NCBI RefSeq assembly: GCF_001565895.1 | Contig: NZ_LSNE01000009.1 | Location: 430,451 to 486,971 of the forward strand | Source of the DNA: Paraglaciecola hydrolytica | GTDB taxonomy: Bacteria > Pseudomonadota > Gammaproteobacteria > Enterobacterales > Alteromonadaceae | DNA: 56,521 bases | Direction of reading: 5' to 3' | Part shown: positions 1-56,521 of the stretch, piece after piece | How the letters are laid out: every line of letters starts with the position of its first letter | Position numbering within the stretch: position 1 is the stretch's first letter | Translations under genes and position numbers: made by a program | Notes under the pieces: model-generated | The model's database searches: none | The model's input: only the letters and a program-made list of their open reading frames with translations | Told to the model about the DNA's origin: nothing

Positions 1-2
1 GC

Positions 3-902
3 GCCCGTTTTTGTGGGGCCGATGTAGACTTTGTCGATATTGATGCTGCAACCCGTAATATTGATGTGGTTGCCCTTGAGCAAAAATTACAGCTCGCGGC
101 ACAACAAAAAAAATTACCTAAAGCCTTGATTGTGGTTCATTTTGCTGGCTTAAGTTGCGATATGCAGAGCATCCACAAACTCACTTCTACTTATAACATC
201 GTACTGATTGAAGATGCAGCCCATGCACTGGGTGGCGATTATGTGGGGCGCAAAATCGGTTGCTGTGAATATTCAGATTTAACTGTGCTGAGTTTTCATC
301 CGGTTAAGTCCATTACTACCGCCGAAGGTGGCGCGGTGCTTACAAACAACTCTGCTTATTTCACCAAACTACAGCTTTTTGCCAAACACGGTGTCACCCG
401 TGATCCGGCTTTGATGCAAGGCGAGAGTGATGGCCCTTGGTATTATCAACAAGTGGAGTTGGGTTATAACTATCGTTTAAGTGATTTACATGCTGCTCTG
501 GGGATCACTCAACTTCAAAAACTTGATCAATTTGTGGCTAAACGCCGAATGCTGGCAGCTCGTTATAAACAACAACTAGCAGATTTACCCTTAACTTTGC
601 CCTGTGAAGAAAGTTATCAAGATAGTGCTTGGCATTTGTATATGGTTGAATTAAACCAGCATGACCGCTTAGCAGTATATAAACACCTACATGAATTAGG
701 TATTGGGGTAAATGTGCATTACATCCCCATTCATTTGCAGCCTTATTATCAAGCTTTAGGTTTTAAAGCGGGTGATTTTCCAGTAGCAGAACACTTCTAT
801 CACCATGCGCTGACCTTACCCCTGTTTCCCAGCATGACTGAAGAACAACAAGCTCAAGTCATTTCCAGTTTACGTCAAGTCTTACTTGAGAGGCGCGCGT
901 GA
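3..902 (+). CDS. pseC: PseC-type aminotransferase, 5' end cut off by the window
   Basis: This is a PLP-dependent DegT/DnrJ/EryC1-family aminotransferase. PseC transfers an amino group from glutamate to the C4 keto group of UDP-2-acetamido-2,6-dideoxy-L-arabino-hexos-4-ulose, the second step of pseudaminic acid synthesis in the cytoplasm. The reading frame is open from base 3, before the first in-frame ATG at 66, so the true start lies outside the window. Visible landmarks are IEDAAHALGG, the Schiff-base lysine in SFHPVKSITTAEGG and GYNYRLSDLHAALG. The stop overlaps the GTG start of pseF by 3 bases. The downstream pseF, pseI, pseG and pseH fix the pathway; pseB is expected upstream. Another sugar aminotransferase of this family is possible but unlikely in this context. 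Confidence 0.88.
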   Translation, partial: ARFCGADVDFVDIDAATRNIDVVALEQKLQLAAQQKKLPKALIVVHFAGLSCDMQSIHKLTSTYNIVLIEDAAHALGGDYVGRKIGCCEYSDLTVLSFHPVKSITTAEGGAVLTNNSAYFTKLQLFAKHGVTRDPALMQGESDGPWYYQQVELGYNYRLSDLHAALGITQLQKLDQFVAKRRMLAARYKQQLADLPLTLPCEESYQDSAWHLYMVELNQHDRLAVYKHLHELGIGVNVHYIPIHLQPYYQALGFKAGDFPVAEHFYHHALTLPLFPSMTEEQQAQVISSLRQVLLERRA

Positions 903-1618
903 AACTCGCGGTGATCCCTGCAAGGGGCGGCAGTAAACGTATCCCCCATAAAAATATTAAAGAGTTTGCGGGCAAACCCTTAATTGCCTATTCGATTCAA
1001 GCCGCTCAGCAGTCTGGTTTGTTTGATAAAATTTGGGTATCCACTGACGATGAACAAATCGCCGAAGTGGCGCTTTCTTATGGCGCCGAAGTACCTTTTA
1101 TTCGCCCACCCGAATTAGCCGATGACTTTACCGGTACCACACCGGTAATTCGTCACGCCATAGAATATTGTCGCGAGCACTTTACCTTGCCTGAATATAC
1201 TTGCTGTATTTATGCCACCGCCCCATTTTTGCAGGCGAAGTATTTACAACAAGGTTTTACCCAACTTAATGAAGATAACAACAAAGCGTTTGCGTTTTCC
1301 TGTACCACATTTGCTTTTCCGGTGCAGCGAGCCTTGATAAAACAAGGCTCGGGTGTGGCTCCGCTGTATCCCGAATATATTGCTAAGCGCTCACAAGACC
1401 TGCCCGAAGCTTTGCATGATGCAGGGCAATTTTATTGGGGGCGCAGTGTTGGTTTTATGAGTAATAAAAAGATGTTTAGCGAAGATGCTATTCCGATTGT
1501 ATTACCTCGATACTTAGTGCAAGACATTGATAGCGCCGAGGATTGGCAACGGGCAGAACTGATGTATCAAGCCTATATGAGCACCAAAAACAATAAGGTC
1601 AGTAGCAATAATGAATGA
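899..1618 (+). CDS. pseF: CMP-pseudaminic acid cytidylyltransferase
   Basis: The 239-residue protein activates pseudaminic acid with CTP to give CMP-Pse, the donor for glycosyltransferases. The N-terminus carries the CMP-nonulosonate synthetase signature VIPARGGSKRIPHKNI, followed by GKPLIAYSI, WVSTDDEQIA, the GQFYWG segment and a C-terminal VQDIDSAEDW metal-site segment. Length is normal for PseF/NeuA. The start is GTG and overlaps the pseC stop. The 3' end shares the 8 bases ATGAATGA with the next gene, so translation is probably coupled. A second, less similar CMP-sugar synthetase sits at 17159, so this one most likely belongs to the Pse pathway. Confidence 0.92.
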   Translation: MKLAVIPARGGSKRIPHKNIKEFAGKPLIAYSIQAAQQSGLFDKIWVSTDDEQIAEVALSYGAEVPFIRPPELADDFTGTTPVIRHAIEYCREHFTLPEYTCCIYATAPFLQAKYLQQGFTQLNEDNNKAFAFSCTTFAFPVQRALIKQGSGVAPLYPEYIAKRSQDLPEALHDAGQFYWGRSVGFMSNKKMFSEDAIPIVLPRYLVQDIDSAEDWQRAELMYQAYMSTKNNKVSSNNE

Positions 1619-2699
1619 TGTAAACCTAAATATGCCTGAAAAAATTCTGCTGATCCGCATGTTAAACGAAGGTGATGTGGCCGCTATAGGTGTGCCTGCC
1701 TTACGCTTTTTTAGGCAAAAATTTCCGCAAGCCGACATTCATTTTTTAACTTTTGCTCAGGGTAAAGTCATCATCGAATTAGCAGAACCCGACACTACCA
1801 TCAAAGTACTCGATCTATGGCCCGATGACTTTTTTCAAGCGATGGAGGTGTTTTTAGGCTTAGCTGAAACCATTATTGGTGAGGCCTACCAACAAATAGT
1901 TAATTTAGATACGGCTTTTATGCCATGTTTTCTCAGCCGTTTTTTGCAAGATGCTGGCGAACCGGTGAGTGGCAATTATCTGTCTATCTCTATAGAACAA
2001 ATGCTTAGCCAAGTACGTGACCAAAGTTTGCAGGCTGACTATGTCAACGTCACCAGTGCATATATGGCAAGCAGTTTTTTTACCATGAGCCGCTGGCATA
2101 CAAACTGGTGGGAGAGTGACTATTTGCCAGATGGTGGTTATCCCGAGTTTTATCTTAAGCAATGCTGTGGTTTTTCTGGCTTGTTAATGGATACAACAAT
2201 AACTTTGGCTGCAGTTCAAACTAAAGCGCCGCTAAACGATAAAAAAACCGCCAAAGATAAAACGGTGGCTTTGTGTTTGTCGCAATCCGAAGATGGCTAT
2301 TTGTATCCCCATAGTGAAGCCCTGCGATTAGCCTTACAAAGTAAAGGTTTTACCGTTATACAAGACAAAGAAACAAATAACTCAGTGAGCAATTTTTTGA
2401 TCCTATTAAACGGCAGTGATCTGATGGTTGCCAAGCCTGGCACCAATAAATGGCTGGCTGATGCTGTAGGCTGCCCATGTTTATTGGTCAGTGGCGCTAC
2501 TGAACCCAAAGTATTTATGCCTGACTTTGCGACAGATCCGACACCACCTTGCCCTGTGCATGGGGACAATAATGCAGGCGCACTGGCTTTTACCCAACTG
2601 TCTTCTCCTAAAGAATGCAATTGTGATGATCCTTGGTTGTTGGCCGATAACATAGAAGCTATTTTGTTAGATTCAGATGAAGATACCCAGCATGCTTGA
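1611..2699 (+). CDS. Putative GT9 (heptosyltransferase-like) glycosyltransferase
   Basis: The 362-residue protein looks like a GT-B glycosyltransferase of family 9. The N-terminus has the heptosyltransferase-style loop EGDVAAIGVPALRFFRQKFP, and the C-terminal half has KPGTNKWLADAVGCPCLLVSGATEP, which matches the donor-site loop normally read as SGxxHLAAALGxPxxALFG. It sits between pseF and pseI, overlapping both by 8 bases. It may therefore use a sugar made by this island, possibly transferring pseudaminic acid or extending its glycan. The donor cannot be read from sequence. The catalytic residues are less well conserved than in true LPS heptosyltransferases. The family call is moderately sure; the substrate is inference only. 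Confidence 0.6.
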   Translation: MNDVNLNMPEKILLIRMLNEGDVAAIGVPALRFFRQKFPQADIHFLTFAQGKVIIELAEPDTTIKVLDLWPDDFFQAMEVFLGLAETIIGEAYQQIVNLDTAFMPCFLSRFLQDAGEPVSGNYLSISIEQMLSQVRDQSLQADYVNVTSAYMASSFFTMSRWHTNWWESDYLPDGGYPEFYLKQCCGFSGLLMDTTITLAAVQTKAPLNDKKTAKDKTVALCLSQSEDGYLYPHSEALRLALQSKGFTVIQDKETNNSVSNFLILLNGSDLMVAKPGTNKWLADAVGCPCLLVSGATEPKVFMPDFATDPTPPCPVHGDNNAGALAFTQLSSPKECNCDDPWLLADNIEAILLDSDEDTQHA

Positions 2700-3744
2700 T
2701 ATTCAACTTGGCCACATCACTATTGGGCCTAGCCATACTCCGTTTATTATTGCTGAGCTTAGTGGTAATCATAGTCAGCAATTAGACTTAGCTATTGCCA
2801 TGGTTGAAGCTGCAGCTAAAGCCGGTGTTCACGCAATTAAATTGCAAACCTATACCGCAGATAGCATGACCTTGGATGTGGATACTGCCGACTTTGTAAT
2901 CAAAGAACAAAACAGCCTGTGGCACGGTGAGAAACTCCATGCCTTATATCAAAAAGCCGCCACGCCCTATGAGTGGCACAAGGTATTATTTGATAAGGCC
3001 AAATCCTTGGGTATGTTGGCCTTTAGTTCACCTTTTGATGAAGCAGCAGTGGATTTTCTCGTTGACTTAGACGTGCCCTGTTTTAAAATTGCCTCCTTCG
3101 AATTAACCGATTTACCCCTTATTCGCAAAGCTGCGTCCAAGGGTAAACCACTGATCATGTCGACCGGCATGGCATCTTTGAGTGAAATCGAAGAAGCCGT
3201 CACTACAGCTAAACAAGCGGGTTGTTCAGACATTATTTTACTCAAGTGCACTAGCACCTATCCGGCAGAGCCGACCAATACTAATTTATTGACCATCCCC
3301 CATTTAGCTCAGGCTTTTGGCTGTCAAATAGGTTTGTCTGATCACACGGCTGGCATAGGCGTATCGGTTGCTGCTGTGGCTTTAGGTGCGACAGTGATAG
3401 AAAAGCATTTTGTACTGGATCGCAGTGCCGGTGGGGTTGATGCCGCGTTTTCATTAGAGCCTCACGAACTCACGGCCTTAGTGACAGAAACCGCGCGAGC
3501 GCAACTCGCTATGGGGCAAGTCGTTTATGGTGGCACCGTCGCCGAAGAAAAATCCAAACAATATCGTCGTTCTATTTATGTCGCTAAAGACATGCAAGCC
3601 GGTGAAATATTTAGCGCAGACAACTTACGTATCGTCAGGCCTGCCTTTGGTCTGGCTCCTAAACACTGGGATTCCGTCATCGGAAAAACAGCTAAAACAG
3701 CACTTAAAAAAGGCACAGCGCTGAGCTGGCAGTGGATAGCCTAA
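2692..3744 (+). CDS. pseI: Pseudaminic acid synthase
   Basis: PseI condenses 2,4-diacetamido-2,4,6-trideoxy-L-altrose with phosphoenolpyruvate to give pseudaminic acid. The protein has a NeuB TIM barrel (about residues 15-260; PFIIAELSGNH, SSPFDEAAVDFL, KIASFELTD, STGMAS, KCTSTYP, GLSDHTAG, VIEKHF) and a C-terminal SAF antifreeze-like domain (SIYVAKDMQAGE to the end). The ATG at 2692 overlaps the previous gene by 8 bases (ATGCTTGA), the same geometry as pseF and pseH. An ATG at 2677 would add five residues and cannot be excluded. The barrel matches PseI rather than the second synthase at 18661, which is built differently. Confidence 0.92.
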   Translation: MLDIQLGHITIGPSHTPFIIAELSGNHSQQLDLAIAMVEAAAKAGVHAIKLQTYTADSMTLDVDTADFVIKEQNSLWHGEKLHALYQKAATPYEWHKVLFDKAKSLGMLAFSSPFDEAAVDFLVDLDVPCFKIASFELTDLPLIRKAASKGKPLIMSTGMASLSEIEEAVTTAKQAGCSDIILLKCTSTYPAEPTNTNLLTIPHLAQAFGCQIGLSDHTAGIGVSVAAVALGATVIEKHFVLDRSAGGVDAAFSLEPHELTALVTETARAQLAMGQVVYGGTVAEEKSKQYRRSIYVAKDMQAGEIFSADNLRIVRPAFGLAPKHWDSVIGKTAKTALKKGTALSWQWIA

Positions 3745-3769
3745 TATGCAGTCGCAAGATGGATTGTAA

Positions 3770-4825
3770 GTGTTAATAACTAAGGTGGTATTTCGGGTTG
3801 ATGCCAGTAGTAGCATGGGCATGGGGCATCTGTTACGTTGCCTGGCCTTAGCACAGGCATTAGATCAACACCCAGCGGTTAAGGCAATAATTTTTGTTAT
3901 GTTGGCTGCATCAAAGCCTTTCGCCAAAAGCCGCACGGATTGGGTAGGCGACATCGTGATTTTACCCGCTGATTTACCACAACAAGCCGAGCCACAATGG
4001 TTAAGTGATTTTTGCCAGCGTCAGCAAGTTGATGTGCTTGCGCTCGACGGTTATCAGTTTGATGCTGATTATCGTCAGGCTCTTTCGAGTATTCCCAGCG
4101 TGTTTGTTTTGTTTGATGACATGAATAATTCTGGCGATTTATATTGTGATTTAGTGATCAACAGCGCCAGTAATGCTGATGCCTTGGAGTATCAAAGTAC
4201 AGCCCCTCAAGCTAGTTTATGTTTGGGTGACAAGTATCGGATCTTACGCCGTGAATTTGTGCAAAAGGACTATTGTTTGCCTTGGGCTGAACGTGATGGT
4301 TTGGTCGTGGTGATGGGCGGTAGCGATCCTTTTAATGTAAGTTTGCAAATCTTACAGACTTTAGAACAACATAAATTTAGCCACCAGATTAAACTCGCTA
4401 CCGGCGGTGCTTATGCACATCACGCTGAGCTAGGGGCTTTTTTAACACAGACAAACTTGCAAGTGGAACATTTGCAAAACTGCCAACAGATGGCGCAGTT
4501 ATTTGGTGAGGCCAAATTAGTGATTTCGGCCGCGGGTGGTAGTCAGTTTGAGTTACTTGCCTGCCAGAGTCCGGCCTTGTTAGTGATAGTGGCGGCTAAT
4601 CAGCGCAATGCCACGCAAGCCGCAGCTAAACAAGGTTGGTGTCAGGCAATAGATTATTGTGCCAAGCCTGATATCGCCGAGCTGGCGCAACGAACCTTGC
4701 AACTATGGCAACAAGACTTATTGTTAGAACAGATGTTTCAAACCGCAGGGCAATATGCTGATACTGCAGGGGCAGAGCGTGTGGTGACTGAGATCTTAAA
4801 GCGAGTTGAGACTAACCATGCCTAA
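3770..4825 (+). CDS. pseG: UDP-2,4-diacetamido-2,4,6-trideoxy-L-altropyranose hydrolase
   Basis: PseG removes UDP from the 2,4-diacetamido sugar nucleotide to give the free sugar used by PseI. The 351-residue protein has the GT-B-like PseG fold. The N-terminal RVDASSSMGMGH loop ends in His20, which aligns with the catalytic histidine of Campylobacter PseG. FVLFDDMNN and CDLVINS follow, and the C-terminal half has VISAAGGSQFELLACQSP, the UDP-binding side. The start is GTG at 3770, chosen because the conserved VVFRVDAS strand begins just after it. The stop overlaps the ATG of pseH by 8 bases. Function is well supported by motif and order. Confidence 0.9.
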   Translation: MLITKVVFRVDASSSMGMGHLLRCLALAQALDQHPAVKAIIFVMLAASKPFAKSRTDWVGDIVILPADLPQQAEPQWLSDFCQRQQVDVLALDGYQFDADYRQALSSIPSVFVLFDDMNNSGDLYCDLVINSASNADALEYQSTAPQASLCLGDKYRILRREFVQKDYCLPWAERDGLVVVMGGSDPFNVSLQILQTLEQHKFSHQIKLATGGAYAHHAELGAFLTQTNLQVEHLQNCQQMAQLFGEAKLVISAAGGSQFELLACQSPALLVIVAANQRNATQAAAKQGWCQAIDYCAKPDIAELAQRTLQLWQQDLLLEQMFQTAGQYADTAGAERVVTEILKRVETNHA

Positions 4826-5384
4826 TAAATTACTGACACAATTGCAAGGCTATCAGGTCAGGCTTGATGCTGTTACCCAAGATGACTTGGAGATGATCCG
4901 CCAGTGGCGCAATGATCCCTCGGTCGCCCAGTTTATGTTGTCGCAAGAAAGTATTTCAACAGAGCAACAACAGGCGTGGTTTAAAAAAATTAGCCGCGAC
5001 TTTAGCCAACAGCATTTTGTGATTTTTTATAAAAACGAAGCCATAGGTGTGGCCAATATCAAAGCCTATTATCAGGGTGAAACTTTAGATAATGCCCGAG
5101 TGATCGAGCCTGGTTTGTATATCGCCGATAACCGTTATCGCAACAATATTTTAGCCTTCGCACCAACGTTAGTGCTTAACGATTATTGTTTTGAGGTACT
5201 AGGCGTACAAGCTTTGCTGGCAGTGGTTAAAGCCGATAATTTGGCTGCTTTAAATTACAATACTAAACTGGGCTATCAAATTGAAAAACAAGCCGAATTA
5301 GTTGAAATCAGACTTAATCAAGCCGATTATCAGCATCATACTCATGGGCTAAAGGCTTTATTAAATCGGCCTGCCAGAAGTTAG
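4818..5384 (+). CDS. pseH: PseH-type GNAT N-acyltransferase
   Basis: A GNAT-fold acyltransferase of 188 residues. PseH acylates the 4-amino group of the altrosamine sugar nucleotide, normally with acetyl-CoA, between PseC and PseG. Visible features are LDAVTQDDLEMIRQWRNDP at the N-terminus, the central IGVANIKAY strand and the C-terminal NLAALNYNTKLGYQ acyl-CoA-binding and dimer segment. The ATG at 4818 is preferred over an in-frame TTG at 4806 because it gives an 8-base overlap (ATGCCTAA) with pseG, repeating the local pattern. An acyl carrier protein follows 25 bases downstream, so a non-acetyl acyl group from the next four genes could be the donor. That idea is inference. Confidence 0.85.
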   Translation: MPNKLLTQLQGYQVRLDAVTQDDLEMIRQWRNDPSVAQFMLSQESISTEQQQAWFKKISRDFSQQHFVIFYKNEAIGVANIKAYYQGETLDNARVIEPGLYIADNRYRNNILAFAPTLVLNDYCFEVLGVQALLAVVKADNLAALNYNTKLGYQIEKQAELVEIRLNQADYQHHTHGLKALLNRPARS

Positions 5385-5409
5385 TATTCAAGAATAATAA
5401 GAGACTTAT

Positions 5410-5652
5410 ATGCAAAATTTGGAAAAACTGAGCAAGGCCTTTACCGAGAGTTTGGGTATAGAGCCACAACAAGTTAGTGATACTCTGACCTATAACAGTA
5501 TCCCGCAGTGGGATTCTACCGCCCACATGATCCTAATCGCGGAAATTGAGAATGCATTTAACTTAATGCTCGATACTGACGATATTATTGATATGAGTTC
5601 TTTTGCCCAAGCTAAAGCTATTTTGGCAAAATACGAAATCGATTTTAATTAG
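5410..5652 (+). CDS. Acyl carrier protein
   Basis: An 80-residue acyl carrier protein. The 4'-phosphopantetheine site is Ser36 in QWDSTAHMILIAEIE, with Thr in place of the common Leu after the serine. Helix II and an acidic helix III (LDTDDIIDM) are recognisable. This is not the housekeeping AcpP: it lies outside a fab cluster and is followed by an AMP-forming ligase and LuxE/LuxC homologues. It probably carries the acyl intermediate for that pathway. V. cholerae O1 has an equivalent dedicated ACP in its tetronate gene set. The ATG follows the sequence AATAAGAGAC, a reasonable ribosome-binding region. Confidence 0.85.
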   Translation: MQNLEKLSKAFTESLGIEPQQVSDTLTYNSIPQWDSTAHMILIAEIENAFNLMLDTDDIIDMSSFAQAKAILAKYEIDFN

Positions 5653-5698
5653 TTAGGTTTTAACGAGTCATCAGGCGCTGCTGATACGTTGCAGTGTT

Positions 5699-7153
5699 AT
5701 GTTTTTGAACAACAACGAACCTCGATCAGCCACGACGGATATTATGCCTGTTTCTCAGTTTTTCTTTGATAATCTAGCGCGCTACGGCGAGGCACCGGCT
5801 GCTATCGAAGGTGAGTTGCAAGTCAGTTACCAGCAGTTGCAGGTGCGTTGTGCAGAATTTAGCCAGCAACTAAATCAAATAAACAAGCAGACAAATAGTC
5901 CGCAAAAACAGCTTATCTTCCTCAAAGCGCATAATAATATTGCTACTTTAGTCGCTTATTTAACTACCTTGCAAAACCGCCATGCTGTGTTGTTGCTTGA
6001 CCCCGATATTGACCAATCTAAGCTCGATAAACTGATTGCAAGCTACCAGCCTAATCTGCTCATCGACTCGCAGACTATTGAGCAATGCCATAGTAAACCA
6101 CTGGTTTTAGAGTCAAAACTGGCCTTGTTATTATCAACCTCAGGCAGCACAGGTTCGGCTAAACAGGTGTGTTTAAGTGCCGATAATGTGCAGGCTAATG
6201 CCCTGTCTATTGTTGAATATTTGCCGTTGTTAGCCAGCGACAAGACCATCACTACCTTGCCGTTTTATTATTCTTACGGTTTGTCGGTGCTTAACAGCCA
6301 TTTGTTAGTCGGTGCCTGCATCGTATTTAACCAACATTCGTTAGTCAGCCGTGAATTTTGGCAGTTATTTAAACAGCATAATATCAACAGCTTTGCTGGT
6401 GTGCCGCAGAGTTATGAGATGTTGTTACGCCTGCGCTTTGAGCGCATGGATTTGCCCAGTTTGCGTTATTTTACTCAGGCCGGTGGTAAGTTGGCAGCGG
6501 ATAAAATCCAGCCACTTGCTCGTTACGCTAACGCCAACGACAAACAGTTTTTTGTGATGTACGGCCAAACCGAAGCCACTGCACGTATGGCTTACCTTAA
6601 AAGTGAATTATGTGAGACTAAACCTCACGCCATTGGCCAAGCTATTCCTGGAGGGCAATTTAGTTTGCACGATGAGCATGGTGAGTTGATTACTCAGCCT
6701 GAAGAAAGTGGAGAGCTGATTTATCGTGGGACTAACATTATGTTGGGTTACGCCAATTGCTTAAGCGACTTGACTGAGTTTACACCCTTAAACGAACTTG
6801 CCACCGGCGATATTGCCTATCGGGATAGCGAAGGTGACTATGTTATCTGTGGTCGAATAAAACGTTTTATTAAACTTTTTGGTTTGCGTATCAATCTAGA
6901 TGAAGTCGAAACTCTGTTGGCTAATAAAGGCCTTGAGTGTTATTGCCTAGGCGATGATACTAAGTTGCTGGTGGCACTTACAAATGACGTTGTCGCCCAA
7001 CAGCATATTGATATCAATGAACTAAAAATGTGGCTGAGCAGGGAGTTGCAAATTAATCACAACGTAATCAATATCAAACCAGTAGCGCAGCTACCTTTAA
7101 CCAATAATGGTAAAAAGGACTATCCGGCTGTGCTAACGATGCTGGACGATTGA
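5699..7153 (+). CDS. AMP-forming acyl-ACP/acyl-CoA ligase (RfbL-like)
   Basis: The 484-residue protein belongs to the adenylate-forming (ANL) superfamily. Core motifs are in order: A3 STSGSTGSAK at 146-155, A5 MYGQTEATARM, ELIYRGTNIMLGY, A7 TGDIAY, A8 GRIKRFIKLFGLRINLDEVE, and the catalytic lysine region NNGKKDYP close to the C-terminus. It should activate a small carboxylic acid as the acyl-AMP and load it onto the ACP encoded just upstream. The ACP-ligase-LuxE-LuxC order recalls RfbL and its neighbours in V. cholerae O1 tetronate synthesis. An internal ATG at 5747 (MPVSQFF) is an alternative start. The acyl substrate cannot be inferred from sequence. Confidence 0.82.
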   Translation: MFLNNNEPRSATTDIMPVSQFFFDNLARYGEAPAAIEGELQVSYQQLQVRCAEFSQQLNQINKQTNSPQKQLIFLKAHNNIATLVAYLTTLQNRHAVLLLDPDIDQSKLDKLIASYQPNLLIDSQTIEQCHSKPLVLESKLALLLSTSGSTGSAKQVCLSADNVQANALSIVEYLPLLASDKTITTLPFYYSYGLSVLNSHLLVGACIVFNQHSLVSREFWQLFKQHNINSFAGVPQSYEMLLRLRFERMDLPSLRYFTQAGGKLAADKIQPLARYANANDKQFFVMYGQTEATARMAYLKSELCETKPHAIGQAIPGGQFSLHDEHGELITQPEESGELIYRGTNIMLGYANCLSDLTEFTPLNELATGDIAYRDSEGDYVICGRIKRFIKLFGLRINLDEVETLLANKGLECYCLGDDTKLLVALTNDVVAQQHIDINELKMWLSRELQINHNVINIKPVAQLPLTNNGKKDYPAVLTMLDD

Positions 7154-7154
7154 T

Positions 7155-8273
7155 ATGCCCTTAGCGATGACAAACAACAAAAAAGCGGACTATGACTTGG
7201 CATTAAGTGAGTTAATGCGACAAGATCCGACGCTGTTAACTCAGGAGCAAAAAGAACAACATTTGTTGCCCTTGTTCAATTTTTTACATCAACATCATCA
7301 GCAACATTGCAGCGAATATCAAAATATTGTTGCAGCCAACGAGCAACAAATATCTGCTACAAACGTAGATGCATTACCCTTTTTAGCGGTCAGACTTTTT
7401 AAACAACTTAAACTGAGTAGCATTGCGCCAGAAGACATTTTTAAGGTATTACAGTCGTCCGGCACGACTAGTCAGACCGCAGCGCAGGTGATTCTAGATA
7501 AAGATACCAGCGCCAGGCAATCCAAAACTTTAGTCAATATTTTGCAGCGCACTATAGGCAAACAGCGTTTACCCATGTTGATCATTGATTCACCCAATAT
7601 CGTTAAAGATCCTAAGTTCAGCGCACGGGCGGCAGGTATTCAAGGTTTGGCCTTTTTTGGTCGTGATCATGCTTATGCGCTGGATGACAACATGCAGCCT
7701 AACTGGCCGGTGATAGAGGCTTTTTGTGAAAAATATCACGAGCAGCCAGTATTGATTTTTGGTTTTACTTTTATGTTGTGGGCTTATTTTATTCAAGCCC
7801 TTAAACAACAAAATAGACAGCTCGATTTAAGCCAAGCCATTGTATTACACAGCGGTGGTTGGAAAAAACTCGAAGCGCAGAAAGTCGATAACGTCACTTT
7901 TAAGGCGGCAATTAAACAACGGATTGGCGCGCTAAAAGTACATAACTTTTATGGTATGGCCGAGCAGGTGGGTACTATTTTTGTAGAATGTTCCCATGGA
8001 CATTTACATGCGCCCTTACTGGCCGACGTGATTGTGCGCAACCCTTACGATATGTCGGTATGTGGCATTGGCGAGCAGGGGATCATACAAGTGCTGTCTG
8101 CCTTGCCAACCAGTTATCCGGGTTTTAGTTTACTCACCGAAGATATGGGCAGAGTGACACAGATTGATACTTGCCCTTGTGGACACTTAGGAAAAACCAT
8201 AAGCATCGACGGGCGTCTGCCTAAAACAGAAGTGCGTGGCTGTAGTGATACCCAAGCCGGAGCCACAGTATGA
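7155..8273 (+). CDS. LuxE-like acyl-protein synthetase
   Basis: A 372-residue member of the LuxE/acyl-protein synthetase family, a branch of the adenylate-forming enzymes. The diagnostic segments are LQSSGTTSQTAAQ (about 99-111, the phosphate-binding loop) and HNFYGMAEQVGTIFVECSHGH in the C-terminal half, where HNFYGMAEQ is the A5-like motif. A CPCGH cysteine pair lies near the end. In luminous bacteria LuxE activates a fatty acid and hands it to the reductase LuxC. Here LuxC follows with a 4-base ATGA overlap, so the two probably form a complex. Spacing to the upstream ligase is one base. The substrate is more likely a short hydroxy-acid for glycan decoration than a long-chain fatty acid. 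Confidence 0.8.
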   Translation: MPLAMTNNKKADYDLALSELMRQDPTLLTQEQKEQHLLPLFNFLHQHHQQHCSEYQNIVAANEQQISATNVDALPFLAVRLFKQLKLSSIAPEDIFKVLQSSGTTSQTAAQVILDKDTSARQSKTLVNILQRTIGKQRLPMLIIDSPNIVKDPKFSARAAGIQGLAFFGRDHAYALDDNMQPNWPVIEAFCEKYHEQPVLIFGFTFMLWAYFIQALKQQNRQLDLSQAIVLHSGGWKKLEAQKVDNVTFKAAIKQRIGALKVHNFYGMAEQVGTIFVECSHGHLHAPLLADVIVRNPYDMSVCGIGEQGIIQVLSALPTSYPGFSLLTEDMGRVTQIDTCPCGHLGKTISIDGRLPKTEVRGCSDTQAGATV

Positions 8274-9469
8274 GTAACAACATGAGCCAGAATATCAAAG
8301 GTTTACACATATTGGCCCCCGACAACGGGTACTCAGTCGTTGACTGTGTTGACGCGACACCCTTTATGCCGTTTTCGTCCGAGGTTCTGGCTTTTATCGA
8401 TGCCTTGTCAAAACAGCTACTTAAGCAAAGCGCAGCTAAATTGCAGCCTGAACTCGTTGCTTTGGGCTTTTGGTTGCGAAGTGCCCATATTAAGCAGCTC
8501 TCTAGCCAGCAAGCCGAGGGTTTACATAAAGCCCTTGGTGTGGTGCTGCATTTTACTCCCGCCAATGTCGACAGCATGTTTGTGTATAGCTGGGTGTGCT
8601 CTTTGTTAATGGGTAATAACAATATCGTGCGGGTAGCGAGCGCCGAGTCGGATGCTAAAAATAGCTTACTCAATACCCTTAATGTCTTGTTTGCCCAAGA
8701 GAAATTTAGCGAAATCGCCAAACGTAATCTATTTGTTAGCTACGACAAAGGATCAAGTTGCAGTGCGCAGTTATCCCTGTTGGCCGACGCTCGTGTTATC
8801 TGGGGCGGCGATGCCAGTGTTATGGCCATTCGCGCTTTAGCTAGCAAACCACGTTGTCGGGATATTAGTTTTGCCGATCGTTATTCGGCGGCGCTAATTA
8901 ACGGTGATGCTTTAAATGAGCTAAGCCAAGTAGAAAAATTGGCCGAGCTACTCTGGCGTGATACCAAACCTCATGCTCAGCAAGCCTGTTCGTCCCCTCG
9001 GTTAATCTTCTGGTTAGGTAATACTGATAAACAAAAAGAAGTCTTTGCGCAAATAAACAAGCTGGCAGCTCAGCAAAATCCAGAACTGCAAAAATTTAAT
9101 AACCATTTAGTAGTGTGCCAAATGATACAAAGCACAGGTTTAGCCGCACAAACTTTGGTGCAACAACATATCTGTGCCTTGCCCGTCACACACATTAAAG
9201 CTGAGTTTTTAGACTGGCATTTAGGTGGTGGTTTGTATTTAATCAAAAATTTAAATCAGCTTGATGAGCTGGCAGAACTGCTGGATGTTAAGCTGCAAAC
9301 CCTGAGTTATTGGCAGGTCGACAAACCAGCATTATTAAAGCTTGTAGCCCAGCCGTCGATAAATGGACTAGACAGACTCGTTACTGTGGGGAGTGCGCTG
9401 GACTTTTCACTGAACTGGGATGGTTATGATCTACCACGCTTATTGAGCAGAGTTATCGAGATTAGTTAA
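8270..9469 (+). CDS. LuxC-like acyl-CoA/acyl-protein reductase
   Basis: A 399-residue LuxC-family NADPH-dependent acyl reductase of the aldehyde-dehydrogenase type. Segments that support this are FTPANVDSMFVYSWVCSLLM (the NVP-like core) with GNNNIVRVAS, the ADARVIWGGD strand and HAQQACSSPR, whose Cys240 fits the acyl-accepting cysteine of LuxC. It should reduce the acyl group from the LuxE-like partner to an aldehyde. V. cholerae O1 RfbN carries LuxE and LuxC functions in one polypeptide; here they are two overlapping genes. The aldehyde's fate is not clear; the only alcohol dehydrogenase in the island is at 11970. No lux luciferase genes are present. Confidence 0.8.
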   Translation: MSNNMSQNIKGLHILAPDNGYSVVDCVDATPFMPFSSEVLAFIDALSKQLLKQSAAKLQPELVALGFWLRSAHIKQLSSQQAEGLHKALGVVLHFTPANVDSMFVYSWVCSLLMGNNNIVRVASAESDAKNSLLNTLNVLFAQEKFSEIAKRNLFVSYDKGSSCSAQLSLLADARVIWGGDASVMAIRALASKPRCRDISFADRYSAALINGDALNELSQVEKLAELLWRDTKPHAQQACSSPRLIFWLGNTDKQKEVFAQINKLAAQQNPELQKFNNHLVVCQMIQSTGLAAQTLVQQHICALPVTHIKAEFLDWHLGGGLYLIKNLNQLDELAELLDVKLQTLSYWQVDKPALLKLVAQPSINGLDRLVTVGSALDFSLNWDGYDLPRLLSRVIEIS

Positions 9470-9474
9470 AGGGT

Positions 9475-9513
9475 TTCTGTTCAAGCTGTCATTTAACAGA
9501 GTATTTAACAGAA
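9475..9513 (+). repeat. Short repeats ahead of the phosphonate genes
   Basis: ATTTAACAGA occurs twice in direct orientation at 9491-9500 and 9503-9512, a 12-base period. The flanks form an inverted pair, TTCTGTT at 9475-9481 and AACAGAA at 9507-9513. It lies in the only non-coding gap of appreciable length (75 bases) inside the otherwise compact pse/phosphonate run. This could be an operator or an RNA hairpin controlling the downstream block. No clear promoter boxes were seen. Confidence 0.35.
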
Positions 9514-9544
9514 GCATAAAATTCATTTTTGGAAATAAAATACA

Positions 9545-10846
9545 ATGTCAAAAGTAGTCTATGTCGGCATGAGTGCAGATTTGGTTCATCCGGGCCATCT
9601 TAATATCCTCAAAGAAGCAGCCAAACTCGGTTCGGTCACAGTAGGCTTATTAACCGATCAGGCCATTGCCAGTTACAAACGTGTGCCTTTTATGGAGTTT
9701 GAACAACGCAAACTTGTGATTGAAAGCATTAAAGGCGTTGATAGGGTGGTGGCACAAACCACCTTAGATTATTCGCCTAACCTTGAATTACTTAAACCTG
9801 ATTATGTGGTGCATGGTGATGATTGGCGCGAAGGTGTGCAGAAAAAAACTCGCCAGAAGGTAATTGATTGTTTAGCCCAGTGGGGCGGTGAGTTAGTCGA
9901 AGTGACTTATACCCAAGGTATTTCGTCTACCCAGTTACATCGTGCGATGAAAGAAATTGGCACCACTCCGCAAATTCGCTTGAAATCTTTAAAACGCTTG
10001 TTAGCGGCTAAGCCTTTGTTACGCTTTTTGGATATCCATAATGCCTTGTCGGGTTTGATCATCGAAAATACCAAAGTGCAAACCGAGCAAGGAATGCAGG
10101 AATTTGATGGCATGTGGGGCAGCAGTTTGACCGACTCCACAGCTAAAGGTAAACCGGACATTGAAGCGGTTGACGTGTCTTCACGTATGGGCACCTTAAA
10201 CGAAGTGCTCGAAGTAACCACTAAACCGATTATTTATGACGGTGATACGGGTGGTAAAACCGAGCATTTTGTTTTTACCGTAAAAACCCTTGAAAGACTC
10301 GGTGTATCCGCAGTGATCATCGAAGATAAAACCGGTCTTAAAAAGAATTCGCTGTTTGGTACTGATGTTGAACAAACTCAGGACAGCATCGAAAACTTCA
10401 GCCTTAAAATTCAAGCTGGAAAAGCCGCTCAGGCGACCAATGATTTTATGATCATTGCCCGAATTGAAAGTTTAATATTGGGGCAGGGGATCGATCACGC
10501 ATTGGAACGAGCGCAAGCATTTTTAAACGCCGGAGCCGATGGCATTATGATCCACAGTCGTGAAAAATCCCCCGATGAAATTTTTGAATTTTGTGATCGT
10601 TACAGCCAAATCGACAACAAAAAAACCTTGGTTGTAGTGCCATCCAGCTTTAATTCAGTATACGAATCGCAGTTGCAAGAAAAAGGCGTAAACGTGGTGA
10701 TCTACGCTAACCAATTATTACGCAGTGCTTATCCAGCCATGGTTAATACCGCTCAGTCTATATTGCAACATGGTCGCTCTGCCGAAGTGGACAAACTGAT
10801 GATGCCCATCAAACAAATCCTTGAATTGATACCCGGAGGAAAATAG
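9545..10846 (+). CDS. Fused cytidylyltransferase-PEP mutase (Fom1-like)
   Basis: The 433-residue protein has two domains. Residues 1-135 are a glycerol-3-phosphate-cytidylyltransferase-type nucleotidyltransferase with HPGH at 15-18 and ISSTQ at 126-130. Residues about 155-430 are PEP mutase: DGDTGG at 232-237 and the hallmark [10 protein letters not shown] at 260-269, which separates true mutases from isocitrate lyases and PEP hydrolases. PEP mutase makes the C-P bond, turning PEP into phosphonopyruvate. The same domain order occurs in Streptomyces Fom1, whose N-terminal domain cytidylylates 2-hydroxyethylphosphonate in fosfomycin synthesis. The decarboxylase and dehydrogenase genes follow directly. 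The mutase call is very firm; the CMP acceptor is inferred. Confidence 0.93.
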
Positions 10847-11970
10847 TGATCCAGCCACAGCAGTTTTGTGACATTTTGCTAAACCACGGCATCGATTTTT
10901 TTTGTGGTGTGCCGGATTCCTTATTAAAAAACCTCTGTGCCTATGTGGATGATAACTTTGCTGCCAGTCAGCACATTATCACCGCCAATGAAGGTAATGC
11001 AGTCGCTTTAGCAACTGGCCATTATTTGGGCTCGGGTAAGGCGGCCATGGTGTATATGCAAAACTCCGGTTTGGGCAATGCCATCAATCCTCTTACCTCT
11101 TTAGCTGATCCTCAGGTATACAGTATTCCCATGTTATTGGTGGTGGGCTGGCGCGGTGAACCTGGTATTAAAGACGAACCCCAGCACGTCAAACAGGGGC
11201 AAGTTTCCGAGCAGCAATTAGCGATATTGGATATTCCTTATGTGGTGTTGGATAGCAGTTCTGATCTCACTCATGTCTTACCCAATTTGTTAAACACCAT
11301 GACAGCACAAAACCGTCCTGTGGCCCTGCTTATCCGCGCAGATTGTTTTGCAGCTTACAAAAGTAAGAGCAAGACTACTTCAGCTTATAAAATGCAACGT
11401 GAACAGGCTTTAGGCATTTTGTTGAATATGTTTGCCCCGAGTGATGTGGTGGTGTCCACAACCGGTAAAACTTCCCGTGAAGTTTTTGAGCTCCGTAAGT
11501 CACAAGGTCAGTTGTGCAGTGATTTTTTAACCGTGGGTGGCATGGGGCATACTTCATCTATTGCCCTAGGAGTGGCATTAGCAAAATCAGATAAAAGAGT
11601 CATTGCCATTGATGGTGATGGCTCAATGTTAATGCATCTGGGCGCTGTGCCCATTATTGGTTGCCATGGCCCAACTAATTTAGTGCATATTGTTTTAAAT
11701 AATCAAAGCCATGAATCGGTGGGCGGGCAACCTACTATTGCAGGCAAAATTGACATCGGACAAATCGCTCTAGCCAGTGGTTATAAAGCCTACTGGTGTG
11801 TGGATGATGAAACCGCTCTACAAGCCATTTGGCCGCAAGTCAGTGCGAGTAATGGACCGGTGATGTTGGAAGTTAAAATCGCCATTGGTTCGCGGGATGA
11901 TCTGGGCCGACCTACGAGTACACCGATTGAAAACAAACAGGCTTTTATGTCCCATACTGGTAGCCTGTGA
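10846..11970 (+). CDS. Phosphonopyruvate decarboxylase
   Basis: A 374-residue thiamine-diphosphate enzyme that decarboxylates phosphonopyruvate to phosphonoacetaldehyde, the irreversible step that drives the unfavourable PEP mutase reaction. The N-terminal half has FFCGVPDSLLKNLC, the cofactor glutamate in TANEGNAVALATGHYLGSG and MQNSGLGNAINPLTSL, all typical of phosphonopyruvate decarboxylase. The C-terminal half has the ThDP motif IDGDGSMLMHLGA (about 254-266) through LNNQSHESVGGQPT. The GTG start has a strong GGAGG seven bases upstream and shares one base with the mutase stop. Length matches Fom2-type enzymes. Sulfopyruvate decarboxylase is related, but the neighbouring PEP mutase settles the choice. 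Confidence 0.93.
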   Translation: MIQPQQFCDILLNHGIDFFCGVPDSLLKNLCAYVDDNFAASQHIITANEGNAVALATGHYLGSGKAAMVYMQNSGLGNAINPLTSLADPQVYSIPMLLVVGWRGEPGIKDEPQHVKQGQVSEQQLAILDIPYVVLDSSSDLTHVLPNLLNTMTAQNRPVALLIRADCFAAYKSKSKTTSAYKMQREQALGILLNMFAPSDVVVSTTGKTSREVFELRKSQGQLCSDFLTVGGMGHTSSIALGVALAKSDKRVIAIDGDGSMLMHLGAVPIIGCHGPTNLVHIVLNNQSHESVGGQPTIAGKIDIGQIALASGYKAYWCVDDETALQAIWPQVSASNGPVMLEVKIAIGSRDDLGRPTSTPIENKQAFMSHTGSL

Positions 11971-13055
11971 TGATGCATTGGCAGCAAATCCAACAGCAAT
12001 TTAATATCAGCGAGACAGATGATTTTATCTCACTGTTGACTGATTTACTGCCCCCCGGTAATACCCTGATAATAACCAGCGCCGGTTTTACCCGTCGAGG
12101 TCTGAGCCAAAAAGTTCTTGATCGTTTGCCGACTGATTGCGTGCTGTTATGCGACGAGATCACTCCCAATCCCGAATTGCTTGATTTACAACGCTGGGCG
12201 CAGCGGTATCAGCAAAATGAGATCAGCAATATTATCGCACTTGGTGGTGGCTCGGTGATCGACAGTGCCAAGGTATTGTGTGCGATGTTATCGCAACCTC
12301 ACTTAAGTTTGATGGAGTTACTCGCGTCGAGCAATCCAGTCAATAATCTGCATCTTATTGCGATTCCAACGACCTCTGGCACCGGTGCTGAAGTCACGCC
12401 TTTTTCTACTGTTTGGGACAGTGCCGCCGTTAAAAAATATTCATTAGTGGGTATCAGTGCGGATAAGATTATCTTAGATGCCAGCCTGACTTTATCCTTG
12501 CCACATCAGCAAACTTTATATCCCGCTTTAGATGCACTGTCTCACGCCCTAGAATCATTGTGGAATAAAAACCGCACTATAAGCAGTGCAGATTATGCCG
12601 TTCAGGCGATTGAGGCTATTTGTCAGGCCTTGCCAGCAGTGCTCAAACAAAGTGATGATTTTGCTGCGCGCCAGACTTTGCAACGTGCTGCGTCCTTAGC
12701 GGGGCTGGCTATTTGCCAGACCCGTACCGCCATTGCCCATGCAATATCTTACCCGCTAACCGCCGCTTATGGCGTGCCTCACGGTCTGGCCTGTAGTTTT
12801 ACCTTGGCGGCTATTATCAAAGAAGTAGGATCAGAGCAATTAAACTTATCGGTGGCGTTGGTCGATAAAGTATTAAATTTACTTAAATCCCTTGCTCTGG
12901 ATAGTGAAATGGCCAAATTTGTTAGTTGGCAGATTTTACTCGAACAATTTGATCCAGCCTTAGATCCAGCCAGAGCAAGTAACTTTATATTAGAAATTCA
13001 TGCTGCTTTGGTTGGTAGATTGATTACCCAAAGTCATATCTCAGCAGCGCTGTAG
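11970..13055 (+). CDS. Iron-type alcohol dehydrogenase, probable phosphonoacetaldehyde reductase
   Basis: A 361-residue group III (Fe-dependent) alcohol dehydrogenase. It has the nucleotide-binding GGGSVIDSAK (about 92-101), IPTTSGTGAEVTPFS, and metal-ligand segments DALSHALESLW and AHAISYPL...GVPHGLACS. Coupled directly to the decarboxylase, it most likely reduces phosphonoacetaldehyde to 2-hydroxyethylphosphonate, as FomC and PhpC do. No 2-aminoethylphosphonate transaminase is visible, which supports the alcohol route. The alternative is a role like RfbM in tetronate synthesis, with the LuxE/LuxC pair upstream. Start codons GTG 11967, ATG 11970 and ATG 11973 all touch the upstream stop; 11970 (TGATG) is chosen. 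Confidence 0.87.
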   Translation: MMHWQQIQQQFNISETDDFISLLTDLLPPGNTLIITSAGFTRRGLSQKVLDRLPTDCVLLCDEITPNPELLDLQRWAQRYQQNEISNIIALGGGSVIDSAKVLCAMLSQPHLSLMELLASSNPVNNLHLIAIPTTSGTGAEVTPFSTVWDSAAVKKYSLVGISADKIILDASLTLSLPHQQTLYPALDALSHALESLWNKNRTISSADYAVQAIEAICQALPAVLKQSDDFAARQTLQRAASLAGLAICQTRTAIAHAISYPLTAAYGVPHGLACSFTLAAIIKEVGSEQLNLSVALVDKVLNLLKSLALDSEMAKFVSWQILLEQFDPALDPARASNFILEIHAALVGRLITQSHISAAL

Positions 13056-13075
13056 GCTTTAGTTAGGAAGGTATC

Positions 13076-13993
13076 ATGAAAATTCGCACGTTATTGTTTG
13101 GTGCTGGCCCTGGTGCTCTTGTCTATATGGAAAACACCGCAGAACAAAGAGAATTTGTTGGCTTTTTAGATAACGATCAGGCTAAACATGGCAAACATTA
13201 TCATGGTTTGTTGATTTATCCCCCTGCCTCAATCAATACACTGCAATTTGACCAAGTGGTTATTACCACCCAGTGGGCCTTGGCGGTGCAAAAACAACTG
13301 TTAGAAGAACTTGCTGTACCTGACTCCAAAGTATTATTGCCAGAAAAAAACAAACTCAAAAAGATCACCCCTTTTGTCCAACCTGATGGCATGGCACTGG
13401 GGCGCCAAATTGTAAAAAAAATTGCTGCACTGGCGCTAGATATGGACATTCCACTAGTCGCTGACTTTGGTACCTTGTTGGGCTTAGTCCGCGAGAAAGA
13501 CATTATTCAATGGGATGATGATATTGATTTTTCGATTAAAGATGGTTATGCGCTAGAAGTTGAACGTTTATTAATGCGTTTTGTTGAAGAAAGTGATAGC
13601 AAGCTCAAATGGCGTATCTTTAAAGCTAAAAGTGGCCAGGGCGAAATCACTGGCATGTGGTTAAAGTTTACCGATCCACAACAGAAATTAATCGAATTTA
13701 CCACTTCACTGTGTTTTAGACAGGTGAAAGACGACTTATCTTTGCATATGCCGAGTTTGGGTATGTGGTTTTCACCGCGCCAACATTTTGATTCGGTCGA
13801 GTATATCAACTGGCAAGATTGTACCATTCCGGTGCCATTTGATTATGCCAATTACCTGACCTTCCAATACGGTGACTGGCAAGTACCCAAAAAAGATATT
13901 CAGTTAAGTGATTATGCCAACCTGCGAGACGTTGAATTTAACGATATTAAGACCGCTAATCACTCTGCTGAAGCCATCTTGGAACAACACTGA
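13076..13993 (+). CDS. LicD-family transferase with an N-terminal Rossmann-like domain
   Basis: The 305-residue protein has two parts. The first 90 residues read as a small Rossmann-like domain (LLFGAGPGALVYM, VGFLDND, VVITTQW) of the kind seen at the start of sugar-modifying enzymes. From about residue 105 it is a LicD/nucleotidyltransferase-fold protein: GTLLGLVR at 132-139, the metal-binding WDDDID at 146-151, and LTFQYGDWQVP near the C-terminus. LicD proteins move phosphocholine from CDP-choline to a glycan. After a CMP-phosphonate pathway the natural reading is transfer of the phosphonate ester group to a sugar. The family call is firm; the donor is inferred from order. It follows the dehydrogenase by 20 bases with AGGAAGG ahead of the ATG. 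Confidence 0.83.
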   Translation: MKIRTLLFGAGPGALVYMENTAEQREFVGFLDNDQAKHGKHYHGLLIYPPASINTLQFDQVVITTQWALAVQKQLLEELAVPDSKVLLPEKNKLKKITPFVQPDGMALGRQIVKKIAALALDMDIPLVADFGTLLGLVREKDIIQWDDDIDFSIKDGYALEVERLLMRFVEESDSKLKWRIFKAKSGQGEITGMWLKFTDPQQKLIEFTTSLCFRQVKDDLSLHMPSLGMWFSPRQHFDSVEYINWQDCTIPVPFDYANYLTFQYGDWQVPKKDIQLSDYANLRDVEFNDIKTANHSAEAILEQH

Positions 13994-13996
13994 GAT

Positions 13997-15202
13997 ATGT
14001 CGCCAACACTATTAAGTCTATTAAAAAAAGTTGTTGTGGTATCACCTGATAATTTACCACTGCAACCTGCGATGTTATTTGGCAGTGGCGGTTTTGCTCG
14101 TGATTTAATAAACAAATATCACGGCAAAATAAGCGGTATGCTGGAAAGTGAAGCGCGCATTGAACGAGGCGATTTACCTAATCTGGGATACCCATGGCTA
14201 AGTCCGGATAACGCTGTTGGAAACATTCTTCTGGGGACTAGTGTCAGCGCCTACCAGCTTGAACAACTTCAATTATTAGCCGCCTCTGGCGCTGATAATA
14301 TAGAACAGATCTGGATTGCTGATCCTTACTTGAACGAGCGTAAACTGGCCAACATCGAAAGTGAAAAACGGATCTTGCTGATTGAACATGGCGCAGGCAT
14401 TAAGCGGCACTGGCAGCATCTAATTCAGTTCAGGCAATATTTTAACCAGCGCGGCTACACGGTTAGTTCGCTTTGTCCACTGATGTTGTATTCTTCCGAT
14501 GCTTATCGATTTGCAGCAGCGACTTTTATCTGGGGAGGCCAAAGAGATATTTATCGTATTGCCGACCCTTTGTTGCAAGGTATTAACCCGACCTATATAG
14601 AATATGGATTTTTCCCACAGTCTCAACATTATTATCTAGACAAAAAAGGGGTTAATCAGCACTGCTCATTAATGGATGATGATTTGTCTTGGGTGGATGA
14701 GCAACATCTTGGCAAGCTGGAACAAGTCAAAAGTGGCTTTTTACAGGGATACCGCCATCAATCTGCAGATTATGTGTTAGTACCCTTACAAGTGCCGGAC
14801 GATGCCAATATTATCAACTGCTGCCGCTTTACTAATGGCATGCAGGAATTTATTGATTATATTGTTAATTATTATCCGACGAGCCAGAAAATCATGTTTA
14901 AAGCCCACCCTAAAGATCCCAAGCAGCACACCTATAATTATCGTGGCAAACATCATTCGGATGAACCTTTTCTTGTATTGCTGCAACACGCTAAGCATGT
15001 ACATGGCATTACCTCCAGTACCCTATATGAAGCAGCGTTGGCGGGTGTCGATATTATTACCGAAGGGCTATCGTTGTTGTCGCGTCATCAAAATAATTTA
15101 ACCAAGTTATTTGCAGCTATGGTGGATAGGCAAGTCCCTGTATCTGAAAATAACCTAAAGTATTGGTTAGATCGCTATAGCTTTAGTCGGGTAAATGGTT
15201 AG
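13997..15202 (+). CDS. Capsule-type (KpsC/KpsS-like) glycosyltransferase
   Basis: The 401-residue protein has a C-terminal part resembling the capsule polysaccharide KpsC/KpsS (LipA/LipB) family: YVLVPLQVPDDANI, a phosphate-binding IMFKAHPKDP and HGITSSTLYEAALAG. KpsC and KpsS are Kdo transferases that use CMP-Kdo; this one could use a CMP-activated acid sugar from the island. The N-terminus has a Rossmann-like start (AMLFGSGGFARDLI, GMLES, NILLGTSVSAYQL) similar in plan to the preceding LicD protein. It starts three bases after that gene, so the pair is co-translated. Family assignment is moderate and based on motif pattern only; substrate and acceptor are unknown. It is the last gene of the compact block. 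Confidence 0.62.
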   Translation: MSPTLLSLLKKVVVVSPDNLPLQPAMLFGSGGFARDLINKYHGKISGMLESEARIERGDLPNLGYPWLSPDNAVGNILLGTSVSAYQLEQLQLLAASGADNIEQIWIADPYLNERKLANIESEKRILLIEHGAGIKRHWQHLIQFRQYFNQRGYTVSSLCPLMLYSSDAYRFAAATFIWGGQRDIYRIADPLLQGINPTYIEYGFFPQSQHYYLDKKGVNQHCSLMDDDLSWVDEQHLGKLEQVKSGFLQGYRHQSADYVLVPLQVPDDANIINCCRFTNGMQEFIDYIVNYYPTSQKIMFKAHPKDPKQHTYNYRGKHHSDEPFLVLLQHAKHVHGITSSTLYEAALAGVDIITEGLSLLSRHQNNLTKLFAAMVDRQVPVSENNLKYWLDRYSFSRVNG

Positions 15203-15240
15203 ATTATCTGTGACAATTAGTTTCTATAAGCGAGGACTTT

Positions 15241-16008
15241 ATGCTTTGTAGTCAATGTAAACGAGAGGTTTCGCAAAGAGATAATTTTTGCAGTAATTGT
15301 GGAGATAAATTAAGCCCGCACTATGCAAATAATAGCTATCTCCCAGAGCTCCAAGAAGAATTTAGACACTTGCAGTTTTCCGGACAAGGCATGCAAAAAT
15401 TGCTAAACGATTATAATTTTGAAACTGTGTTAGATATTGGTTCTGGTGCTGGGCACCATACGGATCTTTTTATTAAGCATGGCAAACAAGTGACTGCCTT
15501 AGATTATGGAAAGTCTATCTACTTCGACAGACAGCAAAATGTTAAAAAATTACAAACGATTGTTGCAAACTTCAATGACTTTACGTTTGATCAGCAGTTT
15601 GACTGCATCTGGTGTTCGCATATTTTAGAACACCAACTAAATCCCCATTTATTTTTACGTAAAGTACATAGTTTGATTGTTCCAGGAGGCGTTTTAGCTA
15701 TTACTGTTCCCCCTCATAAAAATACTATAGTAGGAGGGCATGTTACGCTGTGGAATGCGGGAATATTACTTTATCAACTTGTTTTAGCTGGGTTTGATTG
15801 TAGCAAGGCGAGTATCCTTCGCTATGGCTACAACATCAGCATTATTTTAAATAAGAAAACTATCAATGTACTGGATAAGGTTGCTTATGATTCAGGTGAT
15901 ATCCGACTTTTAAGAGACTACTTACCAGAAAATCTTAACTTCTATCCAAAAGCCAATGACGATCCTTTTGATGGTGATATTTTTGAACTCAATTGGTTAG
16001 TAAATTGA
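15241..16008 (+). CDS. Class I SAM methyltransferase with N-terminal zinc ribbon
   Basis: The 255-residue protein starts with a small zinc ribbon, CSQCKREVSQRDNFCSNCG (Cys pairs at residues 3/6 and 17/20). A Rossmann methyltransferase domain follows with motif I VLDIGSGAGHHTDLF, DCIWCSHILEH and VPGGVLAITVPPHKN. Zinc-ribbon methyltransferases in surface-glycan clusters typically act on sugars or sugar nucleotides. The target here is unknown; a nonulosonic acid or its N-acyl group is a reasonable guess. GAGG precedes the ATG. The gene marks the switch from overlapping genes to spaced, more AT-rich ones. Confidence 0.75.
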   Translation: MLCSQCKREVSQRDNFCSNCGDKLSPHYANNSYLPELQEEFRHLQFSGQGMQKLLNDYNFETVLDIGSGAGHHTDLFIKHGKQVTALDYGKSIYFDRQQNVKKLQTIVANFNDFTFDQQFDCIWCSHILEHQLNPHLFLRKVHSLIVPGGVLAITVPPHKNTIVGGHVTLWNAGILLYQLVLAGFDCSKASILRYGYNISIILNKKTINVLDKVAYDSGDIRLLRDYLPENLNFYPKANDDPFDGDIFELNWLVN

Positions 16009-16081
16009 AGATAATATGGATCTGTATGTTCAATTTTGTCAGTCAAATTAATTCGATGTTATTTAAAGAATCTTACCTATT

Positions 16082-17083
16082 ATGATCGATTTAAAGTTTA
16101 AAAAAGGCCTATACAAATATTATGCTCCGTGGCTTTTTAAAATTTATAAATTTAAAGCTTATATTTTTTTGTTAACAAAAAAGAGATCGTTATCAAATTT
16201 AGGATTTCTATCTCAGTTTTTCTGGGACCAATATCTTTCGGCAAAGTTTAGGGAAGAAATATCATCCGCTGGCGAGAGGGTGTTCGACGGAAAAATCATG
16301 TGTGAGGAACATCAGGGAAAGGCATATATTCTAGGATGTGGGGCGAGTATTAATAATCTGTCAATTTCAGATTGGGAAAAAGTAGGAAAAAGCTTCTCTA
16401 TAGGCCTAAATAATTTTTATATTCATGATTTTGTGCCAAATATGTATTTTTGCGAATACATAAGTAACCCTGAAGCCAGAAACATGTTTTATACCTATCT
16501 GCTTAATAATGAAGCGAAAAAAAATTCTAAGGTTTTTCTCAACGGAAAAAGTGTTTTTATCAAGGGACATTTTGACTCTGATGCAAGTTGTATTAAGCCC
16601 TATTTTTATATGACAGATAAAATCAAAACCACTAATAAAAATTTACTTATTGATATCGTCCGACAGTATTTTGATGGAAGTAAAGAGAGCTGGCGTTTGT
16701 GTCACCAAATGTCTAATTTAGATACGGTAATCAATTATTGTGCTCGGCAAGGTGTAAAGGAAATATGTTTAGTTGGTATTGACCTGACTGATTCCGGTTA
16801 CTTTTGGGACGGTGCTGAAAATGAAGCTTATGCCACGGCATCAGCATTTAGGAAATCAATTAATAAACAATTAAAATATGTCATGAGTCCAGACGGGAAA
16901 CATGCAACCGCTTGCTCCAGTGTCGCTAAACATTTGGGCAACTTTACTATTGTAGAATACTTGGAAATTTTACAAATTGAAATACTAAGCCCTATGGGGA
17001 TTCAAATGTATGTGGCAAACCCGAATTCTCTCCTAGCAGCGTTTCTACCATGTAGACCAGTTTCCGAGTTTCATCGTGGATAG
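16082..17083 (+). CDS. GT42 (sialyltransferase)-like putative nonulosonate transferase
   Basis: The 333-residue protein is not a standard family I can name with certainty. Its pattern matches GT42 sialyltransferases such as Campylobacter Cst-II: a Rossmann start AYILGCGASINNL with IGLNNFYIHDFVPNMYFCEY, then KEICLVGIDLTDSGYF, a histidine segment SPDGKHATACSSVAKHL that could hold the catalytic base, and a C-terminal MYVANPNSLLAAF that closely resembles Cst-II LYCLCPNSLLANF. The family also resembles the DUF115/Maf flagellin glycosyltransferases. With a CMP-sugar synthetase next door it is a good candidate for attaching or extending nonulosonic acids. The gene is strikingly AT-rich compared with the pse block, suggesting separate acquisition. 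Confidence 0.5.
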   Translation: MIDLKFKKGLYKYYAPWLFKIYKFKAYIFLLTKKRSLSNLGFLSQFFWDQYLSAKFREEISSAGERVFDGKIMCEEHQGKAYILGCGASINNLSISDWEKVGKSFSIGLNNFYIHDFVPNMYFCEYISNPEARNMFYTYLLNNEAKKNSKVFLNGKSVFIKGHFDSDASCIKPYFYMTDKIKTTNKNLLIDIVRQYFDGSKESWRLCHQMSNLDTVINYCARQGVKEICLVGIDLTDSGYFWDGAENEAYATASAFRKSINKQLKYVMSPDGKHATACSSVAKHLGNFTIVEYLEILQIEILSPMGIQMYVANPNSLLAAFLPCRPVSEFHRG

Positions 17084-17158
17084 CAGTAATATGGAGTATT
17101 TTAATTTACTGCCTCATTTTGTCTTGCTAAGTCTTTTGAATGAAGTTGATTGTTAAAT

Positions 17159-17836
17159 ATGAATATTGTAGCCATTATCCCAGCCAGAGGCGGCTCAAAA
17201 GGTATTCCACACAAAAATATCAAACTTTTGGGTGGTAAACCTTTGATTTCTCATAGTATTGAGCAAGCAAAGCAAGCAGCATATGTTAGCGAAGTTTATG
17301 TCAGTACTGATGATCCGATTATCGCAGACTCTGCCAGTGAAGCGGGGAGTCAGGTCATTGTCAGACCGGAAATTTTGTCGGGTGATACAGCCAGTTCAGA
17401 ATCGGCCTTGTTACACGCATTAAACGAAATTGAGAAAAACCAGCATGTTGATTATGTGGTGTTTTTGCAATGTACCTCGCCGTTTAGAAGCTCTGCAGAC
17501 ATCGACGCTGCGATTGATATTATAAAGTCAGAAGACAGCGATTCTTTATTATCTGTTGTGACCAATCACCGATTTTTATGGCGTAAGACTGCAAACGGTG
17601 CTGAATCAATTAATTATGATTTTAACCACAGACCCAGACGACAGGATATGGACATTCAGTATATGGAAAATGGGTCGATATATATCTTTAAGCCCTGGGT
17701 GCTAAAAAAACTGGGAAACCGTTTAGGTGGCAAAGTGAGTATGTATGTAATGGATGAATACTCGGCTACTGAAATTGATTCGGAATATGATTTGACGCTT
17801 GCTCGGGCGATGTTTCAATCTCTGATAATTAAATAA
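17159..17836 (+). CDS. Second CMP-nonulosonate cytidylyltransferase (NeuA/LegF type)
   Basis: A 225-residue CMP-sugar synthetase with IIPARGGSKGIPHKNIK at the N-terminus, GKPLISHSIEQA, VYVSTDDP, CTSPFRSSADID and a C-terminal half with RPRRQDMDIQYMENGSIYIF and ATEIDSEYDLTLA. The RRQD...ENGSIYIF pattern is closer to NeuA/LegF than to PseF. It probably activates the product of the synthase at 18661. The ATG at 17159 is preferred to a TTG at 17150 because the conserved strand begins two residues after it. About 75 bases of non-coding sequence separate it from the GT42-like gene. The exact sugar (Neu-, Leg- or another nonulosonate) cannot be fixed here. Confidence 0.83.
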   Translation: MNIVAIIPARGGSKGIPHKNIKLLGGKPLISHSIEQAKQAAYVSEVYVSTDDPIIADSASEAGSQVIVRPEILSGDTASSESALLHALNEIEKNQHVDYVVFLQCTSPFRSSADIDAAIDIIKSEDSDSLLSVVTNHRFLWRKTANGAESINYDFNHRPRRQDMDIQYMENGSIYIFKPWVLKKLGNRLGGKVSMYVMDEYSATEIDSEYDLTLARAMFQSLIIK

Positions 17837-17918
17837 AAAAGCAGGTTCACGTAAAAAAATGTTATTGGTTTAACTCAGAATTTTGCGTGCTTTGTCAGCT
17901 TTGGTTTAGGTTTATAAT

Positions 17919-18575
17919 ATGAAAAAAATTCTTGATTATCAGATGGATAATCCATTTGAATATGAAAATGGTTTCTATATCACTTCGCATCCCAGCCGAA
18001 TGGGAAAGCTCTTAGCTCACTATGAGTTGTATAAATTAATTACGCATTTACCGGGGCATATATTTGAGTTTGGTGTACATAAAGGCTGTTCGCTTATACG
18101 CTTTGCAACATTTCGTGAACTGCTTGAATCTCCTTATTCAAGAAAAATATACGGTTTTGATACTTTTACGTCTTTTCCTAAAACTGACAGTGATCTGGAT
18201 AATGGTTTTATCGATATGTTTGCCGAGGTGGCTGGTCAACCTATTTCTAAAGCTCAACTCATGGCATGTTTGGATTCTAAAAAACTGCTTAACATTGAAC
18301 TGATCGAAGGCAATATTCTGCAATCTCTGCCCGAATTTATTGCAGCAAGACCTGAAACAAAAGCGGCGTTAATTCATATCGACGTTGATGTTTATCAACC
18401 CAGTAAAGTGATTCTGGAAGAAATGGTAAAACGTATGGTTCCTGGTGGAATCATAGTTTTGGATGATTACGGTACAGTAGAAGGTGAAACCAGAGCGGTA
18501 GATGAGTTTTTTAATCATCACGCCAAAGTAGAAAAGCTACCTATCTCACATATTCCCTGTTTTATTCGGATTTAA
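17919..18575 (+). CDS. TylF/macrocin-type O-methyltransferase
   Basis: The 218-residue protein belongs to the TylF (macrocin O-methyltransferase-like) family, SAM- and Mg-dependent methyltransferases that modify sugars and also occur in glycan clusters. Visible are HIFEFGVHKGCSLIRFA (SAM motif), KIYGFDTFTSFP, the metal-binding ALIHIDVDVYQPSK, GGIIVLDDYG and GETRAVDEFF. A methylated nonulosonic acid or methylated outer sugar is the likely product. A second TylF gene on the other strand at 21616 shares the architecture but is longer. The gene stands alone between two gaps of about 80 bases. Confidence 0.78.
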   Translation: MKKILDYQMDNPFEYENGFYITSHPSRMGKLLAHYELYKLITHLPGHIFEFGVHKGCSLIRFATFRELLESPYSRKIYGFDTFTSFPKTDSDLDNGFIDMFAEVAGQPISKAQLMACLDSKKLLNIELIEGNILQSLPEFIAARPETKAALIHIDVDVYQPSKVILEEMVKRMVPGGIIVLDDYGTVEGETRAVDEFFNHHAKVEKLPISHIPCFIRI

Positions 18576-18660
18576 TTATTTGCGGCCGATATATATTCAT
18601 TCTAATTGTGACTTAATACCTGTTCTGTAGCCGCTTAAGTGCTGCTTAAAAAGGATAAAT

Positions 18661-20913
18661 GTGGTTGTAGATAAAGAAATATCGAAATATCTGGTTTTAA
18701 CTAATGAAACTATCACCAAGTCATTAGAAAAATTAAATCAGAATAAACTACAAATATTGTTTGTAGTTGATAGCCACGGGCGTTTGCGTGGTGCATTTAC
18801 TGATGGGGATTTTCGTCGCTGGGTATTAGAGCAGGCACAGATAAATCTTAATAACAGTGTCCAGGAGGTAATGAACCCCAACTGTCAGTCTTTCCTGGAA
18901 GATACCGATTTTTCCATTATTGAAGAGCACATCAACGACCGCGTTCGTTACGTTCCTTTATTAGATAATCGGGCCAAAGTCGTAGCGATTGCTTCTCGCC
19001 ATACAGGCGTGATTACCATTGGCAATTATGCGATCAGTAAATCGAGCGCCACTTTTATCATTGCTGAGATAGGTAATAATCATAATGGCAGTTTAATTAC
19101 CGCTAAAAGGCTGGTGGATGAAGCCGCCCAAGCGGGCGCCGATTGCGTTAAGTTTCAAATGAGGGACTTGCAAAACCTCTATGTTAATCAAGGCAATTCA
19201 AATTCCTTTGATGAAGATCTTGGTTCACAGTATGTATTGGATCTCCTAAGTAAGTTTCAACTAAAAGACGTTGAATTTGCTGAGATCATTAAATATTGTG
19301 AAACCAAAGGTGTTATACCGCTATGTACACCATTTGATAAAGAAAGCGCTGATAAACTAATACAAATGGGCATTTCTGCTTTTAAGGTAGCTTCAGCAGA
19401 TTTAACCAATCATCAATTACTTAAATATTTAGCAAAAAAACGTTTGCCGTTAATTGTTTCGACGGGCATGGCAACTGAAAATGAAATCAGAATTGCCACT
19501 GATTTATTGCGTTCAGAAGGTATCCGTTTTGTATTGTTGCATTGTAATTCGACTTACCCTGCACCATTTAAAGATATTAATCTGAATTACTTACCGCGTT
19601 TAGAGAAGTATTCCAATGCTCCAGTAGGCTATTCAGGACATGAGCGTGGGATCCACGTTGCGGTTGCTGCCGTGGCAATGGGGGCAAGGGTCATTGAAAA
19701 ACATTTCACACTAGATCGAAATCAGGAAGGCAACGATCATAAGGTAAGTTTGTTACCTGCAGAATTTAAAGAAATGGTACAGGCAATTCGTCAGATTGAA
19801 TTAGCTTTTGGTGAGGATACTCCGCGTAAATTGTCACAAGGTGAGATGATGAATCGCGAAAATCTTGCTAAGAGTATCGTGGCGCAGAAACCCATTCAGC
19901 AAGGTTGTAAGATTGAAGCTGGCATGTTGACAGTAAAAAGCCCTGGCAAAGGATTAGCTCCTTATTATATGGATCAACTCATTGGCCGTCCGGCAGTAAG
20001 GGATATTAAAGAAGGCGAGTTTTTGTTTCCCAGCGATATCAATGAAAAGTCACAGCAACTATCCAGAAATTACCGGTTTACTCAACCATTTGGTATTCCT
20101 GTTCGATACCACGATGTGGCCTTATCACTGCGTTCTAATTTTAAAGTGGTGGAATATCACTTTAGTTATAAAGATTTATTATTAAACCCACAAGACTATG
20201 TGGTTGAATGCAGATCCCAGAAGTTGATTGTGCATGCTCCTGAGCTCTTTGAAGGTGATCATCTGTTGGATTTAGCCAGTATCGATGAAGATTACAGGGC
20301 TTTATCAATAGGACATTTAAATCGGGTATTTGATTTAGTGCGAAAATTAAAAGTGTTTTATCCTGCCAGCCAAACTGTGCCTGTTGTTGTAAATGTTGGT
20401 GGGTTTTCCAGTGATCACTTTTTAAATGCGGATGAAAAACAACAACGATATGGATTATTTGTTGAAAGTTTGTCACAACTTAATTTGCAAGATATTGAGT
20501 TTATGATCCAGACCATGCCGCCTTATCCATGGCATTTTGGTGGGCAGCGTTACCACAATCTTTTTGTTGACCCAGATGAGATTGAACAAGTTTGCCAACG
20601 CTATAATTTAAAAGTGTGTTTGGATGTATCACATAGTTGGCTGGCGTGTAATGAATACCACTGGAAAATCGCAGACTTTTTTGAACGTATAGGAAAATAT
20701 GTACGACACCTTCATATTGCTGATGCTGCTGGAGTTGATGACGAAGGTTTGCAGATTGGTGAAGGAGAGATTAATTTTGCACAAATATTTCAATTAATGA
20801 ATGAACATTGCAGTGATGCTTCATGGATCCCAGAAATCTGGCAGGGTCATAAAAATCATGGCGAAGGCTTCTGGGATGCATTTGAAAAACTAGAATCAGA
20901 GGTTGTGCAATAA
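18661..20913 (+). CDS. Three-domain nonulosonate synthase: CBS pair, NeuB-SAF, TIM barrel
   Basis: The 750-residue protein fuses three units. Residues about 10-115 look like a CBS pair (ILFVVDSHGRLRGAFTDGDF, RYVPLLDN). Residues about 128-470 form a NeuB synthase with AEIGNNHNGSL, CVKFQMRD, CTPFDKESADKL, KVASADLTN, STGMAT, GYSGHERG and VIEKHFTLDR, followed by a SAF domain. Residues about 485-745 look like an AP-endonuclease-2/xylose-isomerase barrel (VCLDVSHSW, HLHIADAAGVDDEG, GEGEINFAQIF, WIPEIWQGH). The NeuB part should condense an N-acyl amino sugar with PEP; the last barrel may be a sugar epimerase or isomerase feeding it. The GTG start has AAGGA six bases upstream; the overlapping ATG reads into a stop. 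Its end overlaps the opposite gene by 18 bases. Confidence 0.82.
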   Translation: MVVDKEISKYLVLTNETITKSLEKLNQNKLQILFVVDSHGRLRGAFTDGDFRRWVLEQAQINLNNSVQEVMNPNCQSFLEDTDFSIIEEHINDRVRYVPLLDNRAKVVAIASRHTGVITIGNYAISKSSATFIIAEIGNNHNGSLITAKRLVDEAAQAGADCVKFQMRDLQNLYVNQGNSNSFDEDLGSQYVLDLLSKFQLKDVEFAEIIKYCETKGVIPLCTPFDKESADKLIQMGISAFKVASADLTNHQLLKYLAKKRLPLIVSTGMATENEIRIATDLLRSEGIRFVLLHCNSTYPAPFKDINLNYLPRLEKYSNAPVGYSGHERGIHVAVAAVAMGARVIEKHFTLDRNQEGNDHKVSLLPAEFKEMVQAIRQIELAFGEDTPRKLSQGEMMNRENLAKSIVAQKPIQQGCKIEAGMLTVKSPGKGLAPYYMDQLIGRPAVRDIKEGEFLFPSDINEKSQQLSRNYRFTQPFGIPVRYHDVALSLRSNFKVVEYHFSYKDLLLNPQDYVVECRSQKLIVHAPELFEGDHLLDLASIDEDYRALSIGHLNRVFDLVRKLKVFYPASQTVPVVVNVGGFSSDHFLNADEKQQRYGLFVESLSQLNLQDIEFMIQTMPPYPWHFGGQRYHNLFVDPDEIEQVCQRYNLKVCLDVSHSWLACNEYHWKIADFFERIGKYVRHLHIADAAGVDDEGLQIGEGEINFAQIFQLMNEHCSDASWIPEIWQGHKNHGEGFWDAFEKLESEVVQ

Positions 20914-21615
20914 GTCGTTTTTGTCGGATATCCTAAAAAGCAGAGTGCAGCGAACACCTGAATTCTTATTTATTCCACTTCTGTGTTTGGTCAGAAAAGT
21001 AATTACCTGAGATTGACCCTCTAGGGTTTCAAGTACTTCGTAGGTTTTTGGAGCGGAACAAATGACACGTTTGTGTCGTTTATTTATTTGATCCATAAAT
21101 ACTGATTTGTGTTCGGCTAAGCCATCAGTATGAGAAAATGGGCCAACAACTAACGCTCCATCAGACTCAGTGCAGTTAAATACAGGAGTCGACACAACAA
21201 GACTGTTAACAGAGCAATTGCCCTTTTCAAGAAAGTAGCCTGCCTCCTGATGCCACGGAAGATTAAGACGCACCTGATCTTCTGTGAAATGTGTTGGTAA
21301 ATCCAGTCTGAAGTGGGGGAAGGCAATAACAACGTCTTTTGTTGCGCATTTTAAAAGGGAAGCTGAAAATTCGACGACTGACTCAGAAGACATAATTTTT
21401 GCGAATTCAGATGAGTTCATAAAATTGTCAGCGACTAAGGCGGGTAGCTTGCTATTTTGCTTTCTTTCGTCAATCAGTTTTTTTGAAAATTGCTGTTCCG
21501 AATAACAAGCAACCTGGTCAAATAAAAACTGTTGAGATGTATTAATTATATCTGCGCTGTCCCATTTTTCGATTGAATAGCCTTTGGGATTGTTTTCAAG
21601 GTAAGTCATTTTCAC
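20896..21615 (-). CDS. PhyH-like Fe(II)/2-oxoglutarate dioxygenase, putative
   Basis: A 239-residue protein with the outline of the phytanoyl-CoA dioxygenase (PhyH) family. LPWHQEAGYF would supply the first iron ligands, although the usual HxD is HQE here. FNCTESDGALVVGPFSHTDG resembles the central GALxxxPGSH turn, and TKHRSGINKNSGVRCTLLFRI would supply the distal histidine and the 2-oxoglutarate arginine. Such enzymes hydroxylate sugars, lipids or phosphonates. The GTG start at 21615 has AAGGA six bases upstream; an ATG at 21609 is the alternative. The upstream TylF gene abuts it with no spacer, so the two are co-transcribed. The substrate is unknown. Confidence 0.6.
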   Translation of the reverse strand: MKMTYLENNPKGYSIEKWDSADIINTSQQFLFDQVACYSEQQFSKKLIDERKQNSKLPALVADNFMNSSEFAKIMSSESVVEFSASLLKCATKDVVIAFPHFRLDLPTHFTEDQVRLNLPWHQEAGYFLEKGNCSVNSLVVSTPVFNCTESDGALVVGPFSHTDGLAEHKSVFMDQINKRHKRVICSAPKTYEVLETLEGQSQVITFLTKHRSGINKNSGVRCTLLFRISDKNDLLHNL

Positions 21616-22380
21616 TTAATATCCTTTGCGGCAATAAGCAGCCATAGAAGCACACCACACTCTTTTGAGTTCCACATTTTCAAGACCCAATACTTCACGT
21701 ATGGCTATGGTTTCGCCCGGGTAATCATCGTGATTAAGTTCGTCAAAAATCAATATTGAACCTTTTGCCATTCTATCCCATGCGAGTTTTATAGCATCTT
21801 TGGTTGGTTTATAGAGATCCAAATCCAGATGTAATAAGCCAATTGTAGATGCAGGATGTTCTTCTAAATATTTAGGGAAGGTTTCAGAGATATCCCCTTT
21901 TTTTAACAATACTTTTGGGATGTTGCCGATCATTCTATTGCCATCAAACATTTCAATAGCTGATTGCAGCATATCGAAGCTGTCATAATGCAAACCACCT
22001 GCTTTCATATGTGCTGCGGAGGAGGACTTATCTTCAGTAGAAGGCTCTGTGAACCCTTCAAATGTGTCAAATCCTACTATTTTTCTGGTGTAATGATGGG
22101 GTTCGAAAATAGAAGAAAAATGCGCCATCGCCATTAGAAAATTCCCACCGGCAACCCCACACTCAATTATATTACCGGGAATGTCTTTGACCAGATTCCA
22201 ATATTCATATGTTTCAATAAACCGGGTCATATGCTGACGAGTACTAAACACAGGTAGGGTATCGGCAATCTGGTGAGGTTTTATCATCAAACTATCAATT
22301 GTTTCAGACCGTCTTTCATACCAAGATAATTGGCTTTCGGTATTTCTGGTTTTTTCTATATTATCGGTAGTCTTTTGCAT
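21616..22380 (-). CDS. TylF/macrocin-type O-methyltransferase
   Basis: The 254-residue protein is a second TylF-family methyltransferase. It has NIIECGVAGGNFLMAMAHF (SAM site), KIVGFDTFEGFTEPS, the metal ligands in LLHLDLDLYKPTKDA and SILIFDELNHDDYPGET. The 60-residue N-terminal extension with a predicted helical start is longer than in the copy at 17919. It directly abuts the dioxygenase gene. Together they look like a two-step tailoring unit (hydroxylate, then O-methylate the new hydroxyl), which is inference. Target sugar unknown. Confidence 0.77.
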   Translation of the reverse strand: MQKTTDNIEKTRNTESQLSWYERRSETIDSLMIKPHQIADTLPVFSTRQHMTRFIETYEYWNLVKDIPGNIIECGVAGGNFLMAMAHFSSIFEPHHYTRKIVGFDTFEGFTEPSTEDKSSSAAHMKAGGLHYDSFDMLQSAIEMFDGNRMIGNIPKVLLKKGDISETFPKYLEEHPASTIGLLHLDLDLYKPTKDAIKLAWDRMAKGSILIFDELNHDDYPGETIAIREVLGLENVELKRVWCASMAAYCRKGY

Positions 22381-22558
22381 AGAGCCAATCTCGCTGAAAT
22401 GTATTTTAAAATTGTTGCGATGAATGAATTACGTACTGAAATCACTTGCATTTAAATCTAAAGCTTACATATGCATGTTTGGCATACCAAGTCTAATGTG
22501 TATCGGCAATAGCAAAGAATTCTTCATACTGATTAGGTCACGTAATACATTTATGTTT

Positions 22559-23437
22559 TTACGCGGACGCAACTGCAATCAGTGTATCTGTTGCGTCGAT
22601 GCCAGCCAGCATGTTTGCATAAGCGGATTCTAACTCAGTAGTTCTGAGCTGTGCCCATTCGTTATGACCACCGGGTTTGGAACGTGAAAGCCAATAAAGG
22701 TGGTTAGCCAAAGGGTAACGCTGAAAACCGCTTATCGTTATATCTTTAAAGCCTGCTTGTTCAAGGAAGATTTTTAAGCTGTTTCTGGTGTGTAAAATTA
22801 AATGCTCACTCCAGAAAGTAAAAGCCTTAAAAGATTCTAAATTCAATTTTGATAATAGAAAGTCGTTGGCGTGTGGTACTTCCAATACAATTTTGCCTCC
22901 TTTATTCATTTTGCTATGGATTGTTTTAAGGCTCTCCAACGGAGCCGTAAAATGCTCAAAAACATGAAATAAGGTCACAATGTCGATATCGTCAAAGGGT
23001 ACACTGTCAATCGTTTCAAAAACCGTGTAACCCATATCGTTGAGCACGTTTCTAGAGGCTGTCTGTGGTTCTACCGCATAGGTACTAGCCGCATATTGAG
23101 TTAGTAAATCGAGAATTCCACCCGCTCCAGTTCCAACATCCAGCCATTTCTTGCGTGTTACAATATTTTTAAATTGCTGCGTCCTTCTCTCGTTATCTTC
23201 ACTACAAGCTTTTAACGCATTAAGCCTATCTTCAGCTCCCCAATATTTAAAATTATCTTTTTCTTCGTAATGATTTAAATTCATATGGTTAGAGGATGAC
23301 AAAAATATCACACCAGACTTATTGCATTTGAGTACTTCAATATCATCTCGATCTCGTACCCTAGGATAGTATGGAGCAATCGAACTTTCGTCACAGATGC
23401 CAAGAGAGTTAAGTTGTGTTCTGATTAAATTTGTCAT
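22559..23437 (-). CDS. Class I SAM-dependent methyltransferase
   Basis: A 292-residue protein with a Methyltransf_23-type core: WLDVGTGAGGILDLL (motif I), YAVEPQTASRNVL, DIVTLFHVFEHFTAPLESL, GGKIVLEVPHANDF and a long C-terminal part (SEHLILHTRNSLKIFLEQAGF). The arrangement is common in surface-glycan clusters, where such enzymes methylate sugars. It is the first gene of a leftward set of three, with a 178-base gap to the next that contains nothing I can identify. A sigma28-like sequence lies upstream at 23504-23531. N-terminal function (residues 1-95, with Cys38) is not clear. Confidence 0.72.
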   Translation of the reverse strand: MTNLIRTQLNSLGICDESSIAPYYPRVRDRDDIEVLKCNKSGVIFLSSSNHMNLNHYEEKDNFKYWGAEDRLNALKACSEDNERRTQQFKNIVTRKKWLDVGTGAGGILDLLTQYAASTYAVEPQTASRNVLNDMGYTVFETIDSVPFDDIDIVTLFHVFEHFTAPLESLKTIHSKMNKGGKIVLEVPHANDFLLSKLNLESFKAFTFWSEHLILHTRNSLKIFLEQAGFKDITISGFQRYPLANHLYWLSRSKPGGHNEWAQLRTTELESAYANMLAGIDATDTLIAVASA

Positions 23438-23503
23438 TTATTGGATTCCAATTACCTTCAACGGTTTATTTTTATTAGTCTGACCTGACAATAGATAACA
23501 ATA

Positions 23504-23531
23504 TTATCGCCCTGAACCAATTTAATTAGAG
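23504..23531 (-). promoter_or_regulatory. Possible sigma28 (FliA) promoter for the leftward genes
   Basis: On the - strand GGCGATAA is one base from the FliA -10 consensus GCCGATAA; CTAA lies 14 bases upstream where TAAA is expected at 15. It is about 70 bases ahead of the methyltransferase ATG. The -35 match is weak, so this is a candidate only. Confidence 0.3.
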
Positions 23532-23609
23532 CCGAATTAAGTAATAATATTTATTTGGTATTAAAAACTATACAAGGGTATTTGTCTGTAATGGGCTTTA
23601 TATTAACTT

Positions 23610-23627
23610 TTGGGGGATCTTTTGCTA
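23610..23627 (+). promoter_or_regulatory. Sigma54 promoter of the flagellin gene
   Basis: TTGGGGGATCTTTTGCTA contains GG at 23612-23613 and GC at 23624-23625 separated by exactly 10 bases, the -24/-12 spacing of sigma54. It lies about 55 bases before the flagellin ATG. In Vibrio the main flagellin flaA is likewise sigma54/FlrC-dependent. Confidence 0.75.
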
Positions 23628-23679
23628 TCCTTGCCCCTAGGTAAAGTGTCAGCTAGTTGGCTGATAGAGGAGATAATCC

Positions 23680-24483
23680 ATGATCAATCTAAATACCAAT
23701 TCCAATGCATCTTTGTTGAATCAGGTGCAACAAAAACAAGAATCAATTTTTGAGAAACTAGCATCAGGTAAGCGCGTTAACGGCGCGGCCGACGGCGCAG
23801 CTGCACAACAAATTATCGACAGACTCACCAGTCAGGTTGAGGGTAATCGCCAAGCTATTGCGAATACTTACGATGGGATCTCCTTAACCCAAGTGGCCGA
23901 AGGTGGTTTGTCGGGGATTAATGAAGATGTTAATCGTATCCGTGAATTATCCGTGCAGGCAGGCAATGGATTGTTAAGTGATGGTGACCGTAAAGCCTTG
24001 CAGGCTGAAGTGACACAGTTACAAGAAAATATTTCACAAACTATCAAACAAACCGAATTTGCCGGTAAACCTCTGTTAAGTGGCGAAGGCAATATTGATT
24101 TTCAGGTTGGGGCAAATTCTGGTCAAAAAATCGGTGTAGGCACTAAAGATGTTGCTGCGGGTTTAAACGATATTTTAAATGTTGACTTAAGTACTGCTCA
24201 AGGAGCAGAAGATGCCTTAGCCGCTGCCGATAGCGCCATTGAGTATGTTGGTAGTGCCCGCTCAGATTTAGGTGCCTTGCAAAATCGCTTTGAAAGTAAT
24301 GCCCGTAATTTAAGTCAGGCTGATGTTAATGTGGCAGCAGCACGTAGTCGTATTCAAGATACCGATTATGCTCAAGCAACTTCAGAAAGTGCTTCGGCCG
24401 ATATATTGAGCCAAGCGACCATTGCGATTCAACGACAAGCAAATCAACAACAAGGTCAGGTGCTAAGTTTACTTAATGGGTAA
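23680..24483 (+). CDS. Short divergent flagellin
   Basis: A 267-residue flagellin. It keeps the two conserved ends (D0/D1): an N-terminal heptad-rich segment with ASLLNQVQQKQESIFEKLASGKRV and ISLTQVAEGGLSGINEDVNRIRELSVQA, and a C-terminal ALQNRFESNARNLSQADVNV...ILSQATIAIQRQANQQQG. Only about 60 residues of middle remain, so domains D2/D3 are absent. The canonical LSSGxRINSAxDDAAG is replaced by LASGKRVNGAADGAAA, and the usual MA-x-INTN start is MINLNTNSN. It is probably a minor or specialised filament subunit; the main flagellin, flaG, fliD and fliS must lie elsewhere. AGGAG precedes the ATG, a sigma54 promoter lies upstream and a strong terminator follows, so it is monocistronic. Confidence 0.85.
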   Translation: MINLNTNSNASLLNQVQQKQESIFEKLASGKRVNGAADGAAAQQIIDRLTSQVEGNRQAIANTYDGISLTQVAEGGLSGINEDVNRIRELSVQAGNGLLSDGDRKALQAEVTQLQENISQTIKQTEFAGKPLLSGEGNIDFQVGANSGQKIGVGTKDVAAGLNDILNVDLSTAQGAEDALAAADSAIEYVGSARSDLGALQNRFESNARNLSQADVNVAAARSRIQDTDYAQATSESASADILSQATIAIQRQANQQQGQVLSLLNG

Positions 24484-24513
24484 AATAGCCTAAAAAACCA
24501 ACCTGCAATTAAA

Positions 24514-24538
24514 GAGCAAAGTATTTGCTCTTTTTTTT
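24514..24538 (+). terminator. Rho-independent terminator after the flagellin
   Basis: GAGCAAA (24514-24520) pairs with TTTGCTC (24524-24530) across a GTA loop and is followed by eight T residues. Confidence 0.9.
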
Positions 24539-24678
24539 GCGCCAACTTTGTATAAAGTTCATACAATCAAACAACTGATTAAAGTTAAGCCAGTAAATTG
24601 TGTTGCTATCCCGCTTTGAAAAGCTAAAATTACATTGCTTACATTGAGTTACGATAAAAATAATAGACTGAGGAAGGC

Positions 24679-26130
24679 ATGAGCAACATCTTGATTATTA
24701 GTTCCCAAGTAGATCGAGCCAATAATCTTTGTACTATCCTGACCTTTCTTGGTGAATCCTTTGAATGTGTTTCTTTTTCTGAGGCTATGGCTCTTTTACG
24801 TCAAGAAGGCCTACGTCAAAAAGATGGATTTAGTGCGGTATTAATTGATGCATTGGATCCCCAGTTAGCGCTTGATATCTGCGAAAAGTTTCCGGTACTG
24901 CCTTTTGTTTTGGTGGGCACAGCAGACGACTCTAAGGCTAAAAATAATGTCGTTGGTACTCTCGTTGAGCCGGTGACTTATCCTGGTCTAACGAAAATGT
25001 TACATCGTTGTCAGGAATACCTGCGTCATCAGCCAAATCTTAAAACCAGTGTTAATAATAAAACCCGTTTATTCAGAAGCCTAGTGGGTAAAAGTTCGCA
25101 GATCCAAAGTGTGCGCCATTTGATTGAACAGGTTGCGCCCACTGAGGCCAATGTATTGATCCTTGGTGAGTCTGGCACGGGTAAAGAAGTCATCGCACGT
25201 AACGTGCACTTTTTATCCAATCGTACAGAAGCTACTTTTATTCCTGTTAATTGTGGGGCTATTCCTGGCGAGTTACTCGAAAGTGAATTGTTTGGTCATG
25301 AAAAAGGCGCTTTTACCGGTGCAGTTAATTCCCGCAAAGGACGTTTTGAATTGGCTGAAGGCGGTACCCTATTTTTAGATGAAATTGGTGATATGCCGTT
25401 GCAAATGCAAGTTAAATTATTGCGGGTTTTGCAAGAGCGCACTTATGAACGAGTAGGTGGCACTAAGCCGATTAAATGTGATGTACGGGTGATTGCGGCG
25501 ACTCATCGTGATTTAGAAAACATGATTGAACAAGGCCAGTTCCGTGAAGATTTGTATTATCGTCTGAATGTATTTCCAATCGAAAGTCCGGCCTTGCGAG
25601 AGCGTAAAGAAGATATTCCTTTGTTACTGCAAGAGCTTATTACACGCCTTGAAATAGATAACGCTCAAATCCGTTTTACCGAAAATGCCCTGACATCCTT
25701 GATGGAGCATAATTGGTCGGGTAACGTTAGGGAGCTGTCAAACCTAGTTGAACGTTTGATGATTTTGTATCCCAATCAGCTTATCGATTTACATGATTTA
25801 CCGCATAAATATAAACACCTAGATGTGGAGCCCTACCATCCAGATTATCCGCAGGAATTGTTAGAGCGCGAAGCGATCAATGCGATGTTTGGCGACAGTA
25901 GCGACACCGAAGATGAGGTGGGTTTTGCTGAACTAGACGATCCGGCTGCTAAAGCCTTGCCTGCTGAAGGGCTTAATCTTAAAGAATATATTTCTGATCT
26001 TGAGGTCAGTTTAATCACTCAGGCCTTAGATGGCCAGGACTGGGTGGTAGCACGTGCCGCAGAAGTATTGGGCATGCGCCGAACAACCTTGGTTGAAAAA
26101 ATGCGTAAGTACAACATCAGTAAGGATTGA
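24679..26130 (+). CDS. flrA: Flagellar master regulator, sigma54 activator
   Basis: The 483-residue FlrA/FleQ protein tops the polar flagellar hierarchy and activates sigma54 class II promoters. It has an N-terminal FleQ-type receiver-like domain (1-115) without a clear phospho-aspartate pocket. The AAA+ domain follows, with Walker A GESGTGKE at 163-170, the sigma54-contact GAFTGA, Walker [14 protein letters not shown] and R-finger segments ([22 protein letters not shown]). It ends in a Fis-type helix-turn-helix ([24 protein letters not shown]). GAGGAAGG precedes the ATG. A possible sigma70 promoter (TTACAT, 17 bases, GATAAA) lies in the 140 bases upstream, after the flagellin terminator. Unlike flrB and fliE it has no sigma54 site, as expected for the top tier. 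Confidence 0.93.
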
Positions 26131-26260
26131 ACAGTCTTTGTTCAACCTTTGTTGACCCTTTATTCCAATTTAGCTGAGACTCCCTCTATAGTGTCAGTTC
26201 ATTGACGCTTTCCTGACTTACGATTAGTCGTAACTTATTGATTTAAAAAACAAACTACTT

Positions 26261-26277
26261 TGGCATGCCATGTGCAA
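26261..26277 (+). promoter_or_regulatory. Sigma54 promoter of flrBC
   Basis: TGGCATGCCATGTGCAA has GG at 26262-26263 and GC at 26274-26275 with 10 bases between. It sits 46 bases before the flrB ATG and should be driven by FlrA. Confidence 0.8.
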
Positions 26278-26323
26278 TGCCTATGCTGTGACTAATCTGT
26301 CTAAGTTTTGACGAGAGGACAAT

Positions 26324-27538
26324 ATGGCAAGTAGTGGTTTGTTAATCGATAGGCTTACGCGGGGTTTAAATGGCTCTGTGTTATCACTGGCAGAGCCCAA
26401 CAATACCGCCAATAAACTATGTTCTGCGCAGGAGGATATCCCGCAAGCGGAGCAATTAGCCTATTTGCGCCAAGAAACCGCGCGCCTTAACCATATTTTG
26501 CAGGTTATGCCTGCTGGTGTGGTGGTGATTGATGGTAATGGTGGCGTGAGGCAAGCAAATCAATTAGCCAAGTCATTATTGGGCGAACCTCTTGAAGGTG
26601 AACTGTGGCGAACTATTATTCAGCGCTCGTTTAAACCTCAAGCCGATGATGGACATGAAGTCTCTTTGTTTGATGGGCGTAAGGTAAAACTGTCGATCAC
26701 TCCTTTAATCAATGAACCTGGACAGCTCATAGTATTAACCGATTTGACCGAAACCAGACAATTGCAGCAGCGTATAGGCCATCTGCAAAAGTTATCATCT
26801 TTAGGCAAAATGGTGGCGTCATTGGCCCATCAAATCCGTACTCCTTTGTCTGCTGCCATGTTGTATGCAGCCAATTTATCTAACAATACCCTGAGTAAAG
26901 ATGCCCGTAATCAGTTTGCCGACAAACTGTTATCTCGTTTACGTGACTTAGAAAGTCAGGTCAATGATATGTTGTTGTTTGCCAAAAGTGGCAGTGAACA
27001 AGTGGTTGGTCAGTTGTCTTTGCAAAGTTTATTGCAAGAAGTGCAACTAGGCGCTGAAGTGATGCTGACTAAACAACAAGCCGTATTAACTGTTAATTTA
27101 CCCGAACCAGACATTCTCGTACTGGGTAACAAAGCGGCACTGGCAGGAGCCCTGCAAAACCTTATTCATAATGCGCTAGTGTTTACCCCAATGGGTGCAC
27201 AAATTACCTTAACTGCTTGTCGCGATGAAAGTCAGGCAAAGTGGGTGAATATCTCCGTGAGCGATAATGGCCCTGGGATTAAAAAAGAACATCTTAAACA
27301 AATATTTGAACCGTTTTTTACCACTCGCAGCCATGGTACGGGTTTAGGTTTGGCAGTGGTTAAAACCGTCGCCCAATCCCATCATGGTAAAGTATCTGTG
27401 AGTAATATCGTCGGTGGTGGCGCGTGTTTTACCTTGCGCTTACCGGTGTTATCCGAGTTAAGTCAATTAGCTCAATCTAATGTTCAATTTCACAACAAAA
27501 AGTCACAACCAGAATTTGCCACAGTGGCGAGGAACTAA
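26324..27538 (+). CDS. flrB: Flagellar sensor histidine kinase
   Basis: FlrB (404 residues) is a soluble kinase that phosphorylates FlrC after basal-body completion. A PAS-like domain spans about residues 55-140 (MPAGVVVIDGNGGVRQANQLA). The phospho-acceptor is His169 in SLAHQIRTPLSAAM, where Gln-Ile replaces the usual Glu-Ile after the histidine. The ATPase domain shows NLIHNALVFTPMG, SDNGPGIKKEHLKQIFEPFFTTR and GTGLGLAVVK. No membrane segments are seen, in line with FlrB of Vibrio and FleS of Pseudomonas. It lies three bases ahead of flrC and is transcribed from the sigma54 promoter upstream. Confidence 0.92.
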   Translation: MASSGLLIDRLTRGLNGSVLSLAEPNNTANKLCSAQEDIPQAEQLAYLRQETARLNHILQVMPAGVVVIDGNGGVRQANQLAKSLLGEPLEGELWRTIIQRSFKPQADDGHEVSLFDGRKVKLSITPLINEPGQLIVLTDLTETRQLQQRIGHLQKLSSLGKMVASLAHQIRTPLSAAMLYAANLSNNTLSKDARNQFADKLLSRLRDLESQVNDMLLFAKSGSEQVVGQLSLQSLLQEVQLGAEVMLTKQQAVLTVNLPEPDILVLGNKAALAGALQNLIHNALVFTPMGAQITLTACRDESQAKWVNISVSDNGPGIKKEHLKQIFEPFFTTRSHGTGLGLAVVKTVAQSHHGKVSVSNIVGGGACFTLRLPVLSELSQLAQSNVQFHNKKSQPEFATVARN

Positions 27539-27541
27539 ACT

Positions 27542-28897
27542 ATGTCGCAAGCCAAAATCCTGATAGTAGAAGATGATGCGGGGCTCAGAGAAGCCTTGGT
27601 CGATACTTTATTACTTGGTGGTTATCAAGTGGTGGAGGCCGACAGCGGTGAGCAGGCTATCATTAAACTTTCCGAGCAATCCGTCGATTTGGTGGTCAGT
27701 GATATTCAAATGGCTGACATGAATGGTTTAGCCTTGCTGCGCAATATTAAACATCGTTACGCCAACATGCCGGTATTGTTAATGACCGCGTATGCCACCA
27801 TCAATGATGCCGTGCAAGCCATGCGTGACGGCGCAACCGATTATTTGTCTAAACCTTTTGCGCCTCAGGTATTACTTAATTTAGTGGGGCGTTATGCACC
27901 TGCCCACAAAGTGGAATCACGTAATCCGGTGGTGGGTGATCCGAGTAGTTTACAGTTGTTAGAGCTTGCGCAAAAAGTCGCGCGTTCAGAAGCTACCGTG
28001 ATGGTACTTGGCCCCAGTGGTTCAGGCAAAGAAGTATTAGCTCGGTATATTCATGATCAGTCGCTGCGCAGCCAACAAAGTTTTGTGGCAATAAATTGTG
28101 CGGCCATCCCCGAAAACATGCTCGAAGCTACCTTGTTTGGTTATGACAAAGGCGCCTTTACTGGTGCTATTCAGGCTTGCCCCGGTAAGTTTGAACAAGC
28201 TCAGGGCGGTACTATTTTACTCGATGAAATCAGTGAAATGGACTTAAGTTTACAAGCTAAATTATTGCGGGTACTACAAGAAAAAGAAGTTGAACGTTTA
28301 GGCAGCCGCAAGACCATTTCTTTAGATGTCAGAGTAATAGCAACCAGTAACCGCAACCTGAAAAAAGCGGTTGAAAAGGGTGAGTTTAGAGAAGACTTGT
28401 ATTATCGCCTCAATGTATTTCCGCTTATGTGGCAACCATTGGATAAGCGGGTAGGGGATATTATTCCCTTGGCCGAGCATTTAATTGAACGTCATTGCCA
28501 AAAACGTGGCAGTGCCATTCCCAGATTAAGTGCGGCAGCGCGCAGTAAGTTGTTGCAACATAGCTGGCCCGGTAACGTGCGGGAGTTGGAAAATGTCATC
28601 CAGCGTGCGCTAATTTTGGCAGAGTCATCACACATCGACGCACAGGATTTGATGATTGAACAAGATAACCAGTTTGCGTCCATACCGGCCAGTAGTTCAT
28701 TTGAAAAGTCAGAAGACGACAGCGACAGTAAGTTAGGTTCTGAGTTACGCCAACAAGAACATCAGATCATTTTGGATACCCTGCAAAGTTGTAAAGGGCG
28801 ACGTAAAGATGTGGCTGAACGTTTAGGCATTAGTCCACGTACCCTGCGTTATAAACTGGCCAGAATGCGTGAAGTAGGTATCGAATTACCGGCTTGA
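27542..28897 (+). CDS. flrC: Sigma54-dependent flagellar response regulator
   Basis: FlrC (451 residues) activates class III flagellar promoters when phosphorylated by FlrB. It has a receiver domain (1-120; acidic pocket EDD at 10-12, phospho-acceptor Asp54, K105-type lysine in YLSKPFAP), an AAA+ domain with GPSGSGKE, GAFTGA, GGTILLDEISEMD and WPGNVRELENVIQRA, and a Fis-type helix-turn-helix (RRKDVAERLGISPRTLRYKLARM). Length and order match Vibrio FlrC/Pseudomonas FleR. It is followed by a strong terminator, so flrBC is one transcript. Likely targets in this window are the flagellin and fliK promoters. Confidence 0.93.
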   Translation: MSQAKILIVEDDAGLREALVDTLLLGGYQVVEADSGEQAIIKLSEQSVDLVVSDIQMADMNGLALLRNIKHRYANMPVLLMTAYATINDAVQAMRDGATDYLSKPFAPQVLLNLVGRYAPAHKVESRNPVVGDPSSLQLLELAQKVARSEATVMVLGPSGSGKEVLARYIHDQSLRSQQSFVAINCAAIPENMLEATLFGYDKGAFTGAIQACPGKFEQAQGGTILLDEISEMDLSLQAKLLRVLQEKEVERLGSRKTISLDVRVIATSNRNLKKAVEKGEFREDLYYRLNVFPLMWQPLDKRVGDIIPLAEHLIERHCQKRGSAIPRLSAAARSKLLQHSWPGNVRELENVIQRALILAESSHIDAQDLMIEQDNQFASIPASSSFEKSEDDSDSKLGSELRQQEHQIILDTLQSCKGRRKDVAERLGISPRTLRYKLARMREVGIELPA

Positions 28898-28941
28898 TTA
28901 CTTGTTGGCCGTACGATAGAAATGTTTAGCGTGTGTAGTTT

Positions 28942-28968
28942 AGGTCGCCATCTTGGCGACCTTTTTTT
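28942..28968 (+). terminator. Rho-independent terminator after flrC
   Basis: AGGTCGCCA (28942-28950) pairs with TGGCGACCT (28954-28962) across a TCT loop and runs into a seven-T tract. Confidence 0.92.
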
Positions 28969-29079
28969 CGTCGGTTTAAAAGCACCAGTCAAGACTTTGA
29001 CAGTGTTAATGTCGTTTGTTTAACTATGTAACATTATGATTTTAATGGTTATTTATTGATTTTTTAATGGGCTTCATCT

Positions 29080-29096
29080 TGGCACTTGCTTTGCTA
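29080..29096 (+). promoter_or_regulatory. Sigma54 promoter of the fliEFGHIJ operon
   Basis: TGGCACTTGCTTTGCTA is an almost perfect -24/-12 element: GG at 29081-29082 and GC at 29093-29094 with 10 bases between. It is 64 bases before fliE and is the best sigma54 match in the window. Confidence 0.9.
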
Positions 29097-29159
29097 TGTA
29101 TCCTTACAAAGGGTGATAAACCCGCTAACTAAGCTAATTCAGGTAGCAGGAGCAATATA

Positions 29160-29498
29160 ATGGATATCAAGGCGCAATCTTTATATCAAGAGTTCCAAAA
29201 TATGGCCAGCCAGAGCCAATTGGGTCTGGGTGAATTACCAAATCTGCAAGGCTTGCAAGGCCATAATCCGGCAGGAGCCAATTTTGCTGACATGTTAGGT
29301 CAGGCACTTAATACCGTGAATAGCATGCAAATAGAGTCAAAAGACAAAAGTATGGCCTTTGAAATGGGCGATAAAAGCTTAAGTCTGGCTGACGTGATGG
29401 TAGTCAAAGAAAAAGCAGGTATTGCTTTTGAAGCCACAGTGCAAGTTCGCAACAAAGTACTTGATGCTTATAAAACTATTATGAATATGCCGGTTTAG
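29160..29498 (+). CDS. fliE: Flagellar hook-basal body protein FliE
   Basis: FliE (112 residues) is the small adaptor that joins the MS ring/export gate to the proximal rod. The conserved C-terminal half is plain: FADMLGQALNTVNSMQ, SLSLADVMVVKEKAGIAFEATVQVRNKVLDAYKTIMNMPV. The protein has the normal length and no signal peptide, as expected for a type III export substrate. It is the first gene of a six-gene operon and follows a strong sigma54 promoter; AGGAG lies ahead of the ATG. fliF follows after 10 bases. Confidence 0.95.
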   Translation: MDIKAQSLYQEFQNMASQSQLGLGELPNLQGLQGHNPAGANFADMLGQALNTVNSMQIESKDKSMAFEMGDKSLSLADVMVVKEKAGIAFEATVQVRNKVLDAYKTIMNMPV

Positions 29499-29508
29499 GA
29501 GTTAATAA

Positions 29509-31215
29509 GTGGCTGAAGCAACGGGTACAGGTACTGAATTAGCGATGAGTGGCATGGGATTAGATTCCTATGGCAATGATGCTGTTCCTGAACAAAAATC
29601 AGGTTTCATGGATTCCATCGGTGGCGCAGATACTATGCGTCAGGTGGTATTAGTAATTGCGCTGGTTATTTGTGTGGCGATTGCCATCGTGATTTTTTTA
29701 TGGGCACGTCAACCTGACTATCGACCTTTAGGTAAAATGCAAACCCAAGAGTTAGTTGAAACTCTCGATTATTTTGATCAAAACCAAATTGATTATCGCC
29801 TAGAAGGCAGCACGGTACTGGTTAACAGCGAACAGTATCAGAGCATTAAAATGGGTATGACCCGCCAAGGCATCGCCCAGGTAGACTCTGCAGGTACCGA
29901 AATCATCATGCAAGACATGGGTTTTGGGGTAAGCCAGCGGGTTGAAAAAGAGCGTCTTAAACATGCTCGTGAAAAACAAATAGCCAGTACCATCGAAGAA
30001 ATGACAGGTATTACCCGAGCTAAAGTACTGTTGGCTTTACCGGTAGAAAACGTGTTTGCTCGTCGTGAGAAAAAAGCCAGTGCTACTGTGGTTGTGACTG
30101 CAAGACGGGGTTCGGCCATAACAAGCCAAGAAGTTAATTCCATCGTAGATATTGTTGCCTCAGCAGTACAAGGCATGGAACCATCGCGGGTGACGGTTAC
30201 CGACAGTAATGGTCGTTTACTTAATTCAGGCTCACAAGATGCCGAATCTGCACGTTCACGTAAAGAATATGAATTAGAAAAACAGCGTGAGAGCGAATAC
30301 CTCGCCAAAATTGATTCTATTTTAATCCCAGTGTTAGGTTTGGGTAATTACACCGCGCAAGCGGATGTGAGCATGGATTTTACTGCAGTTGAGCAAACAC
30401 AGCGCAGTTACAATCCTGACTTACCTGCCGTGCGCAGTGAGATGACAGTGGAAGATACGAGTACTGGTGGTGTGATTGCAGGCATTCCAGGTGCTTTAAC
30501 CAATCAACCACCACTTGATTCGAATATTCCTGAACAGGCCAATGGCAGTAGCGCTCAATCTGCGGTACCTGGGCGCAATCTAAAAGAAGCGACTCGCAAT
30601 TACGAGCTTGATACTACCGTTAGCCATACTAAACAACAAACAGGGGTTATTCGCCGTTTAAGTGTTTCGGTCGCCCTTGATTATGTGTCGACGACTGCTG
30701 CCGATGGTACACAGTCTACAGCACCGCGCGCGCAAGCCGAGTTACTCGATATCCGCCGTTTATTGCAAGGTGGTATTGGTTTTGATGTGACTCGTGGTGA
30801 TTCACTCGAAGTAGTCAGTATTCCCTTTAGCCGTGAACTTGATTTTACCCCGATTGAAATACCGTTTTGGAAAGATCCAGAGATGTATCCCCTAATGAAA
30901 TTGGTTGGGGCGATACTGGTAATTATCTTTTTGATCTTCTTTGTCTTGCGCCCTATGGTAAGCAAGCTTATTAATCCAGAAGATGCTGCTAAAGATGATT
31001 ATGACGCTGATGATGGCTTAGATTTAGGTGATGATATCACTATGTTGGCGCAGGAATTTGATGAATCTCAAGTGGGCTTTGCCCCAGACGGTACCTTCAG
31101 ATTACCTGACTTACACAAAGATGAAGACTTATTGCGTGCGGTTAGGGCGCTGGTTGCCAATGAGCCTGAACTATCATCGCAAGTGGTTAAAAACTGGATG
31201 TTGCAAGATGAATAA
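29509..31215 (+). CDS. fliF: Flagellar MS-ring protein FliF
   Basis: FliF (568 residues) forms the membrane/supramembrane ring. One transmembrane helix (VVLVIALVICVAIAIVIFLW, about 46-65) and a second (LVGAILVIIFLIFFVLRP, about 465-482) flank the large periplasmic ring-building domains (DYRPLGKMQTQELVETLD, GMTRQGIAQ, KERLKHAREKQIASTIEEM, VLLALPVENVF, ASATVVV). The cytoplasmic C-terminal tail (RALVANEPELSSQVVKNWM) is the FliG-binding segment. The GTG start has GGAG eight bases upstream. A consensus TATAAT lies just beyond its stop, before fliG. Confidence 0.96.
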   Translation: MAEATGTGTELAMSGMGLDSYGNDAVPEQKSGFMDSIGGADTMRQVVLVIALVICVAIAIVIFLWARQPDYRPLGKMQTQELVETLDYFDQNQIDYRLEGSTVLVNSEQYQSIKMGMTRQGIAQVDSAGTEIIMQDMGFGVSQRVEKERLKHAREKQIASTIEEMTGITRAKVLLALPVENVFARREKKASATVVVTARRGSAITSQEVNSIVDIVASAVQGMEPSRVTVTDSNGRLLNSGSQDAESARSRKEYELEKQRESEYLAKIDSILIPVLGLGNYTAQADVSMDFTAVEQTQRSYNPDLPAVRSEMTVEDTSTGGVIAGIPGALTNQPPLDSNIPEQANGSSAQSAVPGRNLKEATRNYELDTTVSHTKQQTGVIRRLSVSVALDYVSTTAADGTQSTAPRAQAELLDIRRLLQGGIGFDVTRGDSLEVVSIPFSRELDFTPIEIPFWKDPEMYPLMKLVGAILVIIFLIFFVLRPMVSKLINPEDAAKDDYDADDGLDLGDDITMLAQEFDESQVGFAPDGTFRLPDLHKDEDLLRAVRALVANEPELSSQVVKNWMLQDE

Positions 31216-31233
31216 ACTGCATTGGATTAGGGG

Positions 31234-31275
31234 TATAATGCCAACGTCCGTTTTACTGGCATCATCCGTTTTACT
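31234..31275 (+). promoter_or_regulatory. TATAAT box and 11-base direct repeat in the fliF-fliG gap
   Basis: A consensus TATAAT stands at 31234-31239 with no good -35 partner. It is followed by TCCGTTTTACT at 31247-31257 and again at 31265-31275, an 18-base period. It may be a weak internal promoter with an operator-like repeat. All of it lies in the 78 bases between fliF and fliG. Confidence 0.35.
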
Positions 31276-31293
31276 AAATATTGAGAGTTAAAC

Positions 31294-32334
31294 ATGGCTG
31301 AAAGCACTGAAGTCGCAGAAAAACCCGGTTACGATGTTAGTAAACTGGAAGGCGTGGATAAAGCCGCGATCTTGTTGTTAAGTTTGACCGAAGATGATGC
31401 GGCGCAAATCCTCAAACACCTTGAACCAAAACAAGTACAACGTTTGGGTCAAGCGATGGCGCAGATAGATGATATGACTCAGGCCAAAATTACCGCCGTT
31501 CATCGTCATTTTATTGAAGAAATTCAAAACTACAGCACCATTGGTTTCCAAAGTCATGACTTTGTTAAACGTGCATTGACCTCGGCCCTAGGTGAAGACA
31601 AAGCCGCCAACTTGATTGATCAAATATTGATGGGGACCGGCGCTAAAGGTCTGGATTCACTTAAATGGATGGACTCTAAGCAGGTTGCCAGCATTATTCG
31701 CAACGAGCATCCACAGATCCAAACCATTGTTATGTCTTATTTAGATGCTGAACAATCTGCTGAAATTTTAAGTCAGTTCCCAGAAAAAGTGCGTCTCGAT
31801 TTAATGATGCGGGTGGCTAACTTGGAAGAAGTACAACCAGCAGCCTTGCAAGAACTAAACGAAATCATGGAAAAACAATTTGCCGGTCAAGCGGGTACTC
31901 AAGCCGCGAAAATGGGCGGCTTGAAGTCTGCCGCAGATATTATGAACTACCTAGACACCAACATCGAAGGCCAGTTGATGGATGCTATTCGTGAGCAAGA
32001 CGAAGAGATGAGTCAACAAATTCAAGACTTGATGTTTGTATTTGATAATTTGGCTGACGTTGATGATCGTGCCATTCAAGCGATTTTACGTGAAGTACAG
32101 CAAGATGCCTTACTTAAAGCCATTAAAGGTGCCGACGAAGAGTTACGTATTAAAATTACCAAAAATATGTCTAAACGTGCAGCTGAGATGTTGTTGGATG
32201 ATTTGGCTGCTATGGGTCCTGTACGTATCAGCGAAGTCGAAACGGCACAAAAAGAAATCCTCTCCGTGGCACGTCGTTTGGCTGATGCCGGTGAAATTAT
32301 GTTAGGCGGCGGCGGTGGCGATGAGTTCTTATAA
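31294..32334 (+). CDS. fliG: Flagellar motor switch protein FliG
   Basis: FliG (346 residues) is the rotor protein that binds FliF, FliM and the stator. The N-terminal domain (GVDKAAILLLSLTEDDAAQILKHLEP) docks to FliF, the middle domain holds EHPQIQTIVMSYL, and the C-terminal torque domain has the charged ridge (LMFVFDNLADVDDRAIQAILREV, KNMSKRAAEMLLDDLAAMGPV). The EHPQ motif for FliM binding is present. A glycine run (GGGGGD) near the end is short and typical. Same operon as fliE and fliF. Confidence 0.97.
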   Translation: MAESTEVAEKPGYDVSKLEGVDKAAILLLSLTEDDAAQILKHLEPKQVQRLGQAMAQIDDMTQAKITAVHRHFIEEIQNYSTIGFQSHDFVKRALTSALGEDKAANLIDQILMGTGAKGLDSLKWMDSKQVASIIRNEHPQIQTIVMSYLDAEQSAEILSQFPEKVRLDLMMRVANLEEVQPAALQELNEIMEKQFAGQAGTQAAKMGGLKSAADIMNYLDTNIEGQLMDAIREQDEEMSQQIQDLMFVFDNLADVDDRAIQAILREVQQDALLKAIKGADEELRIKITKNMSKRAAEMLLDDLAAMGPVRISEVETAQKEILSVARRLADAGEIMLGGGGGDEFL

Positions 32335-32366
32335 GCCATTAAGTTGCCTAAGCATAGAGCCACTAT

Positions 32367-33152
32367 ATGAGTGATGAAACACCAGTTAAATCATGGGAAC
32401 TGCCCACTATTGAAGACCCACGTAATGGTGCAGACGATGGCACTACTGATGTGTTTAATCGCCGTCGTGATTGGAAATACGAGCCGCCCGAAGAAGAAAT
32501 AGAAATACTGCCACCCACAGCGCAAGAAATTGAGGCCATCCGCTCAGATGCTCAAGCCGATGGATTTACTCAGGGCCAGCAAGAAGGGTATGCCCAAGGT
32601 TTACAAGAAGGGCAAACACAAGGACATGAGCAAGGTTTAGCCAAAGGGCTTGAAGAAGGCACAGCACAAGGTTTAGCCGCGGGGCAGGAGCAGATTGATA
32701 CTCACCTTGCAGCATTGGCTAAACTAATTGAAAATCTACAAAAACCAGTAGCTAAGGTAGATAAAAATCTCGAAAAAGAATTGGTATTATTGGCTGTCAG
32801 TTTAGCCAGAGCCGTGATCCGCACTGAAGTTAAAACCAATGAAGATTTGATATTTCAAGCTCTCAGTGAAGGCCTTAAAGTTTTGCCAATTCAGGAATCA
32901 CGTTATCAAATTCATTTAAATCCGGCAGATATAACACTGGTTACCGCCCATTTCAGCGCAGAAGAAATCGAAAAACATCACTGGAACCTGATTGAAAATC
33001 CAAGTTTTAGTCGTGGTGGTTGTGAAATCATTACCGACTCTAATGCGGTAGATGTGACGGTAGAGCGACGAGTTAGAGATGTACTTGACCGTTTTTTACT
33101 TGAACAGGGTTTAGGTCAGGTAGACGTTGAGTCAGAAGATCCTGAGCTATGA
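32367..33152 (+). CDS. fliH: Flagellar export ATPase regulator FliH
   Basis: FliH (261 residues) is the stator-like partner of the FliI ATPase. The middle carries a run of glycine repeats ([20 protein letters not shown] and onward, about residues 70-110) that forms the GxxxG-style helix seen in the family. The C-terminal domain ([47 protein letters not shown]) binds FliI. The stop shares ATGA with the fliI start. Confidence 0.93.
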
Positions 33153-34483
33153 GCCAAGCCCTGCTGAATAAAATCAAAGAGTTACAAGAGCAAGTGCCAC
33201 AGCCGCCTATCGTTGCCGCCGGTAAACTGGTGCGTGGTATAGGTTTAACCCTAGAAGCGGTAGGTTGCCAAATGCCTGTGGGCAGTCAATGCCTGATCAA
33301 AACCGTCGATGGTGAAATTGAAGCCGAAGTTGTTGGTTTTGCTGATGCGATTACTTATTTAATGCCCACCACCGCCGTAAAAGGCATAGTGCCAGGCTCG
33401 CGAGTTCAGCCCCTTAATCGTGAACAAGGGCTTGCAGTTGGCATGAGTTTGCTCGGCCGCGTAGTTGATGGTAATGGCCAGCCGCTAGATGGTTTAGGCC
33501 CGATTAAAGCTGAAAAACGTGTGCCCTTAACTCGTCCTCCGATGAATCCCTTAAGTCGTAAACCGATTAAAACTCCTCTAGATGTAGGTGTGAGAGCCAT
33601 TAATACCTTAGTTACTGTTGGCTCAGGCCAACGTATGGGTTTGTTTGCTGGCAGTGGTGTCGGTAAAAGTGTCTTGATGGGCATGATGACTCGTGGTACC
33701 AGCGCCGATGTGGTTGTGGTTGGATTGGTCGGTGAGCGGGGGCGGGAAGTTAAGGAGTTTATTGAAGATATTTTGGGTGAAGAAGAACGCAAAAAAGCGG
33801 TGGTAGTTGCCGCTCCCGCAGATACTTCACCGCTAATGCGTTTAAAAGGCTGTGAAACCGCCGTGACTATCGCTGAATATTTTCGTGATCGCGGTTTGAA
33901 TGTATTGTTGTTAGTGGACTCATTAACCCGTTATGCCATGGCCCAGCGTGAAATTGCCTTAGCCGTGGGCGAACCGCCGGCCACAAAAGGTTATCCACCT
34001 TCGGTGTTTGCCCGTTTACCAGCTTTGGTTGAACGTGCCGGCAATGGTTCAGAAACCCAAGGCTCGATTACCGCCTTTTATACGGTACTAACGGAAGGCG
34101 ATGATTTACAAGATCCCATAGCCGATGCCGCCCGGGCTATATTAGATGGGCACATTGTATTATCGCGCAGTTTAGCCGATGCCGGACATTATCCTGCCAT
34201 TGATATCGAGGCATCTATCAGCCGGGTTATGCCGATGGTGGTAAGTCCTGAACATGTGCAACAAGCCAGACGTATCAAACAGGTTTATTCGACTTACCAG
34301 CGTAACCGCGATTTGATCAGCATTGGCGCTTATACCCGCGGCAATGATCCACGTATTGACTTGGCAATCAGTGCTGAACCTGCGATAAATGCTTTTTTAA
34401 GTCAGGGCATGCAACAAGTTATTGCCTTTGATGATTCACTCAAAGCCATGCAAAGTTTAAGTTCTGGTTTGGGTAAAGGTTAA
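33149..34483 (+). CDS. fliI: Flagellar type III export ATPase FliI
   Basis: FliI (444 residues) is the F1-beta-like ATPase of the flagellar export apparatus. Walker A is [17 protein letters not shown], Walker B is [19 protein letters not shown], and the catalytic glutamate region [17 protein letters not shown] is intact. The C-terminal part (DPRIDLAI) matches the family. Start ATG overlaps fliH by four bases. It works with FliH and FliJ, encoded on either side. Confidence 0.97.
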
Positions 34484-34488
34484 GTCAG

Positions 34489-34935
34489 ATGTCGATTGCG
34501 CAACTCCAAATGGTGGCCGACTGGGAAAACCAGAAAGAACAAAAGTTATTACGCACGTTTCAAACTGCCCAGCAATATGTGCAGCAAAACAAACAAAAAC
34601 TCGCCGGATTGGAGCAATACCGTTTAGATTATTTACGTCAGGCTCAATCCAAAGCCAAACTGGGTATGGCGGCTACCACTTATGGTCAGCATCAACAGTT
34701 TATCGGTAAGTTAGATAAAGCCTGTGAACAACAAAGCAAAATTATCAGTAACGCCGTGTTAGTGGCCGATCAACGCCGCATGCAATGGCTAGGGCAACAA
34801 AAAAAACGTAAAGCCGTAGAGATGTTATTAGCCAAACAACAGCACAGTCTGTATTTGCGCGAAGAAAAACAAGAGCAACAAATGTTAGATGAATTAGCCT
34901 TACAACGTTTTGTGCGACAACCTCCGAGATATTGA
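34489..34935 (+). CDS. fliJ: Flagellar export chaperone/stalk protein FliJ
   Basis: FliJ (148 residues) is the coiled-coil stalk of the FliI ring, comparable to the gamma subunit of F1. Nearly the whole protein is predicted helical and rich in Gln, Lys and Glu (QKEQKLLRTFQTAQQYVQQN, KLAGLEQYRLDYL). Sequence conservation in the family is low, so the call rests on length, coiled-coil character and position after fliI. It is the last gene of the fliE operon; the next gene has its own promoter. Confidence 0.9.
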   Translation: MSIAQLQMVADWENQKEQKLLRTFQTAQQYVQQNKQKLAGLEQYRLDYLRQAQSKAKLGMAATTYGQHQQFIGKLDKACEQQSKIISNAVLVADQRRMQWLGQQKKRKAVEMLLAKQQHSLYLREEKQEQQMLDELALQRFVRQPPRY

Positions 34936-34975
34936 AGCTAACCAGCTACTCTCATTTATAGCTACTTTGCTAAGT

Positions 34976-34992
34976 TGGAACAGACCTTGCTG
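34976..34992 (+). promoter_or_regulatory. Sigma54 promoter of the fliK operon
   Basis: TGGAACAGACCTTGCTG has GG at 34977-34978 and GC at 34989-34990, exactly 10 bases apart. It sits in the 207-base gap after fliJ, leaving an unusually long leader of about 140 bases before the fliK ATG. Nothing else was recognised in that gap. Confidence 0.8.
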
Positions 34993-35142
34993 ATACCTAT
35001 CAAACACAGTGGTTTTAGCTGTTGAAATTGGCAATAAAGGGTTGATATCTGACATGAATTACCGTCTACATACAGTGATTGATCTGAATTTCAGGGTTTG
35101 TGTTATGGGTTTAATTCATTTAAATCAGGGAGTTAACATAAA

Positions 35143-37353
35143 ATGATGCAACAAGTTGCCTCCGCTAAAGCAGATGTTGCCGCTTTTGCCGCCTTGCAGG
35201 GTAGTAGCGAACAAACAGAATCAAACCTCGCTTTTGATCAAGTATTAAAACAGCAACAAACTGTTGTGCCTGCTGCGAGAAATGTTGCTACTAAAACCAC
35301 CTCAACTCCTGTCGCTAATAAAGCCCTTGAACAGAAGCAAACGGGTGTCCTTGATTCGTCAAACAACAACCATAAAAAAGCTGAGCCATCATCTGTTGCA
35401 AGCCAAAGTAACAAGCAAGAAAAACCGCAAATTCAAGCTGCAGTAGAGCCTCCAATTGACCAAGAGCCAGTCGCCTTGGACAAAGCCAAATCCCTTGATG
35501 ACAGCAGCGCTAAAGAAACCTTGGTGCAAAGTAACGAGCAGTGGATTGACCTAGTCTGGAGCTTACAAGATATATCCTTAGACCCAGAGCAAACTGGAAT
35601 AACGGAACTCACCACTAGTGATGATGTCATTGCGCTTGAAGATATAAATGATCTGCAAACCTTGCAGCTTTGGTTAGCAACTAAGGACGACAAACTAGCC
35701 GCTTTAGCTCAACTTATGGAAGCAAAGCCAACGGTGGGCACTTGGTTCGCTGGCACTGAGAATACAGAATTACAGAAACTGTTTAACCAAGTTTTAACCA
35801 TGGCTAACGTTACTCCAACTGAGGTGACAACAACCAATGGCAGCAATATTAATCAAGAGCTGTTAGCTGTTAGTGAAGATATTAGTTTACTGTTAAAAAA
35901 TAACCGTTTGAGTGCAGCTGAGCTTGAGTTGTTAAATCAAGCTTTAAGCCAAAGCCTTAAGCAAAATACACCTCTGGACCCAGAGCTTAAAAATTTACTT
36001 CAGTCAAAATTAGACTCAGTCCAAACTCTAACAGTAGAGCCGGGTAAAAACGCCAAAGAATTACTGGCTGATAAGCCGATTATCGTTGTGCCACAACGAG
36101 ATGATGCAGGCAATATACTTGAAGCCAATGCCGCTAAAATAGCGTTGCCTGTGCAAACCGCTAAAGAAGTTCTGCAAAGTTTGTTAGATAAAATAAACGG
36201 CACAGCTAATACATCTACTGAGGTTAGTGTCGCGATACAAAGTAGTAACGACAGTCAGGATGAAGACGAAGCTGTATTCAATAAAATGATGACTGCGCTG
36301 TTAGAGCGTTCATCTACTACAGGGATTTCAACTACTGTTACAAATGATAAATTGGCTGTGTCAAAAGAGTCTGTTAATGGCAATAATCCGGCAATGCTTA
36401 AAACCACAGCAGCAGAAATAGCCTCTGTCAGTAATGCTGAACTTAAGGCTTTGTTGACATTATCAGACGATGAATTAGATGCAGCGCTGACTTCGGTCGC
36501 ACAACGTATCGCAGTATTGTTGCGGGACGAGAGCAAAAGTGCCAATAGTGCCGTTGTTAAAACGAGTAGTGATCTTGGAAATACTAGCTCTAGTAAAGAT
36601 GTGCTAGCCGCTCTTAAGACTGGGCTTGCTGAATTTAAAGATCAATTGGCCGCCGGACATGAACCGGGCATCGACTTAAAAGCACTAGTTACTCAGGCTC
36701 TGGAGAAAACCACTGATAGTACGGTGGTGGCTAAAGTAGCGGAAGGTTTGGATAAAACACTACGTACACTGAGTCAGAGTGTCTCAGCTTTAAACCAACT
36801 TAACGATAGTGCCAGTATTAATCAGGCACTTAATACCGCCGCCTTGGATAGTCAGATGACGCAGGCTGAACAACACAAAACAATGCAACTTAACCAGTTT
36901 GACAACAAGTTAGACAAAGCCCTGAATTTACATAAACCAGAAGGTCATCAGCAATTAGCCGACAAAGTACGTTGGATGGTGAATACCGGTAACTTGATTG
37001 CAGAAATACGCTTAGATCCAGCTGAACTGGGCTCGGTACATGTAAGAGTGTCACTGTCAGCAGAGTCTGCTACTGTTAACTTTGTGGTGCAGTCACAGCA
37101 AACCCGTGATGCGCTTGAAGCGGCAACACCAAAATTACGTGAAATGTTATTGGAAAAAGGCATCGAATTGGGCCAATCAACAGTAAAACAAGACAATCAG
37201 ACTAAGCAGGATAACCAAGGACAGTCAGGTCAGCAGGCCAAAAATGCGGCTAGCGGTCTGGCAACTGGCGAGCTTGGTGAAGATGACACAAGGTTATTGG
37301 ACAATACCAGTTCAAAGAGTGGCTCAACTAATGCTATCGATTATTTTGTCTAA
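35143..37353 (+). CDS. fliK: Flagellar hook-length control protein FliK
   Basis: FliK (736 residues) is the molecular ruler that sets hook length and switches export specificity through FlhB. The conserved Flg_hook domain lies at the C-terminus (LADKVRWMVNTGNLIAEIRL, LDPAELGSVHVRVSLS, ATVNFVVQSQQTRDALEAA, LREMLLEKGIELGQ). The long N-terminal 600 residues are low-complexity and rich in Ser, Thr, Lys and Gln, as usual for ruler regions. At 736 residues it is long for FliK (often 400-650). First gene of the sigma54-driven operon. Confidence 0.92.
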   Translation: MMQQVASAKADVAAFAALQGSSEQTESNLAFDQVLKQQQTVVPAARNVATKTTSTPVANKALEQKQTGVLDSSNNNHKKAEPSSVASQSNKQEKPQIQAAVEPPIDQEPVALDKAKSLDDSSAKETLVQSNEQWIDLVWSLQDISLDPEQTGITELTTSDDVIALEDINDLQTLQLWLATKDDKLAALAQLMEAKPTVGTWFAGTENTELQKLFNQVLTMANVTPTEVTTTNGSNINQELLAVSEDISLLLKNNRLSAAELELLNQALSQSLKQNTPLDPELKNLLQSKLDSVQTLTVEPGKNAKELLADKPIIVVPQRDDAGNILEANAAKIALPVQTAKEVLQSLLDKINGTANTSTEVSVAIQSSNDSQDEDEAVFNKMMTALLERSSTTGISTTVTNDKLAVSKESVNGNNPAMLKTTAAEIASVSNAELKALLTLSDDELDAALTSVAQRIAVLLRDESKSANSAVVKTSSDLGNTSSSKDVLAALKTGLAEFKDQLAAGHEPGIDLKALVTQALEKTTDSTVVAKVAEGLDKTLRTLSQSVSALNQLNDSASINQALNTAALDSQMTQAEQHKTMQLNQFDNKLDKALNLHKPEGHQQLADKVRWMVNTGNLIAEIRLDPAELGSVHVRVSLSAESATVNFVVQSQQTRDALEAATPKLREMLLEKGIELGQSTVKQDNQTKQDNQGQSGQQAKNAASGLATGELGEDDTRLLDNTSSKSGSTNAIDYFV

Positions 37354-37366
37354 GTAATATTTATCT

Positions 37367-37388
37367 TGGCAAGTAACTTGTCATTTTT
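37367..37388 (+). terminator. Weak hairpin with T run between fliK and fliL
   Basis: TGGCAAG (37367-37373) pairs with CTTGTCA (37377-37383) across TAA with one G-U pair, then A-free TTTTT (37384-37388). It could be an attenuator that lowers fliL-flhB expression relative to fliK. As a sigma54 site it would have GG-N10-GT, one base off the invariant GC. Confidence 0.4.
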
Positions 37389-37462
37389 GATAGCTAACAG
37401 ATAATAGCCGCATTTTTACCTGAGTTACTTACCTAACTTAGTTACCTACTAAAGAGAAAGGC

Positions 37463-37981
37463 ATGGCTGAACAAGAACTGAAAATGGAAGAGGGTGGTAA
37501 AAAACGTAAACTGATCATCATTATTGTTGTGGCAGTGGTGGTGTTGGCTGGAGCAGGAGCCGCGGCATTTTTCTTGCTTGGTGATTCTGAACAGACCCCT
37601 GCGGCTGCAATGGATGGCAGCGATGGAACTGGAGCGCGGGCCAACCAAACTCCAGCAACAGGCTCGGCTCTTTATGTTGCCATGCCCAGACCCTTTGTAT
37701 TTAACGTACCAGGTGTTGGCCGTGATCGTTTAGTCGAAATAAAGGTTCAGTTAATGTTGCGTGGTTACGATAACGAAGAACAGGTTAAAATGCATATTCC
37801 CTCTATTGAAGGGGCATTATTACGGGTTTTCAGTACGGCTAATGCCGATGATTTAGTTACCGAAGCGGGTAAAACAGCGATTCGTGACAGTGCTTTGAAA
37901 GAAGTGCAGAAAAAAATGCAGGAGCTCACCGATAACCCGCTTATTGAACAAGTACTATTTACCGGTTTTGTCATGCAATAA
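37463..37981 (+). CDS. fliL: Flagellar basal body-associated protein FliL
   Basis: FliL (172 residues) is a single-pass inner-membrane protein that surrounds the stator and affects torque. One transmembrane helix (LIIIIVVAVVVLAGAGAAAFF, about residues 17-38) follows a charged cytoplasmic start. The periplasmic domain has RPFVFNVPGVGRDRLVEIKVQLMLRG, EGALLRVFSTANADDLVTEAGKTAIRDSALKEVQ and the closing VLFTGFVMQ. The start has AAAGAGAAAGG upstream. Confidence 0.94.
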   Translation: MAEQELKMEEGGKKRKLIIIIVVAVVVLAGAGAAAFFLLGDSEQTPAAAMDGSDGTGARANQTPATGSALYVAMPRPFVFNVPGVGRDRLVEIKVQLMLRGYDNEEQVKMHIPSIEGALLRVFSTANADDLVTEAGKTAIRDSALKEVQKKMQELTDNPLIEQVLFTGFVMQ

Positions 37982-38027
37982 GCATAAATGAACAAGAGTT
38001 AACAAAAGAGCACAAGAGAGAACACTA

Positions 38028-39086
38028 TTGAGTGATTTATTATCCCAAGACGAAATTGATGCGCTTTTACATGGTGTTGATGACGTTGAGGAAGAAGATA
38101 CAGGTGGCCATGAGTCAGATGGTTCGCTGTTAGAGTACGACTTTTCTTCACAGGATAGGATAGTTCGTGGGCGTATGCCCACCTTAGAAATTGTTAATGA
38201 ACGTTTTGCTCGGCATATGCGGGTTAGCCTGTTTAACATGATGCGACGTTCGGCTGAAGTGTCAATCAATGGCATTCAGATGATCAAGTTTGGTGAGTAC
38301 ATTCATACTTTATTTGTACCAACCAGCTTAAATATGGTGCGGTTTAGACCCTTAAAAGGCACAGGTTTAATTACCATGGAAGCCCGTTTGGTGTTTATCT
38401 TGGTGGATAACTTTTTTGGTGGTGATGGGCGTTACCATGCCAAAATCGAAGGTCGTGAATTCACCCCTACCGAGCGACGTATTATTCAAATGTTGCTTAA
38501 GCTGATATTTGAAGATTACAAAGAAGCTTGGGCACCAGTTATGGATGTTTCTTTTGAGTATTTAGACTCAGAAGTAAACCCAGCTATGGCCAACATTGTT
38601 AGCCCTACAGAAGTGGTGGTAATAAGCTCTTTTCACATTGAATTAGATGGTGGCGGCGGTGATTTCCATGTTTCGTTGCCTTATTCCATGCTTGAACCCA
38701 TTCGTGAATTACTTGATGCCGGTGTACAAAGTGATAAGGAAGATACTGATCTTAGGTGGAGCAAAGCGCTCAGAGACGAAATAATGGATGTAAAAGTTGA
38801 GCTGTCTACCCATATGATGGATGTTGAGCTGACATTACGCAAAATTATGGAGTTTAAACCTGGCGATATTATTCCGATTGATATGCCGCAACATATCACA
38901 GTGTTAATTGAAGATTTGCCGACCTTTAGAGCGAAGTTGGGTAAATCTCGCGAAAGTGTAGCGTTAAAAATTACTGACAAAATTCCGCGTCCGACTTCAG
39001 TTAAGTCGGAATTGCAATTATTAACCAAAGGTGGTCGCCGGATTGACAGCGATTCCGAATTACAAGGTCTGGAATTAGACCTGTAG
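38028..39086 (+). CDS. fliM: Flagellar motor switch protein FliM
   Basis: FliM (352 residues) binds phosphorylated CheY and forms the C-ring with FliG and FliN. The CheY-binding N-terminal peptide LLSQDEIDALLHGV is intact, followed by the middle domain (RIVRGRMPTLEIVNERFARH, GTGLITMEARLVFILVDNFFGGDGR) and the SpoA-type C-terminus (PGDIIPIDMPQHITVLIEDLPTFRAKLG). The start codon is TTG, fixed by the conserved MSDLLSQDE start; GAGAG lies upstream. It is 47 bases after fliL. Confidence 0.97.
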   Translation: MSDLLSQDEIDALLHGVDDVEEEDTGGHESDGSLLEYDFSSQDRIVRGRMPTLEIVNERFARHMRVSLFNMMRRSAEVSINGIQMIKFGEYIHTLFVPTSLNMVRFRPLKGTGLITMEARLVFILVDNFFGGDGRYHAKIEGREFTPTERRIIQMLLKLIFEDYKEAWAPVMDVSFEYLDSEVNPAMANIVSPTEVVVISSFHIELDGGGGDFHVSLPYSMLEPIRELLDAGVQSDKEDTDLRWSKALRDEIMDVKVELSTHMMDVELTLRKIMEFKPGDIIPIDMPQHITVLIEDLPTFRAKLGKSRESVALKITDKIPRPTSVKSELQLLTKGGRRIDSDSELQGLELDL

Positions 39087-39102
39087 CTTGAAGGAGTAGA
39101 AT

Positions 39103-39498
39103 ATGAGTGGTGATGACGAGTTAGATGATTGGGCCGCAGCCATGGCTGAACAAGCTGACGAAGAAGGCAAAGATGATGGTGCCAGAGTAGCGGAATTTGA
39201 TGAGCTGGAAGAGGATCGCGAAATCACTCCGGCCGAGAAACGCAAGTTAGATACCATATTAGATATCCCTGTTACTATCTCAATGGAAGTGGGGAGAAGT
39301 CATATTAGTATTCGTAATTTGCTTCAACTTAATCAGGGTTCAGTGGTGGAATTAGAGCGTGTGGCGGGTGAACCATTAGATGTTTTAGTTAATGGCACGT
39401 TGATTGCTCATGGTGAGGTAGTAGTAGTTAACGACAAATTTGGTATTCGCCTCACCGATGTTATTAGTCAAATCGAAAGAATCAAAAAACTCAGGTAG
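39103..39498 (+). CDS. fliN: Flagellar motor switch protein FliN
   Basis: FliN (131 residues) completes the C-ring. An acidic, variable N-terminus (about residues 1-45, DDELDDWAAAMAEQADEEG) precedes the SpoA domain (LDTILDIPVTISMEVGRSHI, LLQLNQGSVVELERVAGEPL, NGTLIAHGEVVVVNDKFGIR). Length is normal. AAGGAG lies ahead of the ATG. The fliO reading frame begins inside its 3' end. Confidence 0.96.
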   Translation: MSGDDELDDWAAAMAEQADEEGKDDGARVAEFDELEEDREITPAEKRKLDTILDIPVTISMEVGRSHISIRNLLQLNQGSVVELERVAGEPLDVLVNGTLIAHGEVVVVNDKFGIRLTDVISQIERIKKLR

Positions 39499-39955
39499 TA
39501 AATTACCTTTAAAATCATTGGCTTGGATTGCTCCAAGCCTAATGTTAAACCTCTCTTTTAGTGCTCATGCTGAGCCACAAAGTCTCTCAAATCCAACATC
39601 TGTAGTGTCAATTTTCCTCTCTCTACTGCTGGTAGTGGGGGTAGTTTTTATGCTGGCTTTTATAATGCGACGGTTTAACGTCACTCACTCAGGCTCATCA
39701 CAATTAAAAGTGGTGGCCTCGATGATGGCGGGTACCCGCGAGCGCGTAATGGTGATTGAAGTGGGCGGTGAGCAACATTTAGTGGGAGTTACCGCCCACA
39801 ACATCAATCATCTGGCTAAACTGGCGCAGCCCTTAACAGACAACAAACCAGCCGACAGTGACAACTTTAAAGACAAACTGGCGCTGTTTATGGCTGGCAA
39901 ACTGAACCCTCAAGCAGGCTCTGCCAATAAGAAGGCGGGCACTCAAGATGAATAA
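39458..39955 (+). CDS. fliO: Flagellar biosynthesis protein FliO
   Basis: FliO is a small membrane protein that stabilises FliP during export-gate assembly. A signal-peptide-like stretch ([20 protein letters not shown]) is followed by a transmembrane helix ([20 protein letters not shown]) and a cytoplasmic domain with [20 protein letters not shown] and [15 protein letters not shown], typical of FliO. The start is uncertain: TTG 39440, ATG 39458, TTG at about 39518 and ATG 39542 are all in frame. ATG 39458 keeps a full leader peptide but overlaps fliN by 41 bases. The end overlaps fliP by eight bases (ATGAATAA). Confidence 0.85.
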
Positions 39956-40700
39956 TAAATACTGGTATTTAATCTTACTGAGTTTGGTACTGTTTTCAGG
40001 CATGGCAGATGCTGTCCCTGGTATTCCGGCACTCACCGTGACTGACAATGGCACAGGTGGTCAGGACTACACCATGACCCTGCAAGTGCTGGCTATCATG
40101 ACAGCCCTGAGCATGTTGCCAGCCTTTGTGATGATGATGACGTCCTTTACCCGCATTATCATTGTTTTGTCAATTTTACGTCAGGCTATTGGTTTACAGC
40201 AGTCCCCTTCTAATCAAATCTTAATCGGTGTTAGTTTGTTTTTGTCGATGTTTATTATGGCGCCGGTGTTTGAAAAAATTAATGAAACCGCGTTACAGCC
40301 TTATCTAAACGAAGAGATCACGTCTATCCAAGCCTATGAACTGGGTAAGGAGCCTTTAAGGGCCTTTATGCTGGCGCAAACCCGGGTTAAAGATCTGGAA
40401 ACGTTTGTGCAAATTGGTGGCATGGATGGACAGTTTGAAGATCCACAAGACGTACCCATGAATGTTTTGATCCCTGCTTTTGTAACCAGTGAATTAAAAA
40501 CCGCCTTTCAAATTGGGTTTATGTTGTTTATTCCCTTTCTCATACTCGATTTAGTGGTGGCCTCTATCTTGATGGCCATGGGTATGATGATGTTATCGCC
40601 AATGATTGTGTCCTTGCCCTTTAAACTCATGTTGTTTGTATTAGTGGATGGTTGGAACTTAATTTTTGGCACCTTAGCCAACAGTTTTGGTATGGGTTAG
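39948..40700 (+). CDS. fliP: Flagellar export gate protein FliP
   Basis: FliP (250 residues) is a core subunit of the FliPQR export gate. It begins with a cleavable signal peptide ([20 protein letters not shown]). Four membrane segments follow with the conserved [56 protein letters not shown] and [17 protein letters not shown] motifs. It starts inside the fliO stop region, so translation is coupled. fliQ follows after 37 bases. Confidence 0.97.
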
Positions 40701-40737
40701 TGATGACTAACGACAGCAAAAATAAGAGGGGCGAACG

Positions 40738-41007
40738 ATGAGTCCAGAGGTATTTGTTGAGATCCTCCAAGAAGCCTTACATATGGTGATCTTGCTGGTA
40801 TCAGCCATCATCTTACCCAGTTTGTTTGTGGGTTTGATAGTGGCGGTGTTTCAGGCAGCCACCTCGATTAACGAACAAACCATGAGTTTTTTACCTCGTT
40901 TGATAGTGACTCTGTTGGCATTAAGTTGGGGTGGACATTGGTTGGTTAATAAACTGATGGATTTTACCTTCACTATGGTTGAGCGTATTCCTGAGGTTAT
41001 AGGTTAA
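40738..41007 (+). CDS. fliQ: Flagellar export gate protein FliQ
   Basis: FliQ (89 residues) has the two membrane hairpins of the family (MVILLVSAIILPSLFVGLIV and LPRLIVTLLALSWGGHWLV) and the conserved FQAATSINEQTMSFLPRL loop. Length is exactly typical. It assembles with FliP and FliR, encoded on either side. Confidence 0.96.
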   Translation: MSPEVFVEILQEALHMVILLVSAIILPSLFVGLIVAVFQAATSINEQTMSFLPRLIVTLLALSWGGHWLVNKLMDFTFTMVERIPEVIG

Positions 41008-41013
41008 TTTAGG

Positions 41014-41793
41014 ATGGAAGTAGCAAGCACAACCATCATGCAGTTTTTGGCAGACTTATTACTGCCTTTTATGCGTGTGACTGGTTTATTTGCCGCCATG
41101 GTGGGTTTGAGTGCTAAATCGGTACCGGCCACCACACGTACATTGTTAACCCTATTTCTTACCATATTAATCATGCCGCTAGTCCCACCTACACCTATTG
41201 CAGATCTGTTTTCCGTTGGTACTTTTTTATTGGTGATGCAGCAACTCATCATCGGCATCTCGATAGGTTTTATTTCGAACATGGTGCTCAATACTTTTGT
41301 ACTCGCAGGGCAAATTGTGGCGATGCAAACTGGTTTGGGCTTTGCGTCCATGGTTGACCCAGTAAACGGTATTAACGTACCTGCAGTGGGGCAGTTTTAT
41401 TTGATTTTAGCGACCTTAATTTTTTGGGCCTTGGACGGTCATCTGGCCATGATCCGCATGATAGTCATGAGTTTTGAAGCTCTGCCCATAGGTGAGGCAT
41501 GGCTGACGGGGGAGCAGTTTCGTGAAATTGCACACTGGGCGGGTTGGATGTTTGTCTCGGCGGTAACCTTGTCACTGGCACCTATTATTTCTTTGTTAAT
41601 TGTTAATCTGGCTTTTGGCGTGATGACCAAAGCGGCGCCGCAGCTCAACATTTTTAGTATAGGTTTTGCCATCGCACAAATTATGGGCCTGTTTATTATC
41701 TGGCTTACCTTAGACAACCTGCCACATCACTTTGAAGTGTTATGGGACAGGGCTCAGTTGTTGATGTGTCAACTGCTGCAAGTCTGCCAATAA
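41014..41793 (+). CDS. fliR: Flagellar export gate protein FliR
   Basis: FliR (259 residues) is the third export-gate subunit, with about six membrane segments. Conserved parts include LPFMRVTGLFAAMVGLSAKS, GISIGFISNMVLNTFVLAGQ, IVAMQTGLGFASMVDPVNG and VNLAFGVMTKAAPQLNIFSI. The ATG is seven bases after the fliQ stop with TTAGG upstream. flhB follows by 11 bases. Confidence 0.96.
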   Translation: MEVASTTIMQFLADLLLPFMRVTGLFAAMVGLSAKSVPATTRTLLTLFLTILIMPLVPPTPIADLFSVGTFLLVMQQLIIGISIGFISNMVLNTFVLAGQIVAMQTGLGFASMVDPVNGINVPAVGQFYLILATLIFWALDGHLAMIRMIVMSFEALPIGEAWLTGEQFREIAHWAGWMFVSAVTLSLAPIISLLIVNLAFGVMTKAAPQLNIFSIGFAIAQIMGLFIIWLTLDNLPHHFEVLWDRAQLLMCQLLQVCQ

Positions 41794-41804
41794 GGAGCTG
41801 AGTC

Positions 41805-42929
41805 ATGTCTGATGCCCATGATAAAACCGAAGACCCTACGTCCAAAAAACTCACCGACACCCGAAAAAAAGGACAAATCGCTCGTTCAAAAGAATTATCG
41901 ACAGCACTGGTATTAGTTTCTAGTGCGCTGGCCTTGATGTTTATGGGCTCTTACATTGCCGAGGCCATGTTTAAAATAAGTCAACGCACTTTTACCTTAT
42001 CTAGAGACGAAACCTATGACTATAACCATATGTTTCAGGCTTGGGGACATGCCTTAGAAACTGTCAGTATGTCGGTTTTATCCTTTTTGGTGATCATCGC
42101 CATCGCAGGCATTTACGGTAATATTGCTTTGGGCGGTTACAATTTTACCTGGGAATCTGCCTCACCCAAAGCCAGTAAAATTAATCCGCTTGCTGGTTTT
42201 AAACGCATGTTTGGCATGAATGGTCTGGTGGAACTCCTTAAGGCGCTGGCAAAATTTGTGGTGGTTGCTGCTATGGCGTATCTGGCAATGGTTATTTTTC
42301 ATGATGAGGCTCTACATATTGATATGGAGCTTTATCCAATGAACTTATTTCATGCTATGGATTTGATCTCGTGGGGCTTTTTGATCATGTGCTGTGCCCT
42401 GATCCCGATTGCGGCCTTTGATGTTCCTTATCAGGCCTGGAAACACGACAAAGAAATGAAAATGTCTAAACAGGAAGTGAAGGACGAACGTAAAAACTCA
42501 GAAGGTGACCCTCAAGTTAAAAGCCGCATCCGCCGTTTGCAATATCAAGCAGCCGCTAAACGTATGATGCAACAAGTTCCTACTGCAGATGTAGTGGTGA
42601 CTAACCCGACTCACTATTCAATTGCGTTAAAATACGATCAAATGGGCACCACAGCCCCTATCTTAGTGGCCAAAGGCGTAGATGAATTAGCCATGCACAT
42701 TCGTAAAATTGCTAATGCCCATGACGTGCCCATTGTGGAATCACCCATGTTAGCGAGGGCGATTTATTATTCCACCGAAGCAGACCATCCCATTCCCGAA
42801 AAACTGTTTATGGCAGTAGCCCAGGTGCTGGCGTATGTTTATCAATTAAAAGCCTACAAAAAAGGCAAAGGCAAACGACCCAAAGCGCTGCGCAAAGACT
42901 TGCCGATACCACCAGAGTTGAGACGCTAA
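41805..42929 (+). CDS. flhB: Flagellar export switch protein FlhB
   Basis: FlhB (374 residues) has four N-terminal membrane helices and a cytoplasmic domain that cleaves itself at the NPTH site, here ADVVVTNPTHYSIAL, to switch export from rod/hook to filament substrates. The N-terminus has the standard DKTEDPTSKKLTDTRKKGQI. The C-terminus ends in a lysine-rich tail (YKKGKGKRPKALRKDL) with IPPELRR, typical of gammaproteobacteria. It is the last gene of the fliK operon and would be the partner of FliK in the specificity switch. Confidence 0.97.
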   Translation: MSDAHDKTEDPTSKKLTDTRKKGQIARSKELSTALVLVSSALALMFMGSYIAEAMFKISQRTFTLSRDETYDYNHMFQAWGHALETVSMSVLSFLVIIAIAGIYGNIALGGYNFTWESASPKASKINPLAGFKRMFGMNGLVELLKALAKFVVVAAMAYLAMVIFHDEALHIDMELYPMNLFHAMDLISWGFLIMCCALIPIAAFDVPYQAWKHDKEMKMSKQEVKDERKNSEGDPQVKSRIRRLQYQAAAKRMMQQVPTADVVVTNPTHYSIALKYDQMGTTAPILVAKGVDELAMHIRKIANAHDVPIVESPMLARAIYYSTEADHPIPEKLFMAVAQVLAYVYQLKAYKKGKGKRPKALRKDLPIPPELRR

Positions 42930-42950
42930 GCGCTAGGCTGCTCTTAGTTA

Positions 42951-43015
42951 TCGCTGCGCGACCGCGACTATTCGCTGCGCCTTGTCTAGACGTCCTGTCT
43001 GGCCATTTGACAAGG
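42951..43015. repeat. GC-rich structured repeat block
   Basis: TCGCTGCGC occurs at 42951-42959 and again at 42972-42980. CCTTGTC (42980-42986) pairs with GACAAGG (43009-43015), and inside it AGAC (42888+100, i.e. 42988-42991) pairs with GTCT (42997-43000). The nested pairing and unusual base composition suggest a degraded palindromic element rather than a plain terminator. Confidence 0.45.
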
Positions 43016-43093
43016 TACAAACAAAATCGGGTAAGTTGGAGTCGCAGTAATAAATGCCTTTCTTCGATTCAGTGTGGAGTTTAGGTTTGTCTT

Positions 43094-43122
43094 TTGTAGG
43101 AACGACTTTAGTCGCGATCTTC
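43094..43122. repeat. REP-like palindromic sequence
   Basis: TTGTAGGAACGACTTTAGTC followed by GCGATCTTC. The core CGACT-TT-AGTCG (43103-43114) is a perfect hairpin. Near-identical GTAGGAxCGACTTTAGTCGCGA sequences are, from memory, dispersed between genes in many gammaproteobacterial genomes. Only one copy lies in this window. Confidence 0.45.
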
Positions 43123-43192
43123 ATTTAGTGAAACTTTGCTCTTGTTGATTTTTGTATGGAATATAAGCAACTAACACTAAGTTTTTTCATCT

Positions 43193-43209
43193 TGGCTTAC
43201 TAGTTGCAA
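43193..43209 (+). promoter_or_regulatory. Sigma54 promoter of the flhA operon
   Basis: TGGCTTACTAGTTGCAA has GG at 43194-43195 and GC at 43206-43207, exactly 10 bases apart. Transcription should start near 43218-43220. The first ATG of the frame, at 43211, would then be untranscribed. Confidence 0.82.
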
Positions 43210-43249
43210 AATGCTTGTTAACGTAGTCTTAGGTGTCAAATTTTCGTCC

Positions 43250-45349
43250 ATGCAATTAGCCTCCTATTTTGGTCAATTCGATAAAAAACAACTGAAATCA
43301 GCGGCTTCTGGTTTGGGTGCTCCAATCGTACTCTTGGCTATTATGGGCATGGTTATTTTGCCCATGCCTGCTTTCCTGTTAGATATCCTGTTTAGTTTTA
43401 ATATTGCCTTGTCGCTAGTGGTTATTTTGGTATCGGTATTTACCAAAAAGCCGGTGGACTTTGGCATTTTTCCACTGGTTTTGTTAATTGCGACGGTATT
43501 ACGTCTTGCGCTGAATGTGGCCTCTACCCGTATCGTATTGCTTGAAGGTCATGAAGGTGCAGATTCTGCTGGTAAGGTTATTCAAGCCTTTGGTGAAGTG
43601 GTTATTGGTGGCAACTATGCCGTTGGTATCGTGGTATTTGCGATACTGCTTATCATCAACTTTAAAGTAGTGACCGCCGGTGCAGGCCGTATCTCAGAAG
43701 TAAGTGCGCGTTTTACCCTAGATGCAATGCCGGGTAAACAAATGGCGATTGATGCTGATTTAAATGCGGGTTTTATCGATCAGGATGAAGCTCGTAAACG
43801 CCGTATGGAAATCACCAGTGAAGCGGATTTTTATGGTTCGATGGATGGTGCGTCTAAATTTGTAAAAGGTGATGCCGTAGCCGGTTTATTTATTATGTTA
43901 ATCAACATAGTGGGTGGCTTGTTTATCGGCATGATCCAACATGATTTACCTTTTAGTGAGGCCATAGAAATTTATACCCTGCTGACCATTGGTGATGGTT
44001 TAGTGGCGCAAATTCCTTCACTACTGTTATCTGTGGCGACAGCGATTATCGTTACCCGCGAAAACGACTCCCAAGAGATGGGACAGGAACTGACCAGACA
44101 ATTAGGTAACCAAAAAGCCTTGTATATTACAGCTGGCATATTGTTTGTCATGGGTATAGTGCCGGGCATGCCTCATGTGGCCTTTTTGGGTTTTAGTGCT
44201 GTAGTGGGAGGTTATGCTTATTATGGTTACTGGCGCAGTAAACAAGCGGAAAATGAACCTGAACTATTAAGCAATTTACCTGAGCAAAGTCGTCAACCTG
44301 CGGAAATGAAAGAGCTGGGCTGGGATGATGTGCAACACGTGGACACCATAGGTTTAGAAGTCGGTTATCGTTTAATTCCTCTAGTAGATAAAGCGCAAGG
44401 TGGCGAGTTATTGACACGTATAAAAGGGGTTAGGAAAAAGCTATCTCAAGAGTTAGGCTTTTTGATCCCGCCTGTACATATTCGCGATAACTTAGATTTA
44501 AATCCTAACAGTTACACTATCTCGATGTTAGGCGTGACAGTGGGGGAGGCTGAACTCAGTCATGATGATGAACTGGCGATTAACCCCGGTCAGGTATTTG
44601 GTAAGGTGGAAGGTAAAGCCACTAAAGACCCAGCCTTTGGACTGGATGCTGTTTGGATCCGTGCTAGTCAGCGTGAACATGCACAAACTCTGGGTTATAC
44701 CGTGGTTGATGCCGCAACGGTTGTCGCTACTCATCTTAGTCAGTTACTCACCAATAATGCTTATCAATTATTGGGCTACGAAGAAGTACAGCAGCTATTG
44801 GATTTACTCGCGAAAAACAGTCCTAAATTAGTTGAAGGCTTGGTACCAGATATTCTCCCCTTAGGTACCGTGGTTAAAATCTTGCAAACCTTATTATCTG
44901 AAGGTGTACCTATCCGCGATATGCGCAGCATAGTGCAAACCCTATGTGAATATGGGCCTAAGAGCCAGGATCCTGACGTATTAGTGTCAGCGGTGCGCAT
45001 CGCTTTAAAACGTCTAATTGTGCAGCAAATCAATGGTGGAGCTAACGAAATTCCAGTCATAACTTTGGCACCAGAACTGGAACAGATGTTGCACCAGTCC
45101 TTGCAAGCCGGTGGTGCTGATGGCGCAGGGATTGAGCCTGGTCTGGCCGAACGTTTGCAATCTTCCTTAGGTGATGCAGCACAACAACAAGAATTAGCGG
45201 GCGAGCCTGCCGTATTGCTCACATCGGGCATGTTACGACCAGTTTTATCTAAGTTTTTAAAACACTCAGTTAGCGGTTTACATGTGTTGTCGTATCAGGA
45301 AATCCCTGATGACAAACAAATTAAAATAGTCAGTGCCGTCGGCAAATAA
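43250..45349 (+). CDS. flhA: Flagellar export gate protein FlhA
   Basis: FlhA (699 residues from this start) is the large export-gate protein that forms a nonameric ring and binds substrate-chaperone complexes. About eight N-terminal membrane segments are followed by the FHIPEP-type loop (DFGIFPLVLLIATVLRLALN, GEVVIGGNYAVGIVVFAIL, DAMPGKQMAIDADLNAGFI, ARKRRMEITSEADFYGSMDG) and the cytoplasmic domain (GYRLIPLVDKAQGGELLTRI, LGFLIPPVHIRDNL). The start is moved to ATG 43250 because the upstream ATG at 43211 lies between the sigma54 -12 box and the expected transcription start. First gene of flhA-flhF-flhG-fliA-che. Confidence 0.95.
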   Translation: MQLASYFGQFDKKQLKSAASGLGAPIVLLAIMGMVILPMPAFLLDILFSFNIALSLVVILVSVFTKKPVDFGIFPLVLLIATVLRLALNVASTRIVLLEGHEGADSAGKVIQAFGEVVIGGNYAVGIVVFAILLIINFKVVTAGAGRISEVSARFTLDAMPGKQMAIDADLNAGFIDQDEARKRRMEITSEADFYGSMDGASKFVKGDAVAGLFIMLINIVGGLFIGMIQHDLPFSEAIEIYTLLTIGDGLVAQIPSLLLSVATAIIVTRENDSQEMGQELTRQLGNQKALYITAGILFVMGIVPGMPHVAFLGFSAVVGGYAYYGYWRSKQAENEPELLSNLPEQSRQPAEMKELGWDDVQHVDTIGLEVGYRLIPLVDKAQGGELLTRIKGVRKKLSQELGFLIPPVHIRDNLDLNPNSYTISMLGVTVGEAELSHDDELAINPGQVFGKVEGKATKDPAFGLDAVWIRASQREHAQTLGYTVVDAATVVATHLSQLLTNNAYQLLGYEEVQQLLDLLAKNSPKLVEGLVPDILPLGTVVKILQTLLSEGVPIRDMRSIVQTLCEYGPKSQDPDVLVSAVRIALKRLIVQQINGGANEIPVITLAPELEQMLHQSLQAGGADGAGIEPGLAERLQSSLGDAAQQQELAGEPAVLLTSGMLRPVLSKFLKHSVSGLHVLSYQEIPDDKQIKIVSAVGK

Positions 45350-45383
45350 TGCGACACGCTAAAATGGCACTCAAGGGGGCAAG

Positions 45384-46709
45384 GTGAAAATCAGACGTTT
45401 TTATGGCAAAGATATGCGCGACGCACTTAAACAAGTGAAAGATGAACTTGGTGGTGATGCTGTGATTATGTCAAACAAGAAACACGCTGATGGGGTGGAG
45501 ATTGTCGCGGCTTATGATAAAGAACCATCTGCCAGTGCAAAACCTAAGCAAGCTAAATTTGCCGGTTCCACCGCACCTTATCAGGGACAAACCCCAACCT
45601 TGAGTGAGATTATTGGCGATTCAGGCCCTGATAGTTTGCGTGCTTTATTGGAAAAACAATCAAAAGCCAATACCAATGCTGAACCTAGAGCCAAAATTGA
45701 ACCCGTCATCCAAGAAGCTAAAACTGAAACTACGCTAAAAGCACCAAAAACTACAGTGACTCCAGTCCAGCAATATGAGCAAAAATCAGCGTTGGACGAT
45801 ATGCGCATGGAGCTCAGTTCCTTGCGTAATATATTGCAGTTTCAGATTGCTGGTTTGTTAAAACAAGATAAAAGTCGTAAACATCCTTTACATGCTTATT
45901 TAGTCTCAAGCCTTGAGCAAATGGGGATCTCCACACGTTTAGCCGAAGAAGTAGTGGCTTACGCGCCAGATAACGCGGATGAGCGGCAGGCTTGGCTGTT
46001 TTTACTCAAACTACTGGCTAACCGCCTACCTATTGGTCATGATGATATATTGGTGAATGGTGGTGTAGTCGCCCTGATGGGGCCTACAGGCACAGGTAAA
46101 ACCACCACAATAGCTAAGTTGGCTGCGCAAGCAGCACACAAATATGGCGCTGAGCAAGTGGCGATAATTACCTTAGATAATTATCGTATTGCCGCGTTTG
46201 AGCAAATTGCTACTTATGGCCGGATTATTGGTTGTAACGTTAAAAAAGCGCAAAGTAGTGAAGAATTAGCTGATTTATTGTTTCAATTCAGAAATAAGCG
46301 CCTAGTATTAATAGACACTGCCGGTTTTGGGCAAAGAGATGTTAGATTAATCAAACAGTTAGATACCTTAAATGGCAATGTCTGTGCTAACATCAAAAAG
46401 TTCTTAGTATTACAGGCGAATTGCCAATATCAGGTTATTCAACAAAGTATCAAAGCCTATAGTCCAGTGGCGTTACATGGCTGTATTCTCACTAAATTAG
46501 ATGAGTGTTATAGCCTAGGTGAAGTGATTAGCGCAGCGATAGAACATAAGTTGCCAGTATGTTATTTAACCAACGGGCAGCGGGTTCCAGAAGATTTACA
46601 AGTGGCAGACACAAAATTTTTAATTAGCAGTGCTGCGAAGCTTTATAAAAAATATGGTTTAATTCATACTACGGAAAATTACCCACATAATGCAGCAGTG
46701 GCAGTATGA
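45384..46709 (+). CDS. flhF: Flagellar SRP-type GTPase FlhF
   Basis: FlhF (441 residues) is the SRP-family GTPase that marks the cell pole for flagellum assembly. The N-terminal B domain starts MKIRRFYGKDMRDALKQVKD. The NG domain has the G1 loop MGPTGTGKTTTIAKLAAQ, LDNYRIAAFEQI, the G3 LVLIDTAGFGQRD and a G4 motif TKLDECYSLGE. The linker (about residues 55-125) is low-complexity. Start is GTG with AAGGGGGCAAGG ahead. The stop overlaps flhG by ATGA. Confidence 0.96.
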   Translation: MKIRRFYGKDMRDALKQVKDELGGDAVIMSNKKHADGVEIVAAYDKEPSASAKPKQAKFAGSTAPYQGQTPTLSEIIGDSGPDSLRALLEKQSKANTNAEPRAKIEPVIQEAKTETTLKAPKTTVTPVQQYEQKSALDDMRMELSSLRNILQFQIAGLLKQDKSRKHPLHAYLVSSLEQMGISTRLAEEVVAYAPDNADERQAWLFLLKLLANRLPIGHDDILVNGGVVALMGPTGTGKTTTIAKLAAQAAHKYGAEQVAIITLDNYRIAAFEQIATYGRIIGCNVKKAQSSEELADLLFQFRNKRLVLIDTAGFGQRDVRLIKQLDTLNGNVCANIKKFLVLQANCQYQVIQQSIKAYSPVALHGCILTKLDECYSLGEVISAAIEHKLPVCYLTNGQRVPEDLQVADTKFLISSAAKLYKKYGLIHTTENYPHNAAVAV

Positions 46710-47575
46710 TTGAGGATCAAGCGAGTAGCTTAAGAAGAATGAATCAATCTAGATTAATCAAAGTAATTGCAGTAACCGGTGGTAAGGGCGGCGTAGGTAA
46801 AACTAACGTCACACTTAACACGGCTATTTCCTTGGCACAACAAGGCAAAAGAGTCATGGTACTCGATGCTGACTTAGGTTTAGCTAACGTCGATGTATTA
46901 CTCGGACTACGCGTTGAAAAAAATCTATCTCATGTGCTTTCCGGTGAATGTACTCTTGATGAAGTATTGGTTGAAGGACCTTATGGTATCAAAATAGCGC
47001 CAGCAACATCGGGTAGTCAGTCAATGACAGAGCTCACACCCATCCAACATGCTGGGTTGATTAGAGCTTTCAGCGAACTTAAATCACAAATTGATGTATT
47101 GATTGTTGATACCGCAGCAGGTATTTCCGATATGGTTTTGAGTTTCTCTAAAGCCTCACAGGACATACTGATGGTGGTATGTGATGAACCTACCTCATTA
47201 ACCGATGCCTATGCATTGATTAAAATTCTGAATAAAGAACACGGCGTTTTTCGCTTTAAAATAGTCGCCAATATGGTGCGCTCAATGCGTGAAGGTGATG
47301 AGTTATTTAGTAAATTAACCAAAGTGACTGACCGTTTTCTGGATGTTGCCTTAGAGCTAGTAGCCGTTATTCCTTTCGACGAGAACGTACGTAAATCAGT
47401 CAGAAAACAAAAGGCGATAGTAGAGGCTTTTCCTACCTCTCCCGCGGCTATGGCAATTCGTAAGTTAGCTAAAAAAGCCATCGAATGGCCAATTCCAACT
47501 CAACCAGGTGGACATTTGGAGTTCTTTTTAGAACAACTTGTCAGTGGTAAAAAAGTTATGGGCGAGCATCGGTGA
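46706..47575 (+). CDS. flhG: MinD-like flagellar number regulator FlhG
   Basis: FlhG (FleN; 289 residues) is a MinD/ParA-type ATPase that limits flagellar number, opposing FlhF and inhibiting FlrA. The deviant Walker A is VTGGKGGVGKTNVTLN with an N-terminal basic patch (RRMNQSRLIKV) before it. LDADLGLANVDVLLGLRVEKN, LIVDTAAGISDMVLSF and VCDEPTSLTDAYALIKIL are standard. The C-terminal amphipathic helix (GGHLEFFLEQLVSGKKV) is the membrane-targeting segment. It ends in a GTGA overlap with fliA. Confidence 0.95.
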   Translation: MIEDQASSLRRMNQSRLIKVIAVTGGKGGVGKTNVTLNTAISLAQQGKRVMVLDADLGLANVDVLLGLRVEKNLSHVLSGECTLDEVLVEGPYGIKIAPATSGSQSMTELTPIQHAGLIRAFSELKSQIDVLIVDTAAGISDMVLSFSKASQDILMVVCDEPTSLTDAYALIKILNKEHGVFRFKIVANMVRSMREGDELFSKLTKVTDRFLDVALELVAVIPFDENVRKSVRKQKAIVEAFPTSPAAMAIRKLAKKAIEWPIPTQPGGHLEFFLEQLVSGKKVMGEHR

Positions 47576-48303
47576 GTAGTAAAGCCGCAGCTTACCAGCA
47601 AATGGCTGATAAAAATGAATTGGTAGAGCGGCATGCACCGTTAGTCAAACGTATTGCTCATCACTTGTTAGCGAGATTACCTGCCAGTGTATTGGTTGAT
47701 GATTTGATTCAGGCGGGTATGATCGGCCTGTTAGAAGCATCGCGTAATTTTGATGGTAGCAAAGGTGCTAGTTTTGAAACTTTTGCTGGTATACGTATCC
47801 GCGGCTCAATGTTAGATGAAATCCGTAAAGGTGACTGGACTCCTCGTTCTGTTCACAAAAATGGTCGTGCTATTACCGAGGCTATTAGGCAGGTAGAGCG
47901 TGAAACCGGAAGGGATGCTCGCGATGTGGACGTGGCAGAAAAACTACAAGTTGGCATAGACGAATACCACCAGATGTTGCTTGAAGTTAATTCAGGCAAG
48001 CTGATTGGAATTGAAGATTTGGGCGTCACTGAAGATGTGGTCACCAATGAACAAACCAAAGGTTCAGATACACCATTTGAAGATTTATTACAGGGTTCAT
48101 TTCAAAAAGCCCTCGCTCATGCTATTACTACTTTGCCTGAGCGAGAGGCTATAGTACTTTCTCTTTATTACGATGAAGAATTAAACTTACGAGAAATTGG
48201 TGAAGTACTGGATGTGAGTGAATCCAGGGTCAGTCAAATACATAGTCAGGCTATGCTGAAACTTAAAGTTCGCATGCAATCCTGGCAAAATAACGAAAAT
48301 TAA
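47572..48303 (+). CDS. fliA: Flagellar sigma factor 28 (FliA)
   Basis: FliA (243 residues) directs late flagellar and chemotaxis promoters and is held by FlgM until export begins. Regions 2, 3 and 4 are clear: HAPLVKRIAHHLLARLPASV, DDLIQAGMIGLLEASRNFDG, RIRGSMLDEIRKGDWTPRSV, and the region 4 helix-turn-helix LREIGEVLDVSESRVSQIHS. The GTG start overlaps the flhG stop by four bases. FlgM is not in the window. Confidence 0.97.
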   Translation: MSSKAAAYQQMADKNELVERHAPLVKRIAHHLLARLPASVLVDDLIQAGMIGLLEASRNFDGSKGASFETFAGIRIRGSMLDEIRKGDWTPRSVHKNGRAITEAIRQVERETGRDARDVDVAEKLQVGIDEYHQMLLEVNSGKLIGIEDLGVTEDVVTNEQTKGSDTPFEDLLQGSFQKALAHAITTLPEREAIVLSLYYDEELNLREIGEVLDVSESRVSQIHSQAMLKLKVRMQSWQNNEN

Positions 48304-48345
48304 TAGTGCATTGCAGACGGGGTAGACCCCTTACCGGAGGTAGTT

Positions 48346-48729
48346 TTGGATAAGAATATGAAGATTCTTGTTGTTGATGATTTCTCAACAATGCGTCGGA
48401 TTATCAAGAACTTACTTAAAGATCTTGGCTTTACGAATATACAAGAAGCAGATGATGGCAATACTGCCTTACCTATGTTGCAACAAGGTGATTTTGACTT
48501 TGTGGTAACTGATTGGAACATGCCAGGCATGCAGGGGATCGATTTACTTCGGGCGATTAGGGCTAATCCTAACCTGAAACATATTCCGGTATTAATGGTG
48601 ACTGCAGAAGCCAAAAAAGAACAAATCGTAGCGGCTGCGCAAGCAGGGGTTAACGGTTATGTTATTAAACCCTTTACTGCGGCTACACTTAAAGAGAAAT
48701 TGGCAAAAATATTTGAACGCTTAGGTTAA
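48346..48729 (+). CDS. cheY: Chemotaxis response regulator CheY
   Basis: CheY (127 residues) carries the signal from CheA to FliM. The acidic pair is Asp11/Asp12 ([11 protein letters not shown]), the phospho-acceptor Asp56 ([12 protein letters not shown]), with Thr in MVTAEAK and Lys in GYVIKPFT. The start is TTG: GGAGG stands six bases before it, whereas the in-frame ATG at 48358 is too far from any ribosome-binding site. A GGGG-TAGA-CCCC mini-hairpin (about 48319-48330) lies just upstream and may affect translation. Confidence 0.96.
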
Positions 48730-48762
48730 ATTCAGGCTGCCCTGATTAAGAGGAATGACTGT

Positions 48763-49527
48763 ATGAAAACCACTAGCGATGCTCTTATTTCTTTGCAAGA
48801 TGCAAAGTTGCTTGTTGAGTTATTAGAACAAGGGGACAACGAAGGCGCTAATAATTTACTGGACGCTGTCGGAGTACATAATTCAGTAGAACTATTTGCT
48901 GAAGTAGGCAAATTAACTCGTCAATTGCATGATTCACTGAATAATTTTCAGCTTGATCCACGCATTGTGGATATGACTAAAGAAGATATCCCTGACGCAA
49001 AAGCCCGTTTAACCTATGTTATCCAAGCCACGGAAGATGCGGCAAATAAAACCATGGATTTGGTTGATTCATGTATGCCTATTGCAGAAAAACTGCATGA
49101 GGGTATTAGTGGATTGTTGCCAGAATGGAAAAAGCTGATGTCCCGTGAATTGCAATTAGGTGAATTTAATCACTTGTGTAAAAAAATGGATCAGTTTTTA
49201 GAAACTGGCAGCCAAGATTCTGCAAAATTAACTGGTTTGTTAACCGAAGTGCTGATGGCGCAAGGTTATCAAGATTTGACGGGGCAAATTATTCGCCGTG
49301 TTATCGAACTGGTTAAAGAAGTTGAAGACAATTTAGTCTATATGTTAACGATGTTTGGTGGGATTGAGCCAAAAGACGGTAAACCGCGTAAGGAAAGGCC
49401 TAAGAAATCAGACAATCAGGCCGATATGATAAAAGCAGAAGGACCGATACTAGATGCAGAGAGTCGTGAAGACGTTGCATCTGACCAGGTTGATGTTGAC
49501 GATTTGCTTTCGAGTCTTGGTTTTTAG
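48763..49527 (+). CDS. cheZ: CheY-P phosphatase CheZ
   Basis: CheZ (254 residues) removes the phosphoryl group from CheY. The long helical hairpin is clear (GKLTRQLHDSLNNFQLDP, KARLTYVIQATEDAANKTMD), and the active-site segment VLMAQGYQDLTGQIIRRVIE contains the catalytic Gln-Asp-x-Thr-Gly-Gln. The C-terminal CheY-binding peptide is VDVDDLLSSLGF at the end. It follows cheY by 33 bases and precedes cheA by 12. Confidence 0.96.
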   Translation: MKTTSDALISLQDAKLLVELLEQGDNEGANNLLDAVGVHNSVELFAEVGKLTRQLHDSLNNFQLDPRIVDMTKEDIPDAKARLTYVIQATEDAANKTMDLVDSCMPIAEKLHEGISGLLPEWKKLMSRELQLGEFNHLCKKMDQFLETGSQDSAKLTGLLTEVLMAQGYQDLTGQIIRRVIELVKEVEDNLVYMLTMFGGIEPKDGKPRKERPKKSDNQADMIKAEGPILDAESREDVASDQVDVDDLLSSLGF

Positions 49528-49539
49528 GGGTACGAGCGT

Positions 49540-51714
49540 ATGGCTTTTGATGTGGATGAGGATATATTACAAGACTTTCTAGTAGAAGCTGGAGAGATCC
49601 TAGAGCTATTACAGGAACAACTGGTTGATCTAGAAAATAATCCAGAAGATGGCGGTTTGCTTAACGCTATTTTCAGGGGCTATCATACCGTCAAAGGTGG
49701 CGCAGGATTTCTATCCTTAACCGAACTTGTTGATATTTGCCACGGCGCGGAAAATGTTTTTGACGTGATGCGCACTGGCCAACGCACCCTTACTCCTGAA
49801 TTGATGGATGTCATACTTCAGGCTACAGATGAAGTTGTGAAAATGTTTAGTAGTGTGAAAGCCGGAAAACCTTTGGTTGCGGCAGAACAAGACTTACTTG
49901 ATACCTTACACCGCCTCAGTCGCCCAGAATCCGAAGATGAAGTAGTTGATGATGAAGAGTCTGTGGCGCCATCCACAGACGAAGACCATGAACCCGTCGC
50001 GGTAGTTGCAGAAAAAGAATCAGGTGATTTTAGCGAAGATGAATTTGAAGCTTTGTTAGATGAACTACATGGCAAAGCTGCCCCAGGTGCTAAAGACGCC
50101 GTTGTTGAGAAAAAATCCCCAGCTAAAAGTGGTGCAGACGAAGACATAAGTGATGACGAGTTTGAAGCTCTATTAGACCAGTTACATGGTAAAGGCCAGT
50201 TTAAAGCCGAAAACGAAGTACCCCTTCCCGCTAAACCAGTAGAAGCTGCTAAATCCAATAAAGCCAAATCCGGTGATGACGAAATTACTGATGAAGAATT
50301 TGAAGCCTTGTTGGATCAATTACATGGTAAAGGGCAGGCGCCCGATACCGTTGAAGCAGAGAAACCGGCTGCACCTAAACCTACTGAAAATAAACCTGCT
50401 GCCAGTGCCGCTAAACCTGTAGCGCCAGTCGCTAAAAAAGCGCCAGCGCCAGTAGTGAAAAAAGCTCCTGAAAGTGCCCCCGCTAGCGGCGATTCTGACA
50501 GTAAAGAAGATAAAAAATCAGGTGGCGCACCACAGGCCGAAACGACGGTCAGGGTGGATACTAAACGTCTTGATCAAATTATGAATATGGTCGGCGAGTT
50601 AGTATTAGTGCGTAATCGCTTGATTAGCCTAGGTATTAATATCAATGATGAAAGCATGTCTAAGGCAATTGCTAATTTAGATGTGGTAACCGGTGATTTG
50701 CAAGGCGCGGTGATGAAAACCCGCATGCAACCGATTAAAAAGGTGTTTGGCCGTTTTCCAAGGGTTGTGCGTGATTTAGCTCGTACACTGAAAAAAGAAA
50801 TTACCCTTGAGCTTGAAGGTGAAGAAACCGATTTAGATAAAAACCTAGTAGAGGCTTTGGCCGACCCCTTGGTGCATTTAGTCAGAAATTCAGTCGATCA
50901 TGGTATTGAAATGCCAGAAGATCGCAAAGCTGCGGGCAAACCTACCATGGGTACGGTTAAATTAGCTGCTTCGCAGGAAGGCGATCACATACTGCTTACT
51001 ATCACAGATGATGGTAAGGGCATGGATCCCGAAAAGCTCAAAGAAATTGCCATAAAACGTGGTGTTATGGATGCCGATACCGCGGCCAGAATGACAGACG
51101 TTGAAGCATTTAACTTGATTTTTGCTCCGGGCTTTTCAACAAAAACAGAAATTTCTGAAGTGTCGGGTCGTGGTGTTGGTATGGATGTGGTGAAAACCAA
51201 AATCAACCAACTTAATGGCACAGTAAAAATTGATTCTAAAATGGGCGTAGGTACGATATTAGAGATTAAAGTGCCGCTAACCCTAGCGATTTTACCTACC
51301 TTGATGATAGTGGTAGGGGAGCAAACCTTTGCTCTACCATTGGGTTCGGTAAATGAAATTATTAACGTTGATCCAACTAAAACCAATACGGTTGATGGGC
51401 AATTAACGATGATCGTTAGATCAAAAGCTATTCCCTTGTTCTATTTACGTGAATGGCTAACCAGAACACCAGGTAAACACGGTATTATCGACAAAACTAA
51501 AGGTCATGTTGTTGTGGTACAAATTGGTACTAAGCAACTCGGCTTTGTGGTTGACGCCCTCATTGGGCAAGAAGAAGTGGTAATTAAACCCCTTGACGAA
51601 CTATTGCAAGGCACTCCCGGCATGGCAGGGGCAACCATAACCAGTGATGGTGGTATCGCCCTCATTCTCGATGTTCCTGGTTTGCTAAAACGATATGCGG
51701 CTAAGCGGGGTTAA
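49540..51714 (+). CDS. cheA: Chemotaxis histidine kinase CheA
   Basis: CheA (724 residues) phosphorylates CheY and CheB under receptor control. P1 (1-125) has phospho-acceptor His49 in FRGYHTVKGGAGFL. The linker (about 130-335) is acidic then Ala/Pro/Lys rich, with no clear P2 domain. It holds three copies of a 15-residue motif, xDEFEALLDxLHGK, at residues 165-179, 204-218 and 250-264. P3 begins at TTVRVDTKRLDQIMNMVGEL. P4 has LVRNSVDHGIE, ITDDGKGMDPEKL and GRGVGMDVVK; P5 is the CheW-like tail. In Vibrio a linker domain (LID) of CheA binds ParP; the repeats may be that element here. Confidence 0.96.
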   Translation: MAFDVDEDILQDFLVEAGEILELLQEQLVDLENNPEDGGLLNAIFRGYHTVKGGAGFLSLTELVDICHGAENVFDVMRTGQRTLTPELMDVILQATDEVVKMFSSVKAGKPLVAAEQDLLDTLHRLSRPESEDEVVDDEESVAPSTDEDHEPVAVVAEKESGDFSEDEFEALLDELHGKAAPGAKDAVVEKKSPAKSGADEDISDDEFEALLDQLHGKGQFKAENEVPLPAKPVEAAKSNKAKSGDDEITDEEFEALLDQLHGKGQAPDTVEAEKPAAPKPTENKPAASAAKPVAPVAKKAPAPVVKKAPESAPASGDSDSKEDKKSGGAPQAETTVRVDTKRLDQIMNMVGELVLVRNRLISLGININDESMSKAIANLDVVTGDLQGAVMKTRMQPIKKVFGRFPRVVRDLARTLKKEITLELEGEETDLDKNLVEALADPLVHLVRNSVDHGIEMPEDRKAAGKPTMGTVKLAASQEGDHILLTITDDGKGMDPEKLKEIAIKRGVMDADTAARMTDVEAFNLIFAPGFSTKTEISEVSGRGVGMDVVKTKINQLNGTVKIDSKMGVGTILEIKVPLTLAILPTLMIVVGEQTFALPLGSVNEIINVDPTKTNTVDGQLTMIVRSKAIPLFYLREWLTRTPGKHGIIDKTKGHVVVVQIGTKQLGFVVDALIGQEEVVIKPLDELLQGTPGMAGATITSDGGIALILDVPGLLKRYAAKRG

Positions 51715-51764
51715 CAGCCCCTGCAGTCTTTTTTACACATAAATTAACGTTAGTTAAGGCTTAG

Positions 51765-52886
51765 ATGGCATACCGAATTTTAATTGTTGATGATTCAACA
51801 TTTTTTCGCCGTCGTATTACTCAGATCTTGCAAGAAGATCCCGAGTTGCAGGTAGTAGGTGAAGCAAAGGATGGTATGGAAGCCATCAATTTAGTTAAGC
51901 AATTGAAACCAGACGTGGTCACCATGGATGTGGAGATGCCGGTGATGGATGGCATTTCTGCGGTAAAACAAATCATGGCCCAATGTCCGGTGCCAATTAT
52001 CATGTTTTCCTCTCTTACCCAAGATGGTGCTCAAGCCACGCTGAATGCTCTTGATGCAGGCGCATTGGATTTTTTGCCTAAAAGATTTGAAGATATCGCG
52101 CTGAATAAAAAAGAAGCCGTGGCTTTACTGCAAAACAGAGTGAAGACCTTAGCGCGTAAAAATCCCGGCTTAGGTCAACGTCCACTGGCAAGATTAAGGG
52201 AGTCATTGCAACCTGCGGCTGAACCAAAACCCGCTCTACATTCATACACTAGTAGTTTTACCCAAACTAACAATGTGAATACCGCGGCTCGTTCTGGACT
52301 TAAAAAGTCATATAAATGTCTAGCCATTGGCACGTCTACTGGCGGTCCTGTGGCCTTGCAAAAGATTTTGATTGATTTGCCTGCCACTTTTCCTTATCCA
52401 ATTATCATGGTGCAGCATATGCCCGCTGCTTTTACTGAGGCGTTTGCCAGTCGACTTAACGAATTATGTAAAATTAATATCAAGGAAGCGCAGCACGGTG
52501 AGATGTTGAAAAAAGGCGTGGCCTATTTAGCGCCAGGTGGACGGCAAATGACCATTGAAGGGCATTCAGGCTCCGCACATATTAAAATTTCTGAGCCAGA
52601 GCAATTTCCTCAGGCTGCATATAAACCTAGTGTTGATCTCACTTTTGACTCATTGGCTAAAGTGTATGGTGGTGATGTTTTAGGTATCATCTTGACAGGT
52701 ATGGGCGCAGATGGTCGTGAAGGCTGCCGTACATTAAAATCTAGAGGCGCCAGAATTTGGGCTCAAGATGAAAAAAGTTGTGTGGTTTATGGCATGCCAC
52801 AAGCAGTTACCGTGGCCAATATTTCCGAAAATAATTTTGATATATTGCAAATGGCCAGTCAGATTAAAGCAGAAATGCTGAATTAA
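51765..52886 (+). CDS. cheB: Chemotaxis methylesterase/deamidase CheB
   Basis: CheB (373 residues) removes methyl groups from chemoreceptors when phosphorylated by CheA. The receiver domain (1-120) has Asp10, phospho-acceptor Asp55 (VVTMDVEMPVMDG) and a KRFED lysine region. The esterase domain (about 180-373) has the catalytic serine in IGTSTGGPVALQ, histidine in VQHMPAAFTEAFASRL and aspartate in TGMGADGREGCR. A 40-residue linker joins them. cheR is not in the window. Confidence 0.95.
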   Translation: MAYRILIVDDSTFFRRRITQILQEDPELQVVGEAKDGMEAINLVKQLKPDVVTMDVEMPVMDGISAVKQIMAQCPVPIIMFSSLTQDGAQATLNALDAGALDFLPKRFEDIALNKKEAVALLQNRVKTLARKNPGLGQRPLARLRESLQPAAEPKPALHSYTSSFTQTNNVNTAARSGLKKSYKCLAIGTSTGGPVALQKILIDLPATFPYPIIMVQHMPAAFTEAFASRLNELCKINIKEAQHGEMLKKGVAYLAPGGRQMTIEGHSGSAHIKISEPEQFPQAAYKPSVDLTFDSLAKVYGGDVLGIILTGMGADGREGCRTLKSRGARIWAQDEKSCVVYGMPQAVTVANISENNFDILQMASQIKAEMLN

Positions 52887-52973
52887 AGTAACGTGACTCT
52901 TTGGACGATATAACTGTTTTAGTTTAATTGAACACTACATTGTACATCGTAAATAATAAGATAAGGCTTAAAT

Positions 52974-53753
52974 GTGATCGTCTGGACTGTAGCTAATCAC
53001 AAAGGTGGAGTAGGTAAAACCACAACTACTGTCACCTTAGGTGGGCTGTTAGCGCAAGTTGGCAAACAAGTCATTTTGGTTGATACCGATCCGCAGGCTT
53101 CGTTAAGTTATTATTTTGGGGTTGACTCAGAACAATTGTCTAGCAGTTTGTACGATGTGTTTATGAGTGGAAAAACGTTAACTAAAGAAGATGTGTTGGA
53201 CTGTTTGTGTCCAACCAAGTTGGACTCCTTGTTTATTTTGCCTGCGACTATGGCCTTGGCTACCTTGGATCGAAAAATGGGTACCCAAAATGGCATGGGC
53301 CTTATCCTCAAAAAAGCCTTAAATTTAGTCGCAGACGAATTTGAATATGCCATTATTGATTGCCCACCGGTATTAGGTGTGTTGATGATCAATGCTCTGG
53401 CGGCTTGTGATCGAGTCGTCATTCCTTGTCAGACTGAGTTTCTGGCTTTAAAAGGGCTAGAACGCATGATGCATTCCATGGAGATAATGCAAAAATCGCT
53501 CGGCAAAGAATTTGCGTTTACCATAGTGCCGACTATGTACGACAGGCGCGTCAATGCGGCAACCGAAGCGTATAAAACGCTTAAAGCGACTTATGGCGAT
53601 GGTGTTTGGCCTGGGGTAATACCGGTGGATACACGTTTCAGAGACGCGAGTCAGGCACAAAGCCCCCCTTCGGTTTTTTGTGCTAAATCTAGAGGTGTTT
53701 TTGCCTATGGAAAATTACTTAAATTTATTTTGGAGTGCAACGTAGCAGCATGA
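52974..53753 (+). CDS. parC: ParA-family ATPase ParC, chemotaxis array localiser
   Basis: A 259-residue ParA/Soj-type ATPase. The deviant Walker A is NHKGGVGKTTTTV (residues 9-21), followed by LVDTDPQASLSYYFGVD and AIIDCPPVLGVLMINALAA. Its place between cheB and a CheW-domain protein is the same as ParC in Vibrio, which guides polar chemotaxis arrays to the new pole. The GTG start is used because the overlapping ATG two bases earlier runs into TGA at once. It is not a chromosome-partition ParA: no parB or parS neighbour is seen. Its 3' end overlaps parP by ATGA. Confidence 0.9.
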   Translation: MIVWTVANHKGGVGKTTTTVTLGGLLAQVGKQVILVDTDPQASLSYYFGVDSEQLSSSLYDVFMSGKTLTKEDVLDCLCPTKLDSLFILPATMALATLDRKMGTQNGMGLILKKALNLVADEFEYAIIDCPPVLGVLMINALAACDRVVIPCQTEFLALKGLERMMHSMEIMQKSLGKEFAFTIVPTMYDRRVNAATEAYKTLKATYGDGVWPGVIPVDTRFRDASQAQSPPSVFCAKSRGVFAYGKLLKFILECNVAA

Positions 53754-54454
53754 GTGGCAAGCCTTTCGCGAATGAAAATGTCATGGAAGACTACATGTCA
53801 GCTTTGTTGACCGAAGAGCCTGTGGTTGAAGTACTACAAAAACATGCTATTTCACATTTATTGGAAACAGCTAAACCAGCAGCACGCAGTGAACCCTTTG
53901 TGCCGCAACTCGCTCCTCAACAGGAACAAATTAAAGTTATTGACGTTGAGGTCGAAAAAACAGCTACAGTAACAAAGAAAAAGACCGTCAAAAAACAAGC
54001 TGTAGTGCCTGAAGAGGGTTTTCAAGCATTGTTTTTCGAAATTGCCGGTTTAACCTTAGCGGTACCTTTGACCGAATTAGGTGGTATCCATCAAATCGAA
54101 AGTATCAATCCCTTGTTTGGTAAACCTAAGTGGTTCAAAGGGGTTATGTTGCACAAAGAGCATAAATATAACGTAGTAGATACTGCAAAGTGGATAATGC
54201 CAGAAAAATCCGCCGAAAAACTGGCAGAAAGTGCAAAATATCAATATCTTATACTATTAGATGAGAGTGGTTGGGGACTGGCCTGTGAACGTTTAGTCAA
54301 TACCGCCACTTTACAGCCAGAAGATGTTAAATGGCGAAGTGCCGATGCGAGTCGTCCATGGTTGGCCGGCATGGTTAAAAATAAAATGTGCGCCTTGGTT
54401 AATGTGCAGCAACTTGTTGCCATGTTAAACCAAGGTATCAGTAGTTATGATTAA
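53750..54454 (+). CDS. parP: CheW-domain protein ParP, array-retention partner of ParC
   Basis: The 234-residue protein has a variable, charged N-terminal half (about 1-85, ending in KKTVKKQAVV) and a C-terminal CheW-like domain (GFQALFFEIAGLTLAVPLTE, LGGIHQIESINPLFGKPKWF, AGMVKNKMCALVNVQQLVAM). This is the layout of Vibrio ParP, which binds ParC through its N-terminus and CheA/MCPs through its CheW-like domain. Start ATG 53750 overlaps the parC stop by four bases; a GTG at 53735 in frame is less likely. Confidence 0.88.
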   Translation: MSGKPFANENVMEDYMSALLTEEPVVEVLQKHAISHLLETAKPAARSEPFVPQLAPQQEQIKVIDVEVEKTATVTKKKTVKKQAVVPEEGFQALFFEIAGLTLAVPLTELGGIHQIESINPLFGKPKWFKGVMLHKEHKYNVVDTAKWIMPEKSAEKLAESAKYQYLILLDESGWGLACERLVNTATLQPEDVKWRSADASRPWLAGMVKNKMCALVNVQQLVAMLNQGISSYD

Positions 54455-54478
54455 CCCTAAGGGGTTGGAGCAATTGCA

Positions 54479-54970
54479 ATGAGTAATAACAAAAATTCAA
54501 GTAATAAAGTCACTGCTGGTGATGACGTTTTGCAATGGGTTACCTACAAGTTGGGTGAAGAAACCTATGGAATTAATGTTATGCAAGTGCAAGAAGTATT
54601 GCGTTATACCGAAATTGCTCCTGTACCGGGTGCACCAGACTACGTATTAGGTATCATTAACTTACGTGGCAACGTGGTTACCGTTATTGATACCCGTTCA
54701 CGTTTTGGTTTGCCTTCTTCAGACATCTCAGACAATAGCCGCATTGTGATTATCGAGTCAGACGATCAAGTCGTAGGTATTATGGTCGACAGCGTTGCCG
54801 AAGTGGTTTATTTGAAGGCATCCGAAATTGATAGCGCCCCTAATGTTGGCACAGAAGAGAGTGCTAAATTTATCCAAGGTGTGAGTAATCGTGACGGTCA
54901 ACTGTTGATCTTGGTGGATTTAAATAAACTGCTCAATGATGATGAGTGGGATGAAATTACCAATATTTAA
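54479..54970 (+). CDS. cheW: Chemotaxis coupling protein CheW
   Basis: CheW (163 residues) couples chemoreceptors to CheA. The two-barrel fold is clear: VLQWVTYKLGEETYGINVMQ, VQEVLRYTEIAPVPGAPDYV, LGIINLRGNVVTVIDTRSRF and DGQLLILVDLNKLL. The short polar N-terminus is typical of gammaproteobacterial CheW. It follows parP by 24 bases with AAGGGG upstream. Confidence 0.96.
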   Translation: MSNNKNSSNKVTAGDDVLQWVTYKLGEETYGINVMQVQEVLRYTEIAPVPGAPDYVLGIINLRGNVVTVIDTRSRFGLPSSDISDNSRIVIIESDDQVVGIMVDSVAEVVYLKASEIDSAPNVGTEESAKFIQGVSNRDGQLLILVDLNKLLNDDEWDEITNI

Positions 54971-55053
54971 TCCTAACTGCATCTGACCTGTGATTATCAA
55001 TAGCTTGCGACCAACTACGGCATCCCAGTTGTTATTTATGATTAGTGGCAGCT

Positions 55054-55455
55054 ATGCCTGAGCTGCTAATCATAGGGCTTGGCCTTGTACTGCTATTAAC
55101 CTTCTGTGGCCTAACATGGTTTATCTTAAGCAAGTTCAAGCAATTAAAAAATCGGTTGTCTGAGTCAGACGACGCCATGCGCCAAACCCTCGAAAAATTA
55201 GCCCAACTTGATGATGAACTGCACGAAATTCGTAGTGGTAATCAGGCGCTGGGCAAAAAGGTCAAAGAACTCATCGTTAGCATCAACGGCTTGGATGACA
55301 AACAACAAAAACTTGCTGAACATGATCCGCAAAGTCGCTTTTATCAAAAAGCCGCAAAATTAATTGCCGGAGGTGCCACACTAAACGACGTTATGCAGGA
55401 ATGCGATTTACCCAGAGCCGAAGCCGAGTTGTTATTTAGCCTGCATCAGCGTTAA
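55054..55455 (+). CDS. DUF2802 family membrane-anchored protein
   Basis: A 133-residue protein of unknown function with one N-terminal membrane helix (LLIIGLGLVLLLTFCGLTWF), a coiled-coil (about 28-85, KQLKNRLSESDDAMRQTLEK) and a C-terminal helical domain (FYQKAAKLIAGGATLNDVMQECDLPRAEAELLFSLH). DUF2802 proteins are regularly found right after cheW in Vibrio, Shewanella and relatives, so a role in chemotaxis or polar arrays is plausible. GTG 55045 is an alternative start, three residues upstream. Confidence 0.82.
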   Translation: MPELLIIGLGLVLLLTFCGLTWFILSKFKQLKNRLSESDDAMRQTLEKLAQLDDELHEIRSGNQALGKKVKELIVSINGLDDKQQKLAEHDPQSRFYQKAAKLIAGGATLNDVMQECDLPRAEAELLFSLHQR

Positions 55456-55791
55456 AAGTCGTTTGCGCAGTATGTTTTTTCTGCCTGTTAATTTGCACCC
55501 AAAGTAGTTCCAGTTTCAAATATTATTTGCATCAAACATTGAACCATGACTTACAAGTTGAACTGAAGTGAATTTTGGCTTTAACAAACCACTAAGTGGA
55601 TCAATTTTTCAATGCAATGCTGGATCTATTTCTCATACAAATTAACAACTATAAACATAATGAGTCAAAGCGCTCGGACTCAGCAAAGCTTCGCTGGTGT
55701 TTGAGCTGTATTAGTTTGAGCGTGTTAACATTTTAGCGAAAACCTATTGAGATTCTCAGCCCTTACCAGACTCTCCACATATTGGTTTAGT
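55456..55791. other. Intergenic stretch between convergent genes
   Basis: About 335 bases with no gene, no convincing terminator and no promoter that I can support. The sequence CAGCAAAGCTTCGCTG near 55681 is an imperfect palindrome only. It marks the end of the flagellar/chemotaxis locus. Confidence 0.6.
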
Positions 55792-56521
55792 TCACTTTAC
55801 AATATTGACAAAATAGCTTTTTCTTAAACTGTCACTGCCATAATTAAATTGAACCTTAGATACATTTGAAATTTCAAAATCGCCACTATTAATAGGGCAC
55901 TTGTAACTAAAATTGTAAACATTATTATTGTCTTCAACATTACTAAGAATGGAGGATAATTTTCGCAAACCCATTATACCCCAATCTTGTTCAATTTTTT
56001 TGCAGTTCAATTTCTTGTATTCACCATTTTTACTGAAATATTCATAATTTAGAGAACCTCCAAATGAATGAATTACGACAAAATATTGAGGTGCTTTCTT
56101 CTCATCAAATATTGGCTCACCCCAGGAGGATGGAAAGATTTTTTGAATGGGTCTACTTTCATCGTCTTTGGTCAAAATATAAGCCTGTAAGGCAAAGGAT
56201 TCAGAACTATATAATTTATATATCTCTCCGTATTTACTTGGTAGCTCAATGTTGATCCATTTAGAATTATCTGTCCTAATATTGACTACAGCTTTGGCAT
56301 TGTAACTTCCGTCAAAGCTCATTATTTTAATATATAGCAGCTTAATTTCTGGTGTGACAAAAATATATAGGCCATTTTGTGAAGGGGTTGCCGCTTTACC
56401 TTCAACTAAATATGAGGGTGAGATTGAGGGGGGCAAATTTATGCGTATCTTCGAATAAGTTTCTTCAAAACTTGAAACTGAATAGCGTTCAGTTGCAATG
56501 ACTCTACTAATAAAATCATCA
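55792..56521 (-). CDS. Unknown protein, 5' end beyond the window
   Basis: An unrecognised protein; at least 242 residues are visible and the frame is open to the right edge without a stop, so the start lies outside. A TTG at 56436 is not needed as a start. The sequence is rich in Lys, Ser, Tyr and Asn (GLYIFVTPEIKLLYIKIMSF, NIRTDNSKWINIELPSKYG, FSYKCPINSGDFEIS), with beta-strand-like alternation and no membrane segment in the visible part. It is more AT-rich than the flagellar genes and convergent to them. No family is assigned. Confidence 0.7.
   Translation of the reverse strand, partial: DDFISRVIATERYSVSSFEETYSKIRINLPPSISPSYLVEGKAATPSQNGLYIFVTPEIKLLYIKIMSFDGSYNAKAVVNIRTDNSKWINIELPSKYGEIYKLYSSESFALQAYILTKDDESRPIQKIFPSSWGEPIFDEKKAPQYFVVIHSFGGSLNYEYFSKNGEYKKLNCKKIEQDWGIMGLRKLSSILSNVEDNNNVYNFSYKCPINSGDFEISNVSKVQFNYGSDSLRKSYFVNIVK

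What the first reader, a model, noticed from the sequence alone, without database searches (positions are those of the whole stretch)
9545..13993. CMP-phosphonate pathway inside a flagellar glycosylation island
Seen: a fused HPGH cytidylyltransferase-PEP mutase (with [10 protein letters not shown]), phosphonopyruvate decarboxylase, an iron-type alcohol dehydrogenase and a LicD-family transferase in order and nearly contiguous, directly downstream of pseudaminic acid genes and upstream of flagellar genes. Known: Fom1 has the same fusion and its N-terminal domain cytidylylates 2-hydroxyethylphosphonate; LicD moves phosphocholine from CDP-choline. Inference: the cell makes CMP-2-hydroxyethylphosphonate and LicD places it on a flagellin or other surface glycan, giving a flagellar phosphonoglycan. 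I know of no described flagellin carrying a phosphonate.
Basis: partly seen in the sequence, partly recalled or inferred. Interest (0 to 1): 0.9.

Follow-up and report, generated by a model that had tools for sequence, protein, structure and literature searches.

The report
Flagellin-island cassette making CMP-activated phosphonate
A marine bacterium carries, inside the gene island that puts sugars on its flagella, a compact set of genes predicted to make a phosphonate (a stable carbon-phosphorus compound), activate it and hand it to a sugar chain, so its flagella may well wear a phosphonate, a decoration we found reported for one other flagellin only.

Summary
Window 9545-13993 encodes four intact, nearly contiguous genes: a Fom1-like cytidylyltransferase-PEP mutase fusion, phosphonopyruvate decarboxylase, Fe-alcohol dehydrogenase and LicD. 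They follow pse, ACP-like, AMP-ligase, luxE and luxC genes, resembling the Aeromonas polar-flagellin glycosylation island. A Maf gene and four flagellin genes lie just upstream; a fifth flagellin and fleQ lie downstream.

Comparison strengthens the idea. The fusion occurs in 18 of 395 sampled family genomes; 13 of the 17 relatives show pse, Maf or flagellin genes nearby. LicD co-travels: the 17 best LicD matches are all in fusion-positive genomes. In fusion-negative relatives LicD is instead paired with a TagD-like cytidylyltransferase in 19 of 47 loci, 14 of them at the corresponding island position, so the donor module looks exchangeable. The LicD model matches FKRP, a CDP-ribitol enzyme.

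Best explanation: CMP-2-hydroxyethylphosphonate is made and LicD puts the phosphonate on the flagellin glycan (0.6). The phosphonate's identity, the acceptor and flagellin as carrier are inferred. New is a dedicated, swappable phosphonate module in flagellin islands.

The parts
66..902 (+). pseC aminotransferase, C-terminal part (the gene starts left of the window)
   Evidence: PF01041; N-terminal part upstream
899..1618 (+). pseF, CMP-pseudaminic acid synthase
   Evidence: TIGR03584, 329 bits, cut-off 206
1611..2699 (+). possible glycosyltransferase (weak heptosyltransferase-III likeness) that recurs in relatives' islands
   Evidence: no Pfam; TIGR02201 22.5 bits, far below cut-off 170; recurs in relatives
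2677..3744 (+). pseI, NeuB-family synthase
   Evidence: PF03102 + PF08666
3770..4825 (+). pseG-like
   Evidence: PF04101 and position
4806..5384 (+). pseH-like GNAT acetyltransferase
   Evidence: PF13302 and position
5410..5652 (+). small acyl-carrier-protein-like ORF (80 aa), possible counterpart of orf1 of the Aeromonas island
   Evidence: translation read; named by eye and position, no family search
5699..7153 (+). AMP-binding acyl ligase, possible counterpart of orf3
   Evidence: PF00501
7155..8273 (+). LuxE-like acyl-protein synthetase
   Evidence: PF04443
8270..9469 (+). LuxC-like acyl-CoA reductase
   Evidence: PF05893
9545..10846 (+). cytidylyltransferase-PEP mutase fusion (Fom1-like): predicted PEP to phosphonopyruvate, and CTP + phosphonate to CMP-phosphonate
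   Evidence: PF01467 + PF13714, TIGR02320, [10 protein letters not shown], 5x3d match
10846..11970 (+). phosphonopyruvate decarboxylase
   Evidence: TIGR03297, 463 bits, cut-off 312
11967..13055 (+). Fe-alcohol dehydrogenase, predicted phosphonoacetaldehyde reductase
   Evidence: PF00465 + PF25137; nearest NCBIfam TIGR03405, below cut-off
13076..13993 (+). LicD/FKRP-type phosphotransferase with an N-terminal Rossmann-like domain (about residues 1-96)
13997..15202 (+). capsule-synthesis-type protein, possible glycosyltransferase or alternative transferase
   Evidence: PF05159, 30 bits, cut-off 20
15241..16008 (+). SAM methyltransferase of the glycan region
   Evidence: PF08241
16082..17083 (+). 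333-aa protein without an accepted family match, possible glycosyltransferase (guess)
   Evidence: nothing at 0.001 in Pfam or NCBIfam; one sub-threshold DUF5474 match
17150..20913 (+). second nonulosonic-acid set: NeuA-like (17150-17836), TylF-like methyltransferase (17919-18575), NeuB fusion with CBS and sugar-isomerase-like domains (18661-20913)
   Evidence: PF02348, PF05711, PF03102/PF01261/PF00571
23680..24483 (+). flagellin
   Evidence: PF00669 + PF00700
24679..28897 (+). fleQ (24679-26130) followed by fleS/fleR-type regulators
   Evidence: PF06490 + PF00158 for fleQ; the other two named from sequence and order

Best explanation
The island builds a pseudaminic-acid-based glycan on flagellin. 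The cassette adds a phosphonate to it: the PEP-mutase domain makes phosphonopyruvate from PEP, the decarboxylase makes phosphonoacetaldehyde, the Fe-ADH reduces it to 2-hydroxyethylphosphonate (HEP), the fused cytidylyltransferase makes CMP-HEP, and LicD transfers HEP from CMP-HEP to a hydroxyl of the glycan in the cytoplasm, releasing CMP and leaving a phosphonate ester. Shown here: gene content, intact motifs, recurring cassette, location in the flagellar island, predicted LicD fold, and pairing of LicD with a TagD-like donor gene instead in relatives. Inferred: each reaction, HEP as the product, LicD's acceptor, and flagellin as the final carrier.
For: Enzyme identities. pepM-ppd-FeADH in the same order in 17 of 17 family relatives. 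13 of 17 relatives have at least one pse gene or a Maf/flagellar gene in the first fetched stretch; luxC directly precedes pepM in 8 of 17 and a Maf gene in 1. LicD co-inheritance: the best 17 of 65 LicD-positive genomes all have the fusion; 14 of 15 fusion-linked LicDs fall in one supported set of 17 rows (100/98), 3 label changes against 13.5 in shuffles. In fusion-negative relatives LicD has a TagD-like cytidylyltransferase within 200 bp in 19 of 47 loci; in fusion-positive regions 0 of 17. The window genome has one LicD, one fusion and no TagD-like match at E<=1e-15. LicD's predicted fold matches FKRP, solved with CDP-ribitol. Flagellins and a Maf lie just upstream. The pse, ACP, AMP-synthetase, luxE, luxC content matches the Aeromonas group II island, where a gene downstream of luxC extends the pseudaminic acid on polar flagellin (PMC7874193 passages). 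A phosphonate on flagellin has one precedent (PMC8861647).
Against: No chemistry or expression data. Fe-ADH is below the PsrA cut-off. A PhnW aminotransferase exists elsewhere in the genome, so aminoethylphosphonate is not excluded. Four of 17 relatives lack pse, Maf or flagellar genes in the fetched stretch: one contig is 3.7 kb, one 15 kb, one has an SbcC-like gene upstream, and one is the divergent 69% copy. Four of 17 lack a same-strand LicD beside the cassette. G075 has the cassette with a LicD that groups with the TagD-linked ones, and one fusion-negative genome (G116) has a LicD inside the fusion-linked set. 16 of 47 fusion-negative LicD loci have neither of the two partner genes tested. 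Outside the family many named loci show no pse or flagellar gene near the cassette (maps of about half of the 80 printed). LicD's donor preference cannot be read from sequence.
Confidence: 0.6

Rival explanations
1. The same CMP-phosphonate and LicD decorate another surface glycan (LPS O-chain, capsule) rather than flagellin; the flagellar neighbours are only neighbours.
For: Most bacterial phosphonate capacity is ascribed to cell-surface tailoring (PMC6697681 abstract and passages); 13997-15202 has a capsule-synthesis domain; in other phyla the cassette lies in other contexts.
Against: No flippase or polymerase family among the ORFs scanned between 66 and 23437 (three of them, 1611, 16082 and 20896, had no family at 0.001, and ORF 5410 was not scanned); Maf and flagellins flank the island; 13 of 17 relatives keep the pse/flagellar setting. 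The rest of the genome was not searched for O-antigen genes.
Confidence: 0.2
2. The activated phosphonate is CMP-aminoethylphosphonate; PhnW from another locus aminates phosphonoacetaldehyde.
For: An above-cut-off PhnW is in the genome (TIGR02326 588 bits, cut-off 401); AEP is the phosphonate found on C. difficile flagellin.
Against: PhnW sits on another contig beside a GntR-type regulator and a transporter-like gene, which looks like AEP use (named by eye); Fe-ADH is in the cassette in 17 of 17 relatives; the cytidylyltransferase is PF01467/Fom1-like, not the PF12804 type shown to prefer AEP.
Confidence: 0.08
3. LicD is not the phosphonate transferase; the 13997 protein or another island enzyme is, and LicD uses a different CDP-alcohol.
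For: In two named relatives with pse or flagellin genes nearby a PF04464 transferase follows Fe-ADH (L087, L151); four of 17 relatives lack LicD on the same strand beside the cassette.
Against: LicD is next to Fe-ADH in 12 of 17; the window genome has no TagD-like match at E<=1e-15 to feed LicD otherwise; the LicD clade tracks the fusion. Other CDP-alcohol routes were not searched.
Confidence: 0.08
4. CMP-HEP is an intermediate of a secreted fosfomycin-like small molecule.
For: Fom1 has the same fusion and makes CMP-HEP in fosfomycin synthesis (PMC6697681 passages).
Against: No further small-molecule tailoring enzymes recognised among the neighbours scanned; LicD linkage and island setting. 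No dedicated search for a Fom3-type methylase was made.
Confidence: 0.02
5. The cassette is a silent remnant or has no product at the surface.
For: Patchy distribution, 18 of 395.
Against: The ORFs are open and the tested fusion motifs are intact here and in 16 of 16 long family copies.
Confidence: 0.02

Closest known systems
Fom1 (fosfomycin pathway) bifunctional cytidylyltransferase-PEP mutase
   Same: Same domain fusion and order; 87 of 136 N-terminal residues identical to 5x3d (that 5x3d is Fom1 is recalled)
   Different: Here linked to LicD and a flagellin island rather than to antibiotic genes
Phosphonyl tailoring (Pnt) pathways with PntC (PMC6697681)
   Same: PEP mutase with cytidylyltransferase and LicD-like neighbours, proposed to tailor cell surfaces
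   Different: PntC is LicC-like (PF12804) and prefers AEP; here PF01467 and a reductase instead of a transaminase; the word flagell does not occur in that text
Aeromonas group II polar-flagellin glycosylation island (PMC7874193)
   Same: pse genes, ACP, AMP synthetase, luxE, luxC and a variable glycan region; shown to build flagellin glycan
   Different: The region after luxC here holds a phosphonate cassette; orf2 is missing; that text has no hit for phosphonate or LicD
C. difficile type A flagellin glycan with 2-AEP (PMC8861647)
   Same: Phosphonate on a flagellin glycan
   Different: AEP not HEP, minor form, no pepM found in that species, source unknown
FKRP/LicD phosphotransferases
   Different: FKRP uses CDP-ribitol; donor here inferred as CMP-HEP; different N-terminal domain
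Marine phosphonoglycoproteins (PMC8931226)
   Same: pepM near protein-glycosylation genes, proposed phosphonate on protein-bound glycans
   Different: There via PglL-type transferases in Prochlorococcus and SAR11; here a Maf-type flagellin island

Membership tests
Fom1-type cytidylyltransferase-PEP mutase | N-terminal PF01467 fused to PEP mutase | tested here: met
Fom1-type cytidylyltransferase-PEP mutase | EDKX5NS and HxGH motifs | tested here: met
   window; both also in 16 of 16 long family copies (the cut copy in L038 not counted); in named loci 75 of 75 and 73 of 75
Fom1-type cytidylyltransferase-PEP mutase | Makes CMP-HEP | not testable with these tools
   needs an enzyme assay
HEP biosynthesis | Phosphonopyruvate decarboxylase | tested here: met
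   TIGR03297 above cut-off
HEP biosynthesis | Phosphonoacetaldehyde reductase | tested here: inconclusive
   Fe-ADH family met, TIGR03405 294 bits below cut-off 424
LicD phosphotransferase | PF04991 above gathering score | tested here: met
   35.6 against 22.6 bits, over 31 residues
LicD phosphotransferase | LicD/FKRP fold with conserved acidic motif | tested here: met
   predicted model
LicD phosphotransferase | Transfers a phospho-group from a CMP/CDP donor to a glycan | not testable with these tools
   needs an enzyme assay
Group II flagellin glycosylation island | pse genes with ACP, AMP synthetase, luxE, luxC | tested here: met
   (ACP by eye only)
Group II flagellin glycosylation island | orf2, 3-oxoacyl-ACP reductase | tested here: not met
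   only 46 bp lie between 5652 and 5699 and no such family was matched in the scanned island ORFs; many relatives have a 242-258 aa ORF there, not identified
Group II flagellin glycosylation island | maf gene with the pse genes | tested here: met
   PF01973, 105 bits, upstream of pseB; below the cut-off of NF050051 PseD
Group II flagellin glycosylation island | fgi-1 glycosyltransferase downstream of luxC | not tested
   no Fgi-1 sequence in hand
TagD (glycerol-3-phosphate cytidylyltransferase), relatives' alternative donor gene | TIGR01518 cut-off | tested here: not met
   156 bits against 165 for the one copy scanned (L175): called TagD-like only

The most novel reading that the evidence does not exclude
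Flagellin glycosylation islands of marine gammaproteobacteria have an exchangeable phospho-decoration slot, in which a LicD-family transferase is paired with whichever CMP/CDP donor module the cell has acquired; in this genome the module makes hydroxyethylphosphonate de novo, giving a flagellin phosphonate with its own biosynthetic genes, and one possible biological source of hydroxyethylphosphonate in marine dissolved organic matter.
Probability: 0.5. Interest if true: 0.82.

Novelty: new variant of a known kind. Interest (0 to 1): 0.7.

Why it matters
It would give a genetic handle on phosphonate-decorated flagella, where the one case I found (C. difficile) has no identified pathway. It makes the role of LicD-type enzymes in phosphonate transfer testable, and the TagD-like/PEP-mutase difference offers natural comparison pairs within one genus. 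Hydroxyethylphosphonate is named among the most abundant phosphonates of high-molecular-weight marine dissolved organic phosphorus (PMC8931226 passage); shed filaments would be a conceivable source (inference).

Tried and rejected
C-P lyase scavenging: PhnJ not found in the genome. Second PEP-mutase copy: of the two weak extra hits the C5 one lies in what looks like a methylcitrate-cycle locus (named by eye); the C3 hit was not examined. A 1229-aa ORF beside the cassette in L029, at first taken for a Maf, is SbcC-like. Promoter and terminator scans were near shuffle levels (29 found, 22.6 expected; 15 found, 10.5 expected); one 10-of-12 promoter-like site lies in the 75-bp gap before pepM, not interpreted. 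PDB sequence search of LicD gave only a weak N-terminal match, hence the structure prediction. A precedent for tagD in a flagellin island is one Geobacillus island (PMC5109656 passage). PMC4875605 (Enterobacteriaceae flagellin islands) had no hit for six phosphonate/LicD/glycerol terms; nothing else of it was seen. Rows dropped: the LicD tree used 59 proteins of 270-345 aa with over 75% coverage; other LicD hits were left out. In one search, of 80 named loci, LicD was near pepM (4 kb upstream to 7 kb downstream, either strand) in 26, PF04464-like in 24, both in 2, neither in 12; 11 without a hit had under 3.5 kb downstream and 5 had no full fusion ORF. Six of the 52 positives also had under 3.5 kb, so the even-handed count is 46 of 58. 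The two profiles were built partly from these same loci, and some LicD hits may match only the N-terminal Rossmann-like domain, so these counts are descriptive. The 14 island-position TagD pairs were counted by eye from the maps. Not in print: searches of the held PMC library only, of which 13, 38 and 64 listed only part of what they found (25 of 38, 15 of 17, 15 of 99).
Full report
OBSERVATION. 9545-10846 is a fusion of a cytidylyltransferase-like domain and a PEP mutase (PF01467, PF13714; TIGR02320 400 bits over a cut-off of 320), carries [10 protein letters not shown], and its N-terminal domain is identical to 5x3d at 87 of 136 positions; that 5x3d is the Fom1 domain is recalled. The decarboxylase passes TIGR03297. 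The Fe-ADH is a clear family member but stays below the cut-off of TIGR03405. LicD passes Pfam over a short stretch only.

SETTING. The window lies in a 5.2-Mb genome. Left of it are FlgK, FlgL, four flagellins, FlaG, FliD, FliS, a 1191-aa Maf-type protein (PF01973, 105 bits) and pseB (apart from the PF00669 and PF01973 hits these are named by eye; of the six PF00669 hits one is FlgL by eye and one is the window flagellin). Then come pseC, pseF, a possible glycosyltransferase, pseI, pseG, pseH, an ACP-like ORF, an AMP ligase, LuxE, LuxC, the phosphonate cassette, further glycan genes including a second nonulosonic-acid set, a flagellin and fleQ. The Aeromonas group II polar-flagellin island has pse genes, ACP, a reductase (orf2), AMP synthetase, luxE and luxC plus a variable region; Fgi-1, encoded downstream of luxC, adds the first sugar to the pseudaminic acid on flagellin, and some glycan residues there are phosphorylated (PMC7874193, passages only). 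orf2 is missing here, so I call this island similar, not a strict member. Maf-dependent glycosylation in A. caviae occurs in the cytoplasm (PMC4065374, abstract), where CMP-HEP and LicD would be expected.

DISTRIBUTION. In 395 genomes drawn evenly from the family, 18 have the fusion at E<=1e-60, the window's own included. I read up to 20 kb around the other 17. pepM-ppd-FeADH is present in 17 of 17; LicD is the next gene on the same strand in 12 (one cut by a contig end), directly precedes pepM in one, and is opposite or farther off in four; in one of these four (L034) a 423-aa ORF follows, and the like-looking named locus L151 has PF04464 there. 13 of 17 have at least one pse gene at 45% identity or a Maf/flagellar gene at 40%; 11 have two or more kinds of pse gene. 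The four without are a 3.7-kb contig, a 15-kb contig, a copy beside an SbcC-like gene, and the most divergent copy. For one relative counted on Maf alone (G341) the adjoining stretch holds the pse genes and flagellins (L208).

EXCHANGE OF DONOR MODULE. The LicD protein has a match (E<=1e-10) in 65 of 395 genomes; the 17 best are all in fusion-positive genomes, and the 18th fusion-positive genome (G075) has an adjacent but distant LicD. I read one LicD locus for each of the 47 fusion-negative genomes. In 19 a TagD-like cytidylyltransferase lies within 200 bp of LicD; in 12 others an ATP-grasp gene; 16 have neither; 33 of 47 have at least two kinds of pse gene nearby. None of the 17 fusion-positive regions has the TagD-like gene. 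Of the 19, 14 are at the corresponding island position downstream of pse genes, nine of them with the order LuxC-LicD-TagD (by eye); the others are opposite-strand pairs, a contig end or a rearranged island. The window genome has no TagD-like match at E<=1e-15. On a tree of 59 LicDs, 14 of 15 fusion-linked ones fall in a supported set of 17 rows; the other three rows are two LicDs from fusion-positive genomes lying farther off (G387, G338) and one from a fusion-negative genome (G116); the 15th, G075, falls among the TagD-linked ones. I read this as one decoration slot with interchangeable activated donors. The TagD-like protein misses the TIGR01518 cut-off narrowly (one copy scanned), so CDP-glycerol there is itself a guess.

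BEYOND THE FAMILY. A LicD or PF04464-like gene (CDP-glycerol:polyglycerophosphate transferase family) lies near pepM in 52 of 80, or 46 of the 58 that have a full fusion ORF and at least 3.5 kb downstream (limits of this count under Tried and rejected). In Aliidiomarina celeris (L087) and Pseudidiomarina planktonica (L151), which have pse or flagellin genes nearby, PF04464 follows Fe-ADH. In Marinospirillum alkaliphilum (L083) a sulfotransferase-like gene follows. So CMP-phosphonate plus phosphotransferase looks like a wider pattern, with flagellar use the local speciality.

WHICH PHOSPHONATE. Gene content argues for HEP: a reductase, no transaminase in the cassette, and a Fom1-type domain. 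Against certainty: the Fe-ADH cut-off, and a PhnW elsewhere (588 bits, cut-off 401) beside a regulator and transporter-like gene. PhnJ was not found.

NOVELTY. Phosphonate cell-surface tailoring through CMP-activation is known (PMC6697681, abstract and passages), protein-bound phosphonoglycans are proposed in marine bacteria (PMC8931226, passages), and one flagellin with a phosphonate is known (PMC8861647, passages). In the held PMC library my searches listed no paper whose title or abstract start describes a pepM pathway in a flagellin island; three of the lists were cut short, I opened only seven papers, and most subscription papers are not held. Hence: a new variant of a known kind.

VERDICT.

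Noticed in passing
left edge of the window (pseC): pseC is split in this assembly by a run of G followed by unread bases, just outside the window; the two parts match about residues 1-70 and 110-381 of intact relatives. Most likely an assembly gap or sequencing artefact; a phase-variable tract is not excluded.
   Followed up: partly
L221:2730-3830 (G000 contig C18): PhnW 2-aminoethylphosphonate transaminase above cut-off, with a GntR-type regulator, a transporter-like gene and a HAD-IB hydrolase: a probable AEP-use locus in the same genome.
   Followed up: partly
16082-17083: 333-aa protein with no accepted Pfam or NCBIfam match inside the island; a candidate unknown glycosyltransferase.
   Followed up: partly
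L159-L168, L194, L204: A third island type: pseI-LicD followed by an ATP-grasp and a HAD-like gene, in most of these loci beside flagellin and fleQ; what its LicD transfers is unknown.
   Followed up: partly
18661-20913: NeuB-type synthase fused to a CBS domain and a sugar-isomerase-like domain in one 750-aa protein.
   Followed up: no
20896-21615: Weak phytanoyl-CoA dioxygenase-like protein (PF05721 19 bits, below cut-off 22) among the glycan genes, on the minus strand.
   Followed up: no
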